DNA of 64,000 bases. Origin: Boswellia sacra (lineage: Eukaryota; Streptophyta; Magnoliopsida; Sapindales; Burseraceae). Location of the stretch: contig SNVD02009765.1 of assembly GCA_013180625.2 (NCBI GenBank), positions 327,517 through 391,516 on the forward strand, written 5' to 3'. The position numbers and the translations under genes were made by a program. The notes beneath the pieces were generated by a model, which was given only the letters and a program-made list of their open reading frames with translations, did no database searches and was not told where the DNA came from. Below are positions 1 through 64,000 of this stretch, one piece after another. How positions within the stretch are numbered: the first letter of the stretch is position 1; each line of letters begins with the position of its first letter.

Positions 1-1
1 T

Positions 2-1147
2 CTTAAAGCTAGAAGTGATCAAGTTTGCAAATTAAACAAAGCCATTTATGGCCTGAAGCAAGCATCTAGACAATGGAATGCTGAATTGTCTAAGGCTCTC
101 TTTTCGTTTGGCTTCAAGCAATCTGCTAATGATAACTGCTTGTTCATCAAACACACAAAATCATCCATATTAATCCTTCTAGTGTATGTTGATGATCTCC
201 TTCTTACAGGGGATTCCATAGATGAAATTCAACAGTTCAAGGACTATCTAAAGCAACAATTTTCTCTAAAAGATTTGGGATTTGCCAAATTCTTTCTTGG
301 TTTAGAAATCAGTAGAAGTGAGGAAGGTACATTTCTATCTCAAAGAAAGTGCATTAAAGATATTGTTAATGATCTCCAATTACAAGAAGCAAAAGCAGTT
401 GCTACACCTCTCCCAAATGGTATTAAACTCACTAAAACAGACAATAAGCTACTTCATGATCCTAGTCAATATAGAAGGCTGGTTGGTAGACTTCTTTACT
501 TAAATCTTACCAGACCTGATATTTCTCATGGCATACAACAATTGAGTCAATTCATGGATTCTCCTCGACAATCTCATTGGGATGCTGCCATTCATCTTGT
601 GAAATATCTCAAAAACTGTCATGACAAAGGATTGTTTTATCCTTCATCATCAAAGTTTAATCTTCAAGCTTCTTCTGATGCGGATTGGGCCAATTGTCCT
701 GATACTAGAAGATCACTGACTGGTTACTGTGTTCTACTTGGAGATTGCTTGATATCTTGGAAAACCAAGAAACAAAAGGTTGTTTCAAGATCATTTGCCG
801 AGGCAGAATACAGAAGTATGTCTGTAACCCTTGCTGAAGTTCAATGGATAGCCTCAATATTCAAAGATATGTACATTTCTGTTCCTCTACCAATACCTTT
901 TTCATGTGATAATAAAGCTGCTTTATACATTGCCTCAAATCCTGTTTTTCATGAGCGCACAAAGCACATCGAAGTAGACTGCCATGTAATCAGAGATAAA
1001 ATCAAAGAAGGCTTCATTTCAACCAGTCATATTTCTACAACACTTCAGCTTGCTGATATGTTCACCAAGTCTCTCAGTGCTCCAAAACAATCTTCTATTC
1101 TATTCAAGCTTGGATTTGCTTCCTTACCAGAACCCCATCCAGCTTGA
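2..1147 (+). CDS. Ty1/copia retrotransposon polyprotein, C-terminal part (RT and RNase H)
   Basis: The frame is open from base 2, so the start lies left of the window; the stop is TGA at 1145. Seen in order: the copia reverse-transcriptase signature YGLKQASRQW near the left edge, the catalytic YVDDLLLTG at about 187-213, then an RNase H domain with SSDADWAN, TGYCVLLGDCLISW and SRSFAEAEYRS. The protein copies element RNA into DNA inside virus-like particles. No stop or frameshift interrupts these roughly 380 codons, so the copy is young or lightly decayed. A purine tract and a 3' LTR follow directly, which is the expected order for copia. Gag, protease and integrase would lie outside the window. 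Confidence 0.93.
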   Translation, partial: LKARSDQVCKLNKAIYGLKQASRQWNAELSKALFSFGFKQSANDNCLFIKHTKSSILILLVYVDDLLLTGDSIDEIQQFKDYLKQQFSLKDLGFAKFFLGLEISRSEEGTFLSQRKCIKDIVNDLQLQEAKAVATPLPNGIKLTKTDNKLLHDPSQYRRLVGRLLYLNLTRPDISHGIQQLSQFMDSPRQSHWDAAIHLVKYLKNCHDKGLFYPSSSKFNLQASSDADWANCPDTRRSLTGYCVLLGDCLISWKTKKQKVVSRSFAEAEYRSMSVTLAEVQWIASIFKDMYISVPLPIPFSCDNKAALYIASNPVFHERTKHIEVDCHVIRDKIKEGFISTSHISTTLQLADMFTKSLSAPKQSSILFKLGFASLPEPHPA

Positions 1148-1155
1148 GGGGGGAA
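1144..1155 (+). other. Polypurine tract of the copia element
   Basis: The run TTGAGGGGGGAA overlaps the stop codon of the pol frame and directly precedes the presumed LTR. This is the standard priming site for plus-strand synthesis in copia elements. Confidence 0.75.
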
Positions 1156-1483
1156 TATTGCAAAATATAGTTGCGTCCTCCTACTTCTCAGCATCTTCCT
1201 TATCTTCTAGAGGAACGTTGTGCAATGTTTTCCATAAATATCAGCGTGTCCTTCCTAATCGACAGCAGCATTTTCTTTATTCTTTACTTCATTTCCTTAT
1301 TTAGCTTATATCTTTATTTAGATAACCAGCATTAATTCATTTTCCTTTCTTAGATTATATTGCCGTTGTATTTTCTTCTTCCTTGTACTATAAATTGGTA
1401 GCTTAGCCTTGTAATCTTTGCATTGAATCAATAAGAATCATTTTTATCATTTTCTAAACTCTATAGCTTCCCGTCCACCTGAT
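1156..1483 (+). repeat. 3' LTR of the copia element (right edge approximate)
   Basis: The LTR starts after the purine tract with TATTGCAAAATATAG, where TGTT would be usual. It holds a TATA-like TATAAAT at 1389-1395 and an AATCAATAAG polyadenylation-like motif near 1424. The right end is placed at a CCTGATCA near 1483 by eye. The 5' LTR is outside the window, so neither edge nor TSD could be confirmed. Confidence 0.55.
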
Positions 1484-3737
1484 CATTTGTGCAAATTTCT
1501 AATAAGATCATGATTTAACAATAAAGTCCCAAAGTGTACATCATGATTTTTGATGAATAGGGCCAGTAATTTTTAAGACATCAATTGTCTCCAAAATGTG
1601 GTACTTTGTATTGTATTGAAGCCTAATGTACGGCCCAATTCCTAATGTAATGACTTTTATGTTCCAATCGAAATGACTCAAGGCGTGATTTGGTGTCAAG
1701 CCTCTATAAAGATCTCGGCTAAACGAATATTTTTTAATTAGTTCTATATTGGTTGACTAAGAACGGTCTTGAAGTTTATAGAGAATATATAATTCCGTCT
1801 TACTTTTTTACGATTAGATATATGGATCTTCTACAATTGTAAGTGGTATCAAAAGTACTACATACGATTAATTTCCAATATATTGAATACACATTCAATA
1901 TTGTGCCTTCATCCAAGAACCTTACGGTCTTACAAAAACTAATTTGCATTTCCACAGAAATACTTTTCATACTTTGAAGCATTAATTAATTTAGGCTTGC
2001 TAAATGTAGTGAAATAGTAAAACATAAGTGTCGAACTTGACATAGATAATTTGGTCAATTTACCTAACAATTGAGCATATATTTAAAAAAGTTATGTTTG
2101 ACATGGATATTTTTGTCAATATATTTCAATATTTGAGAAATATATATGAAAATGGTTTACAAATCCCATTTCTTAGAATACTCATTATCATTTAAAAAAA
2201 AACTAAGATTTTATGTAAAAATAGTCATAATTTTAAAAAAGAACCTTTTATAATCATTACAAAATTAATGGATTTAATGTTTATCATGCAAAAATATAAG
2301 TAAAATACAGAGTTCTCACTAAAAATTGATTAAGCAAGTGATTCTACAAGAAAAACATTTTTATTAATACAAGTTTACCGATAATATTTTTATGATAATT
2401 TTATATTAAATATAATATTAAATTATTTGTTTATTTTGATAAAAAATAATTATTTTAATTTTGAGACAATGATTGCTTCTAAGGAAAAGCTCATAAACTT
2501 CCCAGGTACTTGCTTCCTGGAAGGCCCCCCCTTTGGTTTCCCGGTTGTTACCTCTCTTTGATTGAGGAAATGCTCGAGGAAGAACTAAAAATTCGTAAAA
2601 AAGTAAATAAAAAGTTGGAAAAGGCGCTGCAAAATGAATATTCTAAGTTTTTTTTAATAAATATATTATATATATGCTATCATTGGCTCATTGGTCCCCA
2701 GAGAAGCTGCGTGGTCTTTTCTTATTGTTGACTTTCTGTTGCCGTAAACTGATTTCACTTCACACTTGAAACAGCTTGTTAGCTTCATTCAGTAATTGTC
2801 TAATTCTGAGCTGCACCAGAGAATCTCAGAAGGGGTGATAACTGATAAGTAAGTTGCTTTTCCAGGTGGGTTTGCTGATCTAAAGCTTGTTTATCCAACA
2901 GCTGCAAGAGCTGCTAATAATGGTCAGGTTTCTGTAGCTTGTTTCAGTGCCCAGCTTTACTTGGATTGTGGAAAAATGCATCTTGAAATCAGTTAATTAT
3001 CTGGAAATGCTTTTAAAAAGTAGCTGATTTTGGTTATATGATCATGATCATCATAGGTTGACAAATACTGGTCAACGGATAGCGTGGAGTAGAGCCTTTT
3101 TTCATTTTGTCTTTTTTTCCCCTCCTATTGTTTTGCTGATATTTTCTTTTCGCATACACAGCCAATCAAATCAATAATTTGAAACAAAGTGTTTTAGCAA
3201 ATTTAGGTAATCACTGACTTCAGAGTACATAGTAAAATCTTGTTCTTTTTCGGTGTCAGTTTTTGTCTGAATAAAGAGATAATTATGATGTGAAAGTTAA
3301 AAGGCAGTTGTGTCGAATCCTCAGTCTCTAGTGGGTGAAAATTAGTCTCTTACTCTTAGAACATAATCGAGCAAATGATAATTATTTACTTGTAGGGAAA
3401 CATTTAGTTAAAGACATTGTTTTTTGCATAATGATTTACTGTTGAATGGTGATGTGTATCCGCAGTTGATTTCTTTCTGGGTTTGGAGGTCTGCAATTCT
3501 GATCTTTCTGAAGGACCCAAAAGGTATTAATTCTATATATTCTTGGCATTAAGAGATGATTAACTATGTGAAATAGACAAAAAGTACAAGACAATTGCAG
3601 AAGTTTCGATTGAAAATGGTTTAATTAGTTACAATGATGATTTCTTACCAATAATAGAATTTGCAGAACTTCCATTCTGTTTTTGATTTGGCAAAACATT
3701 TTGCTCTAATATCCATTTTTAAAACAATAGTTGCAGG
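1484..3737. other. AT-rich intergenic DNA and 5' flank of the first NLR gene
   Basis: No sustained coding frame is seen. Two short segments bounded by splice-like signals occur at about 2866-2926 (after TTTTCCAG, before GTTTCTG) and 3467-3523 (after ATCCGCAG, before GTATTAATTC). A good acceptor, ATAGTTGCAG, ends at 3736, one base before the NLR start codon. The simplest reading is a 5' leader with introns, but no protein match was recognised and the exon choice is inference. Confidence 0.4.
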
Positions 3738-6707
3738 ATGGAGGTGATAGGTTCACAAGCAGCAGGGCAAGCAGCTGGTTCATTGGTTGGACCAGCGGTA
3801 GAGAGTGGCAAAGGCATATTCAATTGTTTGAAGCGCAAATATGTGTATGTGAAGAATATGAGCAGGAACTTTGTTGACCTTGAAAGGGAAGAAAAATATC
3901 TATGTGATGAAGTGGAAGATGTCAAAAGAAAACTTGAAAGGAATAAGTTTAAAATGGAGAAGACACGCAGATGTGAAACCTGGCTCAATGAAGTGGAAAA
4001 GATGAAAGTTGAGATCAAAAAATTGAAGGCTGACTACCATAATACCCAAAAATTTTTGTGTGGGCTATGCCCATTTCCTCGTTTGCTGGAGCTTGGTAAG
4101 CAAATTGTGAAAAAGACTTCAGAGGTACTTTCTCTAAAGAATCAAATTAGCAAAATAACCATAATGGTTGAGAGGGCTCCAACTCCAATCATAAAAAAGC
4201 ATGCGAAGAAAATAGAAGAGGTCCCATCACTTAATAAGCATGTTGAAATGCTACTAGAGTATCTAAGAAATGAAGAATTGAAGAGAATTTGCATATGGGG
4301 ACCACCAGGAGTTGGGAAAACTACAATAATGGAGAACTTGCATGACATAGTCGGTGAATCTCGTCAATTTGACATTATCTTTTGGGTAACTGTAACTGAT
4401 GGAAACATAAGAGAAATACAAGAAGTACTTTTGAAGCGCTTAGATGTAAAAGCAGAAGAACATAATGTTGACCAAAGAGCGGACCTAATATCTGAAGAAC
4501 TGAAGAATAAGAGCTTTGTATTGTTCCTTGATGAAGTTTCTTCTGAGATTGATTTGAGACAAATTGGCATTCATGATGAGCATAGGCATGGAAAAGTGGT
4601 CTTTGCATGTAGGTGTAGAAACATCTGTGGGCAAACAGATGAGGATATCAATGTGCAGAGGTTGTCTGATGAGGATGCTCAAAAGCTCTTTTGGGAAATA
4701 GTTGGTGAAAATTTGAAGGATAACCGTGACATCAAGCCAGTGGCAAGACTAATTATCAACGAGTGCAGTGGTATGCCACACATGATAAAGTTGATAGGAA
4801 ATAGCTTGACAAATGTGAGCAATCCAGCCATATGGCGGGATACATTGAGTCAGTTACGATCACCAAGTGATGAACCAATGCAAGAATTGGATGAAGTTTA
4901 CAAGTTCTTTAAAGTTGTATGCAACAAGCTGCACTCAGAGAAGCGACCTTGCTTGCTGTATTGGGCAATTTTCCCTGCTGGTTATGAACTTCACCAAGAT
5001 TATATTATTGATTGCTGGAGAGCAGAAGAGTTTTTCAAGCACTTAGAAAAGCTTGGAGAGGCACGTGACAGAGGGCACGCTATATTGGATGAATTTGTTC
5101 AGAAATCTCTATTGGAGAAGGGAAGGAAGGTGGCACACTTTAAGATGTTTGAGCACTTTCAACGAGTAGCGTTAAGAATTGCAAATTTTAATGAAAACGG
5201 TAACAGAATCTTGGTGAGAGAGGGAGAAAAGATTAGAGAAGAAGAATGGGAAAATGCAAAAAGGATCTCATTGATTCGTTTATGTCTATCCACTCTACCA
5301 AAAAGGCCCAAATGTTGTAGAATTTTAACTTTGTTACTTCAAGAAAGTAACTTGGCAGAATTTCCAATATCTTTCTTTGGTTATATGTGTAGTCTTCGGC
5401 TTCTTGACTTGCATAATACAAGAATCAGGTTGCTTCCATCATCTATTTCCAGCTTGATAAATCTCAAAGCGCTGTTCCTAAATAATTGTAGTCAATTAAT
5501 GCTGCTCCCTGCTGAGGTAGGAGATCTCCATAGTCTTGAAATCTTCGATATACGTCATACTGGACTTCATGGTTTGCCAACTGAAATTGGACAATTGACA
5601 AATCTGAAGTCTCTGAGAGTTTCATTCACAGAATCTGTTGGAAATCACAACCATGTTGAAGCTGGACCAAGGGAGATGATTTCTTCTAGTATGATTGCAA
5701 GGCTTAATTCTCTAGAAGAATTGAGGATTGATGTGGAACCCAACAACAGAAGATGGAATCAAATTGTAGAAAACATTGCTATGGAGGTTGCTGCGCTAGA
5801 AGACTTAAATACTCTTTCATTTTACTTTCCTGAGATGGATTGCTTCCAGACTTTTATTGATACAAGTAAATCGTGGAATGGAAACAACACACTCTGGAGA
5901 GGCAACAGCTTCAGATCGTTCAGTATCCTTGTTGGTTATCATCACAGAAGCCGTCCTTTGACTGAAGTTGACATCTTTGAGTGCTCAGCAGAAAAGCATT
6001 TTAGATTTTCTGATGGTGAAGGATTTCCTGATGCAGTTCTGAAGATATTGGAGCAGACTTGTGCTTTTGAGCTGATTGGTCATCGTACAGCTACCAACTT
6101 GTCAAACTTTGATGGTGATAAATTAGGAGGGCTTGAAGCTTGTGCAATTGAAGATTGCAGAGAAATGATAAACATAGTTGATGGTAATGTTACAGGAAGT
6201 GTTGCACTTAAATGCTTGAAGAAGCTACACATTAACAATCTTCCAAAGTTGGTTGATATTTGGAAAGGTCCTATAGAATCGGAAAGCCTCTGCATGCTCA
6301 CAACTCTGACACTGAGAAGATGTCATAGTGTGAAAACGCTTTTCTCACAGGATATAGTCCTATGTCTTAACCAGTTGCAGTATCTGCAAGTTGAGGATTG
6401 TGAAGGGATTAAAGAGATTATTCATGCAGCAAGTGTAGTTGAATCCACAGCCTTTCCTAAATTAAGGAATTTGCAACTCATTGATCTGCCAAGATTGTCT
6501 AACATTGGCCACGATGTGTCATTGACGTGGCCTTCTCTGGAGACAATAATGATTAAGGACTGTGAGGAGCTAAACCACTTCCCTTCTGCCATTGAGAATG
6601 CAGCCAAATTGAAAGTTATCTGCTGCACTCGAGTCTGGTGGAACCAGTTGGTTTGGCCAAATGACGATGTTGGAGATCGTTTTCAAAGATTTCATCATTT
6701 TATATGA
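3738..6707 (+). CDS. CC-NB-ARC-LRR immune receptor with degenerate switch motifs
   Basis: Single open frame of 989 residues from ATG, directly behind a splice acceptor. Family role: intracellular pathogen sensor that exchanges ADP for ATP. Domains seen: charged coiled-coil-like region (about 25-145), P-loop GPPGVGKTT (188-196), RNBS-A-like FDIIFWVTVT (211-220), kinase-2 region FLDEVSSEIDL (263-273), GLPL-equivalent CSGMPHMIKLIG (343-354), RNBS-D-like CLLYWAIFPAGYEL (405-418), then leucine-rich repeats from about 510 to the end. The type resembles RPS2/RPS5-like CNLs, with no EDVID motif. Several switch motifs are off consensus: DDVW is DEVS, GLPL is GMPH, and the MHD site reads MFEH (470-473). 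The P-loop is intact. It is tail-to-tail with the next NLR. It could be a helper, decoy or decaying paralogue. Confidence 0.92.
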   Translation: MEVIGSQAAGQAAGSLVGPAVESGKGIFNCLKRKYVYVKNMSRNFVDLEREEKYLCDEVEDVKRKLERNKFKMEKTRRCETWLNEVEKMKVEIKKLKADYHNTQKFLCGLCPFPRLLELGKQIVKKTSEVLSLKNQISKITIMVERAPTPIIKKHAKKIEEVPSLNKHVEMLLEYLRNEELKRICIWGPPGVGKTTIMENLHDIVGESRQFDIIFWVTVTDGNIREIQEVLLKRLDVKAEEHNVDQRADLISEELKNKSFVLFLDEVSSEIDLRQIGIHDEHRHGKVVFACRCRNICGQTDEDINVQRLSDEDAQKLFWEIVGENLKDNRDIKPVARLIINECSGMPHMIKLIGNSLTNVSNPAIWRDTLSQLRSPSDEPMQELDEVYKFFKVVCNKLHSEKRPCLLYWAIFPAGYELHQDYIIDCWRAEEFFKHLEKLGEARDRGHAILDEFVQKSLLEKGRKVAHFKMFEHFQRVALRIANFNENGNRILVREGEKIREEEWENAKRISLIRLCLSTLPKRPKCCRILTLLLQESNLAEFPISFFGYMCSLRLLDLHNTRIRLLPSSISSLINLKALFLNNCSQLMLLPAEVGDLHSLEIFDIRHTGLHGLPTEIGQLTNLKSLRVSFTESVGNHNHVEAGPREMISSSMIARLNSLEELRIDVEPNNRRWNQIVENIAMEVAALEDLNTLSFYFPEMDCFQTFIDTSKSWNGNNTLWRGNSFRSFSILVGYHHRSRPLTEVDIFECSAEKHFRFSDGEGFPDAVLKILEQTCAFELIGHRTATNLSNFDGDKLGGLEACAIEDCREMINIVDGNVTGSVALKCLKKLHINNLPKLVDIWKGPIESESLCMLTTLTLRRCHSVKTLFSQDIVLCLNQLQYLQVEDCEGIKEIIHAASVVESTAFPKLRNLQLIDLPRLSNIGHDVSLTWPSLETIMIKDCEELNHFPSAIENAAKLKVICCTRVWWNQLVWPNDDVGDRFQRFHHFI

Positions 6708-7610
6708 GGAAGGTCAAATGCACAGAGCTATTTGTCGTATATCGTTGTAGTCAATAAGCTTTTAGAGCAACGATACATTTTTTTTTTTAACTGAAATTAG
6801 ATTTGATAGCCAAGTTGTACTCGTTCTTTAAACCAGTACTGGCATTTTGTATCTGCAGTTTTTTCCAGAATTGTTTTGACAATTTTTGGAGTGACTAGTT
6901 GTGGGTCATTGTAATATCTATGTACGCAGAAAATCTTGTGCTTTGGTAGATGGCCAACTGTATTTTTGGTGCAATGCTGACAGTGATGCTGTAGTCTAGC
7001 TGTGGTGCCAATCCATCGAAGTTTTATAGAACTCCCTTATTTTTTAAATAGTGAATATGCAAATTCTATGTTATTGCAAAATGTTTACCACTGGATAGTA
7101 TATTGTCATTCGCTGTTGTCATGACCTTGGGCTGTTGCAGAATGTGTATTTTTAGTATGTTGCTGGCTTTTCTGAGTACTCATATAGCCAATCAGTTCAG
7201 CTGATAAGACCTCTTTTATAAGGTCAAGAATTAACTCAAACTTTAGAAAATGTGATACCATAAAAAATCAAGTTATGTCTAGAAAAGATTTTTTATCCCA
7301 CTTTCATATTTTTCAGGTCTTAGAAGCAGCTTAAACATTCAAATTTGATCAGCATTAAATTTCAAACCAGCAGCGCCACACCTAGGTCAGCCACATTAGC
7401 AGTTTCAGCAGCATGTTCAACAATATCAAAAATAGCGATTTTCTTGCTAATTTTAATCAGAGAGACAGTGACAATAAGTTGAAGGATGGATAGAATGATA
7501 AAAAAGTTGATTATTTAACTTCTTGCACTTGAAACATTTTCTCAGGTATCCACTTGACTAAGCCTTGAAATTTACTTAACAAGCAGCCTAAATGTCAGTA
7601 ATTTTTCCAT
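6708..7610. other. Intergenic spacer between convergent NLR genes
   Basis: The + gene stops at 6707 and the - gene stops at 7611, so this 0.9 kb must hold both 3' untranslated regions. An AATAAG-like signal lies near 6752. No frame, repeat or RNA gene was recognised. Confidence 0.6.
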
Positions 7611-10600
7611 CTACAGATCATCTTCGCTAATTGCTGTGAATCGGTCTTGAAGATGCAATTGCAATTCAGTATCTTCCCACTCTAATGCATCCCACCAACT
7701 TCTCTCGGCCTTAATCTCCATTATTGTGTCTTTTAGCGAAGAACCCATACCAATGTTCTTCAACTTAGAGCAATTGTAGAAGCTCATATGTTCTACTGAG
7801 GGCCAAGCAATTCTCCAAATGTCAACTAATCCAGGCAGATAGTGAAGTGTTAATTTCTTTAAACTAGGCAGCGTGCTGCAACCAGAGTCGGTTATCTCAC
7901 TCTCATGTATGATTTCTTCAATGGCTGGACAATCTTCCACTGCTAACTCTACTAATTTAGAGAAAAGCTGAACCATTGAGCTGCTAAAGATATACTTCAA
8001 CTTTGGACATGACTGCACTGATAAGATTCTTAGTCCAGCAAAGCTTCCTCTTGGAAAAGTTCCCTCCCAAATGTGTGTCAAATTCCACAAATGATGAATG
8101 CTCAAGTTCTCCAGGTTTGGGAAAACAGTTTCTGGAAGTTCCCTGCTGTCAACCACTGTTTTAATCTTGGGGCATTCGCTTACTATACAAAAATTCAACC
8201 CATTGATATTACCGACTCCAAAGTTGGTTATACTGTGAATGTCAAGGTGATGATCTACATAGAAAGCAGTACTACAAGCTAATGTTCTAAGAACAGCATC
8301 AGGTATGTTCTCACCGTTTACAAATCTCAAGCACCGACTCTGTTGACTGTAATCAAACTCGATGTGTTCTGGGACACGAGATGTAATTCTCTTGACATCA
8401 TGGCCAACCACAAATTTGAACTCAGTTAAGCATTGAGCATTCCATGCTATGCTTGTTTGGAGGAATAGTTCAAGCAGCTCTGTTTCTGGGAAACGAAAAC
8501 AGAGAGATCTCAACTCTGTCAAGTTGCAGACCTCAATTATGACAGGTTTCACATCCTCGTACCAACGTTGATCTCCTGGGAACACAACAATACTAAGAGT
8601 TTCCAACAACTGAAGCCTTGATATAATCCCGCTTGAAATCAATTCAAGCGGCAATTTAACATATTCACTGTTGTTGATAGATCCATAGAAGGATACCTCC
8701 AAATGTCTCAGGGATGTCAATTCACCAATTTCATCAGGTAGTTCACTGATCTGAGTGCCTCCGAGATCAAGCACCTCCAAACATGCAAGAGATCCAACTT
8801 CTGATGGGAGCACAGCTAGACGTTCACAATCACGTAGAATAAGAATTTGGAGGTTTTCAAGCTTGAAAAGCGTCTTTGGCAAGGACTTGATTCTGGTCTT
8901 GGATAGGTTCAACACTTTGAGGGAAGTCATGGAGTCAAAAAAGGACATGGGTATCACTCTCAGCTGATAGTTTCTTTGTAGGAACAACGTCAAGAGTTCA
9001 GGGCAACTTGGTCTTGCTGGTAGAGTGCATAACTTGTTATCCATTAAAAAAATCATCCTGGCCTGATTCCATTCCTCCTCCGAAGGTGGCTCTGTCAGAC
9101 CCGCACCAGCTCTCAATATGAATTGATAAGCTTCCGGAGCAAGCAATTCGCTGCCTTCAGGGCTTCTAATTGACCTAGATGACAAACTATTTCCTGGACT
9201 TGATGCTTTCATTGATCTTGAATAAGATCTCAACAGATACTGACTACCGTCTGCCACTGACAAGATCCCCAGAGCTAGATCTCTAATCAAATCATGGATT
9301 TTAAAGGAATCACCACTGTCGTTAAGTTGCAACAGAGAATTACGTACCAGAACATCAATAATATCATGTCCCCTTTTACGTGCATTAGTCCAGCTCCCAG
9401 CAATCAGATCTTCCTGGATACAGTATTCTATAAATTCCAAAACATCAATCTCTTGCTCTTCTGAAAGCAAACAACAGTAAAGGAAACAACTCTTTGTTTC
9501 ATGATCCTTCAATTGGTCAAAGCTGAATCGCAATTGCTGAATTACATATTGGGAATGATCTATCTCAGTGGTAGGCAGTGAAAATTTTCTTGAAGCATGT
9601 TCCCAAACAGAAACATTATTTTCCTCACTTAATGCCCTTCCAGTAACGATAATCAACAATGGCAAACCGCTACAGCTCTCAACTATAGATCGTGCAAATG
9701 GCTGGATATGTGGTGAGTCCATGATGCTACCCACTTGTTCATAGAACAGTTCCCATGCTTCCTCCCTAGAGAGAGTTGTCAATTCAATCACCCTTACCAC
9801 ACCCATGGCATGACAAACATCCAATTTTCTAGATGCCATTACAATCTTGCAGTCATTCTGTAAATTGGGAGCAGGTATACCCACTGCCTTTAGATCAATT
9901 TGGTCCCAGACGTCATCCAGAAGCAAAAAAAACTTCTTCCCACTTAAACTGTGGAATATTCTATCTGCAACTTGAAAATCAGTTGCAGAATCTTCACAAC
10001 ATAATGATAATTGTCTTAAAACTCCATTTTGGATCCTTCTTATACTCCAGTATCTTGAGACAGTCACCAAGATAATCCAGTCAAAGTATCTTTTTGTTTT
10101 CAGGTAACTGCTCAAGGCTTTCAGCACGCTAGTTTTTCCGATCCCCCCAATTCCATGAACACCGATTTTTCTAACCGTAACATCACTCATGCATCTCAAG
10201 ATATTCAGCACATTTCTCTCAATCGAACTCCTGACATCTAAACCTGATTCAAGCAACTGCTGACCTTCTTCAGTTTTATGACAGATCTTAGTCTCAGCTT
10301 TATTCACAGGTGGAACTTCAATCACTGGTTCTCCTGCAGTTATATCACTTGGGTCTGGTCTGAAGGCTGCTAAGGGGACAGCAGGCTCAACTGACTTGAC
10401 ACTGACATTTAAACTAGGCCTCATCTGACGTTCTTCTTCAAACTGAGAAGGTACCATCTCAAATTTTGCCTCTTGAGCAGGCAGCCTCCTTTGATTTCCA
10501 CCAGAAATAGTTTCTGCAGTTCCTGCTGCATTTGCAGATAACCCCACTTCTTCAAAAAACCTATACTGAATTTCAGATTCAGCCATGGGTAAAGTATCTG

Positions 10601-11627
10601 TTTGTGGTGAAAATGTCTCATCTTCTGTCTTGGTTTCTATGCTTGATACAGGAACCTGATCCGCAGCAGACACAGATTCTGTAAATGCTGAAGATAAAGT
10701 CTCACTGGGCACCTCAAGATCACCTGATATAGCAGAAGTCATCTTGTCTTTACATCCAACAATTGAACCTCCTCCTGTCAAAGTCTGAACCAAAGATTTA
10801 CTTGATGATGGTGAACCCTGCATAAACTGAGTTGTTGCTTTCACATTTGATTTTCTTTTTGTCTCTGCTTCGCTTTTCTTGTTCACATTCTTTCTCTTTT
10901 CAAGAGTTTCAATAATATTGCTTCCAGTTTTTGGACTCGTTAATGCCTTTGTTGCCATATGTGGTGATTTAGCCTCTGAACCATGCAATAATGTTCTGAA
11001 CTTTACATTTTCTGGTTTTGTAAATCTCAGATTCTTTCCATGTGCAAGATTTGGGCTAAATCTACTATGTGACATTTCTTTAGGCGCAGCAGAATCTTTC
11101 TTCCCCTTTGCCTGTACATTTACATTTGATTCACTTTTCATCTCAGCCTTTTTTTTCTGCATCACATTCTTAGTCATTTCAACCTGTCCATAACTCTTAT
11201 CTCCAATTCTTGGACCAGTCAATGTTTTTGTTGCCATGTGTGGTGCATAAGAAGCTAAGTGATTCCCCAATGGAACACTCTCCAAGTGGTAAGTAACCTC
11301 ATCCAGTTTATCGATGAGATCACGATGTGGTCGTTTCACAAACGAAAATACTGGACAATCAGATTTGTCTTTATTAAATCGTACCATGTTGTTAACAGAA
11401 TCTTCGATTTCTCTCTCCTTGTTAAGCCATCTTTGATATTCCATTGTTTGACTTGTCCCAAGCATTAATTCTTTAATTTGTTCTTGCCTAACAGAATCCC
11501 TCATACCACATAAGTATTCAGTTTTCCGTTTGAGCAATTCAACATTCCAGTCATTCATTTCTGCATGATCAAATGTCCCACAGTGCAAAAGTGCCGGTTT
11601 TACCATCCCACAGCATGTGAATTCCAT
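7611..11627 (-). CDS. NB-ARC-LRR immune receptor with long N-terminal extension
   Basis: The frame from ATG at 11627 gives 1338 residues. The open frame runs on to 11729 only from a TTG, and that stretch looks like intron because CTCTGAAAATTGCAG ends at 11633. In numbering from this ATG: a short helical region with WNVELLKRKTEYL (about 27-39), a Lys/Ser-rich extension to about 460 with an internal duplication, P-loop GIGGIGKTS (492-500), kinase-2 LLLDDVWDQIDL (568-579), RNBS-B IVMASRKLDVC, GLPL CSGLPLLI (651-658), RNBS-D CFLYCCLLSEE, IHD in place of MHD (777-779), then LRRs from about 850. The key nucleotide-binding motifs look functional. An upstream exon may add five residues. The 23.7-35.5 kb pseudogene is its close relative. 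Confidence 0.92.
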   Translation of the reverse strand: MEFTCCGMVKPALLHCGTFDHAEMNDWNVELLKRKTEYLCGMRDSVRQEQIKELMLGTSQTMEYQRWLNKEREIEDSVNNMVRFNKDKSDCPVFSFVKRPHRDLIDKLDEVTYHLESVPLGNHLASYAPHMATKTLTGPRIGDKSYGQVEMTKNVMQKKKAEMKSESNVNVQAKGKKDSAAPKEMSHSRFSPNLAHGKNLRFTKPENVKFRTLLHGSEAKSPHMATKALTSPKTGSNIIETLEKRKNVNKKSEAETKRKSNVKATTQFMQGSPSSSKSLVQTLTGGGSIVGCKDKMTSAISGDLEVPSETLSSAFTESVSAADQVPVSSIETKTEDETFSPQTDTLPMAESEIQYRFFEEVGLSANAAGTAETISGGNQRRLPAQEAKFEMVPSQFEEERQMRPSLNVSVKSVEPAVPLAAFRPDPSDITAGEPVIEVPPVNKAETKICHKTEEGQQLLESGLDVRSSIERNVLNILRCMSDVTVRKIGVHGIGGIGKTSVLKALSSYLKTKRYFDWIILVTVSRYWSIRRIQNGVLRQLSLCCEDSATDFQVADRIFHSLSGKKFFLLLDDVWDQIDLKAVGIPAPNLQNDCKIVMASRKLDVCHAMGVVRVIELTTLSREEAWELFYEQVGSIMDSPHIQPFARSIVESCSGLPLLIIVTGRALSEENNVSVWEHASRKFSLPTTEIDHSQYVIQQLRFSFDQLKDHETKSCFLYCCLLSEEQEIDVLEFIEYCIQEDLIAGSWTNARKRGHDIIDVLVRNSLLQLNDSGDSFKIHDLIRDLALGILSVADGSQYLLRSYSRSMKASSPGNSLSSRSIRSPEGSELLAPEAYQFILRAGAGLTEPPSEEEWNQARMIFLMDNKLCTLPARPSCPELLTLFLQRNYQLRVIPMSFFDSMTSLKVLNLSKTRIKSLPKTLFKLENLQILILRDCERLAVLPSEVGSLACLEVLDLGGTQISELPDEIGELTSLRHLEVSFYGSINNSEYVKLPLELISSGIISRLQLLETLSIVVFPGDQRWYEDVKPVIIEVCNLTELRSLCFRFPETELLELFLQTSIAWNAQCLTEFKFVVGHDVKRITSRVPEHIEFDYSQQSRCLRFVNGENIPDAVLRTLACSTAFYVDHHLDIHSITNFGVGNINGLNFCIVSECPKIKTVVDSRELPETVFPNLENLSIHHLWNLTHIWEGTFPRGSFAGLRILSVQSCPKLKYIFSSSMVQLFSKLVELAVEDCPAIEEIIHESEITDSGCSTLPSLKKLTLHYLPGLVDIWRIAWPSVEHMSFYNCSKLKNIGMGSSLKDTIMEIKAERSWWDALEWEDTELQLHLQDRFTAISEDDL
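10830..11243 (-). repeat. Internal duplication in the N-terminal extension of the NLR
   Basis: Two related blocks of about 45 codons lie 93 codons apart: 11109-11243 (begins PHMATKTLTGPRIG) and 10830-10964 (begins PHMATKALTSPKTG). Both continue with a Lys-rich stretch ending in SNVNVQA or SNVKATT. PHMATK is identical in both and the rest is clearly alignable, with spacing that implies a duplicated unit of about 279 bp. The region is hydrophilic and probably disordered. No known domain was recognised. Confidence 0.8.
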
Positions 11628-12006
11628 GTCGGCTGCAATTTTCAGAGCAATGAATAAGGGGCAATTAATAGCGACAGGAATGACAAAACAGAAGAATAAT
11701 ATATGGTTTTTCTGCAAACATGGACTCAATTGACAAATAACAGTTTCATGTCATAAGGAAAATTCAATCAACAATATTGGAAAGTGAAAACAAGTGAATG
11801 CTATTATAATGTCAGAGCAATAATATACTTACAATTAGCCAAGGACACAAATCCTTACATATAAACTGACTAAATACTATCATCTATTCTAATAATTTTC
11901 ATATTATTATTATGTCTATACCATACCAATTTGCATGGTTATTTTGTGAGCTGAATAGAAATCAAAAGATAGAGAAGCAATTGATTAGATTAAGGCTAAG
12001 ACTTAC

Positions 12007-12022
12007 CAGAAATTCTTGGCAT
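12007..12022 (-). other. Candidate first coding exon of the minus-strand NLR
   Basis: On the minus strand an ATG at 12022 opens 16 coding bases, followed by a consensus donor GTAAGT at 12006-12001. Joining to the acceptor at 11633 (intron 11633-12006, 374 bp, GT...AG) keeps frame and adds MPRIS plus an alanine-aspartate before the downstream ATG. An out-of-frame ATG a few bases upstream would make a short upstream ORF. Splice sites and frame are seen; actual use is inference. Confidence 0.5.
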
Positions 12023-13483
12023 GGTGTCTCATGAATGAAATCCTAAGAAGAAAGGACTGAAATTGCTGCCTTTACCGCTTTCAGTGGAGCTAATATGGGC
12101 GGAGGCTTCACAAGCTGCGCTCATCTGATGATCAAAGTTGAGTTTTTCTCCATCTATAGGTATTTTTATTGTCTGGATTTTCTATGGAATGTGGATGCAG
12201 CTGCGCTTGCTTTGCAATCAAGACCGATCGTCTGTGAAGTAAAAATTGGGTCAATCTTTCTCACTGGTCAAGTTTGCCTAAGATGACAAGCTACAAGGAA
12301 AGCCTCATAAACACCCTGAGGTTTTGTGTTTTTATTTTCAATTGAATTTAGGCATATGTGTTTGATTTTGAATTATTTTAAATTTTAAAAAGAATACGTG
12401 GTTGAGATTGAATATAAATTACATTGAAAAATATGTAGTATGGAAAACAAGATTCGGAAATAAGAAAGAACATAGTCTTAATCAAACTTAAACTAAATAA
12501 TATCATCAATATTTAGGGGGTAATAAAATGCACTGTAGGATTGGAACCTGTCCATATTCGAGTGGTGGGATTTTTATTTATGGGTGAGGGATCTCCACAT
12601 AGATTCCTCGTTCCCGTTCCATCTAAAACATAGAGGGTGTGTTTGGCTTATGGGTTGGATAGCACGGCAGAGCGTAATTCTATTTTACTGTGTTTGGTGT
12701 TGCACTTGCAGGGGCGATGGATAGCATTGCAATGTATAAATGCTTGACTTTTTATGTAAAAGTTAATTGCTTCTCGGGTTAAGGCATGATAAGAACGGTA
12801 TGTTTTGTCAGTATTTTGTCTTGAAGACCAAAAAATAATTTATATACGTTTTTATAAAGATGAAGGATAAATAAAGAATGAAGGTTAAAAAATGGTTTGA
12901 GAAATGGAGAGTGCCTCCTTCCAAACCCCCACCATATTCTTATCTATGTTGATTCTTCTTGAAGCCAAAAGAATGATTTTATGTAAGTTTTTATAGTTAA
13001 AATTTGCATTTTTGGCATTAATTTAACTATTTTAAACAATAATGGGATAATTTGGTATTTTTACATTCTATATAATGATTATGGTCAGGATAAAATCTAC
13101 CAGTAACAAAGGTCTTCTTTTGATTATAATGATTGAAGACGAATGGATGGGAATTGATTTTAGTATTTGATTCTAGTGTACACCAATCAATGATATTTTT
13201 TTTGTTGGGGGGGGGGGGGGGGGGGGGGGGGATGAGGATTTTTTATTTTTTATTTGACCGTTTTTGGACTCTCATTAACAAATCTAACACCCTTTTCATT
13301 TTTAAACATTTGTAACCCCTTTTTCATGTTAAAAGACACAAATACTCTAATCTTCTCTTTCTCCCCCTTTTTAGATGCAGTTTTGATTAATTGTTTGAAG
13401 TTAAAGCATTCTCCTTGCTTTGAAAAATGGAGTCACTCTTTCACGTAACCTTTGTAATTTCATTCCCATTTGCTTTGAAGGCA
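12023..13483. other. Intergenic DNA between NLR gene and coatomer fragment
   Basis: This is AT-rich sequence that includes the upstream region of the minus-strand NLR. A GGGTGTGTTTGGCTT stretch at about 12636 resembles MITE ends, but no partner terminus was found. No coding frame is convincing. Confidence 0.5.
13207..13231 (+). repeat. Uninterrupted G25 homopolymer
   Basis: Twenty-five consecutive G follow TTTGTT and precede ATGAGG. Short frames here encoding poly-glycine are artefacts of the tract. Length in the assembly may be unreliable. Confidence 0.9.
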
Positions 13484-13683
13484 ATGGCTACATCAGATCA
13501 TTTGTTCAATCTTCGTAACAACTTCTACTTGGAAGCCTACCAGGCTACCATTAACAATAGCGATATCCCCAATCTCCCTCCAATTTGATTTCAGCTTGTC
13601 ATCAATGAGATTGATGACTTGGCTACTACTCCTCTCTAAGCTGTCAAGTTATTTGCTCTCTATCTCTCTAGCCCGGACAACAA
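13484..13683 (+). pseudogene. Coatomer subunit epsilon fragment (COPI coat)
   Basis: The ATG at 13484 opens MATSDHLFNLRNNFYLEAYQ, then INNSDIPNLPP, before a stop. A second block reads QLVINEIDDLATTPL, a stop, then AVKLFALYLSSPDNK. These match the N terminus of plant epsilon-COP, a TPR-like subunit of the COPI vesicle coat. The normal segment between the two blocks (about 20 residues) is missing and there are in-frame stops, so this is a broken copy. Nothing of the C-terminal two thirds was recognised downstream. It is probably a segmental or transposon-carried fragment; the parent gene is elsewhere. Confidence 0.8.
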
Positions 13684-15397
13684 GATTTCAATTTCGAGAT
13701 CTAGAAGTTTTCTTCACTAGATTCCTTCAATTTTAGGACTTGGTGATTTGATTTATTGTGTTTAGGCTTTGGATTTAGTGATCTGTAATAGCTTTTAAAG
13801 ATTACGACATCGTTTAAAGTTTTTGGACGTTATTTGGTTGTTGTTAACTATTTTTTGTTTTCAAAATATTGCTCTAATTTTAGAAAATAGAATCAAGAAA
13901 CTTTACTAATGAAATCATTTTTTTATTTTTTTAAAATGTAGAATTATTTGTATTATGAATCGAACAGGCCTGGATGCGATTCTACATCTTTGTATCTTTG
14001 AATCTGTTTTAAATGAAGTCCATTTCCTTGGTTTTGGTGCCCAATAGGTTTTGATTTTAATCATAATAAATAAAATAAACATTTCTGGTTTCAAAACGAG
14101 GTGTCCTAAGAACTTAGATCGATGGTTTCATATTTGGATTTAGCAAAAATTCTCTCTTTGATTGAATTTGTGATGTGGGTTGCTTTTTTTTAATTAGTTT
14201 TCAGAAGAAAGTTCAGGAAGATGGTAGATTTCTTCCTAAGTTTGTTGATGATGAAGAAGGTAAACGATTCTAGTCTGAACTCAAGTTTGTTTTTTATTAA
14301 GTTCTATAATGTATGTCCACTAATTTTAATCTTTTGACTTTTTACTGAAAAGCTATATGAATTTCTTAACCTTTAGTTGCAAAGTGAAGTGAAGATTGAA
14401 CGAAGTATGTATAGCCATATCTGATTTTTTTTTTTAATTTTCTTGCAAGTTCGTTGGTAAAAAGAGAACCCCAGATATTTGATTTCTTATTTGAATTATT
14501 CTTTAAGGTTTGTGAATGGGGTGAATGAGTTTTCTTAGTTATGATATATGGTGGAATCCTTTTGGTTTCTATTACTTGAATTGCTTGAAGCAATGTTCTC
14601 CCTATATTCGTCTAGAACATTTGAGAGTGAAATTTGATGGGAGAAAGGTTGTTAACTAGTTTGTTGTTTATTGAACTTGTTGCACATATCTTATGCCTTA
14701 TCATTTTCTGTGTTTTTATGGCGCACCATTTTGAAGTGGTTTATTTGATTCATGAGAAGCATGTGGAAGAGGTTGGGAATATGAATGAGAAAGTTCAAGG
14801 CAAATTTTTGACTCTCTAAGTTCTTTTAGTGTAATTGTATTGATAATTGTTCAGTATTGTCCACTACTGGTTACTATTATCATTATCATCATAAATGATG
14901 TGTGCCTGCATTATAATATTTTAAGACTTGATGCTTCTAAAGCTAAAAAGATCTATCTGCTTGATTTCCTGGGATGCTATTGATTTTATTATCCCTTGGT
15001 TGATGATTAATTGTATTCTATGACACTGGTACTTGGATGTGATCAAGCAGTGAAGTATTTTACATTTTTCTCCTTCTCATGCAATTTCTGAGGAAATGGG
15101 GCAGTTTTAGTGTGTGTTTGGGATGATCCCATAAATAATTTAATCGTTCTCTTTAGAAGTGTTGTCAGAAAAAATCTGAAAAAATGTTTAAAAGTAAGTC
15201 AATGCTATGGTCATCTGATACTTGACAGAAAAAAGATTCATGTTTCCATACTGAACTACCTCTTTGCGAATTGCTTATTATTGTTTAATAAAATGGTCAT
15301 TTGATACTTAACAGAGTTCTATTTGAAGTTATTCTTCTTTGAAATTGCTTCTTTTTGGCACTGGTTCCTCATAATCCAAGAAAAACACCTTTTGCAG
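13684..15397. other. Non-coding stretch between two host-gene fragments
   Basis: Intron-like AT-rich sequence including copy 1 of the 384-bp direct repeat. An exon-like piece at about 14207-14262, after TTTTCAG and before GTAAACG, reads KKVQEDGRFLPKFVDDEE, but I cannot assign it. Otherwise no gene is seen. Confidence 0.4.
14124..14507 (+). repeat. Dispersed direct repeat, copy 1
   Basis: It starts GGTTTCATATTTGG and ends CTTTAAGG. It matches 17009-17392 over its whole length with scattered substitutions. It contains an exon-like 56-bp segment with intact frame that carries stops in copy 2, so copy 1 looks closer to the ancestral sequence. Confidence 0.85.
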
Positions 15398-15820
15398 ATT
15401 TTTAAGGGAGAAGAAAGGCAAAAAATGGAGATTAAATGGTAGAAGTCTTCAAAGATTGGCGTACAAGATACAGAAAACCAAGAGTGCCCACTATATTTTA
15501 ATGAACTTCGAGTTGGAAGCCAAATTGATCAATGATTTTAAGGACCTTTTAGACAAAGATGAAAGAGTCATTCGACATCTTGTGATAAAGAGGGATAAAG
15601 CAATAACTAAGGATTGCCTTCCCCCCTTGAGTTCTACACTTTGTGGGCTAGTATGCAAGGTTACGATGATAAGGATGATGATTTAGAATATAATGATGAA
15701 TATTTTGATGATGATTAGGATGCAGAAAAGGAGGAGATGGATAGCTCTGATGATCTTATTATTGTTAATATGTATGATGATGATTATGATAAAGAAGAAG
15801 AAAAAAAATATATCAGCTAG
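15398..15820 (+). pseudogene. Plastid ribosomal protein S6-family (RFC3-like) gene fragment
   Basis: After a good acceptor (CCTTTTGCAG ending 15397) the frame reads GRSLQRLAYKIQKTKSAHYI, then LMNFELEAKLINDFKDLLDK and DERVIRHLVIKRDKAITKDC. This is the C-terminal half of the bacterial-type S6 fold found in nuclear-encoded plastid S6-like proteins. It is followed by the acidic Asp/Glu tail typical of the plant proteins (DDDYDKEEEKK at the end, stop 15818-15820). A frameshift after CLPP and an in-frame TAG in the acidic tail break it. The presence of an acceptor indicates a partial genomic duplicate rather than a processed copy. The exact paralogue is inference. Confidence 0.7.
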
Positions 15821-16496
15821 TGTAAGTACGATAGGGAGAAGGAATCTTAGAGCTGAGAGAGTAGTTAGATAGCCAGTAGTTTTGATGTTTTGCTCTTAGG
15901 TTTCAAAAACATTTTCAATGTATGTTTACATAGTTCTACTATATACAAATTTGTATGCAAATTTGTCTTCTTAATCTACCCCTTCAACAGAATAATTTAA
16001 TTTGCACAGGAAATGATTATATGGGCTTACATTTGGCTAGAAGTGTACATTCTTTCTACGATGAACAAAGATTGAAAAGCAAAAGTCTACAATGATTGAA
16101 TGGTGTACCATTATTAAATTTGACTCTCTATTTTACTATTAATCCAGTTTATGGTATACTTGAAATTTTTGTGTTTGATATTCTACTTTGATAATTAACC
16201 TTTCAAAATTTTAAAATTTATGACCTTATCTAATTTTACTTTCTGCTTTGCTCCTATAATGGAAAAGGGACAAAGAATATTCCAGGATTTTTTATTTAGA
16301 TATTTTGTTACTATCTTCATAATAACATAAAAACAACTAATAGAGATTCATAATTTTCATTCTAAAACGAGTAAAGTTCACTTTCGTAGTCATTTATGAA
16401 GTTTAGAATAATTTCATTAATAATTTCACTCTCTATCCTAAATAAATCATTAGTACAAGTGTCCATCATGCAAAAATATGAGTTCTGAAATACTGC

Positions 16497-16875
16497 ACCC
16501 CCAAGTCGTGCAGTAAATGTCAACACCCAATGAATTTTCCCTACAAATTCTCGCTTTTGTTTTGGATGACTCTGTCGTGTTAGTTAACAATCCATTCGTG
16601 CAAAAAAATTAAGTAAAAAATTAGGCACGACTAAGTTGTGCAAAAATATGAAATCTGAAATTTTTGCACGATCAGGTCGTGCAGTAAAAGAGAACTTAAT
16701 ATTATCACGAAATTTTGCATGACCTAGTCGTGCTATATGCACAATCCAGTCGTGCAAGAAAGTGAGACCTGGAATTTTGCACGACCCGGTCATGCAGTAG
16801 ATAAGAACCTTATAGAAATATCACAATTTTTCACACAACAAAGTCGTGTTACCAGCACAACCCAGTCAAATAGGT
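16497..16875. repeat. Array of short palindromes (GCACGAC-n-GTCGTGC), left block
   Basis: At least seven imperfect copies of TGCACGAC..AGTCGTGCA-like units occur, for example near 16648, 16667, 16721, 16740 and 16780, spaced 20-70 bp. Each can fold as a 6-8 bp hairpin with a 3-5 base loop. No coding potential beyond chance frames. Confidence 0.75.
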
Positions 16876-17008
16876 CCTTTTTTTTAAGTTAAAAAAAAAT
16901 TCTCAATTTTGTTATTTTGTTTGTTTTATATACTTTTATAGTTGCTTCTTTCTATCAGTTTATAGATAAAGTATTCATCTTTTCTGTCGTTACTGTTTGT
17001 GGTTTTGC

Positions 17009-17392
17009 GGTTTCATATTTGGATTTAGCAAAAGTTCTCTCTTTGATTGAATGTGTGATATGGGTTGTTTTTTTAATTGGTTTTCAGAAGAAAGTTTAGG
17101 AAGATGTTATATTTCTTCTTGAGTTTGTTGATGATGAAGAAGGTAAGTGATTCTAGTCTGAACTCAAGTTTGTTTTTATATTAAGTTCTACAACGTATGT
17201 CCACTAATTTTAGTCTTTAGACTATTTACAAAAAAGTTATATGAATTTCTTAACCTTCAGTTACAAAGTGAAGTGAAGGTCGAACGAAGTATGTATAGCC
17301 CAATCTGGTTTTTTTTTTTTAATTTTCTTGCTAGTTCGTTGGTAACAAGAGAACATCAGATATTTGATTTCTTATTTGAATTATTCTTTAAA
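17009..17392 (+). repeat. Dispersed direct repeat, copy 2
   Basis: Direct, diverged copy of 14124-14507. It lies exactly between the two blocks of the palindrome array, so it either invaded the array or was joined to it by rearrangement. Confidence 0.85.
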
Positions 17393-17397
17393 GCTAT

Positions 17398-17745
17398 ATG
17401 GTCATGCATGTCGCACGACTTAGTCGTGCAAAATTGCAGAGGTCATGTTTTTGCACGAATTAGTCGTGCTAGTTGCGCAAAACATTGTGACAATTTTTTG
17501 TTATTCACAAATTTGCATGACATGGTCGTGCAAAATTCCAGAGGGTATTGCATGGGGCATTTTCGGCATGAATGAGTCGTGTAGGTGGCACGACTAGTTC
17601 GTGCAAAATTCCAGAGGGTATTGCATGGGGCATGTTCGACACGAATGAGTCGTGCAAAATTCCAGAGGGCATTGCCTAGGGCATTTTTGATATGAATGGG
17701 TCGTACAAGTTGCACGACTAAGTCGTGCAAAATTCTATAGGGCAT
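17398..17745. repeat. Array of short palindromes, right block
   Basis: About eight units, including GCACGACTTAGTCGTGC at about 17411 and TGCACGACTAAGTCGTGCA at about 17711. Several are followed by AAAATTCCAGAGGG and TTGCATGGGGCAT spacers, giving a loose 60-70 bp higher-order period. Confidence 0.75.
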
Positions 17746-18587
17746 TTTTTGGTACAAATTGCAGCCACCCTTATACAATAACTGACTACTGATATTGCTG
17801 AGGTCAGCCACATGGCAACTACCAAAACACAAGCAAAAGACATGGAAAGAATAATAATTATGATGCCACCCATTCTAGACCAAAACCAATTTCTCATTAA
17901 AAAAAATAATGCAAATTCACGATTTTCATTTCCATTTGGCAATATATAGAGTTTTTTGGCTTTGACCTCTTCACAGCCAACTCCATAAACATATCCAAAA
18001 TGGTTTATTTACGGGCACTTAAGCGAATTTCCTTGATATTTTTGTCAAAGTGGTAGAGAGTGTAACAAAGAGATGGTGGAGGTGAGAAGCAAAGAGACGA
18101 CATCAGAAGTGAGAAACAAATGATATGAGAAGCAAAGAGGTCGTGTCAAAAGAGAAGAATAACGATGGTGAGAAGAGCAGAGCCGATACCAGAGGTGAGA
18201 AGTTGCGGAGGTGAGAAGAAGAGGCAAGCCCTGAATTTTGCAAAGGCATGATTTATGTTTGATTTCTAATTTTGGTATTTTTATAATTTTTAAGGATATT
18301 TAAGTATTTTTACATTATAAGAGAGGTTAGAATTAGTTAAATTTGAAGATGGAGTTAGATTTGTGAAAGTGGATTTTTGGGGGGTGGGGGTGGGGGTGGT
18401 TGGGTGTGGGGTGGTGGTGTGCCATGGGGTTTGGGGTGGGGGTTATCTGGGGGAAATTTGCCACTTTCGGGCGTTCTGGAGGGGTTACTTTGAGAATTTC
18501 CCGAGTCAACGCGTCAGCGATCATCACTTTTATCATTCCTTCACAAAAACTTTTGGATCTGCTTAGTCGTTAACTTGTGGAGCATCA
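17746..18587. other. Upstream region of the RGA-type NLR, with a G-rich tract
   Basis: No gene is seen. Purine-rich sequence with repeated GAGGTGAGAAG and GAGAAGCAAAGAG words spans about 18080-18220. A strongly G-rich stretch at about 18378-18450 contains five or more runs of three to six G, 130-210 bp before the start codon. No clear TATA box was found. Confidence 0.5.
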
Positions 18588-21500
18588 ATGGCAGGTACAG
18601 TGGCTTCACCTCTTCTCGATGCGGTGTGCGACCGACTGGATTCCCACGTCAGTGCATTGAGCAAGAGCACAGACTTCATACAGATACGTCTCAAGTTAGA
18701 GGAAACACGAGCCTTCCTGGAGGATTCCATCGCTGAGCGCGGTGGATCCGACCAAATTCCATCCCTCAGGATCTGGCTCACAGTTCTGAGAGACCTTGCT
18801 TATGATATCGATGTACTAATCGATAACTGGGAACAATCAGCAAAATCTATTGCAACCTGTACCTTCCCCACCTCAGTCAACACTTTTAAATTTGACCAGG
18901 AGGTGAGGAGAATTCATGGACGCTTGGTACGGCATTTGAACTTACTTAACAAGCTTGTCCCTGTAAATAGCTTAGCAAGGAGTGCCATTTCCCAGATGGG
19001 GTTTCAAGGATCTGATCAAAACGTTGTCTTTGGAAGGGATTTTGAGATATGCAACATAATAAACACAATGTTGCCAAGCAACATGATCTCCATTGTTGAT
19101 GAGAAGATATCACGTGTTATTCCTATAGTAGGGATGGGTGGGATTGGAAAGACGGTTCTGGCTCAAAGAATTTTCAATGATGAGAAGGTAAAATCTCATT
19201 TCCAACTTAGAGCTTGGTTTTTTGTGGGTGAAAATCTTGATGTTGCAAAATTGAAAAAAGCAGTAACTGCCGAGTATTTTAAAACTAGTACTAGTAGGAT
19301 TGAGAACGTGTTAATGCGGGGAGAAGTTTTGGCTTTGAACAGATTCTTAATTGTGTTGGATGACGTGTGGGATGAAGATGGTGATAAGATTGAAGAACTG
19401 AAGTCATGGTTCGAGGTTGGTGATTCAGGATCTTGTGTTCTGGTCACTACTCGGTCTACTCGGGTGGCTGATTTGATGGGCACTTTCCCAGGACAACACT
19501 TGTCATGTTTGTCCGACAAGGATTCTTGGAGTCTTTTCAAGCATTCTGCATTAGTTGGTAGAGAACAAGAGAGTGCAGAGTTGGAAGAAATTGGCAGAGA
19601 TATTGTTGCCAAATGCAAGGGATGGCCTCTTGCGATTGTCACGGTAGGGGGGTTGTTGCGTTTGAAAAACAAGCAAGAGTGGTTGTCTGTTGCACATTAT
19701 GGATTGTGGATTTTGAGGGAATTGAATTCTTATCTTTTGCCGGTTTTGAAGCGGAGTTATGATCATCTACCTCTGTATCTGAAGCAATGCTTTGCGTTTT
19801 GTTCACTTTTCCCGAAAGATTATTGGATCAACAAAGAGAAGTTAGTCCAGTTGTGGATTGCTGAGGGTTTCGTTAGACTGAAGAATGATGGAAGTAAAGG
19901 CTTAGAAGACATTGCAAATGACTACTTCAACGAATTGTTGCAGCACTCATTCTTTCATGACATTGTGAGAGATGATTTTGGGGAGGTTTTAGCATGCAAA
20001 ATACATGATTTTGTGCATGATCTTGCAGCTAGGGTTGCTGGACTTGAATGCTCACATCATCCCATTGGAGATTCACAAATTATCCATAGATATGTTCAGC
20101 ATTGCTCAGTGTTTGGTGATTTCTCACAATCAACAATTCTAGAGAAAGAGAAGCTACGTACGTTGCTTTTATTTTCTGGTAAGCTGGAATTTGGAGCAGT
20201 CTCCACCATTTTTCAACAATTTAGCTGTTTGCGGGCATTGGACTTGAGCCAAAGTAGCTTGATTCAGTTGCCTGCGACTGTTGGTTCTTTGAGACATTTG
20301 AGGTATCTTGACCTCTCTCATACATATATCAGAAAGATTCCAGAATCCATCAGTAAGCTGAAACATCTTCAAACATTGGAGCTTTCTAATTGTTACAACC
20401 TGGAAGAGTTACCCAAAACAATTCCTCAGTTGACGAACCTCAGGATTCTGAGTATTGGATCATGTTGTTCATTGATGCACATGCCATCAGGCATTGGGAA
20501 ATTAAGACTTCTTAGGAAGCTGCCAGTGTTCATTTTGAGTAAGAGGCACCACAGTGCTGATTTAGCAGAGCTGAATTCGCTGAACCTTGAAGGTAGATTA
20601 GATATCAAGAATCTTGAAAATGTGGAAATTATGGTCGGTGCATCTGTAGCGAAGCTACATGAAAAAGTGCATATTCATTCATTGGGATTATCCTGGAATT
20701 GTAGTGCCAATGTGAGGAGTGGAGAATCTGTGGCTCATCTTGCAGAAATGCTCAGGCCGCCCCAAGATCTAAAAGTTTTGGATTTGAAAGGGTATGGAGG
20801 TTACACGTTCCCATCATGGATAAATTCAGGTCTCCCAAATCTAGTGAAGCTTTCTCTGATCAACTGCAGTTGCTCAAAACTTCCACCTCTTGGGCAATTA
20901 CTAAAGCTTAAGGATCTCTATATGAGAGGGTTGTCTGAAGTGCAGATTATTGGCCTTGAATTTTATGGAAATGATGTTGTCAAAGGATTTCCATCACTAC
21001 GACAGCTTGAGATTTATGATATGCCAAATCTGGTAGAATGGGAGAGCCTCGAAATGGAGGAAGATGATGGACTGATGAGAATTGAACCATTCGCCTGCCT
21101 TGAGAAACTTATACTTGATGGATGCAATAAGTTGAATGATTTACCATATATTCCAAATCTCAAGAACTTAGCTTTATGCGGCAGCAGTAAAGGCATTCTG
21201 TATTCGCTGTTCTCTTTACCATCACTTCCCTCCCTTGTTATTGACAAATTTCAAAAGCTTAAATTTCCTCCTGTTAATCATATAAGCATAAACAGTATTG
21301 TGAAACTGACAATACATGAGTGTGATACTCTGGAAGCTCTGTTTGAGATTGTGCAAAGTTTTTCTTCTCTAAGGCATCTGAGTATTATTCATTGCTCTGA
21401 ACTGGATTCCTTGCCTATGAGTCTGAAACGGTACAAGTCTCTTCAGAAGTTACATATTGTAGACTGTCCAGGATTATGCAATGACTCTGATGTCATAAAC

Positions 21501-21695
21501 CAGCTTTCTTCCCTGGAAGAGTTGAAAATTGAGGATTGTCCAAACTTGCGTTTTTTTCCTGAAAGCATTGGATTTCTTAGCCATATCCTGAGGTTGGTAA
21601 TCAAAAGATGTCCTGAATTAGAGCGGCAACTGGAGCAGGAAGAGTTTGATGTTTGTGTTGAAATTGATGATGTTGAAGATATGTTCCCCAGATAG
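18588..21695 (+). CDS. RGA/Rx-type CC-NB-ARC-LRR immune receptor
   Basis: Single exon frame of 1035 residues from ATG in ATCAATGGCAG. Family role: intracellular sensor of pathogen effectors. Seen: Rx-type N-terminal coiled coil (1-125) with an EDVID-like LRDLAYDIDVLID (67-79), P-loop GMGGIGKTV (182-190), RNBS-A-like FQLRAWFFVGEN, kinase-2 FLIVLDDVWDED (253-264), RNBS-B VLVTTRSTRVA, GLPL as CKGWPLAI (343-350), RNBS-D CFAFCSLFPKDY (401-412), IHD for MHD (472-474), and LRRs from about 530 to the C terminus. All switch motifs look competent. The length is normal for the family. It belongs to a different NLR clade from its two neighbours, so this is a mixed cluster. Confidence 0.95.
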   Translation: MAGTVASPLLDAVCDRLDSHVSALSKSTDFIQIRLKLEETRAFLEDSIAERGGSDQIPSLRIWLTVLRDLAYDIDVLIDNWEQSAKSIATCTFPTSVNTFKFDQEVRRIHGRLVRHLNLLNKLVPVNSLARSAISQMGFQGSDQNVVFGRDFEICNIINTMLPSNMISIVDEKISRVIPIVGMGGIGKTVLAQRIFNDEKVKSHFQLRAWFFVGENLDVAKLKKAVTAEYFKTSTSRIENVLMRGEVLALNRFLIVLDDVWDEDGDKIEELKSWFEVGDSGSCVLVTTRSTRVADLMGTFPGQHLSCLSDKDSWSLFKHSALVGREQESAELEEIGRDIVAKCKGWPLAIVTVGGLLRLKNKQEWLSVAHYGLWILRELNSYLLPVLKRSYDHLPLYLKQCFAFCSLFPKDYWINKEKLVQLWIAEGFVRLKNDGSKGLEDIANDYFNELLQHSFFHDIVRDDFGEVLACKIHDFVHDLAARVAGLECSHHPIGDSQIIHRYVQHCSVFGDFSQSTILEKEKLRTLLLFSGKLEFGAVSTIFQQFSCLRALDLSQSSLIQLPATVGSLRHLRYLDLSHTYIRKIPESISKLKHLQTLELSNCYNLEELPKTIPQLTNLRILSIGSCCSLMHMPSGIGKLRLLRKLPVFILSKRHHSADLAELNSLNLEGRLDIKNLENVEIMVGASVAKLHEKVHIHSLGLSWNCSANVRSGESVAHLAEMLRPPQDLKVLDLKGYGGYTFPSWINSGLPNLVKLSLINCSCSKLPPLGQLLKLKDLYMRGLSEVQIIGLEFYGNDVVKGFPSLRQLEIYDMPNLVEWESLEMEEDDGLMRIEPFACLEKLILDGCNKLNDLPYIPNLKNLALCGSSKGILYSLFSLPSLPSLVIDKFQKLKFPPVNHISINSIVKLTIHECDTLEALFEIVQSFSSLRHLSIIHCSELDSLPMSLKRYKSLQKLHIVDCPGLCNDSDVINQLSSLEELKIEDCPNLRFFPESIGFLSHILRLVIKRCPELERQLEQEEFDVCVEIDDVEDMFPR

Positions 21696-21817
21696 CTATC
21701 TCCGTGTCTGTTAACATATAATTCTCCTGTACACAAAACCATTGCTTAGTTAAAGCCTTCTTACTGTTTTGTTGTTCAAAATTAATTTCCTCTTGTTTTT
21801 CCTTGGATGGAAACAAT

Positions 21818-21823
21818 AATAAA
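21818..21823 (+). terminator. Possible polyadenylation signal of the RGA-type NLR
   Basis: AATAAA about 120 bp after the stop codon, in an AT-rich context that suits a plant 3' end. Confidence 0.4.
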
Positions 21824-23740
21824 GATCAGTATTTATATGTCTTTGCGTGGATGAATTGTTTTTCTTTCAGAAATTTATAATAATTGCCTCTTTCTATTGG
21901 GTTATTATTGAGTTATTTTTCATCAATTAAGCAAGTTCTTTATGAAGGCTTTTCTTTTTTTCCCTAAAAAGAATTTTAAAAGAAAAAAATTATGGGTAAG
22001 TGATTTTGTAAAGAGAAAAATTGTTAAATTTGAAGGAGTATCTGAAATCAGAGACATAAAAGAAGGTGAGGGAAACAGGAAAGCAAAATATGCTTTTCTA
22101 ATCAATGCATTAGGGCGATTTGATCTTATTTGTTAATTTAACACATAATACACAAGTATATGTTTACATTTTTCTGAAATTAGCTGTAAATTTAAAACCA
22201 TATTTCTCTTTCAGCTCCCACTCTTAATTCAATCAAACAGTGTCGACAGAAAGTGCCTGCCAGGCAATTTGCTAGGTAGTCTTGCACTTTCTCTTATAAG
22301 AAGCCTCCAGTTTTTGTCTCTAATTTGATAAATATTGGATGTGGAAGACATTATTTCAGGAACATATAACTCATCCAAATTTATTGCATTAGAGGCATTT
22401 ATTTTCTGTCTCATAACGGTTCTAATTGATGTCAGTGGTTTTGAAAATTCCGCCCACTCGTAGATTTTCTAGATTTTTTACAAGATCGTGTGAGGGGTAC
22501 CCGTTAATATCGATAACGTATTTATTCAAACAATTAGGTGTTGAGCTAATAAAGTTTAGAAACGAAAAGAAAAGAAGAGAAGAAACAAGTATAGCAAATT
22601 CAGAACTCTGCTACGCCCTGTTCATCAGCCCCGTTGTCATGGTAGTGTTCCTCGACAAAGCTTCCAAAAACATCAGGCAGACGTTAAGATCTCAAAAGTC
22701 ATCAATCACATAAGTCAGAGAAGTTCCTTAATCAAAGATTAAATCTATAACTATTAGATAGGTTGAAAATTTATTGGAATTCTGTCTAATCTCCATGTAT
22801 TATGTTACACACGCAACAAGGTTATTAAATTGATTCATCAATCAGTATGATGAAATTTCTATATATAATTCATAAAAAATTACAGATAAACTAACCTGTT
22901 AATCTGACCGCAGATAGATCCAACATGAGCTGAAAAAATAAACATCCGTCAAAATGAGACGTTTCAGCATATAATTGGACTACACATTTGACCATTGTAA
23001 GCTTATGCCTACTCTCCATCAACCTTCTATTATAATGTTCCCTAACAAATTAATAAAGCCAAATTTATTCACAAACTTTGCAACCGTGCAAGCCAATGTA
23101 ACCCATCTATCACTCCAAGTTCTACCCCTAGCTTCCCCTACTGTTCACTGCACCAATCGCTTCCCGGTAACCAGTTAGTGTACTTCTGTTTTCGGAAATT
23201 TTAAGTTTATTTTTTTTCCGATTTATTTATTGTTTACCATTTTATTGATCTTGTGACTATTGTTGAGTGAAGTGATTTTTCTTATTAATTTTTTTTAGAA
23301 AAATGATTGATTTGTAGATGCTAGACGACAATATATTGATGTGTTGTTTTATTCCTTAAATTTTGGAACAAATATTTTGTTAATTTTTAGGGATACTTTC
23401 AGCAAGAAATATATTGAAGAGTTAGTGTTGGACTAGTCGAAAAACAAAGTTTATCAGAAGCTTGGTCTAAAATTCCTCAAAAATTCACTTTTTATAATTA
23501 CATCGGAGATCCAACCAGATTTTTGCACCCTTTGTCGAGACAGTACTTGATGTGCACACAACACTTCTGTTGGCTGTGATCAGGTTTCTACATCAAGCAT
23601 GCAGGTGCAGTTAGAGAAAAAAGCTGAGAAGGAAAAACCCGTAAATCAGCGAAGTTATATTCCACCATCTGTGAGAACAACACAAAACAGCCAAGAAATT
23701 GGGAAACCGGAGACTATAAATTTATCAACGACACCGACCC
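21824..23740. other. Intergenic DNA left of the NLR pseudogene
   Basis: AT-rich; frames are short and unrecognisable. The last 150-200 bp may be a decayed N-terminal extension of the NLR pseudogene (Gln/Lys-rich reading around 23600-23740), but the match is too weak to call. Confidence 0.4.
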
Positions 23741-24069
23741 GATGGAGTCAAATCAATTGAAAAACATGTGCACAAGATATCTGGATACATAAATAATGGT
23801 AAAACTGCAAAAATTGGGGTTCATGGATTTGGGGGTTTGGCAGGACTGCTCTGCTGAAGGCCTTCATCGGTCACCCTGAAACGAAAAGAATGCTTAACGT
23901 AATTATTTTGGTAACGGCTCAAGATATTGGAGCAGAAGAAAGATCCAAAATGAAGTTTTCAGACAGTTATCAATAGATTGTGAAGATTCTGAAACTGATT
24001 CTCAAGTTTCAGATAGATTACTCCAAGCCCACAGGGGAAGAAGTTTCTGTTGGTTCTGGATGATGCATG
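23741..24069 (+). pseudogene. NLR pseudogene, piece 1 (start of NB-ARC to kinase-2)
   Basis: The reading KIGVHGFGG matches KIGVHGIGG of the minus-strand NLR at 7611-11627. A frameshift follows, and the P-loop lysine is replaced (FGRTALLKAF reading). Another shift leads to SIDCEDSETDSQVSDRLLQ and then FLLVLDDA of kinase-2. Inside that motif the reading is cut by a retrotransposon after base 24069. Frameshifts and stops show it was already decaying, or has decayed since. Orientation is opposite to its intact relative. Confidence 0.85.
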
Positions 24070-24250
24070 TGTTAGGTTTTGTAGCGTATGGAAGTTACAA
24101 ATAATATAACAGAAAATCGTAATGTAAATCGGAACAAGACTTTTACGTGGTTCGATTATAACCAACCTACATCCACGGGCAACAAGAGTTGCAATCCACT
24201 ATGTTGTATGTGTTTACACTTGACTTAGGACTTTTTACAATGGTAGACAC

Positions 24251-25286
24251 TTTTTTTTGGAAAAATTACTATTCACATAAAAAGAAAAAAGATTGTACAA
24301 AATACGAGGGGCATACCCCAAGAAGAGTACTTAGTACTCACAAGTCCAAAAAGAAGAAAAACGAAGCCTAAAGGCCTCAAACAAAAAGCGAGATATGGAG
24401 CCAAAAGGCCCAAACAAAAAAGAAAAGGTGCGTAGGCCCAATAACGACCGCAACAAAGCTAACATTCCCAAGACAATGCAACAAAAGGGCGCATGTGCCC
24501 AATTAAACAAAACAAAACTCAAAAAACCAACTAATAACGAAGGCCCCATATAGCACGAAGCTGAGCAGTGATCACATACTTGGCCTCAATGGTAAGAAGC
24601 CGAGAGCGGACCAATGCAAAAATCTCATCAATCACCTGACGACGAGTCCGATGTCGCTGCTGATATACACGATCATTCCTCTCATACCATAGAAAATAAA
24701 CTGTAGCAGAGAAAACCAAACGTGCAAGGATATGCCCAAAATTCTTCCTGCCTTGAAGATGAAGAGAAGCCCAATGAAGTAGAGAGAGCCAACCAGAAGA
24801 TGGCCAAACAATAAGAGTCTTAGCTGAAATCTCCCCCCATACAGAAGACGAGAAAGGACAGCTGAAGAAAAGATGCTCGTGCGTCTCATTTGCTGAAGCA
24901 CAGAGAACACAGCCTGAAGAAGATAACATGCCATGACTTCGTAGTCGATCCATAGTACGAAGACGGCCCAATGAGGCAAGCCAAAGTATAAAGGAGTGCC
25001 TTGGAATATGGCCAGGGAACCACAGAAGATGATGAAAGGAGTTTACCGAGCGTCTACTCCGTAATAATTCCCACGCTGAGGCAATAGAGAAAATACCAGA
25101 GGTGTGACCCTTCCAAACAATATGGTCAAGAGTCCCCATCATAGGTCGGATGCGGATAGAGTCCCAAACCCGTCTGAGGTCCGGTCCACCTTTAGGAAAA
25201 GCCCAATCTCCATCCTGAATGATAGCTGAGACCTTTGCATCTGAGGGAAGACCTGTAGATGAAAGAGTCCTGAATGAAAAGAAATT
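24251..25286 (-). mobile_element. 5'-truncated LINE (non-LTR retrotransposon) 3' end
   Basis: A minus-strand frame (stop at 24531) encodes a zf-RVT type domain: FPKGGPDLRRVWDSI, WKGHTSGIFSIASAW, then CVLCASANETHEHLFFSCPF with the Cys/His pattern seen after RT in plant LINEs. A T8 run at 24251-24258 is the reverse-strand poly(A) tail. RT and endonuclease are absent, as is usual for 5' truncation. About 22 bp of LTR are missing at the site and no clear target duplication was seen. The first eleven or so residues of the open frame are LTR sequence, not LINE. Confidence 0.85.
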
Positions 25287-25888
25287 TATGTAAACTTGAT
25301 CAACCTCGATCACAACCATATTCTTTCACGTACTCTTTTAATGACGCTCTTTTTCTGTCACGATTATCTTAACAACACGCTGTTAAGAATAACATAACAC
25401 CCGTAACTGCTACATACCCGTAACTAGTATAGACACATGTGATTACTTAACTCCCTTAAGCTCACATGACCTATAACAATTAACCAAAGCCTAAAGCTTT
25501 ACACATGACATAAAAACAAATAAAAAACGCACTCAAACTTGTTCTTGATTGCTCTCTCTAACTAACCTAACTAACCTAATCTAGGTAGACACCCACTCAC
25601 TAACTAACCTAATCTATGTAAACTTGATCAACCTCGATCACAACCATATTCCTTCACGTACTCTTTTAATGCCGATCTTTTTCTGTCACGATTATGTTAA
25701 CAACACGCTGTTAAGAATAACATAACACCCGTAACTGCTACATACCCGTAACTAGTATAGACACATGTGATTACTTAACTCCCTTAAGCTTACACGACCT
25801 ATAACAATTAACCAAAGCCTAAAGCTTTACACATGACATAAAAACAAATAAAAAACGCACTCAAACTTGTTCTTGATTGCTCTCTCTC
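25287..25888. repeat. Tandem duplication within the SIRE-like LTR (328-bp period)
   Basis: Sequence beginning TATGTAAACTTGATCAACC occurs at 25287 and again at 25615, near identical for about 274 bp. The two are joined by repeated ACTAACCTA words. The partner LTR at 29296 has only one copy, so the duplication postdates insertion or arose in this LTR. Confidence 0.85.
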
Positions 25889-26364
25889 AATTTGCGTTGA
25901 ATGTGTTGAATGTCTTGAGTCCCTTCCACCAAAAGCTATGAAGATAGCTTTATACAGCATTTGATATCAATTGTAATCCTTGTCAAAATCCTGTAGAATC
26001 TCAATAAAACTCATAAGGAAAGTTTGGATAACAATCAAACATTATAGGAAGCGATAGTATACTTCTGCTAAGTAAACTAGAATAATTAAATAATATCCTA
26101 ATCTAATGAGAGATAATTAATAAAACTTCCTATTCAACCAGAATTCCAAATCTAAACTTATTCTTATTCAACTAGGATACCATAAAACTTATTCTTATTT
26201 AACTAGGATACCATATCAAGACTTATCCTATTTTAATTAAAATTCTCCTAATACAAAACATCTATATAAAATAAATGAGATTAGAAAAATATCCATATTT
26301 AATGTTTTCATCACATGATGACAAATTACTCATGTGCAATGCACATGCACGTTTAGAACCAACA

Positions 26365-26375
26365 ATCTCCCCTTT
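26365..26375 (-). other. Polypurine tract of the SIRE-like element
   Basis: On the minus strand AAAGGGGAGAT directly precedes the LTR, in the position that primes plus-strand synthesis. Confidence 0.75.
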
Positions 26376-27371
26376 GGTATCTTGTGATGAAAACATCTAA
26401 ATGTTAAAAAAATGTATGAGTACATGTAATGCATTTAAAATGAAACACTTAAATAAAGACTATTATGACAACCTAAAAAAATAAAGAGACAACCGAATAA
26501 TACAAAAAACATCCATACTTCTCCCCCTTGTTTTCCGAACAAGTGCCAAAATATAAAAGAAATAATCAAAATGACAAACAAAACTCCCCTTGACTGAATG
26601 TTCAACTCTTTAAATTATGCATAAATGTGAAAATAAAAATTAAAAAAAAAAACTAATTAAATCGAGTACTCTTACAACTGAACAAACTCCCCCTCAAATC
26701 AATTTCGCTGACTTAGAACTTTTGACACGTCAAAATACACTTAAGAGGATCAAGCTGAGTCAGACATATAGCACTAATCGTAAGTTACAAAAACCATAAC
26801 TGAAAACAGTCAAAATTTACTTAACTGAAATATCTGAACATCATATAATTTTTTTATAACTAAGCATGTACCCGAGCTGTGGATAAACATCAAACATAAA
26901 TATTATTTTATCATTTATTCCAATTAAGTGATCAACTTGAACATGCTTTTTACAAACACAAAAGTTAATCTCAATGTGAATTTTCAAAATGAATACAGTA
27001 GCTTTCACACATGTATAGAGGTAGCCTTTTTTCATTTAAGTGGGTAACCTCAACATATTTCCAAGATACATTGAAGTAACTCTCAATGGATCGCTTTCAC
27101 ACATCATATATTGATAGCCCTCTCGGTATTTGACATGAAATTACCAGCAAAATTATATCAATAAAATAGCTTAAGCATGCTTTAATTATAAATAGACTAA
27201 TGATGCTACAGATGTAAACAACATAATTGAACTGTTATAATTTAAGTAACTGTCAAGTGCTAATGTCCTTTCTCAGTTTTCAAATCTCAGTACGTCTTAG
27301 TGCTTTATATGAACAGGTCAAGTAGTTGATTCTCAGATGAAACATACTCAGTGCAGATAATCTTTGATTCA
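26376..27371 (-). other. Non-coding 3' interior of the SIRE-like element
   Basis: About 1 kb without a recognisable frame, between the gag/protease remnant and the 3' LTR. The expected integrase and reverse transcriptase are not here. Confidence 0.6.
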
Positions 27372-29239
27372 CTAAGTTTCTAAACAACACGTTTTGTCAT
27401 CACTTGTCTGACTGAAAATTTTCAAACACTTTTCATTTCCTGTCACATGTTTAGAACAAGCATAATCATTATTTGAAGAAACATTAAGTGCAGCAACTTT
27501 GCAGTGAGTTTCATATTTCTTAACCCAAATATGTCGTGTCTTATGTGACTGTCTAAACTTACTTGCCTTTTTCTTCAAAAAATTTTGCAATTTATAGTAC
27601 CTAGGTCTAATGTGACCTTTAATACCACAAAAATAGCAAGTAGGAACAAATTTTCTTACCTTTTCTAGATTTGAAATGAAAGAACTCATTGAGGAAGCAA
27701 AATCAGTCACGTCTTTAAAGCTTGAGTTAGAAGTGTTACCGGAATTTGAAGCTTTAACAAACACTGTCTTTGATGTTGAAGCGCCATTCTTTTCATCATA
27801 CCCCAACCCATGTTTGATGGAGTTATCACGACCTAAACTCAGAATTTGATCAAGCTTTGCTGAGCCTATCTTAAGTTGATTAATGCACTTGTTTGCCTCA
27901 TCTAATTTGCAGTAATTTTTTGGATACATTCTATCTTGTCTGTCACAACAGCTTCCAATTTTATGATTTTTTTATCTGCGGATGTTATTTCACTCTTGAG
28001 CACTTCTTGTTCATCTTGAAGAGTTTTGATCTGTACTTTCTGCTTCTCCCACATCTCATAAAGTGCATCATACGCCTCCTGAAGTTCTTCATAGTATTCA
28101 GCATCCTTCTCAGCATATGACTCCTCAATGTCTATTCTGTTCTGTTATGTTATGTTAGACACAATAGCTTTAATTATTTCAAATATAACTGTTTGCTGTT
28201 TATTTGAAATAGAGTTATATTTGAAATAGTCCTATTGAATGCTAAATAATTGTTGGAGTTGTCTTCATCTGTTTTTGAGTCATCATCACTCCATATTGCA
28301 CACAAACTTCTTTTCTTCTTATAATTAAGACACTCAGTTTGAATGTACCTAAATCCCTTGCATTCATAACATTGAATACCTTTTCTCTCAAGCTTCTCTT
28401 GATTTTTCTTTGCAGGTTCTTTACGAAATTTTTTAGCAACAAAGTTCTCTGAATTTTTGTTCTTTAAATTTTTCTTCATATATTTGACAAAATTCCTTGT
28501 CAAATGAGCAAGTTCATCATCAGAATCATCAAGATTACTGTCATCTTTTTCTTCTTTTTCTAAAGAAGTAACAAAGGCAACACTCTTTTCCCTCCTTATC
28601 TTTAAACCCATCTCATATTCTTGAAGAGACCCAATCAATTCATCAACTCGCAACGATTTCGTATTATTGCTTTCTTCGATAGCTGTGACCTTAGGCTGAA
28701 ATTTTTCTGGTAAAGATCTAAGTATCTTGCCAACAATTTTAGCCTCAGTATATTCCTCACCAAGCATATAAGCAGAGTTAGTAATTTCACAAAGTCTAGT
28801 ACGAAATTCACTAATGGTTTCTTCTTCATGCATAACTAAGTTTTCAAATTTAGAAGTCAAAGTAAGCAACTTAGATTCTTTAACCCTTTGAGTACCTTCA
28901 TTCTTTACTTCAAGGATATCCCAAGTTTCTTTTGCAATGGTGCACTTTGAAATTAATCTGAACTGTTGAAGGTTGATAGCATTAAAAAGCATTGATGCCT
29001 TTGGAATTCCATCCAGCTAATCGATATTCTGCTTCGCTCTACTCATTCTGTGGTTTCTGAATCTGTTGCCTAGCGTCATTGGCTTTTGTTAGAGGTCTCC
29101 AGCCATGAACAATACTTGCCCACACTTTTTCATCAATTGATTTGATGAAAACCCTCATCTTGACTTTCCAATAAGCATAGTTTGCATCTTTAAGTAACGG
29201 TGGTTGAGTGACCGATCCTCCTGCCCGAAATCCTTCCAT
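27372..29239 (-). pseudogene. SIRE-like gag and beginning of protease, broken
   Basis: It starts at ATG 29239 with MEGFRAGGSVTQPPLLKDAN and YAYWKVKMRVFIKSID, the N terminus of copia gag. A shift leads to the UBN2-type region (LTSKFENLVMHEEETISEFR at about 28860-28800) and a knuckle-like CYECKGFRYIQTEC in which the usual His is Tyr. Further on come KLDQILSLGRDN and CYFCGIKGHIRPRYY (last Cys lost), and finally ACSKHVTG near the protease start. Gag packages element RNA; this copy has several stops and shifts and cannot give a full protein. The motif order is that of SIRE/Maximus elements. Confidence 0.85.
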
Positions 29240-29280
29240 AACTACAAAAAATATGATCTACACTAGTATGTCAGTGTACC

Positions 29281-29295
29281 TACTCTGATACTAAT
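29281..29295 (-). other. Primer-binding site of the SIRE-like element
   Basis: Reverse-strand ATTAGTATCAGAGTA follows the LTR end and matches the TGGTATCAGAG type complementary to initiator Met-tRNA, with one change. It fixes the element's orientation as minus. Confidence 0.75.
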
Positions 29296-30246
29296 TGTTG
29301 GGTTTTGTAGCGTATGGAATGTATGAATAATATAACAAAAAACCGTAATGTAAATCGGAACAAGATTTTTACGTGGTTCAGTTATAACCAACCTACATCC
29401 ACGGGCAACAAGAGTTGCAATCCACTATGTTATATGTGTTTACACTTGACTTAGGACTCTTTCAGTGGTAGACATCCGCTCACTCACTAACCTAATCTAT
29501 GTAAACTTGATCAACCCCGATCACAACCACAGTCCTTTACACACTCTTATGATGCTGCTCTTTTTCTGTCACGATTATCTTAACAACACGCTGTTAAGAA
29601 TAACATAACACCCATAACTGCTACAGACCTGTAATTAGTATAGACACATATGATTACTTAACTCCCTTAAACTCACATGACCTATAACAATTAACCAAAG
29701 CCTAAAGCTTTACACAAGACATAAAAACAAATAAAAAACGCACTCAAACTTGTTCTTGATTGCTCTCTCTCAATTTGTGTTGAATGCGTTGAATGTCTTG
29801 AATCCCTTCCACCAAAAGCTATGAAGATAGCTTTATACAGTATTTGATATCAATGTAATCCTTGTCAAAATCCTGTAGAATCTCAATAAAACTCATAAGG
29901 AAAGTTTGGATAATAATCAAACATTATAGGAAGTGATAATATACTTCTGCTAAGTAAACTAGAATACTTAAATAATATCCTAATCTAATAAGAGATAATT
30001 AATAAAACTTCCTATTCAACCAGGATTCCAAATCCAAACTTATTCCTATTCAACTAGGATACCATAAAACTTATTCTTATTTAACTAGGATACCATATCA
30101 AGACTTATCCTATTTTAATTAAAATTCTCCTAATACAAAACATTTATATAAAATAAATGAGATTAGGAAAATATCCATATTTAATGTTTTTATCACATGA
30201 TGACAAATTACTCATGTGCAATGCACATGCATGTCTAGAACCAACA
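29296..30246 (-). repeat. 5' LTR of the SIRE-like element (951 bp)
   Basis: Intact LTR from TGTTGGG to AACCAACA, followed by the GCATG duplication. It matches the left LTR apart from that copy's insertions. Confidence 0.92.
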
Positions 30247-30251
30247 GCATG

Positions 30252-32103
30252 GATTAGGTTTAGGAAGTGAGAATTCCTCATCCTAGTCCTAGAAATGGCT
30301 GCAAGATACTAATGGCATCCAGACGTATGTCTGTTTTACAGGTCATTGATGATATTGGGTTGATCAGAATGGAAACTTTGGATTCGTATGAAGCCTGGGA
30401 ACTATTTGGTGAACAAGTGGGTAGATCAATCATTCACTTGTCGTCTATCCAGCCCGTTGCCTGAGAAATAGTTGAGTGCTATACTGGTTTGCTACTGCTG
30501 ATTGTTGTTACCAAAAGGGCCCTAACTGAGGAACAAAATGTTTCTGCCTGGAAGGAGGAATCATTTGAACGTTTACAGCAGCGTTCGTCCGCTATAGTTG
30601 ATAATAATGCATATTTAGTCGAGCAGCTGAAGTTTGTCTTCGATCAACTGAAGGATAATGATATAAAGAGTTTTTTGCTCATTGTGGTTTGTTTCCAGAA
30701 GATCAGGAGATTAAAATTTCTGAATTCATATAAATTGTAGACAAAAAGGTATCATCATTGGGTCTTAGGCCGCTGCAAATAAAAGGGGATATGACATTAT
30801 TGATGTTCTGGTACGTGCTTCTTTGTTGTTAATAAAGGCAAAGATTCCATCATAATGCCTGATATAATAAGAGATTTAGCATTAAGGGTCTTATCTTCAC
30901 CAGCAGAAGGTGGTCCGTTACTTTTGAGAGCTTATTCAAGACCACTGATAGGCACTGAAAGCATCATTTTTTTTTTATCTTGGAGGTCATAATTTCTTAT
31001 TGAGAGGTCATAAAGGTATAACAGAACCACTTTTAGAGGAGGAATGCAAAAATTCCAACATGATCTTGTTGATGGATAATGATTTACGCAGCCTACTTGA
31101 TCTGAGAGGCCAGATTGCCCTCAACTTTCGACATTGTTCCTCCAAAGAAAGTATTAGTTGAGAGTGATACCTCCAACATTTATTGACTTCCCTTGAGGTC
31201 TTGAATATCTCCTAGATCAAAATCAATAACTTCCCAGAGAATCTTTTTAGGCTTAAACTGCAAATTCTAGTTCTACGCGATTGTGCACGTGTAGTTATGC
31301 TCCCCTCGAAATTGGCTCTCTTAAAGGTCTTTAGTTGCTTGATATTCAAGGTACCAACATTTTCAATTTACCTAATGAAATCGGTGTGTTGACATCCCTC
31401 TACATTCCAAAGTAACCTTCTATGGATCCACTGATGACAGTGAGTATGCTAAAGTGCCACGTAATTTGATCTCAACTGGCACTATATCAAGGCTGCACTC
31501 ATTGGAAACTCTAACCATCGATTTGTTTGTGGGGGATCAAAGGTGGTATGAGGATGTGAAATCTCTCAAATTTGAGGTCATCAAGATGACAAATGTAAGA
31601 TCTCTCTGTTTCTATTTCCCAAAAGAAGATCACATCAAAGATTTCCTCCAAGGAAGCAAGCCATGGAAGGACCGACTCTTAACTAAGAAATTTGTTGTTG
31701 GGCCTGCTGTCAAGAACATTACCTCTCGGGTTCCGGACAATGTCATATGTGATTATAATCAACAGGGTCAATCCTTGAGATTTGTGAATAGTAAGAAGAA
31801 ACCTGAAGAAGTTCTTCAAATATTGGCTCGTAGCACTACTTTCTTTTTAGATCATCACCTTTGCATTGCAAGTCTTTCTGGCTTTGGAGTCAGAAACATC
31901 AATAGCTTGAAATTTTGAATAGTAAGTCAATGTCTGAAGATCAAGACACTTGTGCATATAGAGGAACATGCTATTACTTTATTTCCAAGCCTAGAGTGTT
32001 AAATATTCATCATATGTGGACATTGACATGTATTTTTTAGGAAATTTTACCACCAGGAAGCTTTATGAAGCTCAGATTTTTGTCATTTCATGTCCAAAAT
32101 TGA
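30252..32103 (+). pseudogene. NLR pseudogene, piece 2 (NB-ARC to mid LRR)
   Basis: It resumes right after the GCATG duplication: GCKILMASRRMSVL (RNBS-B), EAWELFGEQVG, a GLPL-region reading of GLLLLIVVTKRALTEEQNVS, then LKFVFDQLKDNDIKS. All match the minus-strand NLR at 7611-11627 residue by residue. Stops and shifts are frequent through the RNBS-D and IHD regions. A longer open stretch at 31454-31918 holds LRR-type sequence (GDQRWYEDVKSL, FVVGPAVKNITSRVP). It ends at CCAAAATTGA, where a large LTR interrupts it. Confidence 0.9.
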
Positions 32104-32614
32104 TGTCACACTTTAAATACTATGCATACAGAGTGTAGCGTTTAAACAATCATTTAGAAGTGAACTCTAATTTTTCTTTCAAAACTCTTATTAAGCATTA
32201 CTAATACAGAGTTCCTAATCATAACTACAGTATTTTACTATATACATGTACATTTCGAAAATAAAAAATATTATTATAGTGTGGTCATATTCTAATACTG
32301 CAGCAGTCTGTGGTTGTCAAGGGACTCCATCAGTACTGCCAAAAATCCTCAATCTAGCTCTCAGTCTACTAGTCATTTGAGGCACACAATAAATTTAGTG
32401 AATAAAACTCAGTAAGTAAGCTAAGTTGATGTACAGCAGTGTTCAATAACAATAAAATTCAGTCTACAGTACGATTACTATTCATTTCTTAGTACATAAG
32501 CATAGGATAACTTGTTGAGGAAGAAATGATCTAGAAATCATTTTTCAGAGGTCGCAAAGAAACCCGCACAGTGACGCCAAGTTTCTGGTTGAAGATCATT
32601 TCCATGTTTTGACT

Positions 32615-32805
32615 TGGCGCTCCTACGCCATACAAATGGCGTACCTATGCCAACTCTCTGTCTGGCCAACTTTAGATCGGTTATACTTGGGCTCCTGCAC
32701 CACATATTTTGCGCTCCTGCGCTAATTCTTTGCCTGGACCCTTTTTGGGTCGATACACTACACGCTCATACACCAATTAATGGCGCTCCTGCGCCAGTTC
32801 TGTAT
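32615..32805. repeat. Hairpin-forming repeats inside LTR copy A
   Basis: Related units with the core GGCGCTCCTGCGCC (arms GGCGC/GCGCC) or decayed forms occur at about 32616, 32633, 32688, 32707, 32758 and 32782. The equivalent stretch of copy B (about 36508-36595) has more decayed versions. Confidence 0.7.
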
Positions 32806-34888
32806 CATTGGCCAGATCCTTAGACTGTTTTCTAACTTATCAATCACACTTCTTTTCATTTCCATAATTTCCTATCTAAGGCCATTACACATTCTTATAC
32901 ACTATCATATAAGTAAGTTTACTTTCTCAATTCATCACATCCTTATGTGCATTCATAAACACATGAATCATTCAAACATGAGTTTCCTTAAACTAGCTAC
33001 ATTATTCATATGGATATCCATACACATATACACATTTCATTTCAATGTACAATAAGGACTCACAGACAATACAATACTCGACACCGTATTAATGACACAT
33101 ATCATGTCTGTATCACATATTTCGAAAGCTTCCACAGTATCAGTCACAGTCACTTAGGAATTTATGCTCTCTAATCAAGGTAAGACTTATCAGATCACGG
33201 TCAGATTACATAGATGGGTCCATATCACATAGCCACCAATTGGCAGCATTCATAGGTAATGCATCATCGTAGCGAGTATCTCTCACATTGTACGAATCCG
33301 TAATCACCTGAAGGTGATAGCCATATAGTCCTGCTGGACTCTATCCTGCCACATGGAACAGTATAGATGCATATAGATGCCTACACTTGAAATAGCTCAA
33401 GGCTAGTATGATAATCTGGGCGATACCGGGCCCATGCTATCGAATCTCATTTTAGAGAAACACATGGTCTAGACCTCCCCTCAAGCCATGAGAGTTAAGT
33501 TTCCTAAGTTTGGCATGCCAATTACATATTACAATTCACATTTAGTCATATAAAAGAAGCTCTATATTAGGCTTCTAACACAATCACGATTCAATCACAA
33601 TTCAAGCACCGTAGTGCTAACTTTTAACAGTATCCATTACACAATATAGCATATAGTAGAACACAATTTATTGTGTCCTCAGAACGGTTAGCTTACTTAC
33701 GTTATACAGCTTTGTTGTCGATTCTTGTGTTTAACCTAAAACAAAACAAAATCTCTTTAAGGTCACCATACACATTGGTGAAATAATTCCCCTTTTTGGC
33801 TCTATTTCTATACATACTCCATCAAACAATTTATAACAAATAATTGTCTATTCCAAAATTCACACAAATGCATAGACAACTTTTACACTCATATAATATG
33901 TCTCCTTAAAATTTTTAGAGCCACATAAGGTCAGATGCCCACTCAAAATAACTTAATTTATTAACTCAATAATTCTATCAATGTATTCATTTCACTGAGC
34001 AGTAGAGCCTTAAAAATTTATAGGAATTGCAATACTAATCAAATGGCTACAAAATTTTACAAGTTGGTATATAACATATATATATACCTCCATACCAAAA
34101 ATCGTGGCTTTTCAAGGGGTTTAAGTCATTAAAACTCGATTATTTCTAACTACCCTGTTTTGGAAACTAAAAGTTCCAGTTTTATCAAGCCAACTTTAAA
34201 AATTAATAATAATTCATACAGAGCTTCAATCTCAATAAAAATTTACATCTTATATCTAACACATAAAAAAACTTGCATACCAAAAATCAGGTAATTGTAG
34301 AAAGATTTGAACCTTTAACCAAATTTGTTTTCCCTTACACTGTTTTAAAATAGGGGAAATGTGAATTTCGGGCCAGAAGTTTAAAAATTCACTACAATTC
34401 ACACACTTCAAATTTTTGAGTGATTCCAATTTTATACCCTCTTCAAATGTATATTTTTATCAATAAAATTTCCAGAACTTGAAAGCATTTCCCTAATTTT
34501 TAGGAATTTTTGAAATATGCACTGTTCAGTGTAAAAACACTGCAGGATTTGAACTAAACTCTCATTTCTAGCTTTGTATCCTCGTCCACCAACTTAGATA
34601 CCTTCAAATCTCATTCAAATTCACATTTTCACACAATTTCCAGCATACAAAACTATAATTCTCATATTCACATCACAGCAAAAGGAAATTCTCCACACAG
34701 AATTAGACAATAGCACAAGAAATTTCCAATTAGAGAATTCGTTCTTACCTCTTCCTTCTTCCTTCTTCATTCTTTGTCTTGAATTATTGATGGCTTGATG
34801 TAAAGAAAATTGAGAGAGAGCAAGAAGAGCTTGAACGTGTGAGCCAAAAGAAGGGAAGAAAAATAACATAATTCTAGAGCTCTCTTCC

Positions 34889-34895
34889 TTTTATA
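34889..34895 (-). promoter_or_regulatory. TATA box of LTR copy A
   Basis: TATAAAA followed by GG on the reverse strand. The same motif lies at an equivalent distance from the end in copy B (38640-38646), which supports its reality. Confidence 0.55.
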
Positions 34896-35080
34896 GATAA
34901 ACATTAGGCCAAATTGTCACTTAGTCCTATCTTCCCTTTTTATTATCATTAAGCACATCACTCTTTCATTTATTACACTCCAATTTAAATATATCACATA
35001 TACATTAACACATATTAATACACATGTATTCATAATATATGACACAATGTATACTATAAAATTTAAGATGTTACAATTGA

Positions 35081-35469
35081 AGTATGTCTTTAGAAGCCCA
35101 ACAAATCATTCTCTCTCTAAATTAGAAGAATTGACTGCTGAGCATTGTCCAGCCATAGAAGAACTTGTCAGTAAGGGTGAGATAACAGATTCTGATTGCA
35201 TTGTACTTCCCAGTTTGAGGAAGTTAACACTTCACTTTCTTCCTGGATTGGTTAATATTTGGAGTACCAGTTGGTCCTCATTGGAATACATCAGTATTTA
35301 TGGTTGTCCTGAATTGAAGAAGATTAGTATGGGTTCCAACATAAAACATTCGATAAAAGAAATCAAGGCAGATTAGAGGAGCTGGGGGAATGAACTACAG
35401 TAGGAAGATATTGATTTGTGCTCGCAGCTTGAAACCCATTTCACCACATTCTGTGCAGATGATCTGTAG
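35081..35469 (+). pseudogene. NLR pseudogene, piece 3 (C-terminal LRR end)
   Basis: It reads LKYVFRSPTNHSLSKLEELT, then CPAIEELVSKGEITDSDC and LPSLRKLTLHFLPGLVNIWS. These match CPAIEEIIHESEITDSGC and LKKLTLHYLPGLVDIW of the minus-strand NLR. An in-frame TAG after EIKAD interrupts it, and the last codons (FCADDL, stop at 35469) match the normal C terminus SEDDL. Codons rejoin the left piece once the LTR and one ATTGA are removed. Confidence 0.9.
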
Positions 35470-35984
35470 GAAGATAAATAATTTGGCTGGTATTCATTTC
35501 TGTCATTGAGGGTTAACTGAGATTTTTCTTTTCTACTTGTTTATGATGAAATGGTTGAACCAAAATATATCGTATTTTTAAGTTGTCAACTATGTTCATT
35601 TTTCTAGCTCTTTTCAATCTCAACGTTTGAATTTGAAAACGATTGATGTAGCTTTTTTTTGTCAATTGATGTAGAATATTCTCTTTATTATTATTATTAT
35701 TATTTTTATTTGTTTAGTAGCATATCTTTGGTCAGGGATTTCGATTTCCCTTTATTATAATTATTATGTACTTTTGTTTGATATTCTATCTTTGTACAAA
35801 AAAAAATAAGATTTTCTTTATGATTAATTTCTCTTTATTGTGTTCATTTGTACCAAAATTTAGATGACCCAAATTTATTGCAAATTAGAAAAGTAAAGAA
35901 TAAATAGAATGTTTATCGATGTGGCGTCTGTTTCTTTGTGAAAACAAGAAATTGCTATTGCTATTGTTATTGCCGGTGTGTTTG
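35470..35984. other. 3' flank of the NLR pseudogene
   Basis: AT-rich, with an ATT microsatellite near 35688-35708. No gene seen. Confidence 0.5.
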
Positions 35985-38817
35985 TGTCAGACCCCAATCA
36001 CTATATATTTTTAGTGTGTAACAACAAACAGTCATTTAAAAGTGAACTCTAATATTTCTTTCAAAAATTTTATTAAATATCCCCAATACAGAGTTCCTAA
36101 TCACAATTACAGTATCTGAAAATATACATGTACATCCAAAACTCAAAATATCTCTATAGTGTGCGGTTAAAATATAATACTACAGCGGTTTGTGGTTGTA
36201 AATGGAACTTTATCAATACTGCCAAAAATCCTCCATCTATCTTTCAATCTACTGGTCACCTGAGGCACACAATAATTTAATAAGTAAAACTTAGTAAGTA
36301 AGCTAAATGAATATACTATAGTGTTTATTAATAGTACACATTAGTTACAGAATGGATACTATTCATAGATACTGTTCATTACTCAAGCATCAAATAACTT
36401 GTTTAGGAAGTTACAAAACAGAAATGCTTGTATAAGGGTCGTGGTCCTGCACGAAGGAGTTCGCGCAGCGACGCCAAGTCTCTGGTTCGTGGCCATTTTC
36501 ATATTCCAACTTGGCACTCTTATGCCATATGAGTGGTGCACCTACACCAATTCTCTGGCTAGACCTCTTTAGGTCGGTTATAGATGCGCTCCTGTGCCAT
36601 CTCCCTGTTTTGAATTCACTTCTTAGGCCATTTTCTCATTATCCAATCATATTTCTAATTTCATAAATACCTGTCTAAGGCCATTATCCATTCTTAATCA
36701 CTCTCATATAAGTAAACTCATTCATATACACGTTTCCCACATCATCACATTCCCTATGTACATTCATAAACGCATAATCATTCACACAAAAGTTTTCAAC
36801 AAGCTACCTGCATCATTCACTATACATAACCATACAATAATGTACATTTCATTGCAATGAACACTAGACACATACATTACTCGATACTGTTCTAATGACA
36901 CAAATCATGTCCATTTCAAATAATTGGGAAGCTTCCACAGTATCAATCATAGTTACTTAGAAAATAATGCTCTTTAATCAAGGTAGGACTTTCATATTAC
37001 AGTCAAATCACATTTATGGGCCATATCACATAGCTATCCATTGGCGGCATCCGTAGGCAAGTCATCATCGCAGTGAGTATTTCTCACAATGCACAAATCT
37101 ACCATCACCTGGAGGTGATAGCCACTATAGTCCCATTGGACTCTATCCTGCCACACAGAACAGATCATATACATAGAGATGCCTACCCTTGAAATAACTC
37201 AAGGCTAGTCTGACAATCTGAACGATACCAAGCCCATGCTACCAAATCCCAAATAGAGAAACACATGGTCTAGACCTCCCCTCGAGCTATGGAAGCTATG
37301 TATCTTAAGTTATGGCATGCCACTCATATATCAGATTTCATATTTCAGTCATATAAATGAAGCTCTACATTAAGCTTCTAATCCAATCGTAACTTATCAC
37401 AATGCAATCACCGTAATGCTAGCATTTAATGGCATTACATTAGACAATATCATATACAGTATAACACAATTTATTGTGGTCTTAGAATGGTGAGCTTAGT
37501 TACCTCATAAAGCTCTGTTGTCCATGCTTGAGTTTAACCTAAAACAAAACAAAATCTTTTTAAGGATTTTGTTTCTATACATATTCAATTAACCGATTTC
37601 TAACAAATAGTTGTTTACTCCAAATTCCACCAAATTTCATAAACAATAAGCATACACCTACAATAGGTCACCTTAAAATTTTCAGAACAAAATAAGGTCA
37701 TATGCCCTCTCAAAATCACTAAATTCATTATTCCAACAATTCTGTAAATGCATTCCTTTCATAGAGCAGTAGAGTTTTAGAAATTTGTACAATTTACAAT
37801 CCTACTCGAATGGCTACAAAATTTTATAGGCTCGCAAATAACAGATACATTTACCACCATACCAAAATTCATAGCTTTTTAAGGGGTTTAATCATTCAAA
37901 TTCAATTATTTCCATCGCTTTATTTTGATAGCTAGAATTTCCAGTTTTACTAGCCCAAATTTAAAAATTAACAGCAATTCATACAGAGCTCCAATTTCAA
38001 TAGAAATTTATAGTATCATATAAAACATATAAAAGGATTTGCATACCAAAAATCAAGTAATTTTACGAACATTTAGCTCCTCAACTAAATTAGTTTTCCC
38101 TTACTCTGTTTTAAGGTAGGGGAAGTATGAAATTCGGGCCAGAAGTTCAAAAATTCACTAAAAATCATATACTTCGAATTTTTGAGTAATTCCAAATTTT
38201 ATATACTCTTGACATGTCTAATTTACTCTGCAAAATTTCCAAAACCAAAAGACATTCCCCTAAATATTAGGAATTTTCGTTCTATTCACTATTTAGTGTA
38301 AGAACACTGTAGGGTTTAAGCTTAATTCAAGTTTCTAACCTTGTATCCTCATCTACTTAGTTAGTTTTCCCCCAATCCTCATTCTAAATCATGTTCCCAC
38401 ACAATTTCCAGCATATAAGACATCAAACCTCATAACTTACGTCATAACTCAAGAAATTCTTGCAAATAGAATAGACAATAACACAAGGATTCTAATGAGA
38501 GAATTGATTCTTACCTTTTCCTTCCTTCTTCTCCCTTCTTATTCTTGAATCCTTATGATTTTGTGAAGAAAACTGAGAGAGCAAAGGGCTGGAAATATGT
38601 GAGAAAGAGAGGAAAATGATAGAATTCTTGAACTCTCCCTTTTATAAGTAAACATGTAGAAAAAATTGAATGTTAGTACTCACTCCTCTTACTCTTTCAA
38701 GTAAGTCCATCATTCTTTCATTTATTGCACTACAATTTAAATACATCACATCTACATTAATACATATGTATCCATTTTACATAATACCATGTACACTACA
38801 AAATTTAGGATGTTACA
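35985..38817 (-). mobile_element. Large LTR (2833 bp), same family, copy B
   Basis: It begins TGTCAGACCCC and ends GATGTTACA and is alignable with copy A over its whole length, with many substitutions and small indels. TATAAAA lies on the reverse strand at 38640-38646. The flanking bases (GTTTG and GTCTA) do not form a clear target duplication, so it may be an older solo LTR or one altered by recombination. No coding domain is present. Confidence 0.8.
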
Positions 38818-40704
38818 GTCTATCTATTCCAATGCTTAAGTAAGTGATAAAAAATGTGTTAGAGTGACCTACCTCTAGCTTCTGCTTGTTAATGTTTATA
38901 TATCAGTTGAGCTAACTTAAGGCTCGAACATAGGCAGTAAGTAATCTCTAACTGTAGTTTGATCATGGAAGGATGTTTAGTTATCCTCAAAACATGATGA
39001 ACAGTGCTTATATATCACTTATGGGTGTTCTCCATGTGTGCCATGTAGCTAGTGGGCTTGATCCCTATTTTTATAGGATTGAATAGTGGCTTATATAGCC
39101 TGTGGGCACCAAGTGGTGTTGGTTATGTGCAAACGATGTGCTTGTGATGATGTATCCTTGACTTGCTCATCGATGGGTTTGGATCTTCTATTGGGCATAG
39201 TTTCAAACAATGCTATTATTATGTGTTTTTGTTTAGTGCTTTTTCTTTGTTTAGGATTTCTTTGTTATTTTTGAAAATTTATATTAGGATGACACTATTT
39301 GCACTGAAACTTTTAGTGCCCCATAACTAAATATTTTAAAACTATCTTATATTTTAAAATTATCTTTTTAACTCATTTTTATAATTTTAAAAATATCCTC
39401 ATGTACCCAACAAAAAATTTTAACAGAGTAATGCTAGACTCACAACATTTATACAACAAATATTTTGCAACATGACGTGGCAGTCTAAAAGGCCAAAATT
39501 CACCGAAGGAGGGAAAAATAAAAATGGATGAGGGAAATTATATCTCTAATAGGATTTTATTACTTAGGCGGCCATATCATGTTGTAAAATTTATATTGTA
39601 CAAATATTGTAAGTCTAGCATTATTGATTTCAATAAACTAAAACATAATTGAATAAAAAGCTACAACAAATAAATATATAAATAATTCACAAGCCATGTG
39701 TGATTGGTATTAACATGTATACCAAATTAATGATTCTTTTTTAATCAAAATTTTGAAAAAATTATTGATATTATTTGTTTAATTAAATCAAATATTAATC
39801 TTCTTAATTGATGCCAATATTAAGACTGTGTGATTTGATAAAAATTTATTTTTTAAAATTTTAATAAGCTATGCTTAGAAAACGAATCTTCGATAGGCAA
39901 AAGTTTGGTACAAATAGGTTAAACTTTTCAATTTTTTGGATAATTTTGATTTATTGGTATACGTAAAATCAAGAAGTAAAAGAAATTTGTCAAAACGGAC
40001 TGTAACCACAGCTAAAAAGATTGGTACTTGTTTATGTTTTTTGAAAATATTTTCTTGTTATATGCATCTTTAATGTATTTTAAACTATATCAATCACATA
40101 TTTTTAAATCATTATCACATTAGAATAATCAAGTAATTATCAAGATCATTATCTTTTTTCAAAGTAAGATAAAATAAAAAATTTCCAAAACAAAACAATA
40201 TCCTGGAGATATTATCTAGTTAAGTAACACTTAGCTATATCAGTTAAAATAGAAAAATAAATAAAATAAAAATATCAAATATTTGATTTCTCCAAAATGC
40301 CAACAAAGCAATGTTGTTGCCACATAGATGAATACGTGGCAGTCCACATGGTATTGTCCTAACAAGTTTATTTTAGATGATCAATAGAAAAGAAAACTAT
40401 AGATAGATATTATGATATAGACTAGAATATTATAGGTTTAGTTAGATAATTTAGAAATAAAAATTATTGCAATTAATAAATGATAATTAAATTAATAGTA
40501 AGAATAATAATCTAGAAATTGATGTATTGATTCATATGAGATAATTGATAAATTTTATGCTATAAAACATCCTATGGGGTACGCCAAAGTAGTTTATTAT
40601 TATTTTATTTGAATTGCATATTTGTTATTGGTATACTATTGTCGTTTTAATTTTACTTTTACCTTTGTGTAGAATTTTGAGAGCTAAGATTCATTATATC
40701 CCCT
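38818..40704. other. AT-rich intergenic DNA with one MITE
   Basis: No coding frame or RNA gene is recognised apart from the MITE at 39431-39621. Confidence 0.5.
39431..39621. mobile_element. MITE, 191 bp, Tc1/mariner-like (TA duplication)
   Basis: The ends ATGCTAGACTCACAACATTT and, on the reverse strand, ATGCTAGACTTACAATATTT form terminal inverted repeats that continue imperfectly for about 50 bp (to ACATGACGTGGC and ACATGATATGGC). A TA dinucleotide flanks both sides (39429-39430, 39622-39623). There is no coding capacity. A TA duplication suggests Stowaway-like; the family is inference. Confidence 0.8.
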
Positions 40705-42414
40705 TAAGGATGCCAAAATTACCGAGGCAGAGTTGGGTACTCGGATCTGTGCCCAACTTGCCAAGGAATTGCCTGGACTTCTAGGGAATTTGGCCAAGGA
40801 CGGGGAGGAGAATCCTGGGGAAAGCCCAGGGCTGGGGAGGGGCCAGGGACCAGGCTTCCCGGCTTGACTCGACTTGGAATAAATATAATTTTATATTTAA
40901 TTGAAATTATGTTAAGGCCTAGTACAATTCTAATTGAAATGACATCCATAACAGTAGCCCAAACTAATATTCTAATTCTAATTCATATGATGCCCAAAAG
41001 TTATGAGCCCAACCCAAGCCAACCCATTCAAATATAAAATTTTTATTTATCAAGTTAATTTTTTTAAGACAAAAATTAAAAAAGAAAAAAAAACCCTAAA
41101 ATTGAATAAAGACATTAAGCCTAGCCTTGAACCTCTTTCATCATTTCAACTTTCACGCCTCAGAACCTCATGCTCATAGTGACATGGCTACCTGACCTAC
41201 ACCGCTTCGTGCCTCACGCTTAGTCGCTCTCGACCTCACCTCACCAGTAGGTTGCACTACTGCACATACAATAACCGTTGGTTCACGCCTCAACTACACC
41301 ATTGGTGTTGATTCACCGTTGGTGTGCTGCCAATTCACCCACCCATGTCTAGTAGTCACATCATCGACTCATGCACAAGCGTGACCTTCACCATCCAGTC
41401 GACAGCCGTACCAGACTTTTGAGTCTCTGATCAATGACTTGTATGTTTATATTTTGCTAATTTTAAATCCATTTTGCTTTATACATTTTGCTAATTTGTT
41501 TTTATTTTTGTGGTTGTTATTTTGCTTCCAAATCATGTTTACATTTTGCTTTATGCATTTGTTAATTTGTTGACTTGTTAATTTGGGGATTGAATTAGTA
41601 TTAGAGTTTGCCTTGCAACAAATACTAAAAAACTTTTGTTGATCCTAATATGTTGTGTGATCGAGTTGAATTGATTATTCTTCAATTCTGAATTATACGA
41701 AGTTATAGTGTAATAAATATGGTGTATTTTCTCTTTAAAGTTGGCCTAACACATCACCGATCAGATTAGCTGATCAGATTAACATGATTTCATTTCACAA
41801 ACAAACACAAGTTGACATTATTTATGTAATAATAATATTCATGAATCTTTGTACTGTTTTTACTGCATCTAAGAGTCACTTAAAACTCTTTATTTAATTA
41901 TTTATAAGAATATTGCCCGTTATATTTTCTAATGTTTTTCTTTTATGATTCTTTTGTTTTTATTTGCTAAATAGATACTAGACCTTCGCGATTTTTTAAT
42001 AGTTAGAAATCAAATAGAGTAGTAAATGTTTAAGGAAAACATACTAATTACATCCTTGATTAAGATTTTAATTAAAACTCTAGCGCATTTATTAATTTCC
42101 CCATATAATTAATCAATAACTGTATGACTTTTCTTCATTAGCTAGTAAATAAAGCTACTATTCAATACTTTTAGTTTCAATGTATTTAATTTTGCCTTGT
42201 CAGCCATAAACCCTATTTGGCTTACTTTGATTTTATACACTTTTAATATTGCTTTCCTTGTGAGCAGTAGTGTTTAACTTTTCATGAATACTTCCAAACT
42301 GAGTCGCAACTTGAATGCTTTAACTTGTCATAATGGATTACACTAATGATCATTAATTTGATTGTTTAATAATCTTATATATGTTTAAGGCTTTCAGCTA
42401 AGTTAATATCATGG

Positions 42415-43781
42415 TGATGAACACTTAAATATGTATGTTTAATAAGAGTTTAGTTCATCATATTGCATTAATAGTGTCATTAAATTCCTCAACTTAAGCA
42501 TATTTGTAGTTTTTGCATCTTTGGAATTAACTTCCTCTTAATTTTGGTTTTGTTATAGGTTTGATAAAATGGGCATAACTCTCTATTTATAGATCAGAAT
42601 GGTATAAATCTTAATGTTTTGGAAAGATAATTAAATTATCTACAAGATTGTATTTCATAAGCATCATCAAATTCGGGCTCTTAGTGAACGAAAAATGGGC
42701 TTGAAATGAACCCATCTGCAGATTCGGCCCAGCCTGACCATGCCTCAGTATTTTGATCATATCTCTTAGAATACGTATCCAAATTGTATAAATCAAGATG
42801 TTCTAGAAAGCTGAGAGAAATATCTACGAATTTGATGAAGATATGTGATTAAAATTCACAATAATTCAAGGTCAAAATTGGTGGTCAAAGTTGGTTCACC
42901 TAATTACCCCAATTGTCAAAGTTGGTGCATCTAATATTTGACAATTATTCCTTTGTAATTTGACAAGTTTGCCCCTGAATGTATCTATAAATAGAGGTGC
43001 CTTGTGACCCATTAGGGCATCTTGGCCTTTGCTGGGATCTTGTATTGTGTCTCTCTATTCTCTTTGTAATGTTATTAATGAATTTCCTTTTTCTTGCATT
43101 TTGTGTTCTTTCTCTTATAATGTCTTGCTAATTTCTCTCTTGCTAAGGTGAAAGGGTGAAACTCTTGATATGAGAGTAAGGATTCTCTAACCCTTAATAT
43201 GTGCTTAATAATGATAATCTTATGTTGTTTATATGATTTATATTTATTTTCTTAATCAATCTTGACACCATTCGTAAAGTGGAGGTCTTGATCCATTGTA
43301 GACAATCCTTGGCACATCAAATGCTTGGATCCTTTCTAGATGTCGTATGGTTCTTTCTTACTGACACGAATCTAGTTAGGAACCTTCATTTGTTGTAGAC
43401 ATATGGAGATTGGCATATTGGATGCTTGAACCTATTTACAAGAAGTGGTATAAATATTAGTAACGAAGCAAATATAATTCATATAACTAAAACGAGTTGT
43501 TTATCCTTATTTGAATTATCAAGGGCGGATCCCCTAACCTTAGCTTTCATTATTATTGTGTTAATTTCTCTTGTGTTATTCTCATTTATTATTTAAGAAC
43601 TTGTTCTTTACTCATACTTGTTGATAATATCTTGTCATCCCTTGTAATCATCCACATCATATTTGCTTGCTTATAGTTTGTAGCGCTAAAATCTCCTTCC
43701 TCGTGGATCGACCCCGGACTCACCGGATTTATTACTTCAACACTCCTATATTTGGGAGACAATCCTTTTTCGGATGTGTCA
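42415..43781 (+). repeat. 5' LTR of Athila-like element I (1367 bp)
   Basis: It runs from TGATGAACAC to GGATGTGTCA. It contains a TATA box at 42986-42993 and the shared end with GATCGACCCCGG found in all copies of this family in the window. Confidence 0.93.
42986..42993 (+). promoter_or_regulatory. TATA box of element I 5' LTR
   Basis: TATAAATA in GTATCTATAAATAGAGG. The same motif is in the element II LTR near 55856, but it is deleted from the 3' LTR of element I. Confidence 0.7.
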
Positions 43782-43787
43782 AGTTTT

Positions 43788-43805
43788 TGGCGCCGTTGCC
43801 GGGGA
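43788..43805 (+). other. Primer-binding site, tRNA-Asp type, perfect
   Basis: TGGCGCCGTTGCCGGGGA lies six bases after the LTR. It is complementary to the 3' end of plant tRNA-Asp, the usual primer of Athila-type elements. A TTTTC pentamer run follows near 43890-43917 in the leader. Confidence 0.85.
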
Positions 43806-44025
43806 GGGTAAAAATTGGCGTGCAAAATTGTAAGTATTCTCTTTTCTCATTTTAGATCTTAATTTTTTTTTCTCTTTGTTGTGTGTTCATCTTTTCTTTT
43901 CTTTTCTTTTCTTTTCTCTTTCTTGCATATTTTCATCTTTTCTTTCTTTTTGCATTAATTGGTAGAATTGTTAGGTGCCACTCGTCTTCTTTGAAAAACA
44001 TGCTCAAACCCAACCAAGAATATTA

Positions 44026-45813
44026 ATGGACTCCATAAATCTTAGAAAAACTTGTGCAAAATCATGCATAATCTTCCCTTGTGATGCAAAATATTTCGAC
44101 CATGAATCGGATTTCATTCAATTCTTACCCCACTTTCATGGCCTAGATGTTGAAAACTCATTTTTGCACTTGAGAGAATTTAAAGAGTTTTGTAATACCT
44201 ATAATGACCTAAATTGTAGCATAAACATCTTTAGATTAAAGCTTTTTCCTTTTTCTTTAAAAGATAAAGCTAAAACATGGCTACAAAATCTTAGGTCAGG
44301 ATCTATTAGCTCATGGGATGAAATGCAACAACAATTTCTTAAAAGATTCTTTCCTCCCTATAGAACAAATTCTCTCAAAGGGCAAATCATCAATTTCACT
44401 CAAAAACAAGGAGAGACCTTTTACCAATGTTGGGATAGGAATAAAGCATTGCTCAATACTTGTCCTCACCATGGTTTGGAAACATGGAGACTAGTTTTAA
44501 TTTTCTATGAAGGTCTTACACAACAAGCTAGGCATATGGTAGAATTAATGTGTAATGAGCAATTTGAAAACAAAGACCCTGATGAAGCCATGGATTTTCT
44601 AGATTTACTAGCGAAAAATGCCCAAAATTGGAACAATGTTGGCACCTATGAGGTGCCAAGAACATCTAGTAGAGGCATTTATAACTTTAGGGAGAATCAT
44701 GATTTTAATGCTAAATTTACATCCCTAGCTAGAAAAGTCGAGGACTTAAAAATGTGGTCTATGCAAGAACTTGTCTGTCACACTTGTAATTCTAGTGATC
44801 ATCCAACGGATGATTGCCCAATTATGCCTAACTTTAGGAAAAGTCTCCATGACCAAACTAATGTTTTAAACACTTTTCAAAGGTCAAATCCTAATCTTTA
44901 CTCACAAAAATTTGGATGGAAAAATCACTTGAATTTTGATTGGAGGAATGATAATCATGCACAATCTTACCAATCTCCCTTTCAATCATATCAAAATTTT
45001 CAAAAATCTCATGATCATGCATCTTATAAGGATCTTGGAGAAACATTAGATTCATTCATTGCAAAGCAAGAGGCTTTTAATAGTCAAGTTGCTCAAACTA
45101 TGGCAAACTTGAATGATGCTCTTGAAATACTCGCATTTGCACTTAAAACTCATGAGAAAGGTGAGTTTCCATCTCAACTAGAGCCAAACTCCATCAATCC
45201 ACATGTGAGTAATCCAAGGGGCCAACATCTAGACGAAGATTCGGTAAGTACTCTTCACGAAGGTAAGGTTGATAAAGAACATATTCCTAACCTTTATGAG
45301 AAAGATGATGAATCAATCTCAAAGGGTAAGGAAGAAGTTATTAAACCTACATCTAACAAGGAAAAGACCGAATCCTCACTTATGCCCTCATATCATCATG
45401 AACTTAACCAAAATGTTGGCATTGATGAATTTTTCAAGCATGATGAAAATGAGGAAGCTAATGTGGAAGACTATATCCAAAATGAGAATTTTTCAAGTCC
45501 TTCCGAAATCGAGTTAACTAGTTCACTTGAACCAAGTATGCAACAAGTGCCCATTGCTTCTGAAGAATTTTCATTGCTTGATTTTGTACAGGTGAAGGAG
45601 ATTAAGAGTTGGGAGCCATGTTTTGAAAAAAGGCAGGAAGAAACATCTGCACTAAAAAATGCATACCTCAAGGACAAACAAACTCAACTAGTGATAATCT
45701 TTTCCATTGTCACAAATAAAGGAAAAAGAGAGGTACCACCTCAATGTCATATTTTTGACCGTGGTAAATTACTTTCGAAGAGATTCCTCTTTTGGCTTTT
45801 TTATCACGATTGA
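44026..45813 (+). CDS. Athila-like Gag, open reading frame with fused protease-RT spacer remnant
   Basis: The frame is open from 43975, but the first codon there is GTG; the first ATG is 44026 (595 residues). Seen: retrotransposon gag core with LKLFPFSLKDKAKTWLQNLR and SWDEMQQQFLKRFFPPYRTN, and the zinc knuckle CHTCNSSDHPTDDC (C-x2-C-x4-H-x4-C). A low-complexity Asn/Phe-rich and acidic tail follows. The last part resembles the spacer before RT in element II, so a deletion removed the protease and fused gag to the spacer. Relative to element II, the true gag start (MADNQ-like) is also gone. Gag would form particles and package RNA. Confidence 0.85.
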   Translation: MDSINLRKTCAKSCIIFPCDAKYFDHESDFIQFLPHFHGLDVENSFLHLREFKEFCNTYNDLNCSINIFRLKLFPFSLKDKAKTWLQNLRSGSISSWDEMQQQFLKRFFPPYRTNSLKGQIINFTQKQGETFYQCWDRNKALLNTCPHHGLETWRLVLIFYEGLTQQARHMVELMCNEQFENKDPDEAMDFLDLLAKNAQNWNNVGTYEVPRTSSRGIYNFRENHDFNAKFTSLARKVEDLKMWSMQELVCHTCNSSDHPTDDCPIMPNFRKSLHDQTNVLNTFQRSNPNLYSQKFGWKNHLNFDWRNDNHAQSYQSPFQSYQNFQKSHDHASYKDLGETLDSFIAKQEAFNSQVAQTMANLNDALEILAFALKTHEKGEFPSQLEPNSINPHVSNPRGQHLDEDSVSTLHEGKVDKEHIPNLYEKDDESISKGKEEVIKPTSNKEKTESSLMPSYHHELNQNVGIDEFFKHDENEEANVEDYIQNENFSSPSEIELTSSLEPSMQQVPIASEEFSLLDFVQVKEIKSWEPCFEKRQEETSALKNAYLKDKQTQLVIIFSIVTNKGKREVPPQCHIFDRGKLLSKRFLFWLFYHD

Positions 45814-46423
45814 TCAAATTTCATCTGTTTGTGCCATATTTGCATTTTTTGTTATCATTTATAGTTTGTTTTAACTTTATTTTATGTAGTTGTGTGTTTG
45901 TATTTTATTTCTCGGTCAAGTGGCGGATACGGTACTCCGTGGCTTTTAAAGTCGATTTTTCAGTTCCCTAAAAACTGTTGCTCACGTTGCATTCATTTTC
46001 TTTTCTTTTCTCTCATTTTCTTCATAGTCTTGGGAGTCTGACTCAAAACGACCCTGTTTGCCAGTTTATAAGAAAACTGGATGGGAAGCATATCCCCAAC
46101 TCATAGAAGGTGTTTAAGTCGTTTTTGGACGTAAAACCAGAGGAAGATGTGAGCCACAGTCACAACTACCTGTACATATGCATGCGTGCCATCATTTTTG
46201 AATTTTAATGCCTTATAGCTATCATTTTTGAATTTGTATCTTTTGTTTAACTTATGGTGTCTTATTTCATCATCTTTTTTGAATTTTTATGCATAATTGT
46301 TGAATTTTTCAACAAGCAGCCGAGCTACCTATTTGGATGTCATTATTAGCATACCTTTTTACACTCCATAAATACGACATCTCTTGTTCTCTTCTTCACA
46401 CATAGTTAGAGAGTTGCATAAAC
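45814..46423 (+). other. Spacer between Gag and the LOG-like frame in element I
   Basis: Non-coding. It contains TCAAGTGGCGGATACGGTAC near 45916 and AACCAGAGGAAGATGTGAG near 46134, both also present before the LOG-like frame of element II. A TCCATAAATACGAC stretch at about 46367, some 50-60 bp before the ATG, is conserved between the two copies and could be a weak TATA element or captured leader. Confidence 0.6.
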
Positions 46424-47014
46424 ATGGAGGGAACTTCAAAACGTCGAATCCAAAAGATATGTGTATTCTGTGGATCTCGACTGGGTGAAAGTGAAGAGTT
46501 TGTCGAGGCAGCAAATTATCTTGGTAAACTACTGGCTGAAAGAAAGATTCATGTGGTTTATGGGGGAGGTAGCCTCGGGTTGATCGGTTGTGTGTCAAGA
46601 GCTGCACGTGTAGGAGGTAGTCAAGTTTTAGGAGTTATTCCTAAAGCTTTGGCTATAGAAAGCATTGTTGGAAAAACGGTTGGGCATGAGTTACAAGTCT
46701 CCTCTATGCATGAATGCATGGCACATATGCTCATCAATTCAGATGCCTTTATTGCTTTACCAGGTGGCTTTCGTACTTTTGAAAAAAATTTTCAAATTCC
46801 CTCTTGGGCCCAACTGAACCTCCATCGAAAACCCATAGGTTTGTTGAATGTTAACAATTTCTTTGATCCTTTAATAAGTTTTGTTGATGCAGCTGGTGAG
46901 TTACTTGACAAATTACAAGAAGTTAAGTATGAACCTGACCCAACTAGTACTCAAATTAATTGGGCAGGAGGGCAAAACAAAAAGTGCAAATTACATCTGA
47001 ATCTCCGTTTGTAA
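46424..47014 (+). CDS. LOG-like cytokinin riboside monophosphate phosphoribohydrolase, retrotransposon-borne, copy 1
   Basis: Intron-less frame of 196 residues from ATG. LOG enzymes release active cytokinin from its riboside monophosphate in the cytosol. Seen: KICVFCGSRLGESEEF (11-26), the Rossmann-like VVYGGGSLGLIG (44-55), VLGVIPKAL (68-76), SDAFIALPGG (106-115), WAQLNLHRKPIGLLNV (128-143). The signature PGGxGTxxE reads PGGFRTFEK (113-121): the glycine is Arg and the catalytic Glu is Lys, so activity is doubtful. About 22 residues before GELLDKL, present in copy 2, are deleted; the length is otherwise near normal. Host LOG genes have several introns, so this copy came through RNA. It lies in sense with gag inside element I. 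Confidence 0.88.
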   Translation: MEGTSKRRIQKICVFCGSRLGESEEFVEAANYLGKLLAERKIHVVYGGGSLGLIGCVSRAARVGGSQVLGVIPKALAIESIVGKTVGHELQVSSMHECMAHMLINSDAFIALPGGFRTFEKNFQIPSWAQLNLHRKPIGLLNVNNFFDPLISFVDAAGELLDKLQEVKYEPDPTSTQINWAGGQNKKCKLHLNLRL

Positions 47015-48328
47015 TGTTTTCTTGTACTTTATTTTATTTTATGAGTCTTTCGGGTCATCTCTCTTGAATAACAGAAGCTTCAGGTAATGTCCCCTATACT
47101 TTATCTCTCTACATTTAAACATTGAGGACAACGTTTCATTTGGTTGGGGGGGAAGGATAGTAGACATAAGTATGCTTTGAATTTTTTTTTCTTGAAAAAA
47201 AAAGCGAGTTAGTAATTATATTCAGAGTGCGGCGTAAGGAGTTCAAATCCTCTTGAGACGCATTCTGGGTCAGGAATGGCAGAGTAAGGAGGACCAATTT
47301 GAACTCTTGAAACCCATTCTAACCAATTTGTCATTTTATTTTGATTTTGTGAACTCATTTTAGCTAACTTGATATTATTTAGTCTTGATTTTTGAATTTT
47401 ATAACAAGGAAGTCTTATTCATTTCACTTTGAATTATTCAAATCTATGAACTCTCACAACCTTATCATTTAATAAATTGTATGCTTATGTACTCATTAAG
47501 CAAGTATTCATGAACCTTTCTTCACACACACACATATACCTTGATGCATGATTGTGGGTGACGAAATGAAATGTTGTAATATTTGAGTTCTTTTGTTTTG
47601 TTTAGGATAACAACACAAAGGAAGGGGAAAGTGTTTAAAAAAAAAAGAAAAAAGAAAAAAAGAAAAAAAAGTGAAAAAAAAGAGAGAAAGCAATTGTGGA
47701 TAAGTTTGGTCTCGTAGCCTCCTTAATTCGAGCAATTAAGCCCGAGGGGTGCCTCAACCCCTAATACCCTAAGACCAACTGGTTTGGGAGCTATTGGCCC
47801 AAAGCTCGCTACATTAATTAAGGAGAAAGCTTAATGGGATTGAACATTGCACTATCCACAAGTTTCTAAGAAAAAATAAAGCATCGGCAACCCGAGTCGT
47901 TAAGCTCGTAGGGGTGTCTTAACACCTAATGCCCTAAGGCCAACTGGTCTGGGAGTCATTAGCCTAAGGCTCGCTACGTGGGTTAAAGATGCATTTCTTC
48001 AAAAAAAAAAAGGAAAGAAAGAAAAAAATACATAAAATGAATAAATGTCCCCTACCTAAGGTTGTTAGCCTTAACAAATATTAGAACCGATATGGCTTCT
48101 GTCTAATAAGCCCCATAGTCATGTGTTGACTGAGCACAAAAAGGAGGTTTATTGATATCTTGACTGAAGAGTACATGAGTCATAAAAAAAAACGGTTGAG
48201 AGTTTGTTTATTTGGATAAAATCAAGGAGAGTGCAATAATGACCACCTTGGATGTAAAATTCTATAAATCACTTCTAAATAATAACGCTTTAATTGCTAG
48301 GGACTAGCAATAAGCTGGTTGGGGGGTG
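47015..48328 (+). other. 3' interior of element I: A-rich tract, 110-bp direct repeat, polypurine tract
   Basis: An adenine/guanine-rich stretch spans about 47636-47696. Two related blocks, about 47710-47825 and 47885-47990, share CCCTAAGACCAACTGGTTTGG-like and AAAGCTCGCTAC-like words. The purine tract TGGTTGGGGGGTG (48316-48328) abuts the 3' LTR. No coding frame was recognised. Confidence 0.75.
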
Positions 48329-49582
48329 TGATGAACACTTAAATATGTATGTTTAATAAGAGCTTAGTTCATCATATTGCATTAATAGTGTCATTAAATT
48401 CCTCAACTTAAGCATATTTGTAGTCTTTGCATCTTTGGAATTAACTTCCTCTTAATTTTGGTTTTGTTACAGGTTTGGTAAAATGAGTATAACTCTCTAT
48501 TTATAGATAAGAATGGTGTAAATCTTAATGTTTTGGAAAGATAATTAAATTATCTACAAGATTGTATTTCACGAGCATCATCAAATTCGGGTTCTTAGTG
48601 GACTAAAAATGGGCTTGAAGTGAACCCATTTGTAGATTCGGCCCAGCCTGACCATGCCTCAGTATTTTGACCATATCTCTTAGAATACGTATCTAAATTA
48701 TATAAATCAAGATGTTCTAGAAAGATGAGAGAAATATCTACGACTTTTATGAAGATATGTGATTAAAATTCACAATAATTCAAGGTCAAAATCGGTGGTG
48801 CCTTGTGACCCATTAGGACATCTTGGCCTTTACTGGGATCTTGTATTGTGTTTCTCTCTTGTGTTTTAATGTTATTAATCAATTTCCTTTTTCTTGCATT
48901 TTGTGTTCTTTCTCTTATAATGTCTTGCTAATTTCTCTCTTGCTAAGGTGAAAGGGTGAAACCTTGATATGAGAGTAAGGATTCTCTAACCCTTAATATA
49001 TGTGCTTAATAATCATAATCTTATGTTGTTTATATGATTTATATTTATTTTCTTAATCAATCTTGACACCACTCGTAAAGTGGAGGTCTTGATCCATTGT
49101 CGACAATCCTTGGCACATCAAATGCTTGGATCCTTTCTAGATGATGTATGGTTCTTCCTTACCGACACGAATCTAGTTAGGAACCTTGATTTGTTGTAGA
49201 CATATGGAGATTGGCACATTGGATGCTTGAACCCATTTACAAGAAGTGGTATAAATATTGGTAACGAAGCAAATATAATTCATATAACTAAAATGGGTTG
49301 TTTATCCTTATTTGAAATATGAAGGGCGGATCCCCTAACCTTAGCTTTCATTATTATTGTGTTAATTTCTCTTGTGTTATTCTCATTTATTATTTAAGAA
49401 CTTGTTCTTTACTCATACTTGTTGATAATATCTTGTCATCCCTTGTAATCATCCACATCATATTTGCTTGCTTATAGTTTGTAGTGCTAAAATCTTCTTC
49501 CTCATGGATCGACCCCGGACTCACTAGGTTTATTACTTTGACACTCCTATACCAGGGAGACAATCCTTTTTCGGATGCGTCA
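48329..49582 (+). repeat. 3' LTR of Athila-like element I (1254 bp, TATA deleted)
   Basis: It runs from TGATGAACAC to GGATGCGTCA. Relative to the 5' LTR it lacks 113 bp, including the TATA box. The break falls at GGTG, present at both ends of the missing block. Confidence 0.92.
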
Positions 49583-49612
49583 CATGGCTAAATGGGTTTA
49601 TTTTTGTACTTT

Positions 49613-51968
49613 TGTAGGTTATATAAAAATAACGTCTACATCCATTACAAATGATCAACCTGCTTCTTATGATGATATGCCAATGGACAAAAATGAAATG
49701 GAGCAAGATACTAAGGAGAACATGGTTGATGTTTTGGTTGAGGATGGTTCTACAAGAAATTCACATATGGGACGTGGGAAAATGCGACCTCTATATGGTC
49801 GTGGCATATGTGGGCATGGACCACGAGGTAGTATCACAAAGAGAAAGGAAGATCATCAACCAATAAAATGGTCTTGGGTCTGGGAACATTTTACAAAATA
49901 AACTGTTAAGGGTAGACATAAAGCTATTTGTAACCATTGCAAAGATGCATTGGTTGGTCATCATACAGATGGAACCAAACACTTGGCAAGCCATTTAGGA
50001 AGCTGTAAGAGTTAGAAACAAGAAAAAACAAGCAACAATTCTTAAGTTTTCAAAAGAAGCAAGATGAAAGTAATACATCGAAGATGGTCGTTGAAAAGTT
50101 TGACAAGGAAATTTGTAGGGAAAAGGTGGCTAAAATTATTGTAATGTATAAACCCCCTTTTTCTTTTGTTAAGTATGAGGGTTTTAGGGAGTTAATTTAT
50201 TATGCTCAACCTTTGTTTGTTCCCATGAGTAGAAACACATTAAAGAATGTGATTTTTAAGATATATGACATTGAAAAGGAATAGACCATGGAGATGATGG
50301 ATCCTTGTAAGAATAGAATAGGAATAACAACTGATATGTGGATTATAAGTAGTCAAAAGAAACGATACATGGTTATGACAACACATTTCATTTATGAGTA
50401 TTAGAGGTTACAAAGTCGCATCCTGAGGTAAATATATCATACATGAGACATAGTAATATTATACATTTTTTTTCAAAGAAGACTTAAATACTTAACTAGT
50501 GTTTGATTTTTACTTTTGAATATTTTTCAGGTTCATATATATTATATCTGCACAAACTGTTGAAGCACTTACTAATGAGCTAGCTCCTTTTTTGATGGAC
50601 TGGATGTTGATCGTAAGTTTTCATGTATTACTCTTGACAATTGTTCTACAATTGATGCATTGATTCCTATAATGAAAGAAAAATTGGGTGTTCATAACAT
50701 GATTTTCAAAGAAAAATTATTTCACATGAGGTGCACATCACACATTTTGAATTTGATAGTAAGAGATGGGTTAGATGTCCTTGGAGATGGGATTGATAAA
50801 ATTAGAAATAGTGTCACCTTTTAGTCTGCCATACCTAAAAGAATTGAGAGATTTGAGAGTGAAGTACGACAGATGAAAATTTCTTGTACAAGAAAATGAG
50901 CATTAGATTGTTACACTAGATAGAATTCAACTTAATTGATGTTGTCTACTGCATTAGAATATAAGATGTGTTTACTCGTTTGCATGTGCGTGAAAAAAGT
51001 TACAAATGTTTACCTACGCATTCAAACTGGGAGTTGCAAGGTTAATGTGTGAACATTTAAAGTATTTCTATAAGGTGACCCAAGTGTTTTCAGGTATGAG
51101 ATATCCTACTTTTTTTGCTTTGGTTTGTGACTTCAAATTGGCATTAACTAAATGGTGTGATTCTCCTCATTCTAAAATAAGGGAGGTGGCATAAAAAATG
51201 ATAGAAAAATTTGAAATATATTGGGAGTTCATTCACGGTGTTTTGGTAGTGGCTGTTGTATTGGATTCAAGTTATAAAATGCAATTGATTAAATTTTTCT
51301 TTCCAAAAATTCATGGAGACAATGGTTCAAAGCATGTTGGAGATGTGAAAGATATTTTTATGACTTAGAAAAGGAGTACAAACTAAAAGCTACCACTGTA
51401 GGTATAGGTGAACAAGATGAGTCGCTAGTGAGTGAGGTTCCTATGAGTGGTGGGTTGGCAGATATGACTTTTGAGTCCACTTTAGAGTATCAATCATACA
51501 TTCGTTGCACTCATAATATAGTTACTAAGTCTGAGTTAGATTTGTATTTGGAGAAGCAATGTTTGAAATATACTAGTGGCCGTTTTGATATTATCAGTTG
51601 GTGGAAGATAAATGTAGGCAAATATCCCTTGTTGGCTGAAACTTTAAAACATATTTTGTCTATTCCAATTTCTATAGTGGCTCCTGAGTTTGCGTTTGGT
51701 ACAAGTGGTAGACATTTAAGTCTCTATCATAGCAGACCACATTTAAAGACATTGGAAGTTTTGATGTGCACTCAAAATTGGTTATGGGCTTAGTCACGTG
51801 GTATGATATTCTCTTCAATGTTCAATTTTTATATTATGATCTATGTATATTTCTAACACCTTTTCTTTCCTTTTTTTTTCCGAGTGTGAATTGGTAATTG
51901 TAGAAGAAGTAATGTATGATAAGGATAAAGTGCCGTTAGGGCCATCGACATCGTCAACTTGTTCTTGA
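49613..51968 (+). pseudogene. hAT transposase (BED finger, RNase H-like, hATC), degraded
   Basis: The frame after a TTTTGTAG acceptor reads TSITNDQPASYDD, then a BED-type finger: WSWVWEHFTK, a stop, KAICNHCKDALVG and GTKHLASHLGSC. Downstream, EKFDKEICREKVAKIIVM and RIGITTDMWI match hAT transposases. The C-terminal dimerisation domain is well kept at 51428-51793: SELDLYLEKQCLKY, FDIISWWKINVGKYPLLAE, PISIVAPEFAFGTSGR, LICTQNWL-like end. Stops and shifts throughout mean no active protein. It would bind the element's termini and catalyse cut-and-paste movement. It lies inside the TIR- and TSD-bounded element. Confidence 0.88.
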
Positions 51969-52873
51969 ATTGATATGCTTAGGTTATACATGTTGGGTTG
52001 TACTTTTTGGATGTTTAGAGTTTACACTATATTTGCCTTTGTTGGGATGTGGTTTCTTTATCTTTGAAGCTTATGTTGGATGTAGTTTCTTTTATATTTG
52101 AATTATGTGTTGGATTGTGTTTTTATTTTTTCCTTTGTAGACTTGTAGAGTTGTAGCTTTTTTTTGGAATTGGTGTTTGAGCTCTGTGTTTATGTTAATT
52201 GTATTATGTGTTTATGTAATCAGTTATGTAGTGAATTGTATTATGTTTAGGTATTGAATTTTTATTTAAGGAATTGAATTATAGTTTGTAATGTAAAGTT
52301 GTTCTATTGTTTACTTGTTCTTGAATTTAAAATAATGAATTTCTAATTTTTTATACAAGATTTTGTAAATGATATCATTTATTTTATTAATTAATTTAGT
52401 AATTTGATAAAATATTATTGATAACTTAACTGGGAGAGAGTGGAATTCAATGCAAATTAAAAGAAAAATCAAATAACTATCAAAAGAGCAAGTTAAAAGA
52501 AAAAACAAATAATTGTCAAAAAAAAAGAAAAAAAATAGAAGATGAACCATACTAGGCAACTCGAACCTGGTTCCTAGGTAGCATAAAGATCCCAAGATCA
52601 AGACACCACTTGGCTAAGTTTATCAACTTGGAACAAATGGCAAAATAAATATAAGTAACAGTTTTGATATTACATTAAAAAAAATAAAAAAATATGGGGA
52701 ACAACCCTGAGAATTATAGTACCTGGCCTTGGTATCAAATTACCTGGCCTAGCCAAGACCCCAGCCCCAAAATTTTGGGGGAATTTTTCGGGGACGGGTA
52801 ATTAAAGGTCATGCTGGGGTCAAGGATTGAGATCCCTAGTCCAGCCTAGGTTTTTGATATCCATATATCCCCT

Positions 52874-53335
52874 ATCTAGGTTTAAAAATTGATTTTTTTT
52901 ATTAATAAAAATTTTCTATATAGTTAATGTTATCCTTATTAAATTCAGTCTGATGATCCCGAAAAAATTTATGGATCCGCTCCTAAACTAGATCACATAT
53001 GAACACATTAAAAACCAAATGCTAAAATATTTTTAAAAAAAATTATGACACAGATAACTTTCCAAAAATGGAGAAAAATAAAAAAAATTGTCATCCAATT
53101 CTCTCTATAATCCATGTGCTGCCACGGATCGTATTTTTTAACATCAAAATTTACAATAGTTGCATCTAAAATTTTCAATCCATAGTTTTCTCCAAATGAT
53201 CGTTATCAATAGATAAACGGAAAGGCTTCAACCAAAATTACAAATCCTAGGGCTGCAACGATTTTCATTTTACAGTGAGTTAACGACACCACATCTACTC
53301 TTACTAATGTCTCCAACATCCATCATGTTCGTTGC
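52874..53335. other. Spacer between the hAT element and Athila-like element II
   Basis: AT-rich, no feature recognised. Confidence 0.5.
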
Positions 53336-53710
53336 TGATAAACACTTAAATATGTATGCTTAATAAGAGCTTAATTCATCATATTGCATTAATAGTGTCA
53401 TTAAATTTCTCAATTTAAGCATTTTTGTAGTCTTTGCATCTTTGGAATTAACTTTCTCTTAATTTTGGTTTTGTTGTAAGTTCGGTAAAATGGGCATAAT
53501 TTTCTATTTATAGATCAAAATGGTGCAAATCTTTATTTTTTGGAAAGCTGATTAAATTATCTACAAGATTGTATTACAAGCATCAACAAATTCGGGCTCT
53601 TAATAGACCAAAAATGGGCTTGAAGTGAACCCATCTACAGTATCGGCCTAACCTGACTGTGCCTCAGTATTTTGACCATATCTCTGTTGACCCAGGTATG
53701 GCAACCCGAG

Positions 53711-53742
53711 AGAGGGGGGGGTGGGGGGGGGGTGGGGGGGGT
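53711..53742 (+). repeat. G-rich tract at the end of the solo LTR
   Basis: Runs of seven to ten G broken by single T bases, close to the LTR terminus. Confidence 0.85.
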
Positions 53743-54031
53743 GAATTGGGTTTTTATTTTTAAAAACGGATTTGTAAAACTTTTCTTGAAAGATCAAAAT
53801 TAGTTCACTATTTCTTTTGAGAATAAAGGTGAAGAAGATGAAAATAGAAGTTGCCTAAGATGCAATCAAGAGAATAGCAATAATAAACAATCACAAGTAC
53901 AAGTAAATAAAAATGATAGGGATAGAGAGAGTGCAAACTCAATTTGTGGTTTGGCAAACCTTGCCTACGTCCACGGGCTCCTAGCTCCACAAGCTAGGCT
54001 TTTCACCAAGTTGTAGAATTCTTTACAACTT

Positions 54032-54424
54032 GCTTGATGAACAACCTCACCAAGACTTTTTCCTGCTACCGTTGTTAATACCACACCAAGAGTTTTTCTT
54101 GATGAACAACCTTACCAAGGTAACTTTCTTCAACTCTTAATAATACCACACCAAGAGTTCTTCTTGATGAACAACCTCACCAAAGCAACTTCTTTCAACC
54201 CTTGATAACACCATACCAAGAGTTCTTCTTGATGAACAACCTCACCAAGGCAACTTTCTTTAACTCTTGATAACACCACACCAAGAGTTCTTTTTGATTA
54301 ACAACCTCACCAAGGCAACTTCCTTCAACTCTTGATAACACCACACCAAGAGTTTTTCTTGATGAACAACCTCACCAAGGCAACTTCTTTCAACTTTTGA
54401 TAACAACACACTAAGAGTACTCTC
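54032..54424. repeat. Tandem repeat, about 65-bp unit, six copies, in the solo LTR
   Basis: Units begin CTTGATGAACAACCTCACCAAG at about 54032, 54099, 54163, 54229, 54293 and 54359. Each contains CAACTCTTGATAACACCACA and CCAAGAGTT words. The period varies 64-67 bp. Confidence 0.85.
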
Positions 54425-56846
54425 AAGGATAACTTTTATCCTTTACAAGAAGATCTCTCTCTCACCATAATACAAGAATAAAGAAAAGTTTTACAACAAA
54501 AGTACAACTCTCTTTAAAGAGTAGATAAAGAATATAAAAGCTCTCTAGACTTGATATTTCTCTTGTTTTTTTTTGATAGATTCTTCTCTTCTTCTTGCTG
54601 AATGCATGGGAGAAGGGCTCCTTTTATAGGCAAATGGGATGAACTTAATCAAGTGAAGACACCAACTCCAAATTTTCTGCCCACCATAAAATCTGTAATC
54701 TTGTCTACCATTTTTGTCAATGTTCTATTTAAAATTTGAAAATCTGTAAAACATAAAAAATCTGCACAATTGAACAAGATTTCCAATGTATTAAGAACCA
54801 AGTCATTTAGATATCTGTAGCTCAAGATATGGCCAAAACACCATTCGGTACTCATGTGACTTGATTTTTCTTTCTTGTGTCAGTCCACCAACTTGCATGT
54901 GTATTATGTCGGCCTTCCATTTAAAATTTGAATTTCTTCAAAGAATTTGAAATGTGATCCATTGAATTATCTTTCTAATGCCACAAGAATCAAGTCATTT
55001 GAATATTTCTATCTCAAGATATGGATAAAACATCATTCGGTGCTCATATGAGTTAATTTTTCTTCTTTGTGTCAGTCCACCGAATTATATGTCAATTATG
55101 TCAACCTTTCATTTGAAATTTGAATTTCTTTAACACATATGAAATGTGCATCACTAAGTCCTCTTTCCAATTCCATAAAAATCAAGTCATTTTGATATTT
55201 CTAGCTCAAGATATGTCCAAAAGAGTATTCAGTGCTCATGTTAGTTGCTTCTATTTGTCTTTCAACTTGCATGATGATTTGGACAATCTTACACTTGAAA
55301 TTTGAATTTATTTAAAACATATAAAATGCTATAAATTAAGTAAGCTTTTCAAAGACTCAAGAATCACGTCATTTGGACATCTATAGAGATATATATGGCC
55401 AATTAATTGAACGTTGCTCATGTATTACATTCCTTGAGTCAATCCTTGTTCTTAAACTTTGGTGCCTTTAACATGTAGTCTTCTCCTTAGCTTCAACACT
55501 TCATTTTAATAAGCCTCCCCTTGATTTTACAAATATTTCATTGAATCTTATTTTTGCACATAAATAAACATATTAGTAATACCTTATGAATCAATGTGTA
55601 TTGTTATCATCAAAATTATCATGTAGCCTTAGGGCTAACAATCTCTTGATATAAGTATTCAAATCATATAAATCAAGATGTTCAAGAAAGCTGAGAGAAA
55701 TATCTACAAATTTTATGAAGAATTTGATCGAAATTCTAAGTAATTTGATACCGAAATTGGTGGTCAAAATCGGTGCACATGATGATCCCAATTGTCAGCA
55801 ATATATCTGACTTTTGTCCTTTTGTGATTTGACAAGTTTGCCCCTGAATGTATCTATAAATAGAGGTGCCTTGTGACCCATTAGGGCATCTTGGCCTTGG
55901 CTGGGATCTATTGTTATTATGTTTTTCACTCTTGTGTTTTAATGTTATTAATGAATTTTCTTTTTCTTACAATTTGTTTTCTTTCTTTGATAATGTCTTG
56001 CTAAATTCTCTCTTGCTAAGGTGAAAGGGTGAAACCCTTGATATGAGAATAAGGATTTTCTAACCCTTGACATGTGCTTTATAATCATAATCTTTTGTTA
56101 TTTATTTTATATGATTTATATTTATTTCCCTAATCAATCTTGACACCCCTCGTAAAGTGGAGGTCTTGATCCATTGTAGACAATCTTTAGCACATCAAAT
56201 GCTTGGATCCTTTCTAGATGTTGTATGGTTCTTCCTTACCGACACAAGTCTAGTTAGGGACCTTGATTTGTTGTAGACATATAGTGATTGACACATCGGA
56301 TGCTTGAACCCATTTACAAGAAGTGATATAAATATTGGTAATGAAACAAATATAATTCGTATAACTAAAATTGGGCTTAAATGACATACCTTTCGATTAG
56401 AACCTCCTTAATGTGTGGATTCCAATTGAGTTATAAATGATTTACTCATCCTTATTTGATATATCAAGGGCGGATCCCCTAACCTTAGCTTTCATTATAA
56501 TTGTGTTAATTCATTTTACTTGTGTATTTTAATTATTCTCACTTATTGTTTATGAACTTGTTATTTTATTTGCTGTGGTAGGTTTTACCCCCTATTTCCG
56601 TGGATGGTGCTACCACCTTTTAGTTTTGCTTTACCTTTGAATGGTTGGTAGTACCGCTTACCATCTTAACTTTTATTTATTGATGTTATCTTGTTATTCA
56701 TTTAAATCATTCATATCTTATTTGCTTATCTTATAGTTTGTATCGCTAAATCCCCTTCCTCGTGGATCGACCCCGGTCTCACCGGGTTTATTACTTCGAC
56801 ACTCCTATACTTAGGAGATAATCCTTTTTCGGATGTGTCAAGTTTT

Positions 56847-56864
56847 TGGCACTGTTGCCAGGCA
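56847..56864 (+). other. Degenerate primer-binding site of element II
   Basis: TGGCACTGTTGCCAGGCA, with four differences from the perfect tRNA-Asp site of element I. It probably primes poorly, in keeping with the element's decay. Confidence 0.75.
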
Positions 56865-57035
56865 AGGTAAAAATTAGCGTGCAAAATTGTAAGTATTCTC
56901 TTTTCTCATTTTAGATTTTAATTTTTCTTTATTGTGTGTTCATCTTTTCTTTTCTTTTCTCTTTCTTGCATGAAAATTTGGTCACAGGCATCTAGTGGTA
57001 GACTTGTTAGAAAAACATTATCTTCCTTAGAAAAC

Positions 57036-58485
57036 ATGGCCGATAATCAAGTGGAAAGGTTCACGGATGAAGGGGACAATCGTTCCCAATAAAATGATCA
57101 AAACCAACCAAGAACCTTTAGAGATTACATGAATCCGGTAAGGACCAGTGCACCATCTTGTGTAGTTTCTTCTCCCGATGCAATCCATTTTAATTTCAAA
57201 CCAAGTTTGGTTCAAGTTTGCCCACCTTTCATGGCCTTGATATGTAGAATTTATATTCGCACTTAAAAATCTTTGAAGAGGTATGTAACTCCTACAGTGA
57301 CCCAAATTGTAGCATAAACACCATTAGATTAAAGTTTTTTCCTTTTTCTTTAAAAGATAAAGCTAGAACATGGTTACAAAATTTGAGGTCAAGTTCCATC
57401 AGCTCATGGGATGAGATGAAATAACAATTTTTGAAAAAAGTTTTTCCTAACCATAGAACAAATTCTCTTAAAAGACAAATCTCAAATTTCACTAAAAACA
57501 AGAGGAAATCCTTTACCAATGTTGGGATAGGTATAAGGAATTACTTAATACCTATCGTTACCATGGTTTTGAAACTTGGAGAATAGTCGTACACTTCTAT
57601 GAAAGGTTAACACTTCAAGATAGGCAACTAGTGGAGCTAATGTGTAATGGAGTATTTGGAGATAAAGATTCTGATGAAGCAATTGACTATCTAGATTCCT
57701 TAGCAGACAAGGCCGAAAATTAGGATACTGCTGGCACTTGTGAGGCACCAAGCAAGGCCCCAACCTTGACATCTAATAGAGGTATTTACAACCTTAGGGA
57801 AGACCATGACCTTCAAGCCAAATATGCATCCCTAGCTAGAAAAGTCAAGGCTTTAGAAATGAAAAAGAGTGGCCAATTGAATTCTATTCAAGAACTTGTC
57901 TGTCACATTTGTAATGATAATGACCATTCTACTGATGAGTGCCCAACTTTGCCTGCCTTTAGGGAATGTCTTCATGAACAAGCAAATGCTTTGAACACTT
58001 TCAAAAGGCCAAATCATAATCCATACTCACAAACCTACAATCCTGGTTGGAGAAATCATCCAAATTTTAGTTGGAAAAATAACAATCATGCAAAATCTTC
58101 ACAAGTCCCTTTTCAAACACGACAAAATTTTCAAAATTCTAATGATCATGCATATGCTCCTCCTCCTAGGAATGACTCTAAAGAAATATTGCATTCATTT
58201 ATTATAAAGCAAGAGACTTTCAATAGTCAAATTGCTCAAACATTAGCAAATTTGTCAGGTACTCTTGCAAAATTTGCATCTACATTTAGCATCCAGGAAA
58301 AAGAGAAATTTCCTTCTCAAACATTGCAAAACCCCAAAGATCAATCTAACTCAAATGCAGGAAGTAAAAGTAACCAGTATTTGGACCAAGCCAAATTAGT
58401 CATGACCCTTCACAATGGTAAGGTTGTTGACAAATGCATTCCTAAACCTTATGAGAAAGAAGAAGAATCGATCTCTAAAGGTTAG
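57036..58485 (+). pseudogene. Athila-like Gag of element II, broken
   Basis: It starts at ATG 57036 (MADNQVERFTDEGDN), with a stop soon after. Then RTFRDYMNPVRTSAPSCVV and the gag core read across several stops and a shift. The frame is open again from about 57724, with the zinc knuckle CHICNDNDHSTDEC and PGWRNHPNFSWKNNNHAKS. A TAG at about 58483 ends it. Packaging function is lost. Compared with element I it keeps the original N terminus. Confidence 0.85.
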
Positions 58486-58535
58486 GAAGAGGTTACCAAG
58501 CAACATCTAGCGAAAAGAAAACTAAATCCTCATCT

Positions 58536-61500
58536 GTGCCTCCATTTCCTCAAGCATTAACCACACAAAAGAAACCAACTCACAATTCTAAAATATTTGA
58601 AATTTTCAAACAGGTAAAGGTCAACATTCCCTTGCTAGATGTGATTAAACAAGTACCTTCTTATGCAAAATTTTTGAAAGATTTACGCACTGTGAAAAGA
58701 AAATTGAATGTGAAAAAGAAGGCCTTTCTAGTCGAGCAAGTAAGTGCTATTCTTCAAAACAATAATACAGTGAAATATAAGGATATGGGTTGTCCTACAA
58801 TTTCATGTGTTATTGGAGACCATAAAATCAAACAAGCTTTACTTGATCTTGGTGCTAGTGTAAACTTACTTCCATACTCGATTTTTTAGAAACTCAATCT
58901 AAGTGAGTTAAAACCGAATTCTGTGACTCTTTTGCTTGCTGATAGATAAATTAAAGTGCCAAGAGGAGTAGTAGAAGATATGTTAGTTCAAGTTGATAAA
59001 TTCATTTATCCAGTCGATTTTATCGTCTTGGATACACAACCAGTGGAAGTATGTAATTCAATTACTATCATTTTAGGGCGTCCATTTCTAGCTACCTCTA
59101 ATGCTTCCATTAATTGCAGGAATAGAGTCATGAAGCTATCATTTAGAAACATGACATTAGAACCTAATGTTTTTAATAGTGCAAACAACCACATGAATAA
59201 GATGATGAAACTGAGGAGGCCAATGTGATTGAAACTATTGTGGAAGACCACATCACAAAAGAGAGTTCTTCTGACCCTTTGGAAACCTGTTTGGTCAATT
59301 CATTAGAATCAAGCATGGAACTAGAGCCTGATCTTTCTGATATATGTTCTTTATTAGATTGTGCACAGGTGATGGAAAAAAGCTCAAAACCAAGATTCGA
59401 AGAATTGGGGCAAATGAATAAAAGCAAGGAAGAGGAAGCTCCCATGTTAGAACTGAAGCCCTTACCTGAAGGACTAAAATACACATATCTTGGGGAGAAT
59501 CAAACATATCCGGTGGTAATTTCTTCATCCTTCACAAGTGAGCAACAAGGTAAGTTGATACACGTACTTAAAAGGCATCAAAATGCAATCAAATAGACTT
59601 TACAATACATAAAAGGCATTAACCCTTTGATTTGTACACATAGAATACATTCAAAAGATAATGCCAAAACATCCCAACAACCTCAAAGGAGATTAAATCC
59701 CCACATGAAAGAGGTCATTAGGGCTGAAGTTCTCAAACTACTTGATATGGGAATTATCTATCATATTTCTGATAGTGAGTGGGTGAGCCTTACACAAGTA
59801 GTACCTAAGAAATCTGGCATTACAGAAGTCAAAAGTGAAAAGGGTGAATCGTTGCCAACTCGAGTCTCATCTAGTTGGAGGATGTGCATTGATTATAGAA
59901 AATTAAATATTGTCAATAGAAAAGACCATTTTTCCTTACCATTCATTGACCAAATTCTAGAAAGAGTAGCAGGGCACCCCTGCTAGTGCTTTCTCGATTG
60001 ATACTCAGGCTATTATCAAATTCCTATTGCACTTGAAGACCAAGAAAAGACCACATTCACGTGCCCCTTCGACACTTTTGCATTTAGGAGAATGCCTTTT
60101 GGACTTTATAATGCCTCAGCCACTTTTCAAAGACGCATGTTAAGCATTTTCAGTGATATGGTTGAGCATTGTTTAGAAGTTTTCATGGATGATTTAACTG
60201 TCTTTGAAAATTGTTTTGAGAATTATCTTGAAAACTTAGAAAAAGTCCTAAAAAGGTGTGTAGAAAAAGGTCTTATTTTGAATTGGGAAAAATGTTATTA
60301 TATGGTCACTTCGCGAATTGTCTTAGGTCATGTGGTGTCTTCTAAGAGAATTGAAGTGGACAAAGCAAAAGTGGAATCAATTTCCCATTTACCTCCACCA
60401 AAAACAATTAAAGAGGTCCGTTCATTCTTAGGGCATGCTGGATTTTATAGGAGCTTCACAAGAAATTTCAGTGCTATATCTAAACCTTTTTGTAACCTTT
60501 TAATAAAAGACACTTCTTTTGAATGGACTTAAGAATGTCAAAATGCCTTTGATAAGTTAATTAGACTTTTAACAACTGCTCCAATTATGCAATCTCCCAA
60601 TTGGTCCTTGCCTTTTGAATTGATATGCGATGCAAGTGACTATGCTGTTAGTGCTGTCTTAGGACAGAGAAAAGAAGGTAAGCCTTATATGATATACTAT
60701 GCAAGTAGGACTTTAAATGATGCACAAATGAATTACAGAACAACTGAAAAAGAACTACTTGCAGTAGTATTTGCATTGGACAAATTTTGATCTCATTTAA
60801 TTGATTCTCCAACGATTGTTTACACTGACCATGCAGCTGTGATATATTTAATGTCTAAACAGGATGCAAAACCTAGCTTGATATGGTAGATCTTATTGCT
60901 CCAAGAATTTAACATCACAATAAAGGATAAGAAAGGAGCCGAAAATGTCGTTGCAGATCATCTTTTAACACTAACGACAGAGACGTTAATTGAAACGTCA
61001 CCTATCAATGACTCTTTTCCTGATGAATTTTTATTCTCCGTTGCTGTTGTACCTTGGTTTGCTAACATTGTAAATTTCCTTGCAACAGGAGAAATGCCAC
61101 CTCATTGGAATGCTCAAGACAAAAGGAAGTTTTTAACCGAGGTGAAAAATTTTTATTCGGATGACCCATATCTGTTCAAATATTGTCCGGACCAAATAAT
61201 TAGAAGATGCATACCCGACAATGAGGTAAGTAGTGTCATTAATTTTTGTCATTCCAAAGCATGTGGAGGACATTTTTCATTTAAAAAAACAGCTGCTAAA
61301 ATCTTACAATGTGGATTTTATTGGCCCACCTTATTTAAAGATGCACATGCATTTTGCAAACCTTGTGAAAATTTTCAAAAATTGGGATCCATTTTAAAAC
61401 GAAACATGATGCCTTTGAATCTCATTTTTGTTATTGAAATCTTTGACTATTGGGGTATTGATTGTATGGGACCTTTTCCACCTTCATTTGGTTTTGTATA

Positions 61501-62338
61501 CATTCTTGTTGCAGTAGACTATGTTTCAAAATGGGTCGAGGCAATTCCATGTTGAAACAATGATCACAAAATAGTTATCAAATTGTTGAAAGAGAATACC
61601 TTGTGTAGATTTAGAATTCCCCGAGCCATTATTAGTGATGGGGGTGAATATTTTTGTAACAAACTATTTGAAACTCTAATGAAGAAATATGGAATAAACC
61701 ATAAAGTTTCTACACCTTATCACCCACAAACAAGTGGACAAGTTGAATTAGCTAACAGGGAGATAAAACAGATCTTAGAAAAAATGGTAAACCCAAACCG
61801 TAAAGATTGGTCTTTAAGACTTAATAATGCACTTTGGGCTTACCAAACTGCTTTCAAAACATCATTGGGAATGTCTCCTTATAAATTAGTTTATGGAAAA
61901 CCTTGTCACTTGCCTGTGAAAATTGAGCATAAAGCTTATTGGGCCATTAAAACATTTAATACAAATTTGGATGATGCTTGCAAGTTACGTAAACTCCAAC
62001 TGAGTGAACTTGAAGAAATCAAGAATGAGGCTTATGAAAATTCTTAAATCTACAAAGAAAAAATGAAGGTTTTTCATGACAAATTCATTGTTAGAAAATC
62101 TTTTAAACCTTCACAAAAAGTTCTTTTGTATGATTCAAGATTGCATTTGTTTTCCGGTAAACTTCGGTCTCGTTGGACTGGGTCTTTCATTGTTAAAAAT
62201 GTTTTCCCTCATGGAGCAATTGAAATTGAGAACCCAAAGAATGGTAATATTTTTAAAGTTAATGGACAACGGTTAAAACTATTCTTGAAAAATTTTGATC
62301 AAAATGAAGAGTCCATTGCTTTAATCGATCCTTTTTAA
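58536..62338 (+). pseudogene. Athila-like Pol of element II (protease, RT, RNase H, integrase), broken
   Basis: Protease: LLDLGASVNLLPYS (about 58840-58881) and IILGRPFLATSNA. A frameshift near 59200 leads to RT: MCIDYRKLN, YQIPIALEDQEKTTFTCPF, MPFGLYNASATFQR, catalytic FMDD (about 60182) and RSFLGHAGFYRSF. RNase H: FELICDASDYAVSAVLGQ and YYASRTLNDAQMNYRTTEKE. Integrase: H-H-C-C finger (HSKACGGH, CKPC), then [24 protein letters not shown] and [12 protein letters not shown] with the DDE residues. Stops at about 58887, 59594, 59983, 60530, 60788, 60887, 61552 and 62045 prevent a polyprotein. The motif wording is that of the Athila lineage. Confidence 0.92.
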
Positions 62339-62460
62339 TGATTGATTTTTCCTAGTCAAGTGGCAGATACAGTACTCCGTGACTTTTAAAGTTGGTTTTT
62401 TAGTTTCCTAAAAACTATTCCTCACTTTGCATACATTTTCTTCTCTCTCATTGTCTTCAC

Positions 62461-62877
62461 ATGGATAGCATTCTCTCGAATCTGTACAAACATTTTCCCT
62501 CTCTTCCTCAAAATGATTCGCTTAAAATTTACAAAGCTCGCGCAGAAAGACTAAGGATGTTGATGTGCAAGGGTATTCTTGCTGATTTAAGATGGTTAAT
62601 TGAAGCCAAAGTTTGATTTTCTTGTGAGTTTTCAAATAATCTTGTTTCCTACATGCCAGGTTTGGGAAAAAGCTCTTACGCCAAAAAGCGAAGAGCGAAA
62701 ATGTTACAAGTTTGTCACAAATGTGCAAGATGGACTTGTAACCAGCGTTGCCACTCCTTGGAATAATTGTCTAACAATCGAGAGGATAAGCTAGAGTTCA
62801 TCAAGAATGGCTTGAATAGGGAGTCTTTGGATGATATCCGATTGACTCTTGAGATGTATTCGACTTATGCAGCGTGA
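62461..62877 (+). other. Extra segment of element II with short basic Cys/His frame, absent from element I
   Basis: This block interrupts the alignment of the two elements between pol/gag and the LOG-like frame. An ATG at 62461 opens MDSILSNLYKHFPSLPQNDS (51 codons). A second ATG at 62653 opens a 74-codon reading with one internal TAA: MPGLGKSSYAKKRRAKM, then CHKCARWTCNQRCH, and after the stop a helical LEFIKNGLNRESLDDIRL. The basic Lys/Arg run next to closely spaced Cys/His resembles a nucleic-acid-binding peptide. I do not recognise a family. Confidence 0.5.
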
Positions 62878-63341
62878 AAATTTTAAATTATGGACACAAT
62901 TCTAAGATGAGCAGGAACGTTATAGTCTTGGGAATCTGACTCAAAACGATCCTATTTACCAATTTATAAGAAAACTAGATGGGAAACATATCTCTAACTT
63001 ATAGAAGGTGTTTAAGCTATTTCTGGACATAAAACCAGAGGAAGATGTGAGCTACAGTCACAACTACCTGTACATATGTATGTTGTGCCATCATTTTTGA
63101 ATTTTAATGCCTTACAGCTATCATTTTTGAATTTATATCTTTTGTTTAACTTATGCATTTATGGCATCTCATTTCTGTCATTGTTTTTTTTTTTTAATTC
63201 CTATGCATTACTGTCAAATTTTTTTCAACAAACAACTGAGCTACCTATATAGATATCATCATTAGAATACCTTTTTACACTCCATAAATATGACTTCTCT
63301 TGTTCTTCTCTTCACACATATAGTTAGAGAGTTGCATACAC
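62878..63341 (+). other. Conserved leader of the LOG-like frame in element II
   Basis: It aligns with about 46021-46423 of element I, including AACCAGAGGAAGATGTGAG, TTGAATTTTAATGCCTTA and TTACACTCCATAAATATGAC just before the ATG. No frame is seen. Confidence 0.7.
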
Positions 63342-63896
63342 ATGGAGGGAATCTCAAAACGTCGAATCCAAAAGATATGTGTATTCTATGGATCTCAACC
63401 TGGAAAAAGTAAAGAGTTTGTAGCAGTAGCAAATTATCTTGGTAGGCTATTAGCTAAAAGAAAGATTCATGTGGTTTATGGGGGAGGTAGCCTTGGGTTA
63501 ATGGGTTGTGTGTCAACAACTGCACTTGTAGGAGGTAGTCAAGTTTTAGGTATTATTCCTAAAGCTTTGGCTGTAGAAAGCATCGCTGGAAAAACAGTTA
63601 GGAAGGAGTTACAGGTCTCCTCTATGCATGAACGCATGTCATATATGCTTATTAATTCAGATGCCTTTATTGCTTTACCAGGTCGCTTTGGTACTCTTGA
63701 AGGAATTTTTCAAATTGCCTCTTGGGCCCAATTGAATCTCCATAAAAAACCCTTAAGTTTGTTAAATGTTAAAAATTTCTTTGATCCTCTAATAAGTTTT
63801 GTTGATGTAGTTGTAGAACAGAATTTTATCCCTAATTTGGTGCGACAGATTCTTGTTTCTGCCACTTCTGCTCGTGAGTTACTTGACAAATTATAA
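63342..63896 (+). CDS. LOG-like phosphoribohydrolase, retrotransposon-borne, copy 2
   Basis: Intron-less frame of 184 residues from ATG, closely similar to copy 1 at 46424. Seen: KICVFYGSQPGKSKEF, VVYGGGSLGLMG (44-55), VLGIIPKALAVESIAGKTV, MHERMSYMLINSDAFIALPG, then PGRFGTLEG (113-121), where the second Gly is Arg and the catalytic Glu is Gly. The helix and strand FIPNLVRQILVSATSARELL, lost from copy 1, is kept. A TAA replaces a Gln codon (CAA in copy 1) after LLDKL, and homology ends at 63914 where an inverted LTR begins. It is probably inactive as an enzyme. Role as for copy 1: cytokinin activation in the parent family. Confidence 0.85.
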   Translation: MEGISKRRIQKICVFYGSQPGKSKEFVAVANYLGRLLAKRKIHVVYGGGSLGLMGCVSTTALVGGSQVLGIIPKALAVESIAGKTVRKELQVSSMHERMSYMLINSDAFIALPGRFGTLEGIFQIASWAQLNLHKKPLSLLNVKNFFDPLISFVDVVVEQNFIPNLVRQILVSATSARELLDKL

Positions 63897-63914
63897 GCAG
63901 TCGAGTATGAACTT

Positions 63915-64000
63915 TGACACATCCGAAAAAGGATTGCCTCCCAAGTATAGGAGTGTCGAAGTAATAAAACCCGGTGAGACCGGGGTTGATCCACGAGGAA
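63915..64000 (-). repeat. Inverted Athila-family LTR end (element III, runs off window)
   Basis: TGACACATCCGAAAAAGGAT is the reverse complement of the end of the element I and II LTRs, and the match continues to the window edge (CCGGTGAGACCGGGG, GATCCACGAGG). No primer site lies on its outer side, so this is the outer edge of a 3' LTR; the element extends to the right in minus orientation. Confidence 0.88.

Follow-up and report, generated by a model that had tools for sequence, protein, structure and literature searches.

We found that the window (the whole stretch of 64,000 nucleotides of Boswellia sacra DNA that was analysed) contains two loci that are probably degenerate copies from an ancient Ty3/gypsy lineage of Athila type. 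The cargo of this lineage, a cysteine-rich protein (CRP) and the cytokinin-activating enzyme LOG, would act on the host cell. We infer the lineage from conservation, and since relatives in several flowering-plant families retain LOG copies that look intact, in a number of cases after a CRP gene, the combination of CRP and LOG looks like an old two-gene cargo, not a one-off accident.

In the first locus (element I) both LTRs and the target-site duplications on either side, as claimed in the original prediction, were found:

42410..42414, no strand: target-site duplication, sequence CATGG, left of element I
42415..43781, + strand: 5' LTR with TG...CA ends
43788..43805, + strand: primer-binding site TGGCGCCGTTGCCGGGGA
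43975..45813, + strand: gag ORF, 612 aa, PF03732
46024..46179, + strand: remnant of the 3' end of the CRP ORF, 86% identical to positions 2265-2420 of contig L006, with an in-frame TAG (46104-46106) followed by the conserved extension KVFKSFLDVKPEEDVSHSHNYLY to 46175
46424..47014, + strand: LOG copy I, 196 aa, PF03641
47119..47170, + strand: ACATTGAGGACAA, a conserved 3' motif, with a G-rich tract; L006 has these too, at 2575
48329..49582, + strand: 3' LTR, shorter than its 5' counterpart by 113 bases
49583..49587, no strand: CATGG again, the target-site duplication on the right side of element I

The LTRs of element I are ~95% identical to each other, in two blocks, and its primer-binding site (43788..43805) is one that we take to be of the tRNA-Asp type. 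Gag and LOG are present and pol is absent. Contig L006, to which two of these features could be matched, was the one locus recovered in a CRP alignment search of a bacterial genome collection, where it is filed under a Nomurabacteria MAG; given its plant-type integrase and CRP we read it as plant contamination. This partial contig carries an integrase (rve, 60.4 bits, which passes the cut-off) and then a CRP, without LOG, and all other relatives are known from proteins alone.

In the second locus (element II) the order is pol, CRP and LOG, and the 5' LTR is interrupted by ~2 kb of repeat-rich DNA:

53336..53685, + strand: first part of the 5' LTR
53686..55640, no strand: DNA within the LTR, with 65-base and 192-base tandem repeats
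55641..56840, + strand: second part of the 5' LTR
57088..58563, + strand: broken gag region, 72% identical to element I
58620..62335, + strand: broken pol, its outer limits and protease part set by reading
60092-60532, + strand: RVT_1 of pol
60533-60787, + strand: RT_RNaseH of pol
60896-61555, + strand: integrase zinc domain of pol
61583-62047, + strand: rve of pol, 24.0 bits, under the cut-off of 32.6
62461..62613, + strand: CRP remnant, piece A, 51 aa, by reading like the start of proteins P0206 and P0209
62617..62763, + strand: CRP remnant, piece B, 49 aa, PF01623 (Carla_C4), 30 bits (cut-off 20.9)
62922..63082, + strand: remnant of the CRP 3' end; the TAG is at 63002-63004 and the conserved extension runs to 63073
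63342..63896, + strand: LOG copy II, 184 aa, PF03641
63915..64000, - strand: terminal piece of a same-family LTR in inverted orientation, which cuts element II and runs off the window

The inverted LTR end interrupts element II 18 bases past the stop of LOG copy II and, since it starts at 63915, the 3' end of element II itself lies outside the window.

The two loci are ~17 kb apart and their internal DNA is alike, as it would be if a single insertion had been duplicated locally, an outcome that the original prediction had named as incompatible with its reading. No mutual match (E<=1e-3) was found between the left outer flanks (~2 kb) of elements I and II, the left side being the one compared, with the right flank of element II outside the window, and local segmental duplication is therefore not indicated and was rejected. 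The gag identity of only 72%, the target-site duplication that element I has of its own, the separate start and separate insertion of element II, and a divergence that is unequal between parts also contradict local duplication, which we consider extremely improbable.

The assignment to the Ty3/gypsy elements is in line with the RT-RH-INT order seen in the pieces of element II, where the rve match is sub-cut-off. In the excerpts of PMC6317226 that we used, a 5-base target duplication is given for 93.4% of plant LTR elements, and element I has such a short duplication (CATGG). The same excerpts describe a second RNase H (aRH) as the mark of Tat, Ogre and Retand (PMC6317226); no extra RNase H was reported in 60533-60787, 60896-61555 or positions 194-1591 of L006, with element II broken, 60788-60895 outside the scan and L006 partial. 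The Athila ORF-1 domain PF03078 was likewise not reported in the scanned pieces, but according to these excerpts it occurs in 16% of Athila elements (PMC6317226) and is therefore not required for membership.

As predicted, each element carries a LOG-like frame without introns, in matching internal position and orientation, and both frames match PF03641 (Lysine_decarbox; 86 bits for copy I and 112 bits for copy II, cut-off 27). The homologous leader that had been claimed is also there: across 892 bases that cover leader and most of LOG, the two elements share 86% identity. Relative to copy II, copy I has an in-frame deletion of 60 bases, and it retains the tail KKCKLHLNLRL; copy II stops where copy I reads on and thus has no tail. 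Of the PGGxGTxxE motif and R98, which we take to be catalytic in LOG, copy I has the changes R98C, G117R and E121K and copy II the changes G115R and E121G. Neither can therefore be called a working LOG and, given these losses, it is likely that nothing within the window itself is functional. Between the two copies dN is 0.103 and dS 0.222 (a ratio of ~0.46).

A new finding is that another additional ORF, whose relatives are the cysteine-rich nucleic-acid-binding proteins of carlaviruses, precedes LOG. In element II, piece B of this CRP sits between integrase and LOG (piece A has no Pfam match on its own), and the CRP tail forms part of the shared leader upstream of LOG in both window elements. 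PF01623 or PF05515 was matched above the curated score by the window piece 62617-62763 and by the CRP ORF of L006 (PF05515, 34.1 bits, cut-off 23). With the CRP part of an Acer CRP-LOG gene model as the query, 65 proteins were matched, of which, by precomputed domains, 54 have PF01623, 17 have LOG domains (12 of these with PF01623) and 6 have pol or protease domains (3 of these with PF01623). Viral_NABP and Carla_C4 were each matched by 19 of the 27 CRP-length proteins (E<=1e-3). The CRP-family cut-off was passed by only three of the ten CRP-type or fusion proteins scanned, two of the ten being window pieces; P0206 and P0241 gave CRP-family matches below threshold only, and no CRP-family match was found in the Pfam scan for P0216, P0234, P0236 and P0255 or for P0248, P0250, P0261 and P0268. 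Gene models that fuse CRP with LOG or pol domains occur in Acer, Citrus, Rhamnella, Populus, Orobanche and Diplodiscus; some of these models may be annotation artefacts linking adjoining ORFs. The fold model of the CRP is poor (pLDDT 64, pTM 0.36) and of the 15 matches in a BFVD search with it none reached E<=0.001; a silencing suppressor of Fig latent virus 1 that ranked second (E 2.1) was not taken as evidence. Alignment searches of viral contigs (IMG/VR) yielded no loci for CRP and five for LOG, at an identity of only 26-31%, which were set aside. Readthrough of the UAG in the CRP ORF is considered a possibility only, because this site is conserved at the DNA level as well.

Among the 120 best relatives listed, all seven checked active-site positions of LOG are kept in 92 and an LxLxL end is present in 84, compared with 0 of 46 host-type LOGs; 21 of the listed rows are from Reevesia, under 11 different chromosome-like name labels. 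In the tree with host LOGs that the original prediction had proposed, made from hand-picked rows and without an outgroup, a single branch (support 100/100, present in all 200 bootstrap trees) separates 36 retro rows from 16 host LOGs, a narrow sample of LOG7-, LOG1-, LOG3- and LOG8-like sequences. Populus, Parasponia and Citrus are found on both sides. In the first tree (85 rows, bacterial outgroup) the same split has an SH-aLRT of 92 only. Because the sampled rosid and asterid retro-LOGs lie on one side of the host-LOG branch the cargo looks old, and on the basis of the tree we reject that a LOG transcript of the host itself was captured recently. Of the predicted single capture followed by transposition, the lineage-level cargo is thus supported, with relatives that are dispersed and multi-copy, but the one-sided branch and these relatives make the capture look far older than the window insertions. 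LOG probably joined the element as a spliced transcript, long before those insertions; for the transcript capture that had been predicted, the missing introns are the sole argument.

Several independent captures of related host LOGs in different plant families would fit the plant-specific subgroups in the trees (Populus, Reevesia, Paulownia), but a single branch sets all 36 retro rows apart from the 16 host LOGs sampled, the tail is common to 84 of the 120 rows listed and the CRP neighbour recurs in several genera, which makes such captures quite improbable. LOG and CRP could also have been picked up once and, unused, have stayed intact in many copies only by being co-copied with the element, in line with the catalytic residues lost in both window copies, with a dN/dS between them that is not very low and with the integrase and CRP of L006 lacking a LOG. 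We regard this as unlikely: rosid and asterid rows, though separated by long branches, have retained the active-site residues and the length and, as decay is expected of unused cargo over the rosid-asterid span, this conservation counts against it.

Steinbauerova et al. 2011 reportedly name, in their abstract, two Athila-like elements similar to LOGL4. The carriage of LOG by such elements is already published: excerpts of PMC9289625, which cites the 2011 study, describe Gypsy elements bearing a YgdH (LOG) domain from Citrus sinensis and C. clementina and, without filter, from Populus trichocarpa; these, like ours, are plant Ty3/gypsy LTR elements that contain a LOG-type frame. A CRP neighbour, an LxLxL tail, a eudicot-wide shared origin and asterid LOG members are not mentioned in these excerpts. 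In further literature searches on CRP or LOG in retrotransposons no listed paper was, by its title and abstract opening, about such a cargo. PMC9289625 also describes an AlkB m6A demethylase carried by Gypsy elements of orchids, again an extra enzyme ORF kept by one element lineage, although the enzyme is another one and its activity was shown in vitro, whereas LOG here is known from sequence. The cysteine-rich proteins of carlaviruses, allexiviruses and mandariviruses belong to the same Pfam families (PF01623, PF05515) and, according to excerpts of PMC12172455, likewise have a cysteine-rich motif that comes after a basic stretch. In these excerpts viral CRPs are reported as silencing suppressors and p12 of chrysanthemum virus B as inducing hyperplasia (PMC12172455). 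In contrast, the CRPs described here are carried by retrotransposons, with integrase on one side and LOG or the 3' end on the other, and their function is predicted. LOG copy II resembles the Arabidopsis LOGs At2g37210 (PDB 2a33, E 2e-50) and At5g11950 (PDB 1ydh, E 4.2e-47), but the retro-LOGs form a group separate from canonical plant LOGs, with the LxLxL end as an addition in most of those listed. The CRP tail in the leader, the position of LOG behind the CRP, the active-site losses and the earlier publication of LOG cargo had not been foreseen in the original prediction.

In the old lineage that we favour, some relatives would encode a carlavirus-type CRP after pol and then an intron-less LOG, and this cargo would have served the element. 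By analogy with what is reported for viral CRPs, silencing or transcription would be the target of the CRP. LOG would increase cytokinin locally, and with it cell division, so that the element would have more dividing or germ-line cells in which to transpose. More tentatively, and with considerable doubt, we suggest a eudicot-wide lineage with a two-gene module for host manipulation. In it, a zinc-finger CRP of RNA-virus type, extended by readthrough of a conserved in-frame UAG, and a cytokinin-activating LOG, with an added basic LxLxL tail that would target it to the nucleus and to co-repressors, would counter silencing and drive division, so that new copies of the element would arise in growing tissue.

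Some database proteins annotated as cytokinin enzymes, for instance Populus LOGL10, P0035 and P0064, may be transposon genes, and so may many hypothetical proteins, as among the 21 listed Reevesia rows. The CRP and LOG cargo offers a direct test of why LTR elements retain extra ORFs. If the module works, a plant transposon would have recruited a pathogenicity protein of RNA-virus type together with a hormone enzyme, and the fitness of the transposon would be tied to the division of host cells.

The window holds plant DNA with NBS-LRR genes and retroelements, the latter including two Athila-type Ty3/gypsy elements (element I and element II), each of which contains a LOG-like frame (LOG copy I, 46424-47014, and LOG copy II, 63342-63896):

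3738-6707, forward strand: NBS-LRR ORF, long and uninterrupted, NB-ARC and LRR domains
7611-11729, reverse strand: NBS-LRR ORF, long and uninterrupted, NB-ARC and LRR domains
18588-21695, forward strand: NBS-LRR ORF, long and uninterrupted, NB-ARC and LRR domains
42415-49582: element I, LTR pair about 95% identical, CATGG duplications on both sides
From 53336: element II, gag and pol broken
53686-55640: insert of about 2 kb of repeat-rich DNA within the 5' LTR of element II
63915-64000: inverted LTR end of the same family, beginning 18 bases past the LOG copy II stop codon

The LOG-like frames of the original prediction are real as ORFs in both elements, and both match PF03641. Inside element I, pol is missing; a primer-binding site and an intact gag ORF are present, as are LOG and, on the 3' side, a tract rich in G. 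The insert in element II contains tandem repeats (a 65-base unit six times and a 192-base unit three times), and the inverted LTR at 63915 is the start of a further element or a solo LTR, continuing beyond the window edge. The outer left flanks of the two elements (about 2 kb each) did not match each other. Identity between the elements is 72% in gag versus 86% in the leader-LOG block, so these parts may differ in history. Elsewhere, a fragment of a Ty1/copia-type reverse transcriptase (RVT_2) lies at 86-1147, and 49600-50180, directly right of element I, resembles on reading the BED-type zinc finger of a DNA transposon.

Both LOG copies look dead when aligned with their relatives: copy I carries C98, R117 and K121 in place of the family's R, G and E, with 60 bases lost in frame, and copy II carries R115 and G121 and terminates ahead of the tail. 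Between the copies, dN and dS were 0.103 and 0.222 (NG86) or 0.099 and 0.238 (YN00); the resulting dN/dS of about 0.4-0.5 is as expected for past constraint followed by decay and is alone no proof of function.

With LOG copy II as query, 1251 of 1387 candidate proteins reached E<=0.001; the best 120 of these came from, among others, Reevesia (21 rows, with 11 chromosome-like name labels), Diplodiscus (10 rows), Populus, Parasponia, Xanthoceras and Paulownia. Among these 120, all seven checked active-site positions are kept in 92 and the C-terminal end is LxLxL in 84, immediately preceded in 82 of the 84 by at least three K or R (e.g. KKRKLDLTLRL). This end, which resembles the plant EAR repression motif, occurred in 0/46 host-type LOGs, a non-random sample chosen from a relatives list by an FKRIC-like start, all 46 of which keep the active site. 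Its absence from the Acer and Xanthoceras rows (0/22) counts against a universal tail; the basic stretch is kept in the intact LOG rows of both.

The original prediction regarded the LOG frames as cargo of a retrotransposon family, and a tree of LOG ORFs with host LOGs agrees in that the retrotransposon-type rows separate from the sampled host LOGs. In this tree (52 rows picked by hand, no outgroup, including the LOG parts of CRP-LOG gene models from Citrus, Orobanche and Acer), the split of 36 retrotransposon from 16 host rows was supported at 100/100 and present in 200/200 bootstrap trees; two Orobanche rows had very long branches (2.21 and 0.95). In a quick tree of 85 rows rooted on a bacterial LOG, the split had an SH-aLRT of 92, and an unlabelled metagenome row (P0144) grouped with the host LOGs and was relabelled for the 52-row tree. 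As the retrotransposon group has members in both rosids and asterids, its distribution may stem from a single ancient capture or from plant-to-plant transfer, neither of which is preferred. Two Populus LOGL10 proteins (P0035 and P0064), whose database names mark them as cytokinin enzymes of the host, belong to the retrotransposon group and are probably transposon genes.

A second cargo gene lies upstream of LOG. In the Acer gene model P0141, LOG is joined to an upstream part that matches, by reading, the element II remnant ahead of LOG and part of the leader common to both elements. A search with its residues 1-145, in which findable proteins were limited to about 184-584 aa, gave 65 proteins, 54 with a precomputed PF01623 label (carlavirus nucleic-acid-binding protein, here CRP); 17 have LOG domains (12 with PF01623 too) and six have reverse transcriptase, RNase H, integrase or protease domains (three with PF01623 too). 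Direct Pfam scans were weaker than these labels. Piece B of the CRP remnant in element II passes PF01623 (30 versus 20.9 bits) and piece A had no Pfam match. Among eight relatives scanned, P0251 and P0231 score above the cut-offs of both CRP families (PF01623 and PF05515), P0241 and P0206 fall below a cut-off, and P0216, P0234, P0255 and P0236 had no CRP-family match at E<=0.001. In a further scan, P0235 and P0249 pass PF01623, the ORF of the related contig L006 passes PF05515, and P0248, P0250, P0261 and P0268 had no CRP-family match. PF05515 and PF01623 each matched 19 of 27 CRP-length proteins (E<=1e-3).

L006, a 3330-base contig assigned to a Candidatus Nomurabacteria MAG, carries ORFs for a Ty3/gypsy integrase of plant type (194-1594) and for an intact CRP (1787-2347); it most likely entered this reference genome as contaminating plant DNA. 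Its positions 2265-2420 share 86% identity with 46024-46179 in element I. LOG is absent between CRP and the conserved 3' motif, and about 160 bases separate the CRP extension from this motif, versus about 945 in element I; L006 thus shows a LOG-less state, either ancestral or by loss.

Among 37 CRP proteins bearing QFxRKLDG, 23 terminate at one position, which in the remaining 14 is occupied by Y (5), Q (5), W, L, K or R. Eleven of these (four Y, five Q, W and L) share an extension past it; the K row, the R row and one Y row are apparently broken or misaligned models. An in-frame TAG occupies this position in element I (46104-46106), element II (63002-63004) and L006 (2345-2347), followed in all three by this extension, a conserved peptide (xAFKxLLDVKPEEDVSHNHNY). 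This may reflect UAG readthrough; as the DNA there is itself conserved, it may just as well reflect a signal in the DNA or RNA, for example a splice site.

Active cytokinin is released by LOG. PMC9289625 records LOG (YgdH) domains in Gypsy elements from two species of Citrus and, when a filter was omitted, from Populus trichocarpa, so LOG cargo as such is not new. No report of a CRP partner of LOG in retrotransposons was found in a limited literature search on carlavirus-type CRPs. PMC12172455 describes viral CRPs as silencing suppressors and p12 of chrysanthemum virus B as a transcription factor that causes hyperplasia. The best reading of the two families and their conservation is that CRP and LOG would form a pair serving the element, which may influence cell division as well as silencing or transcription.
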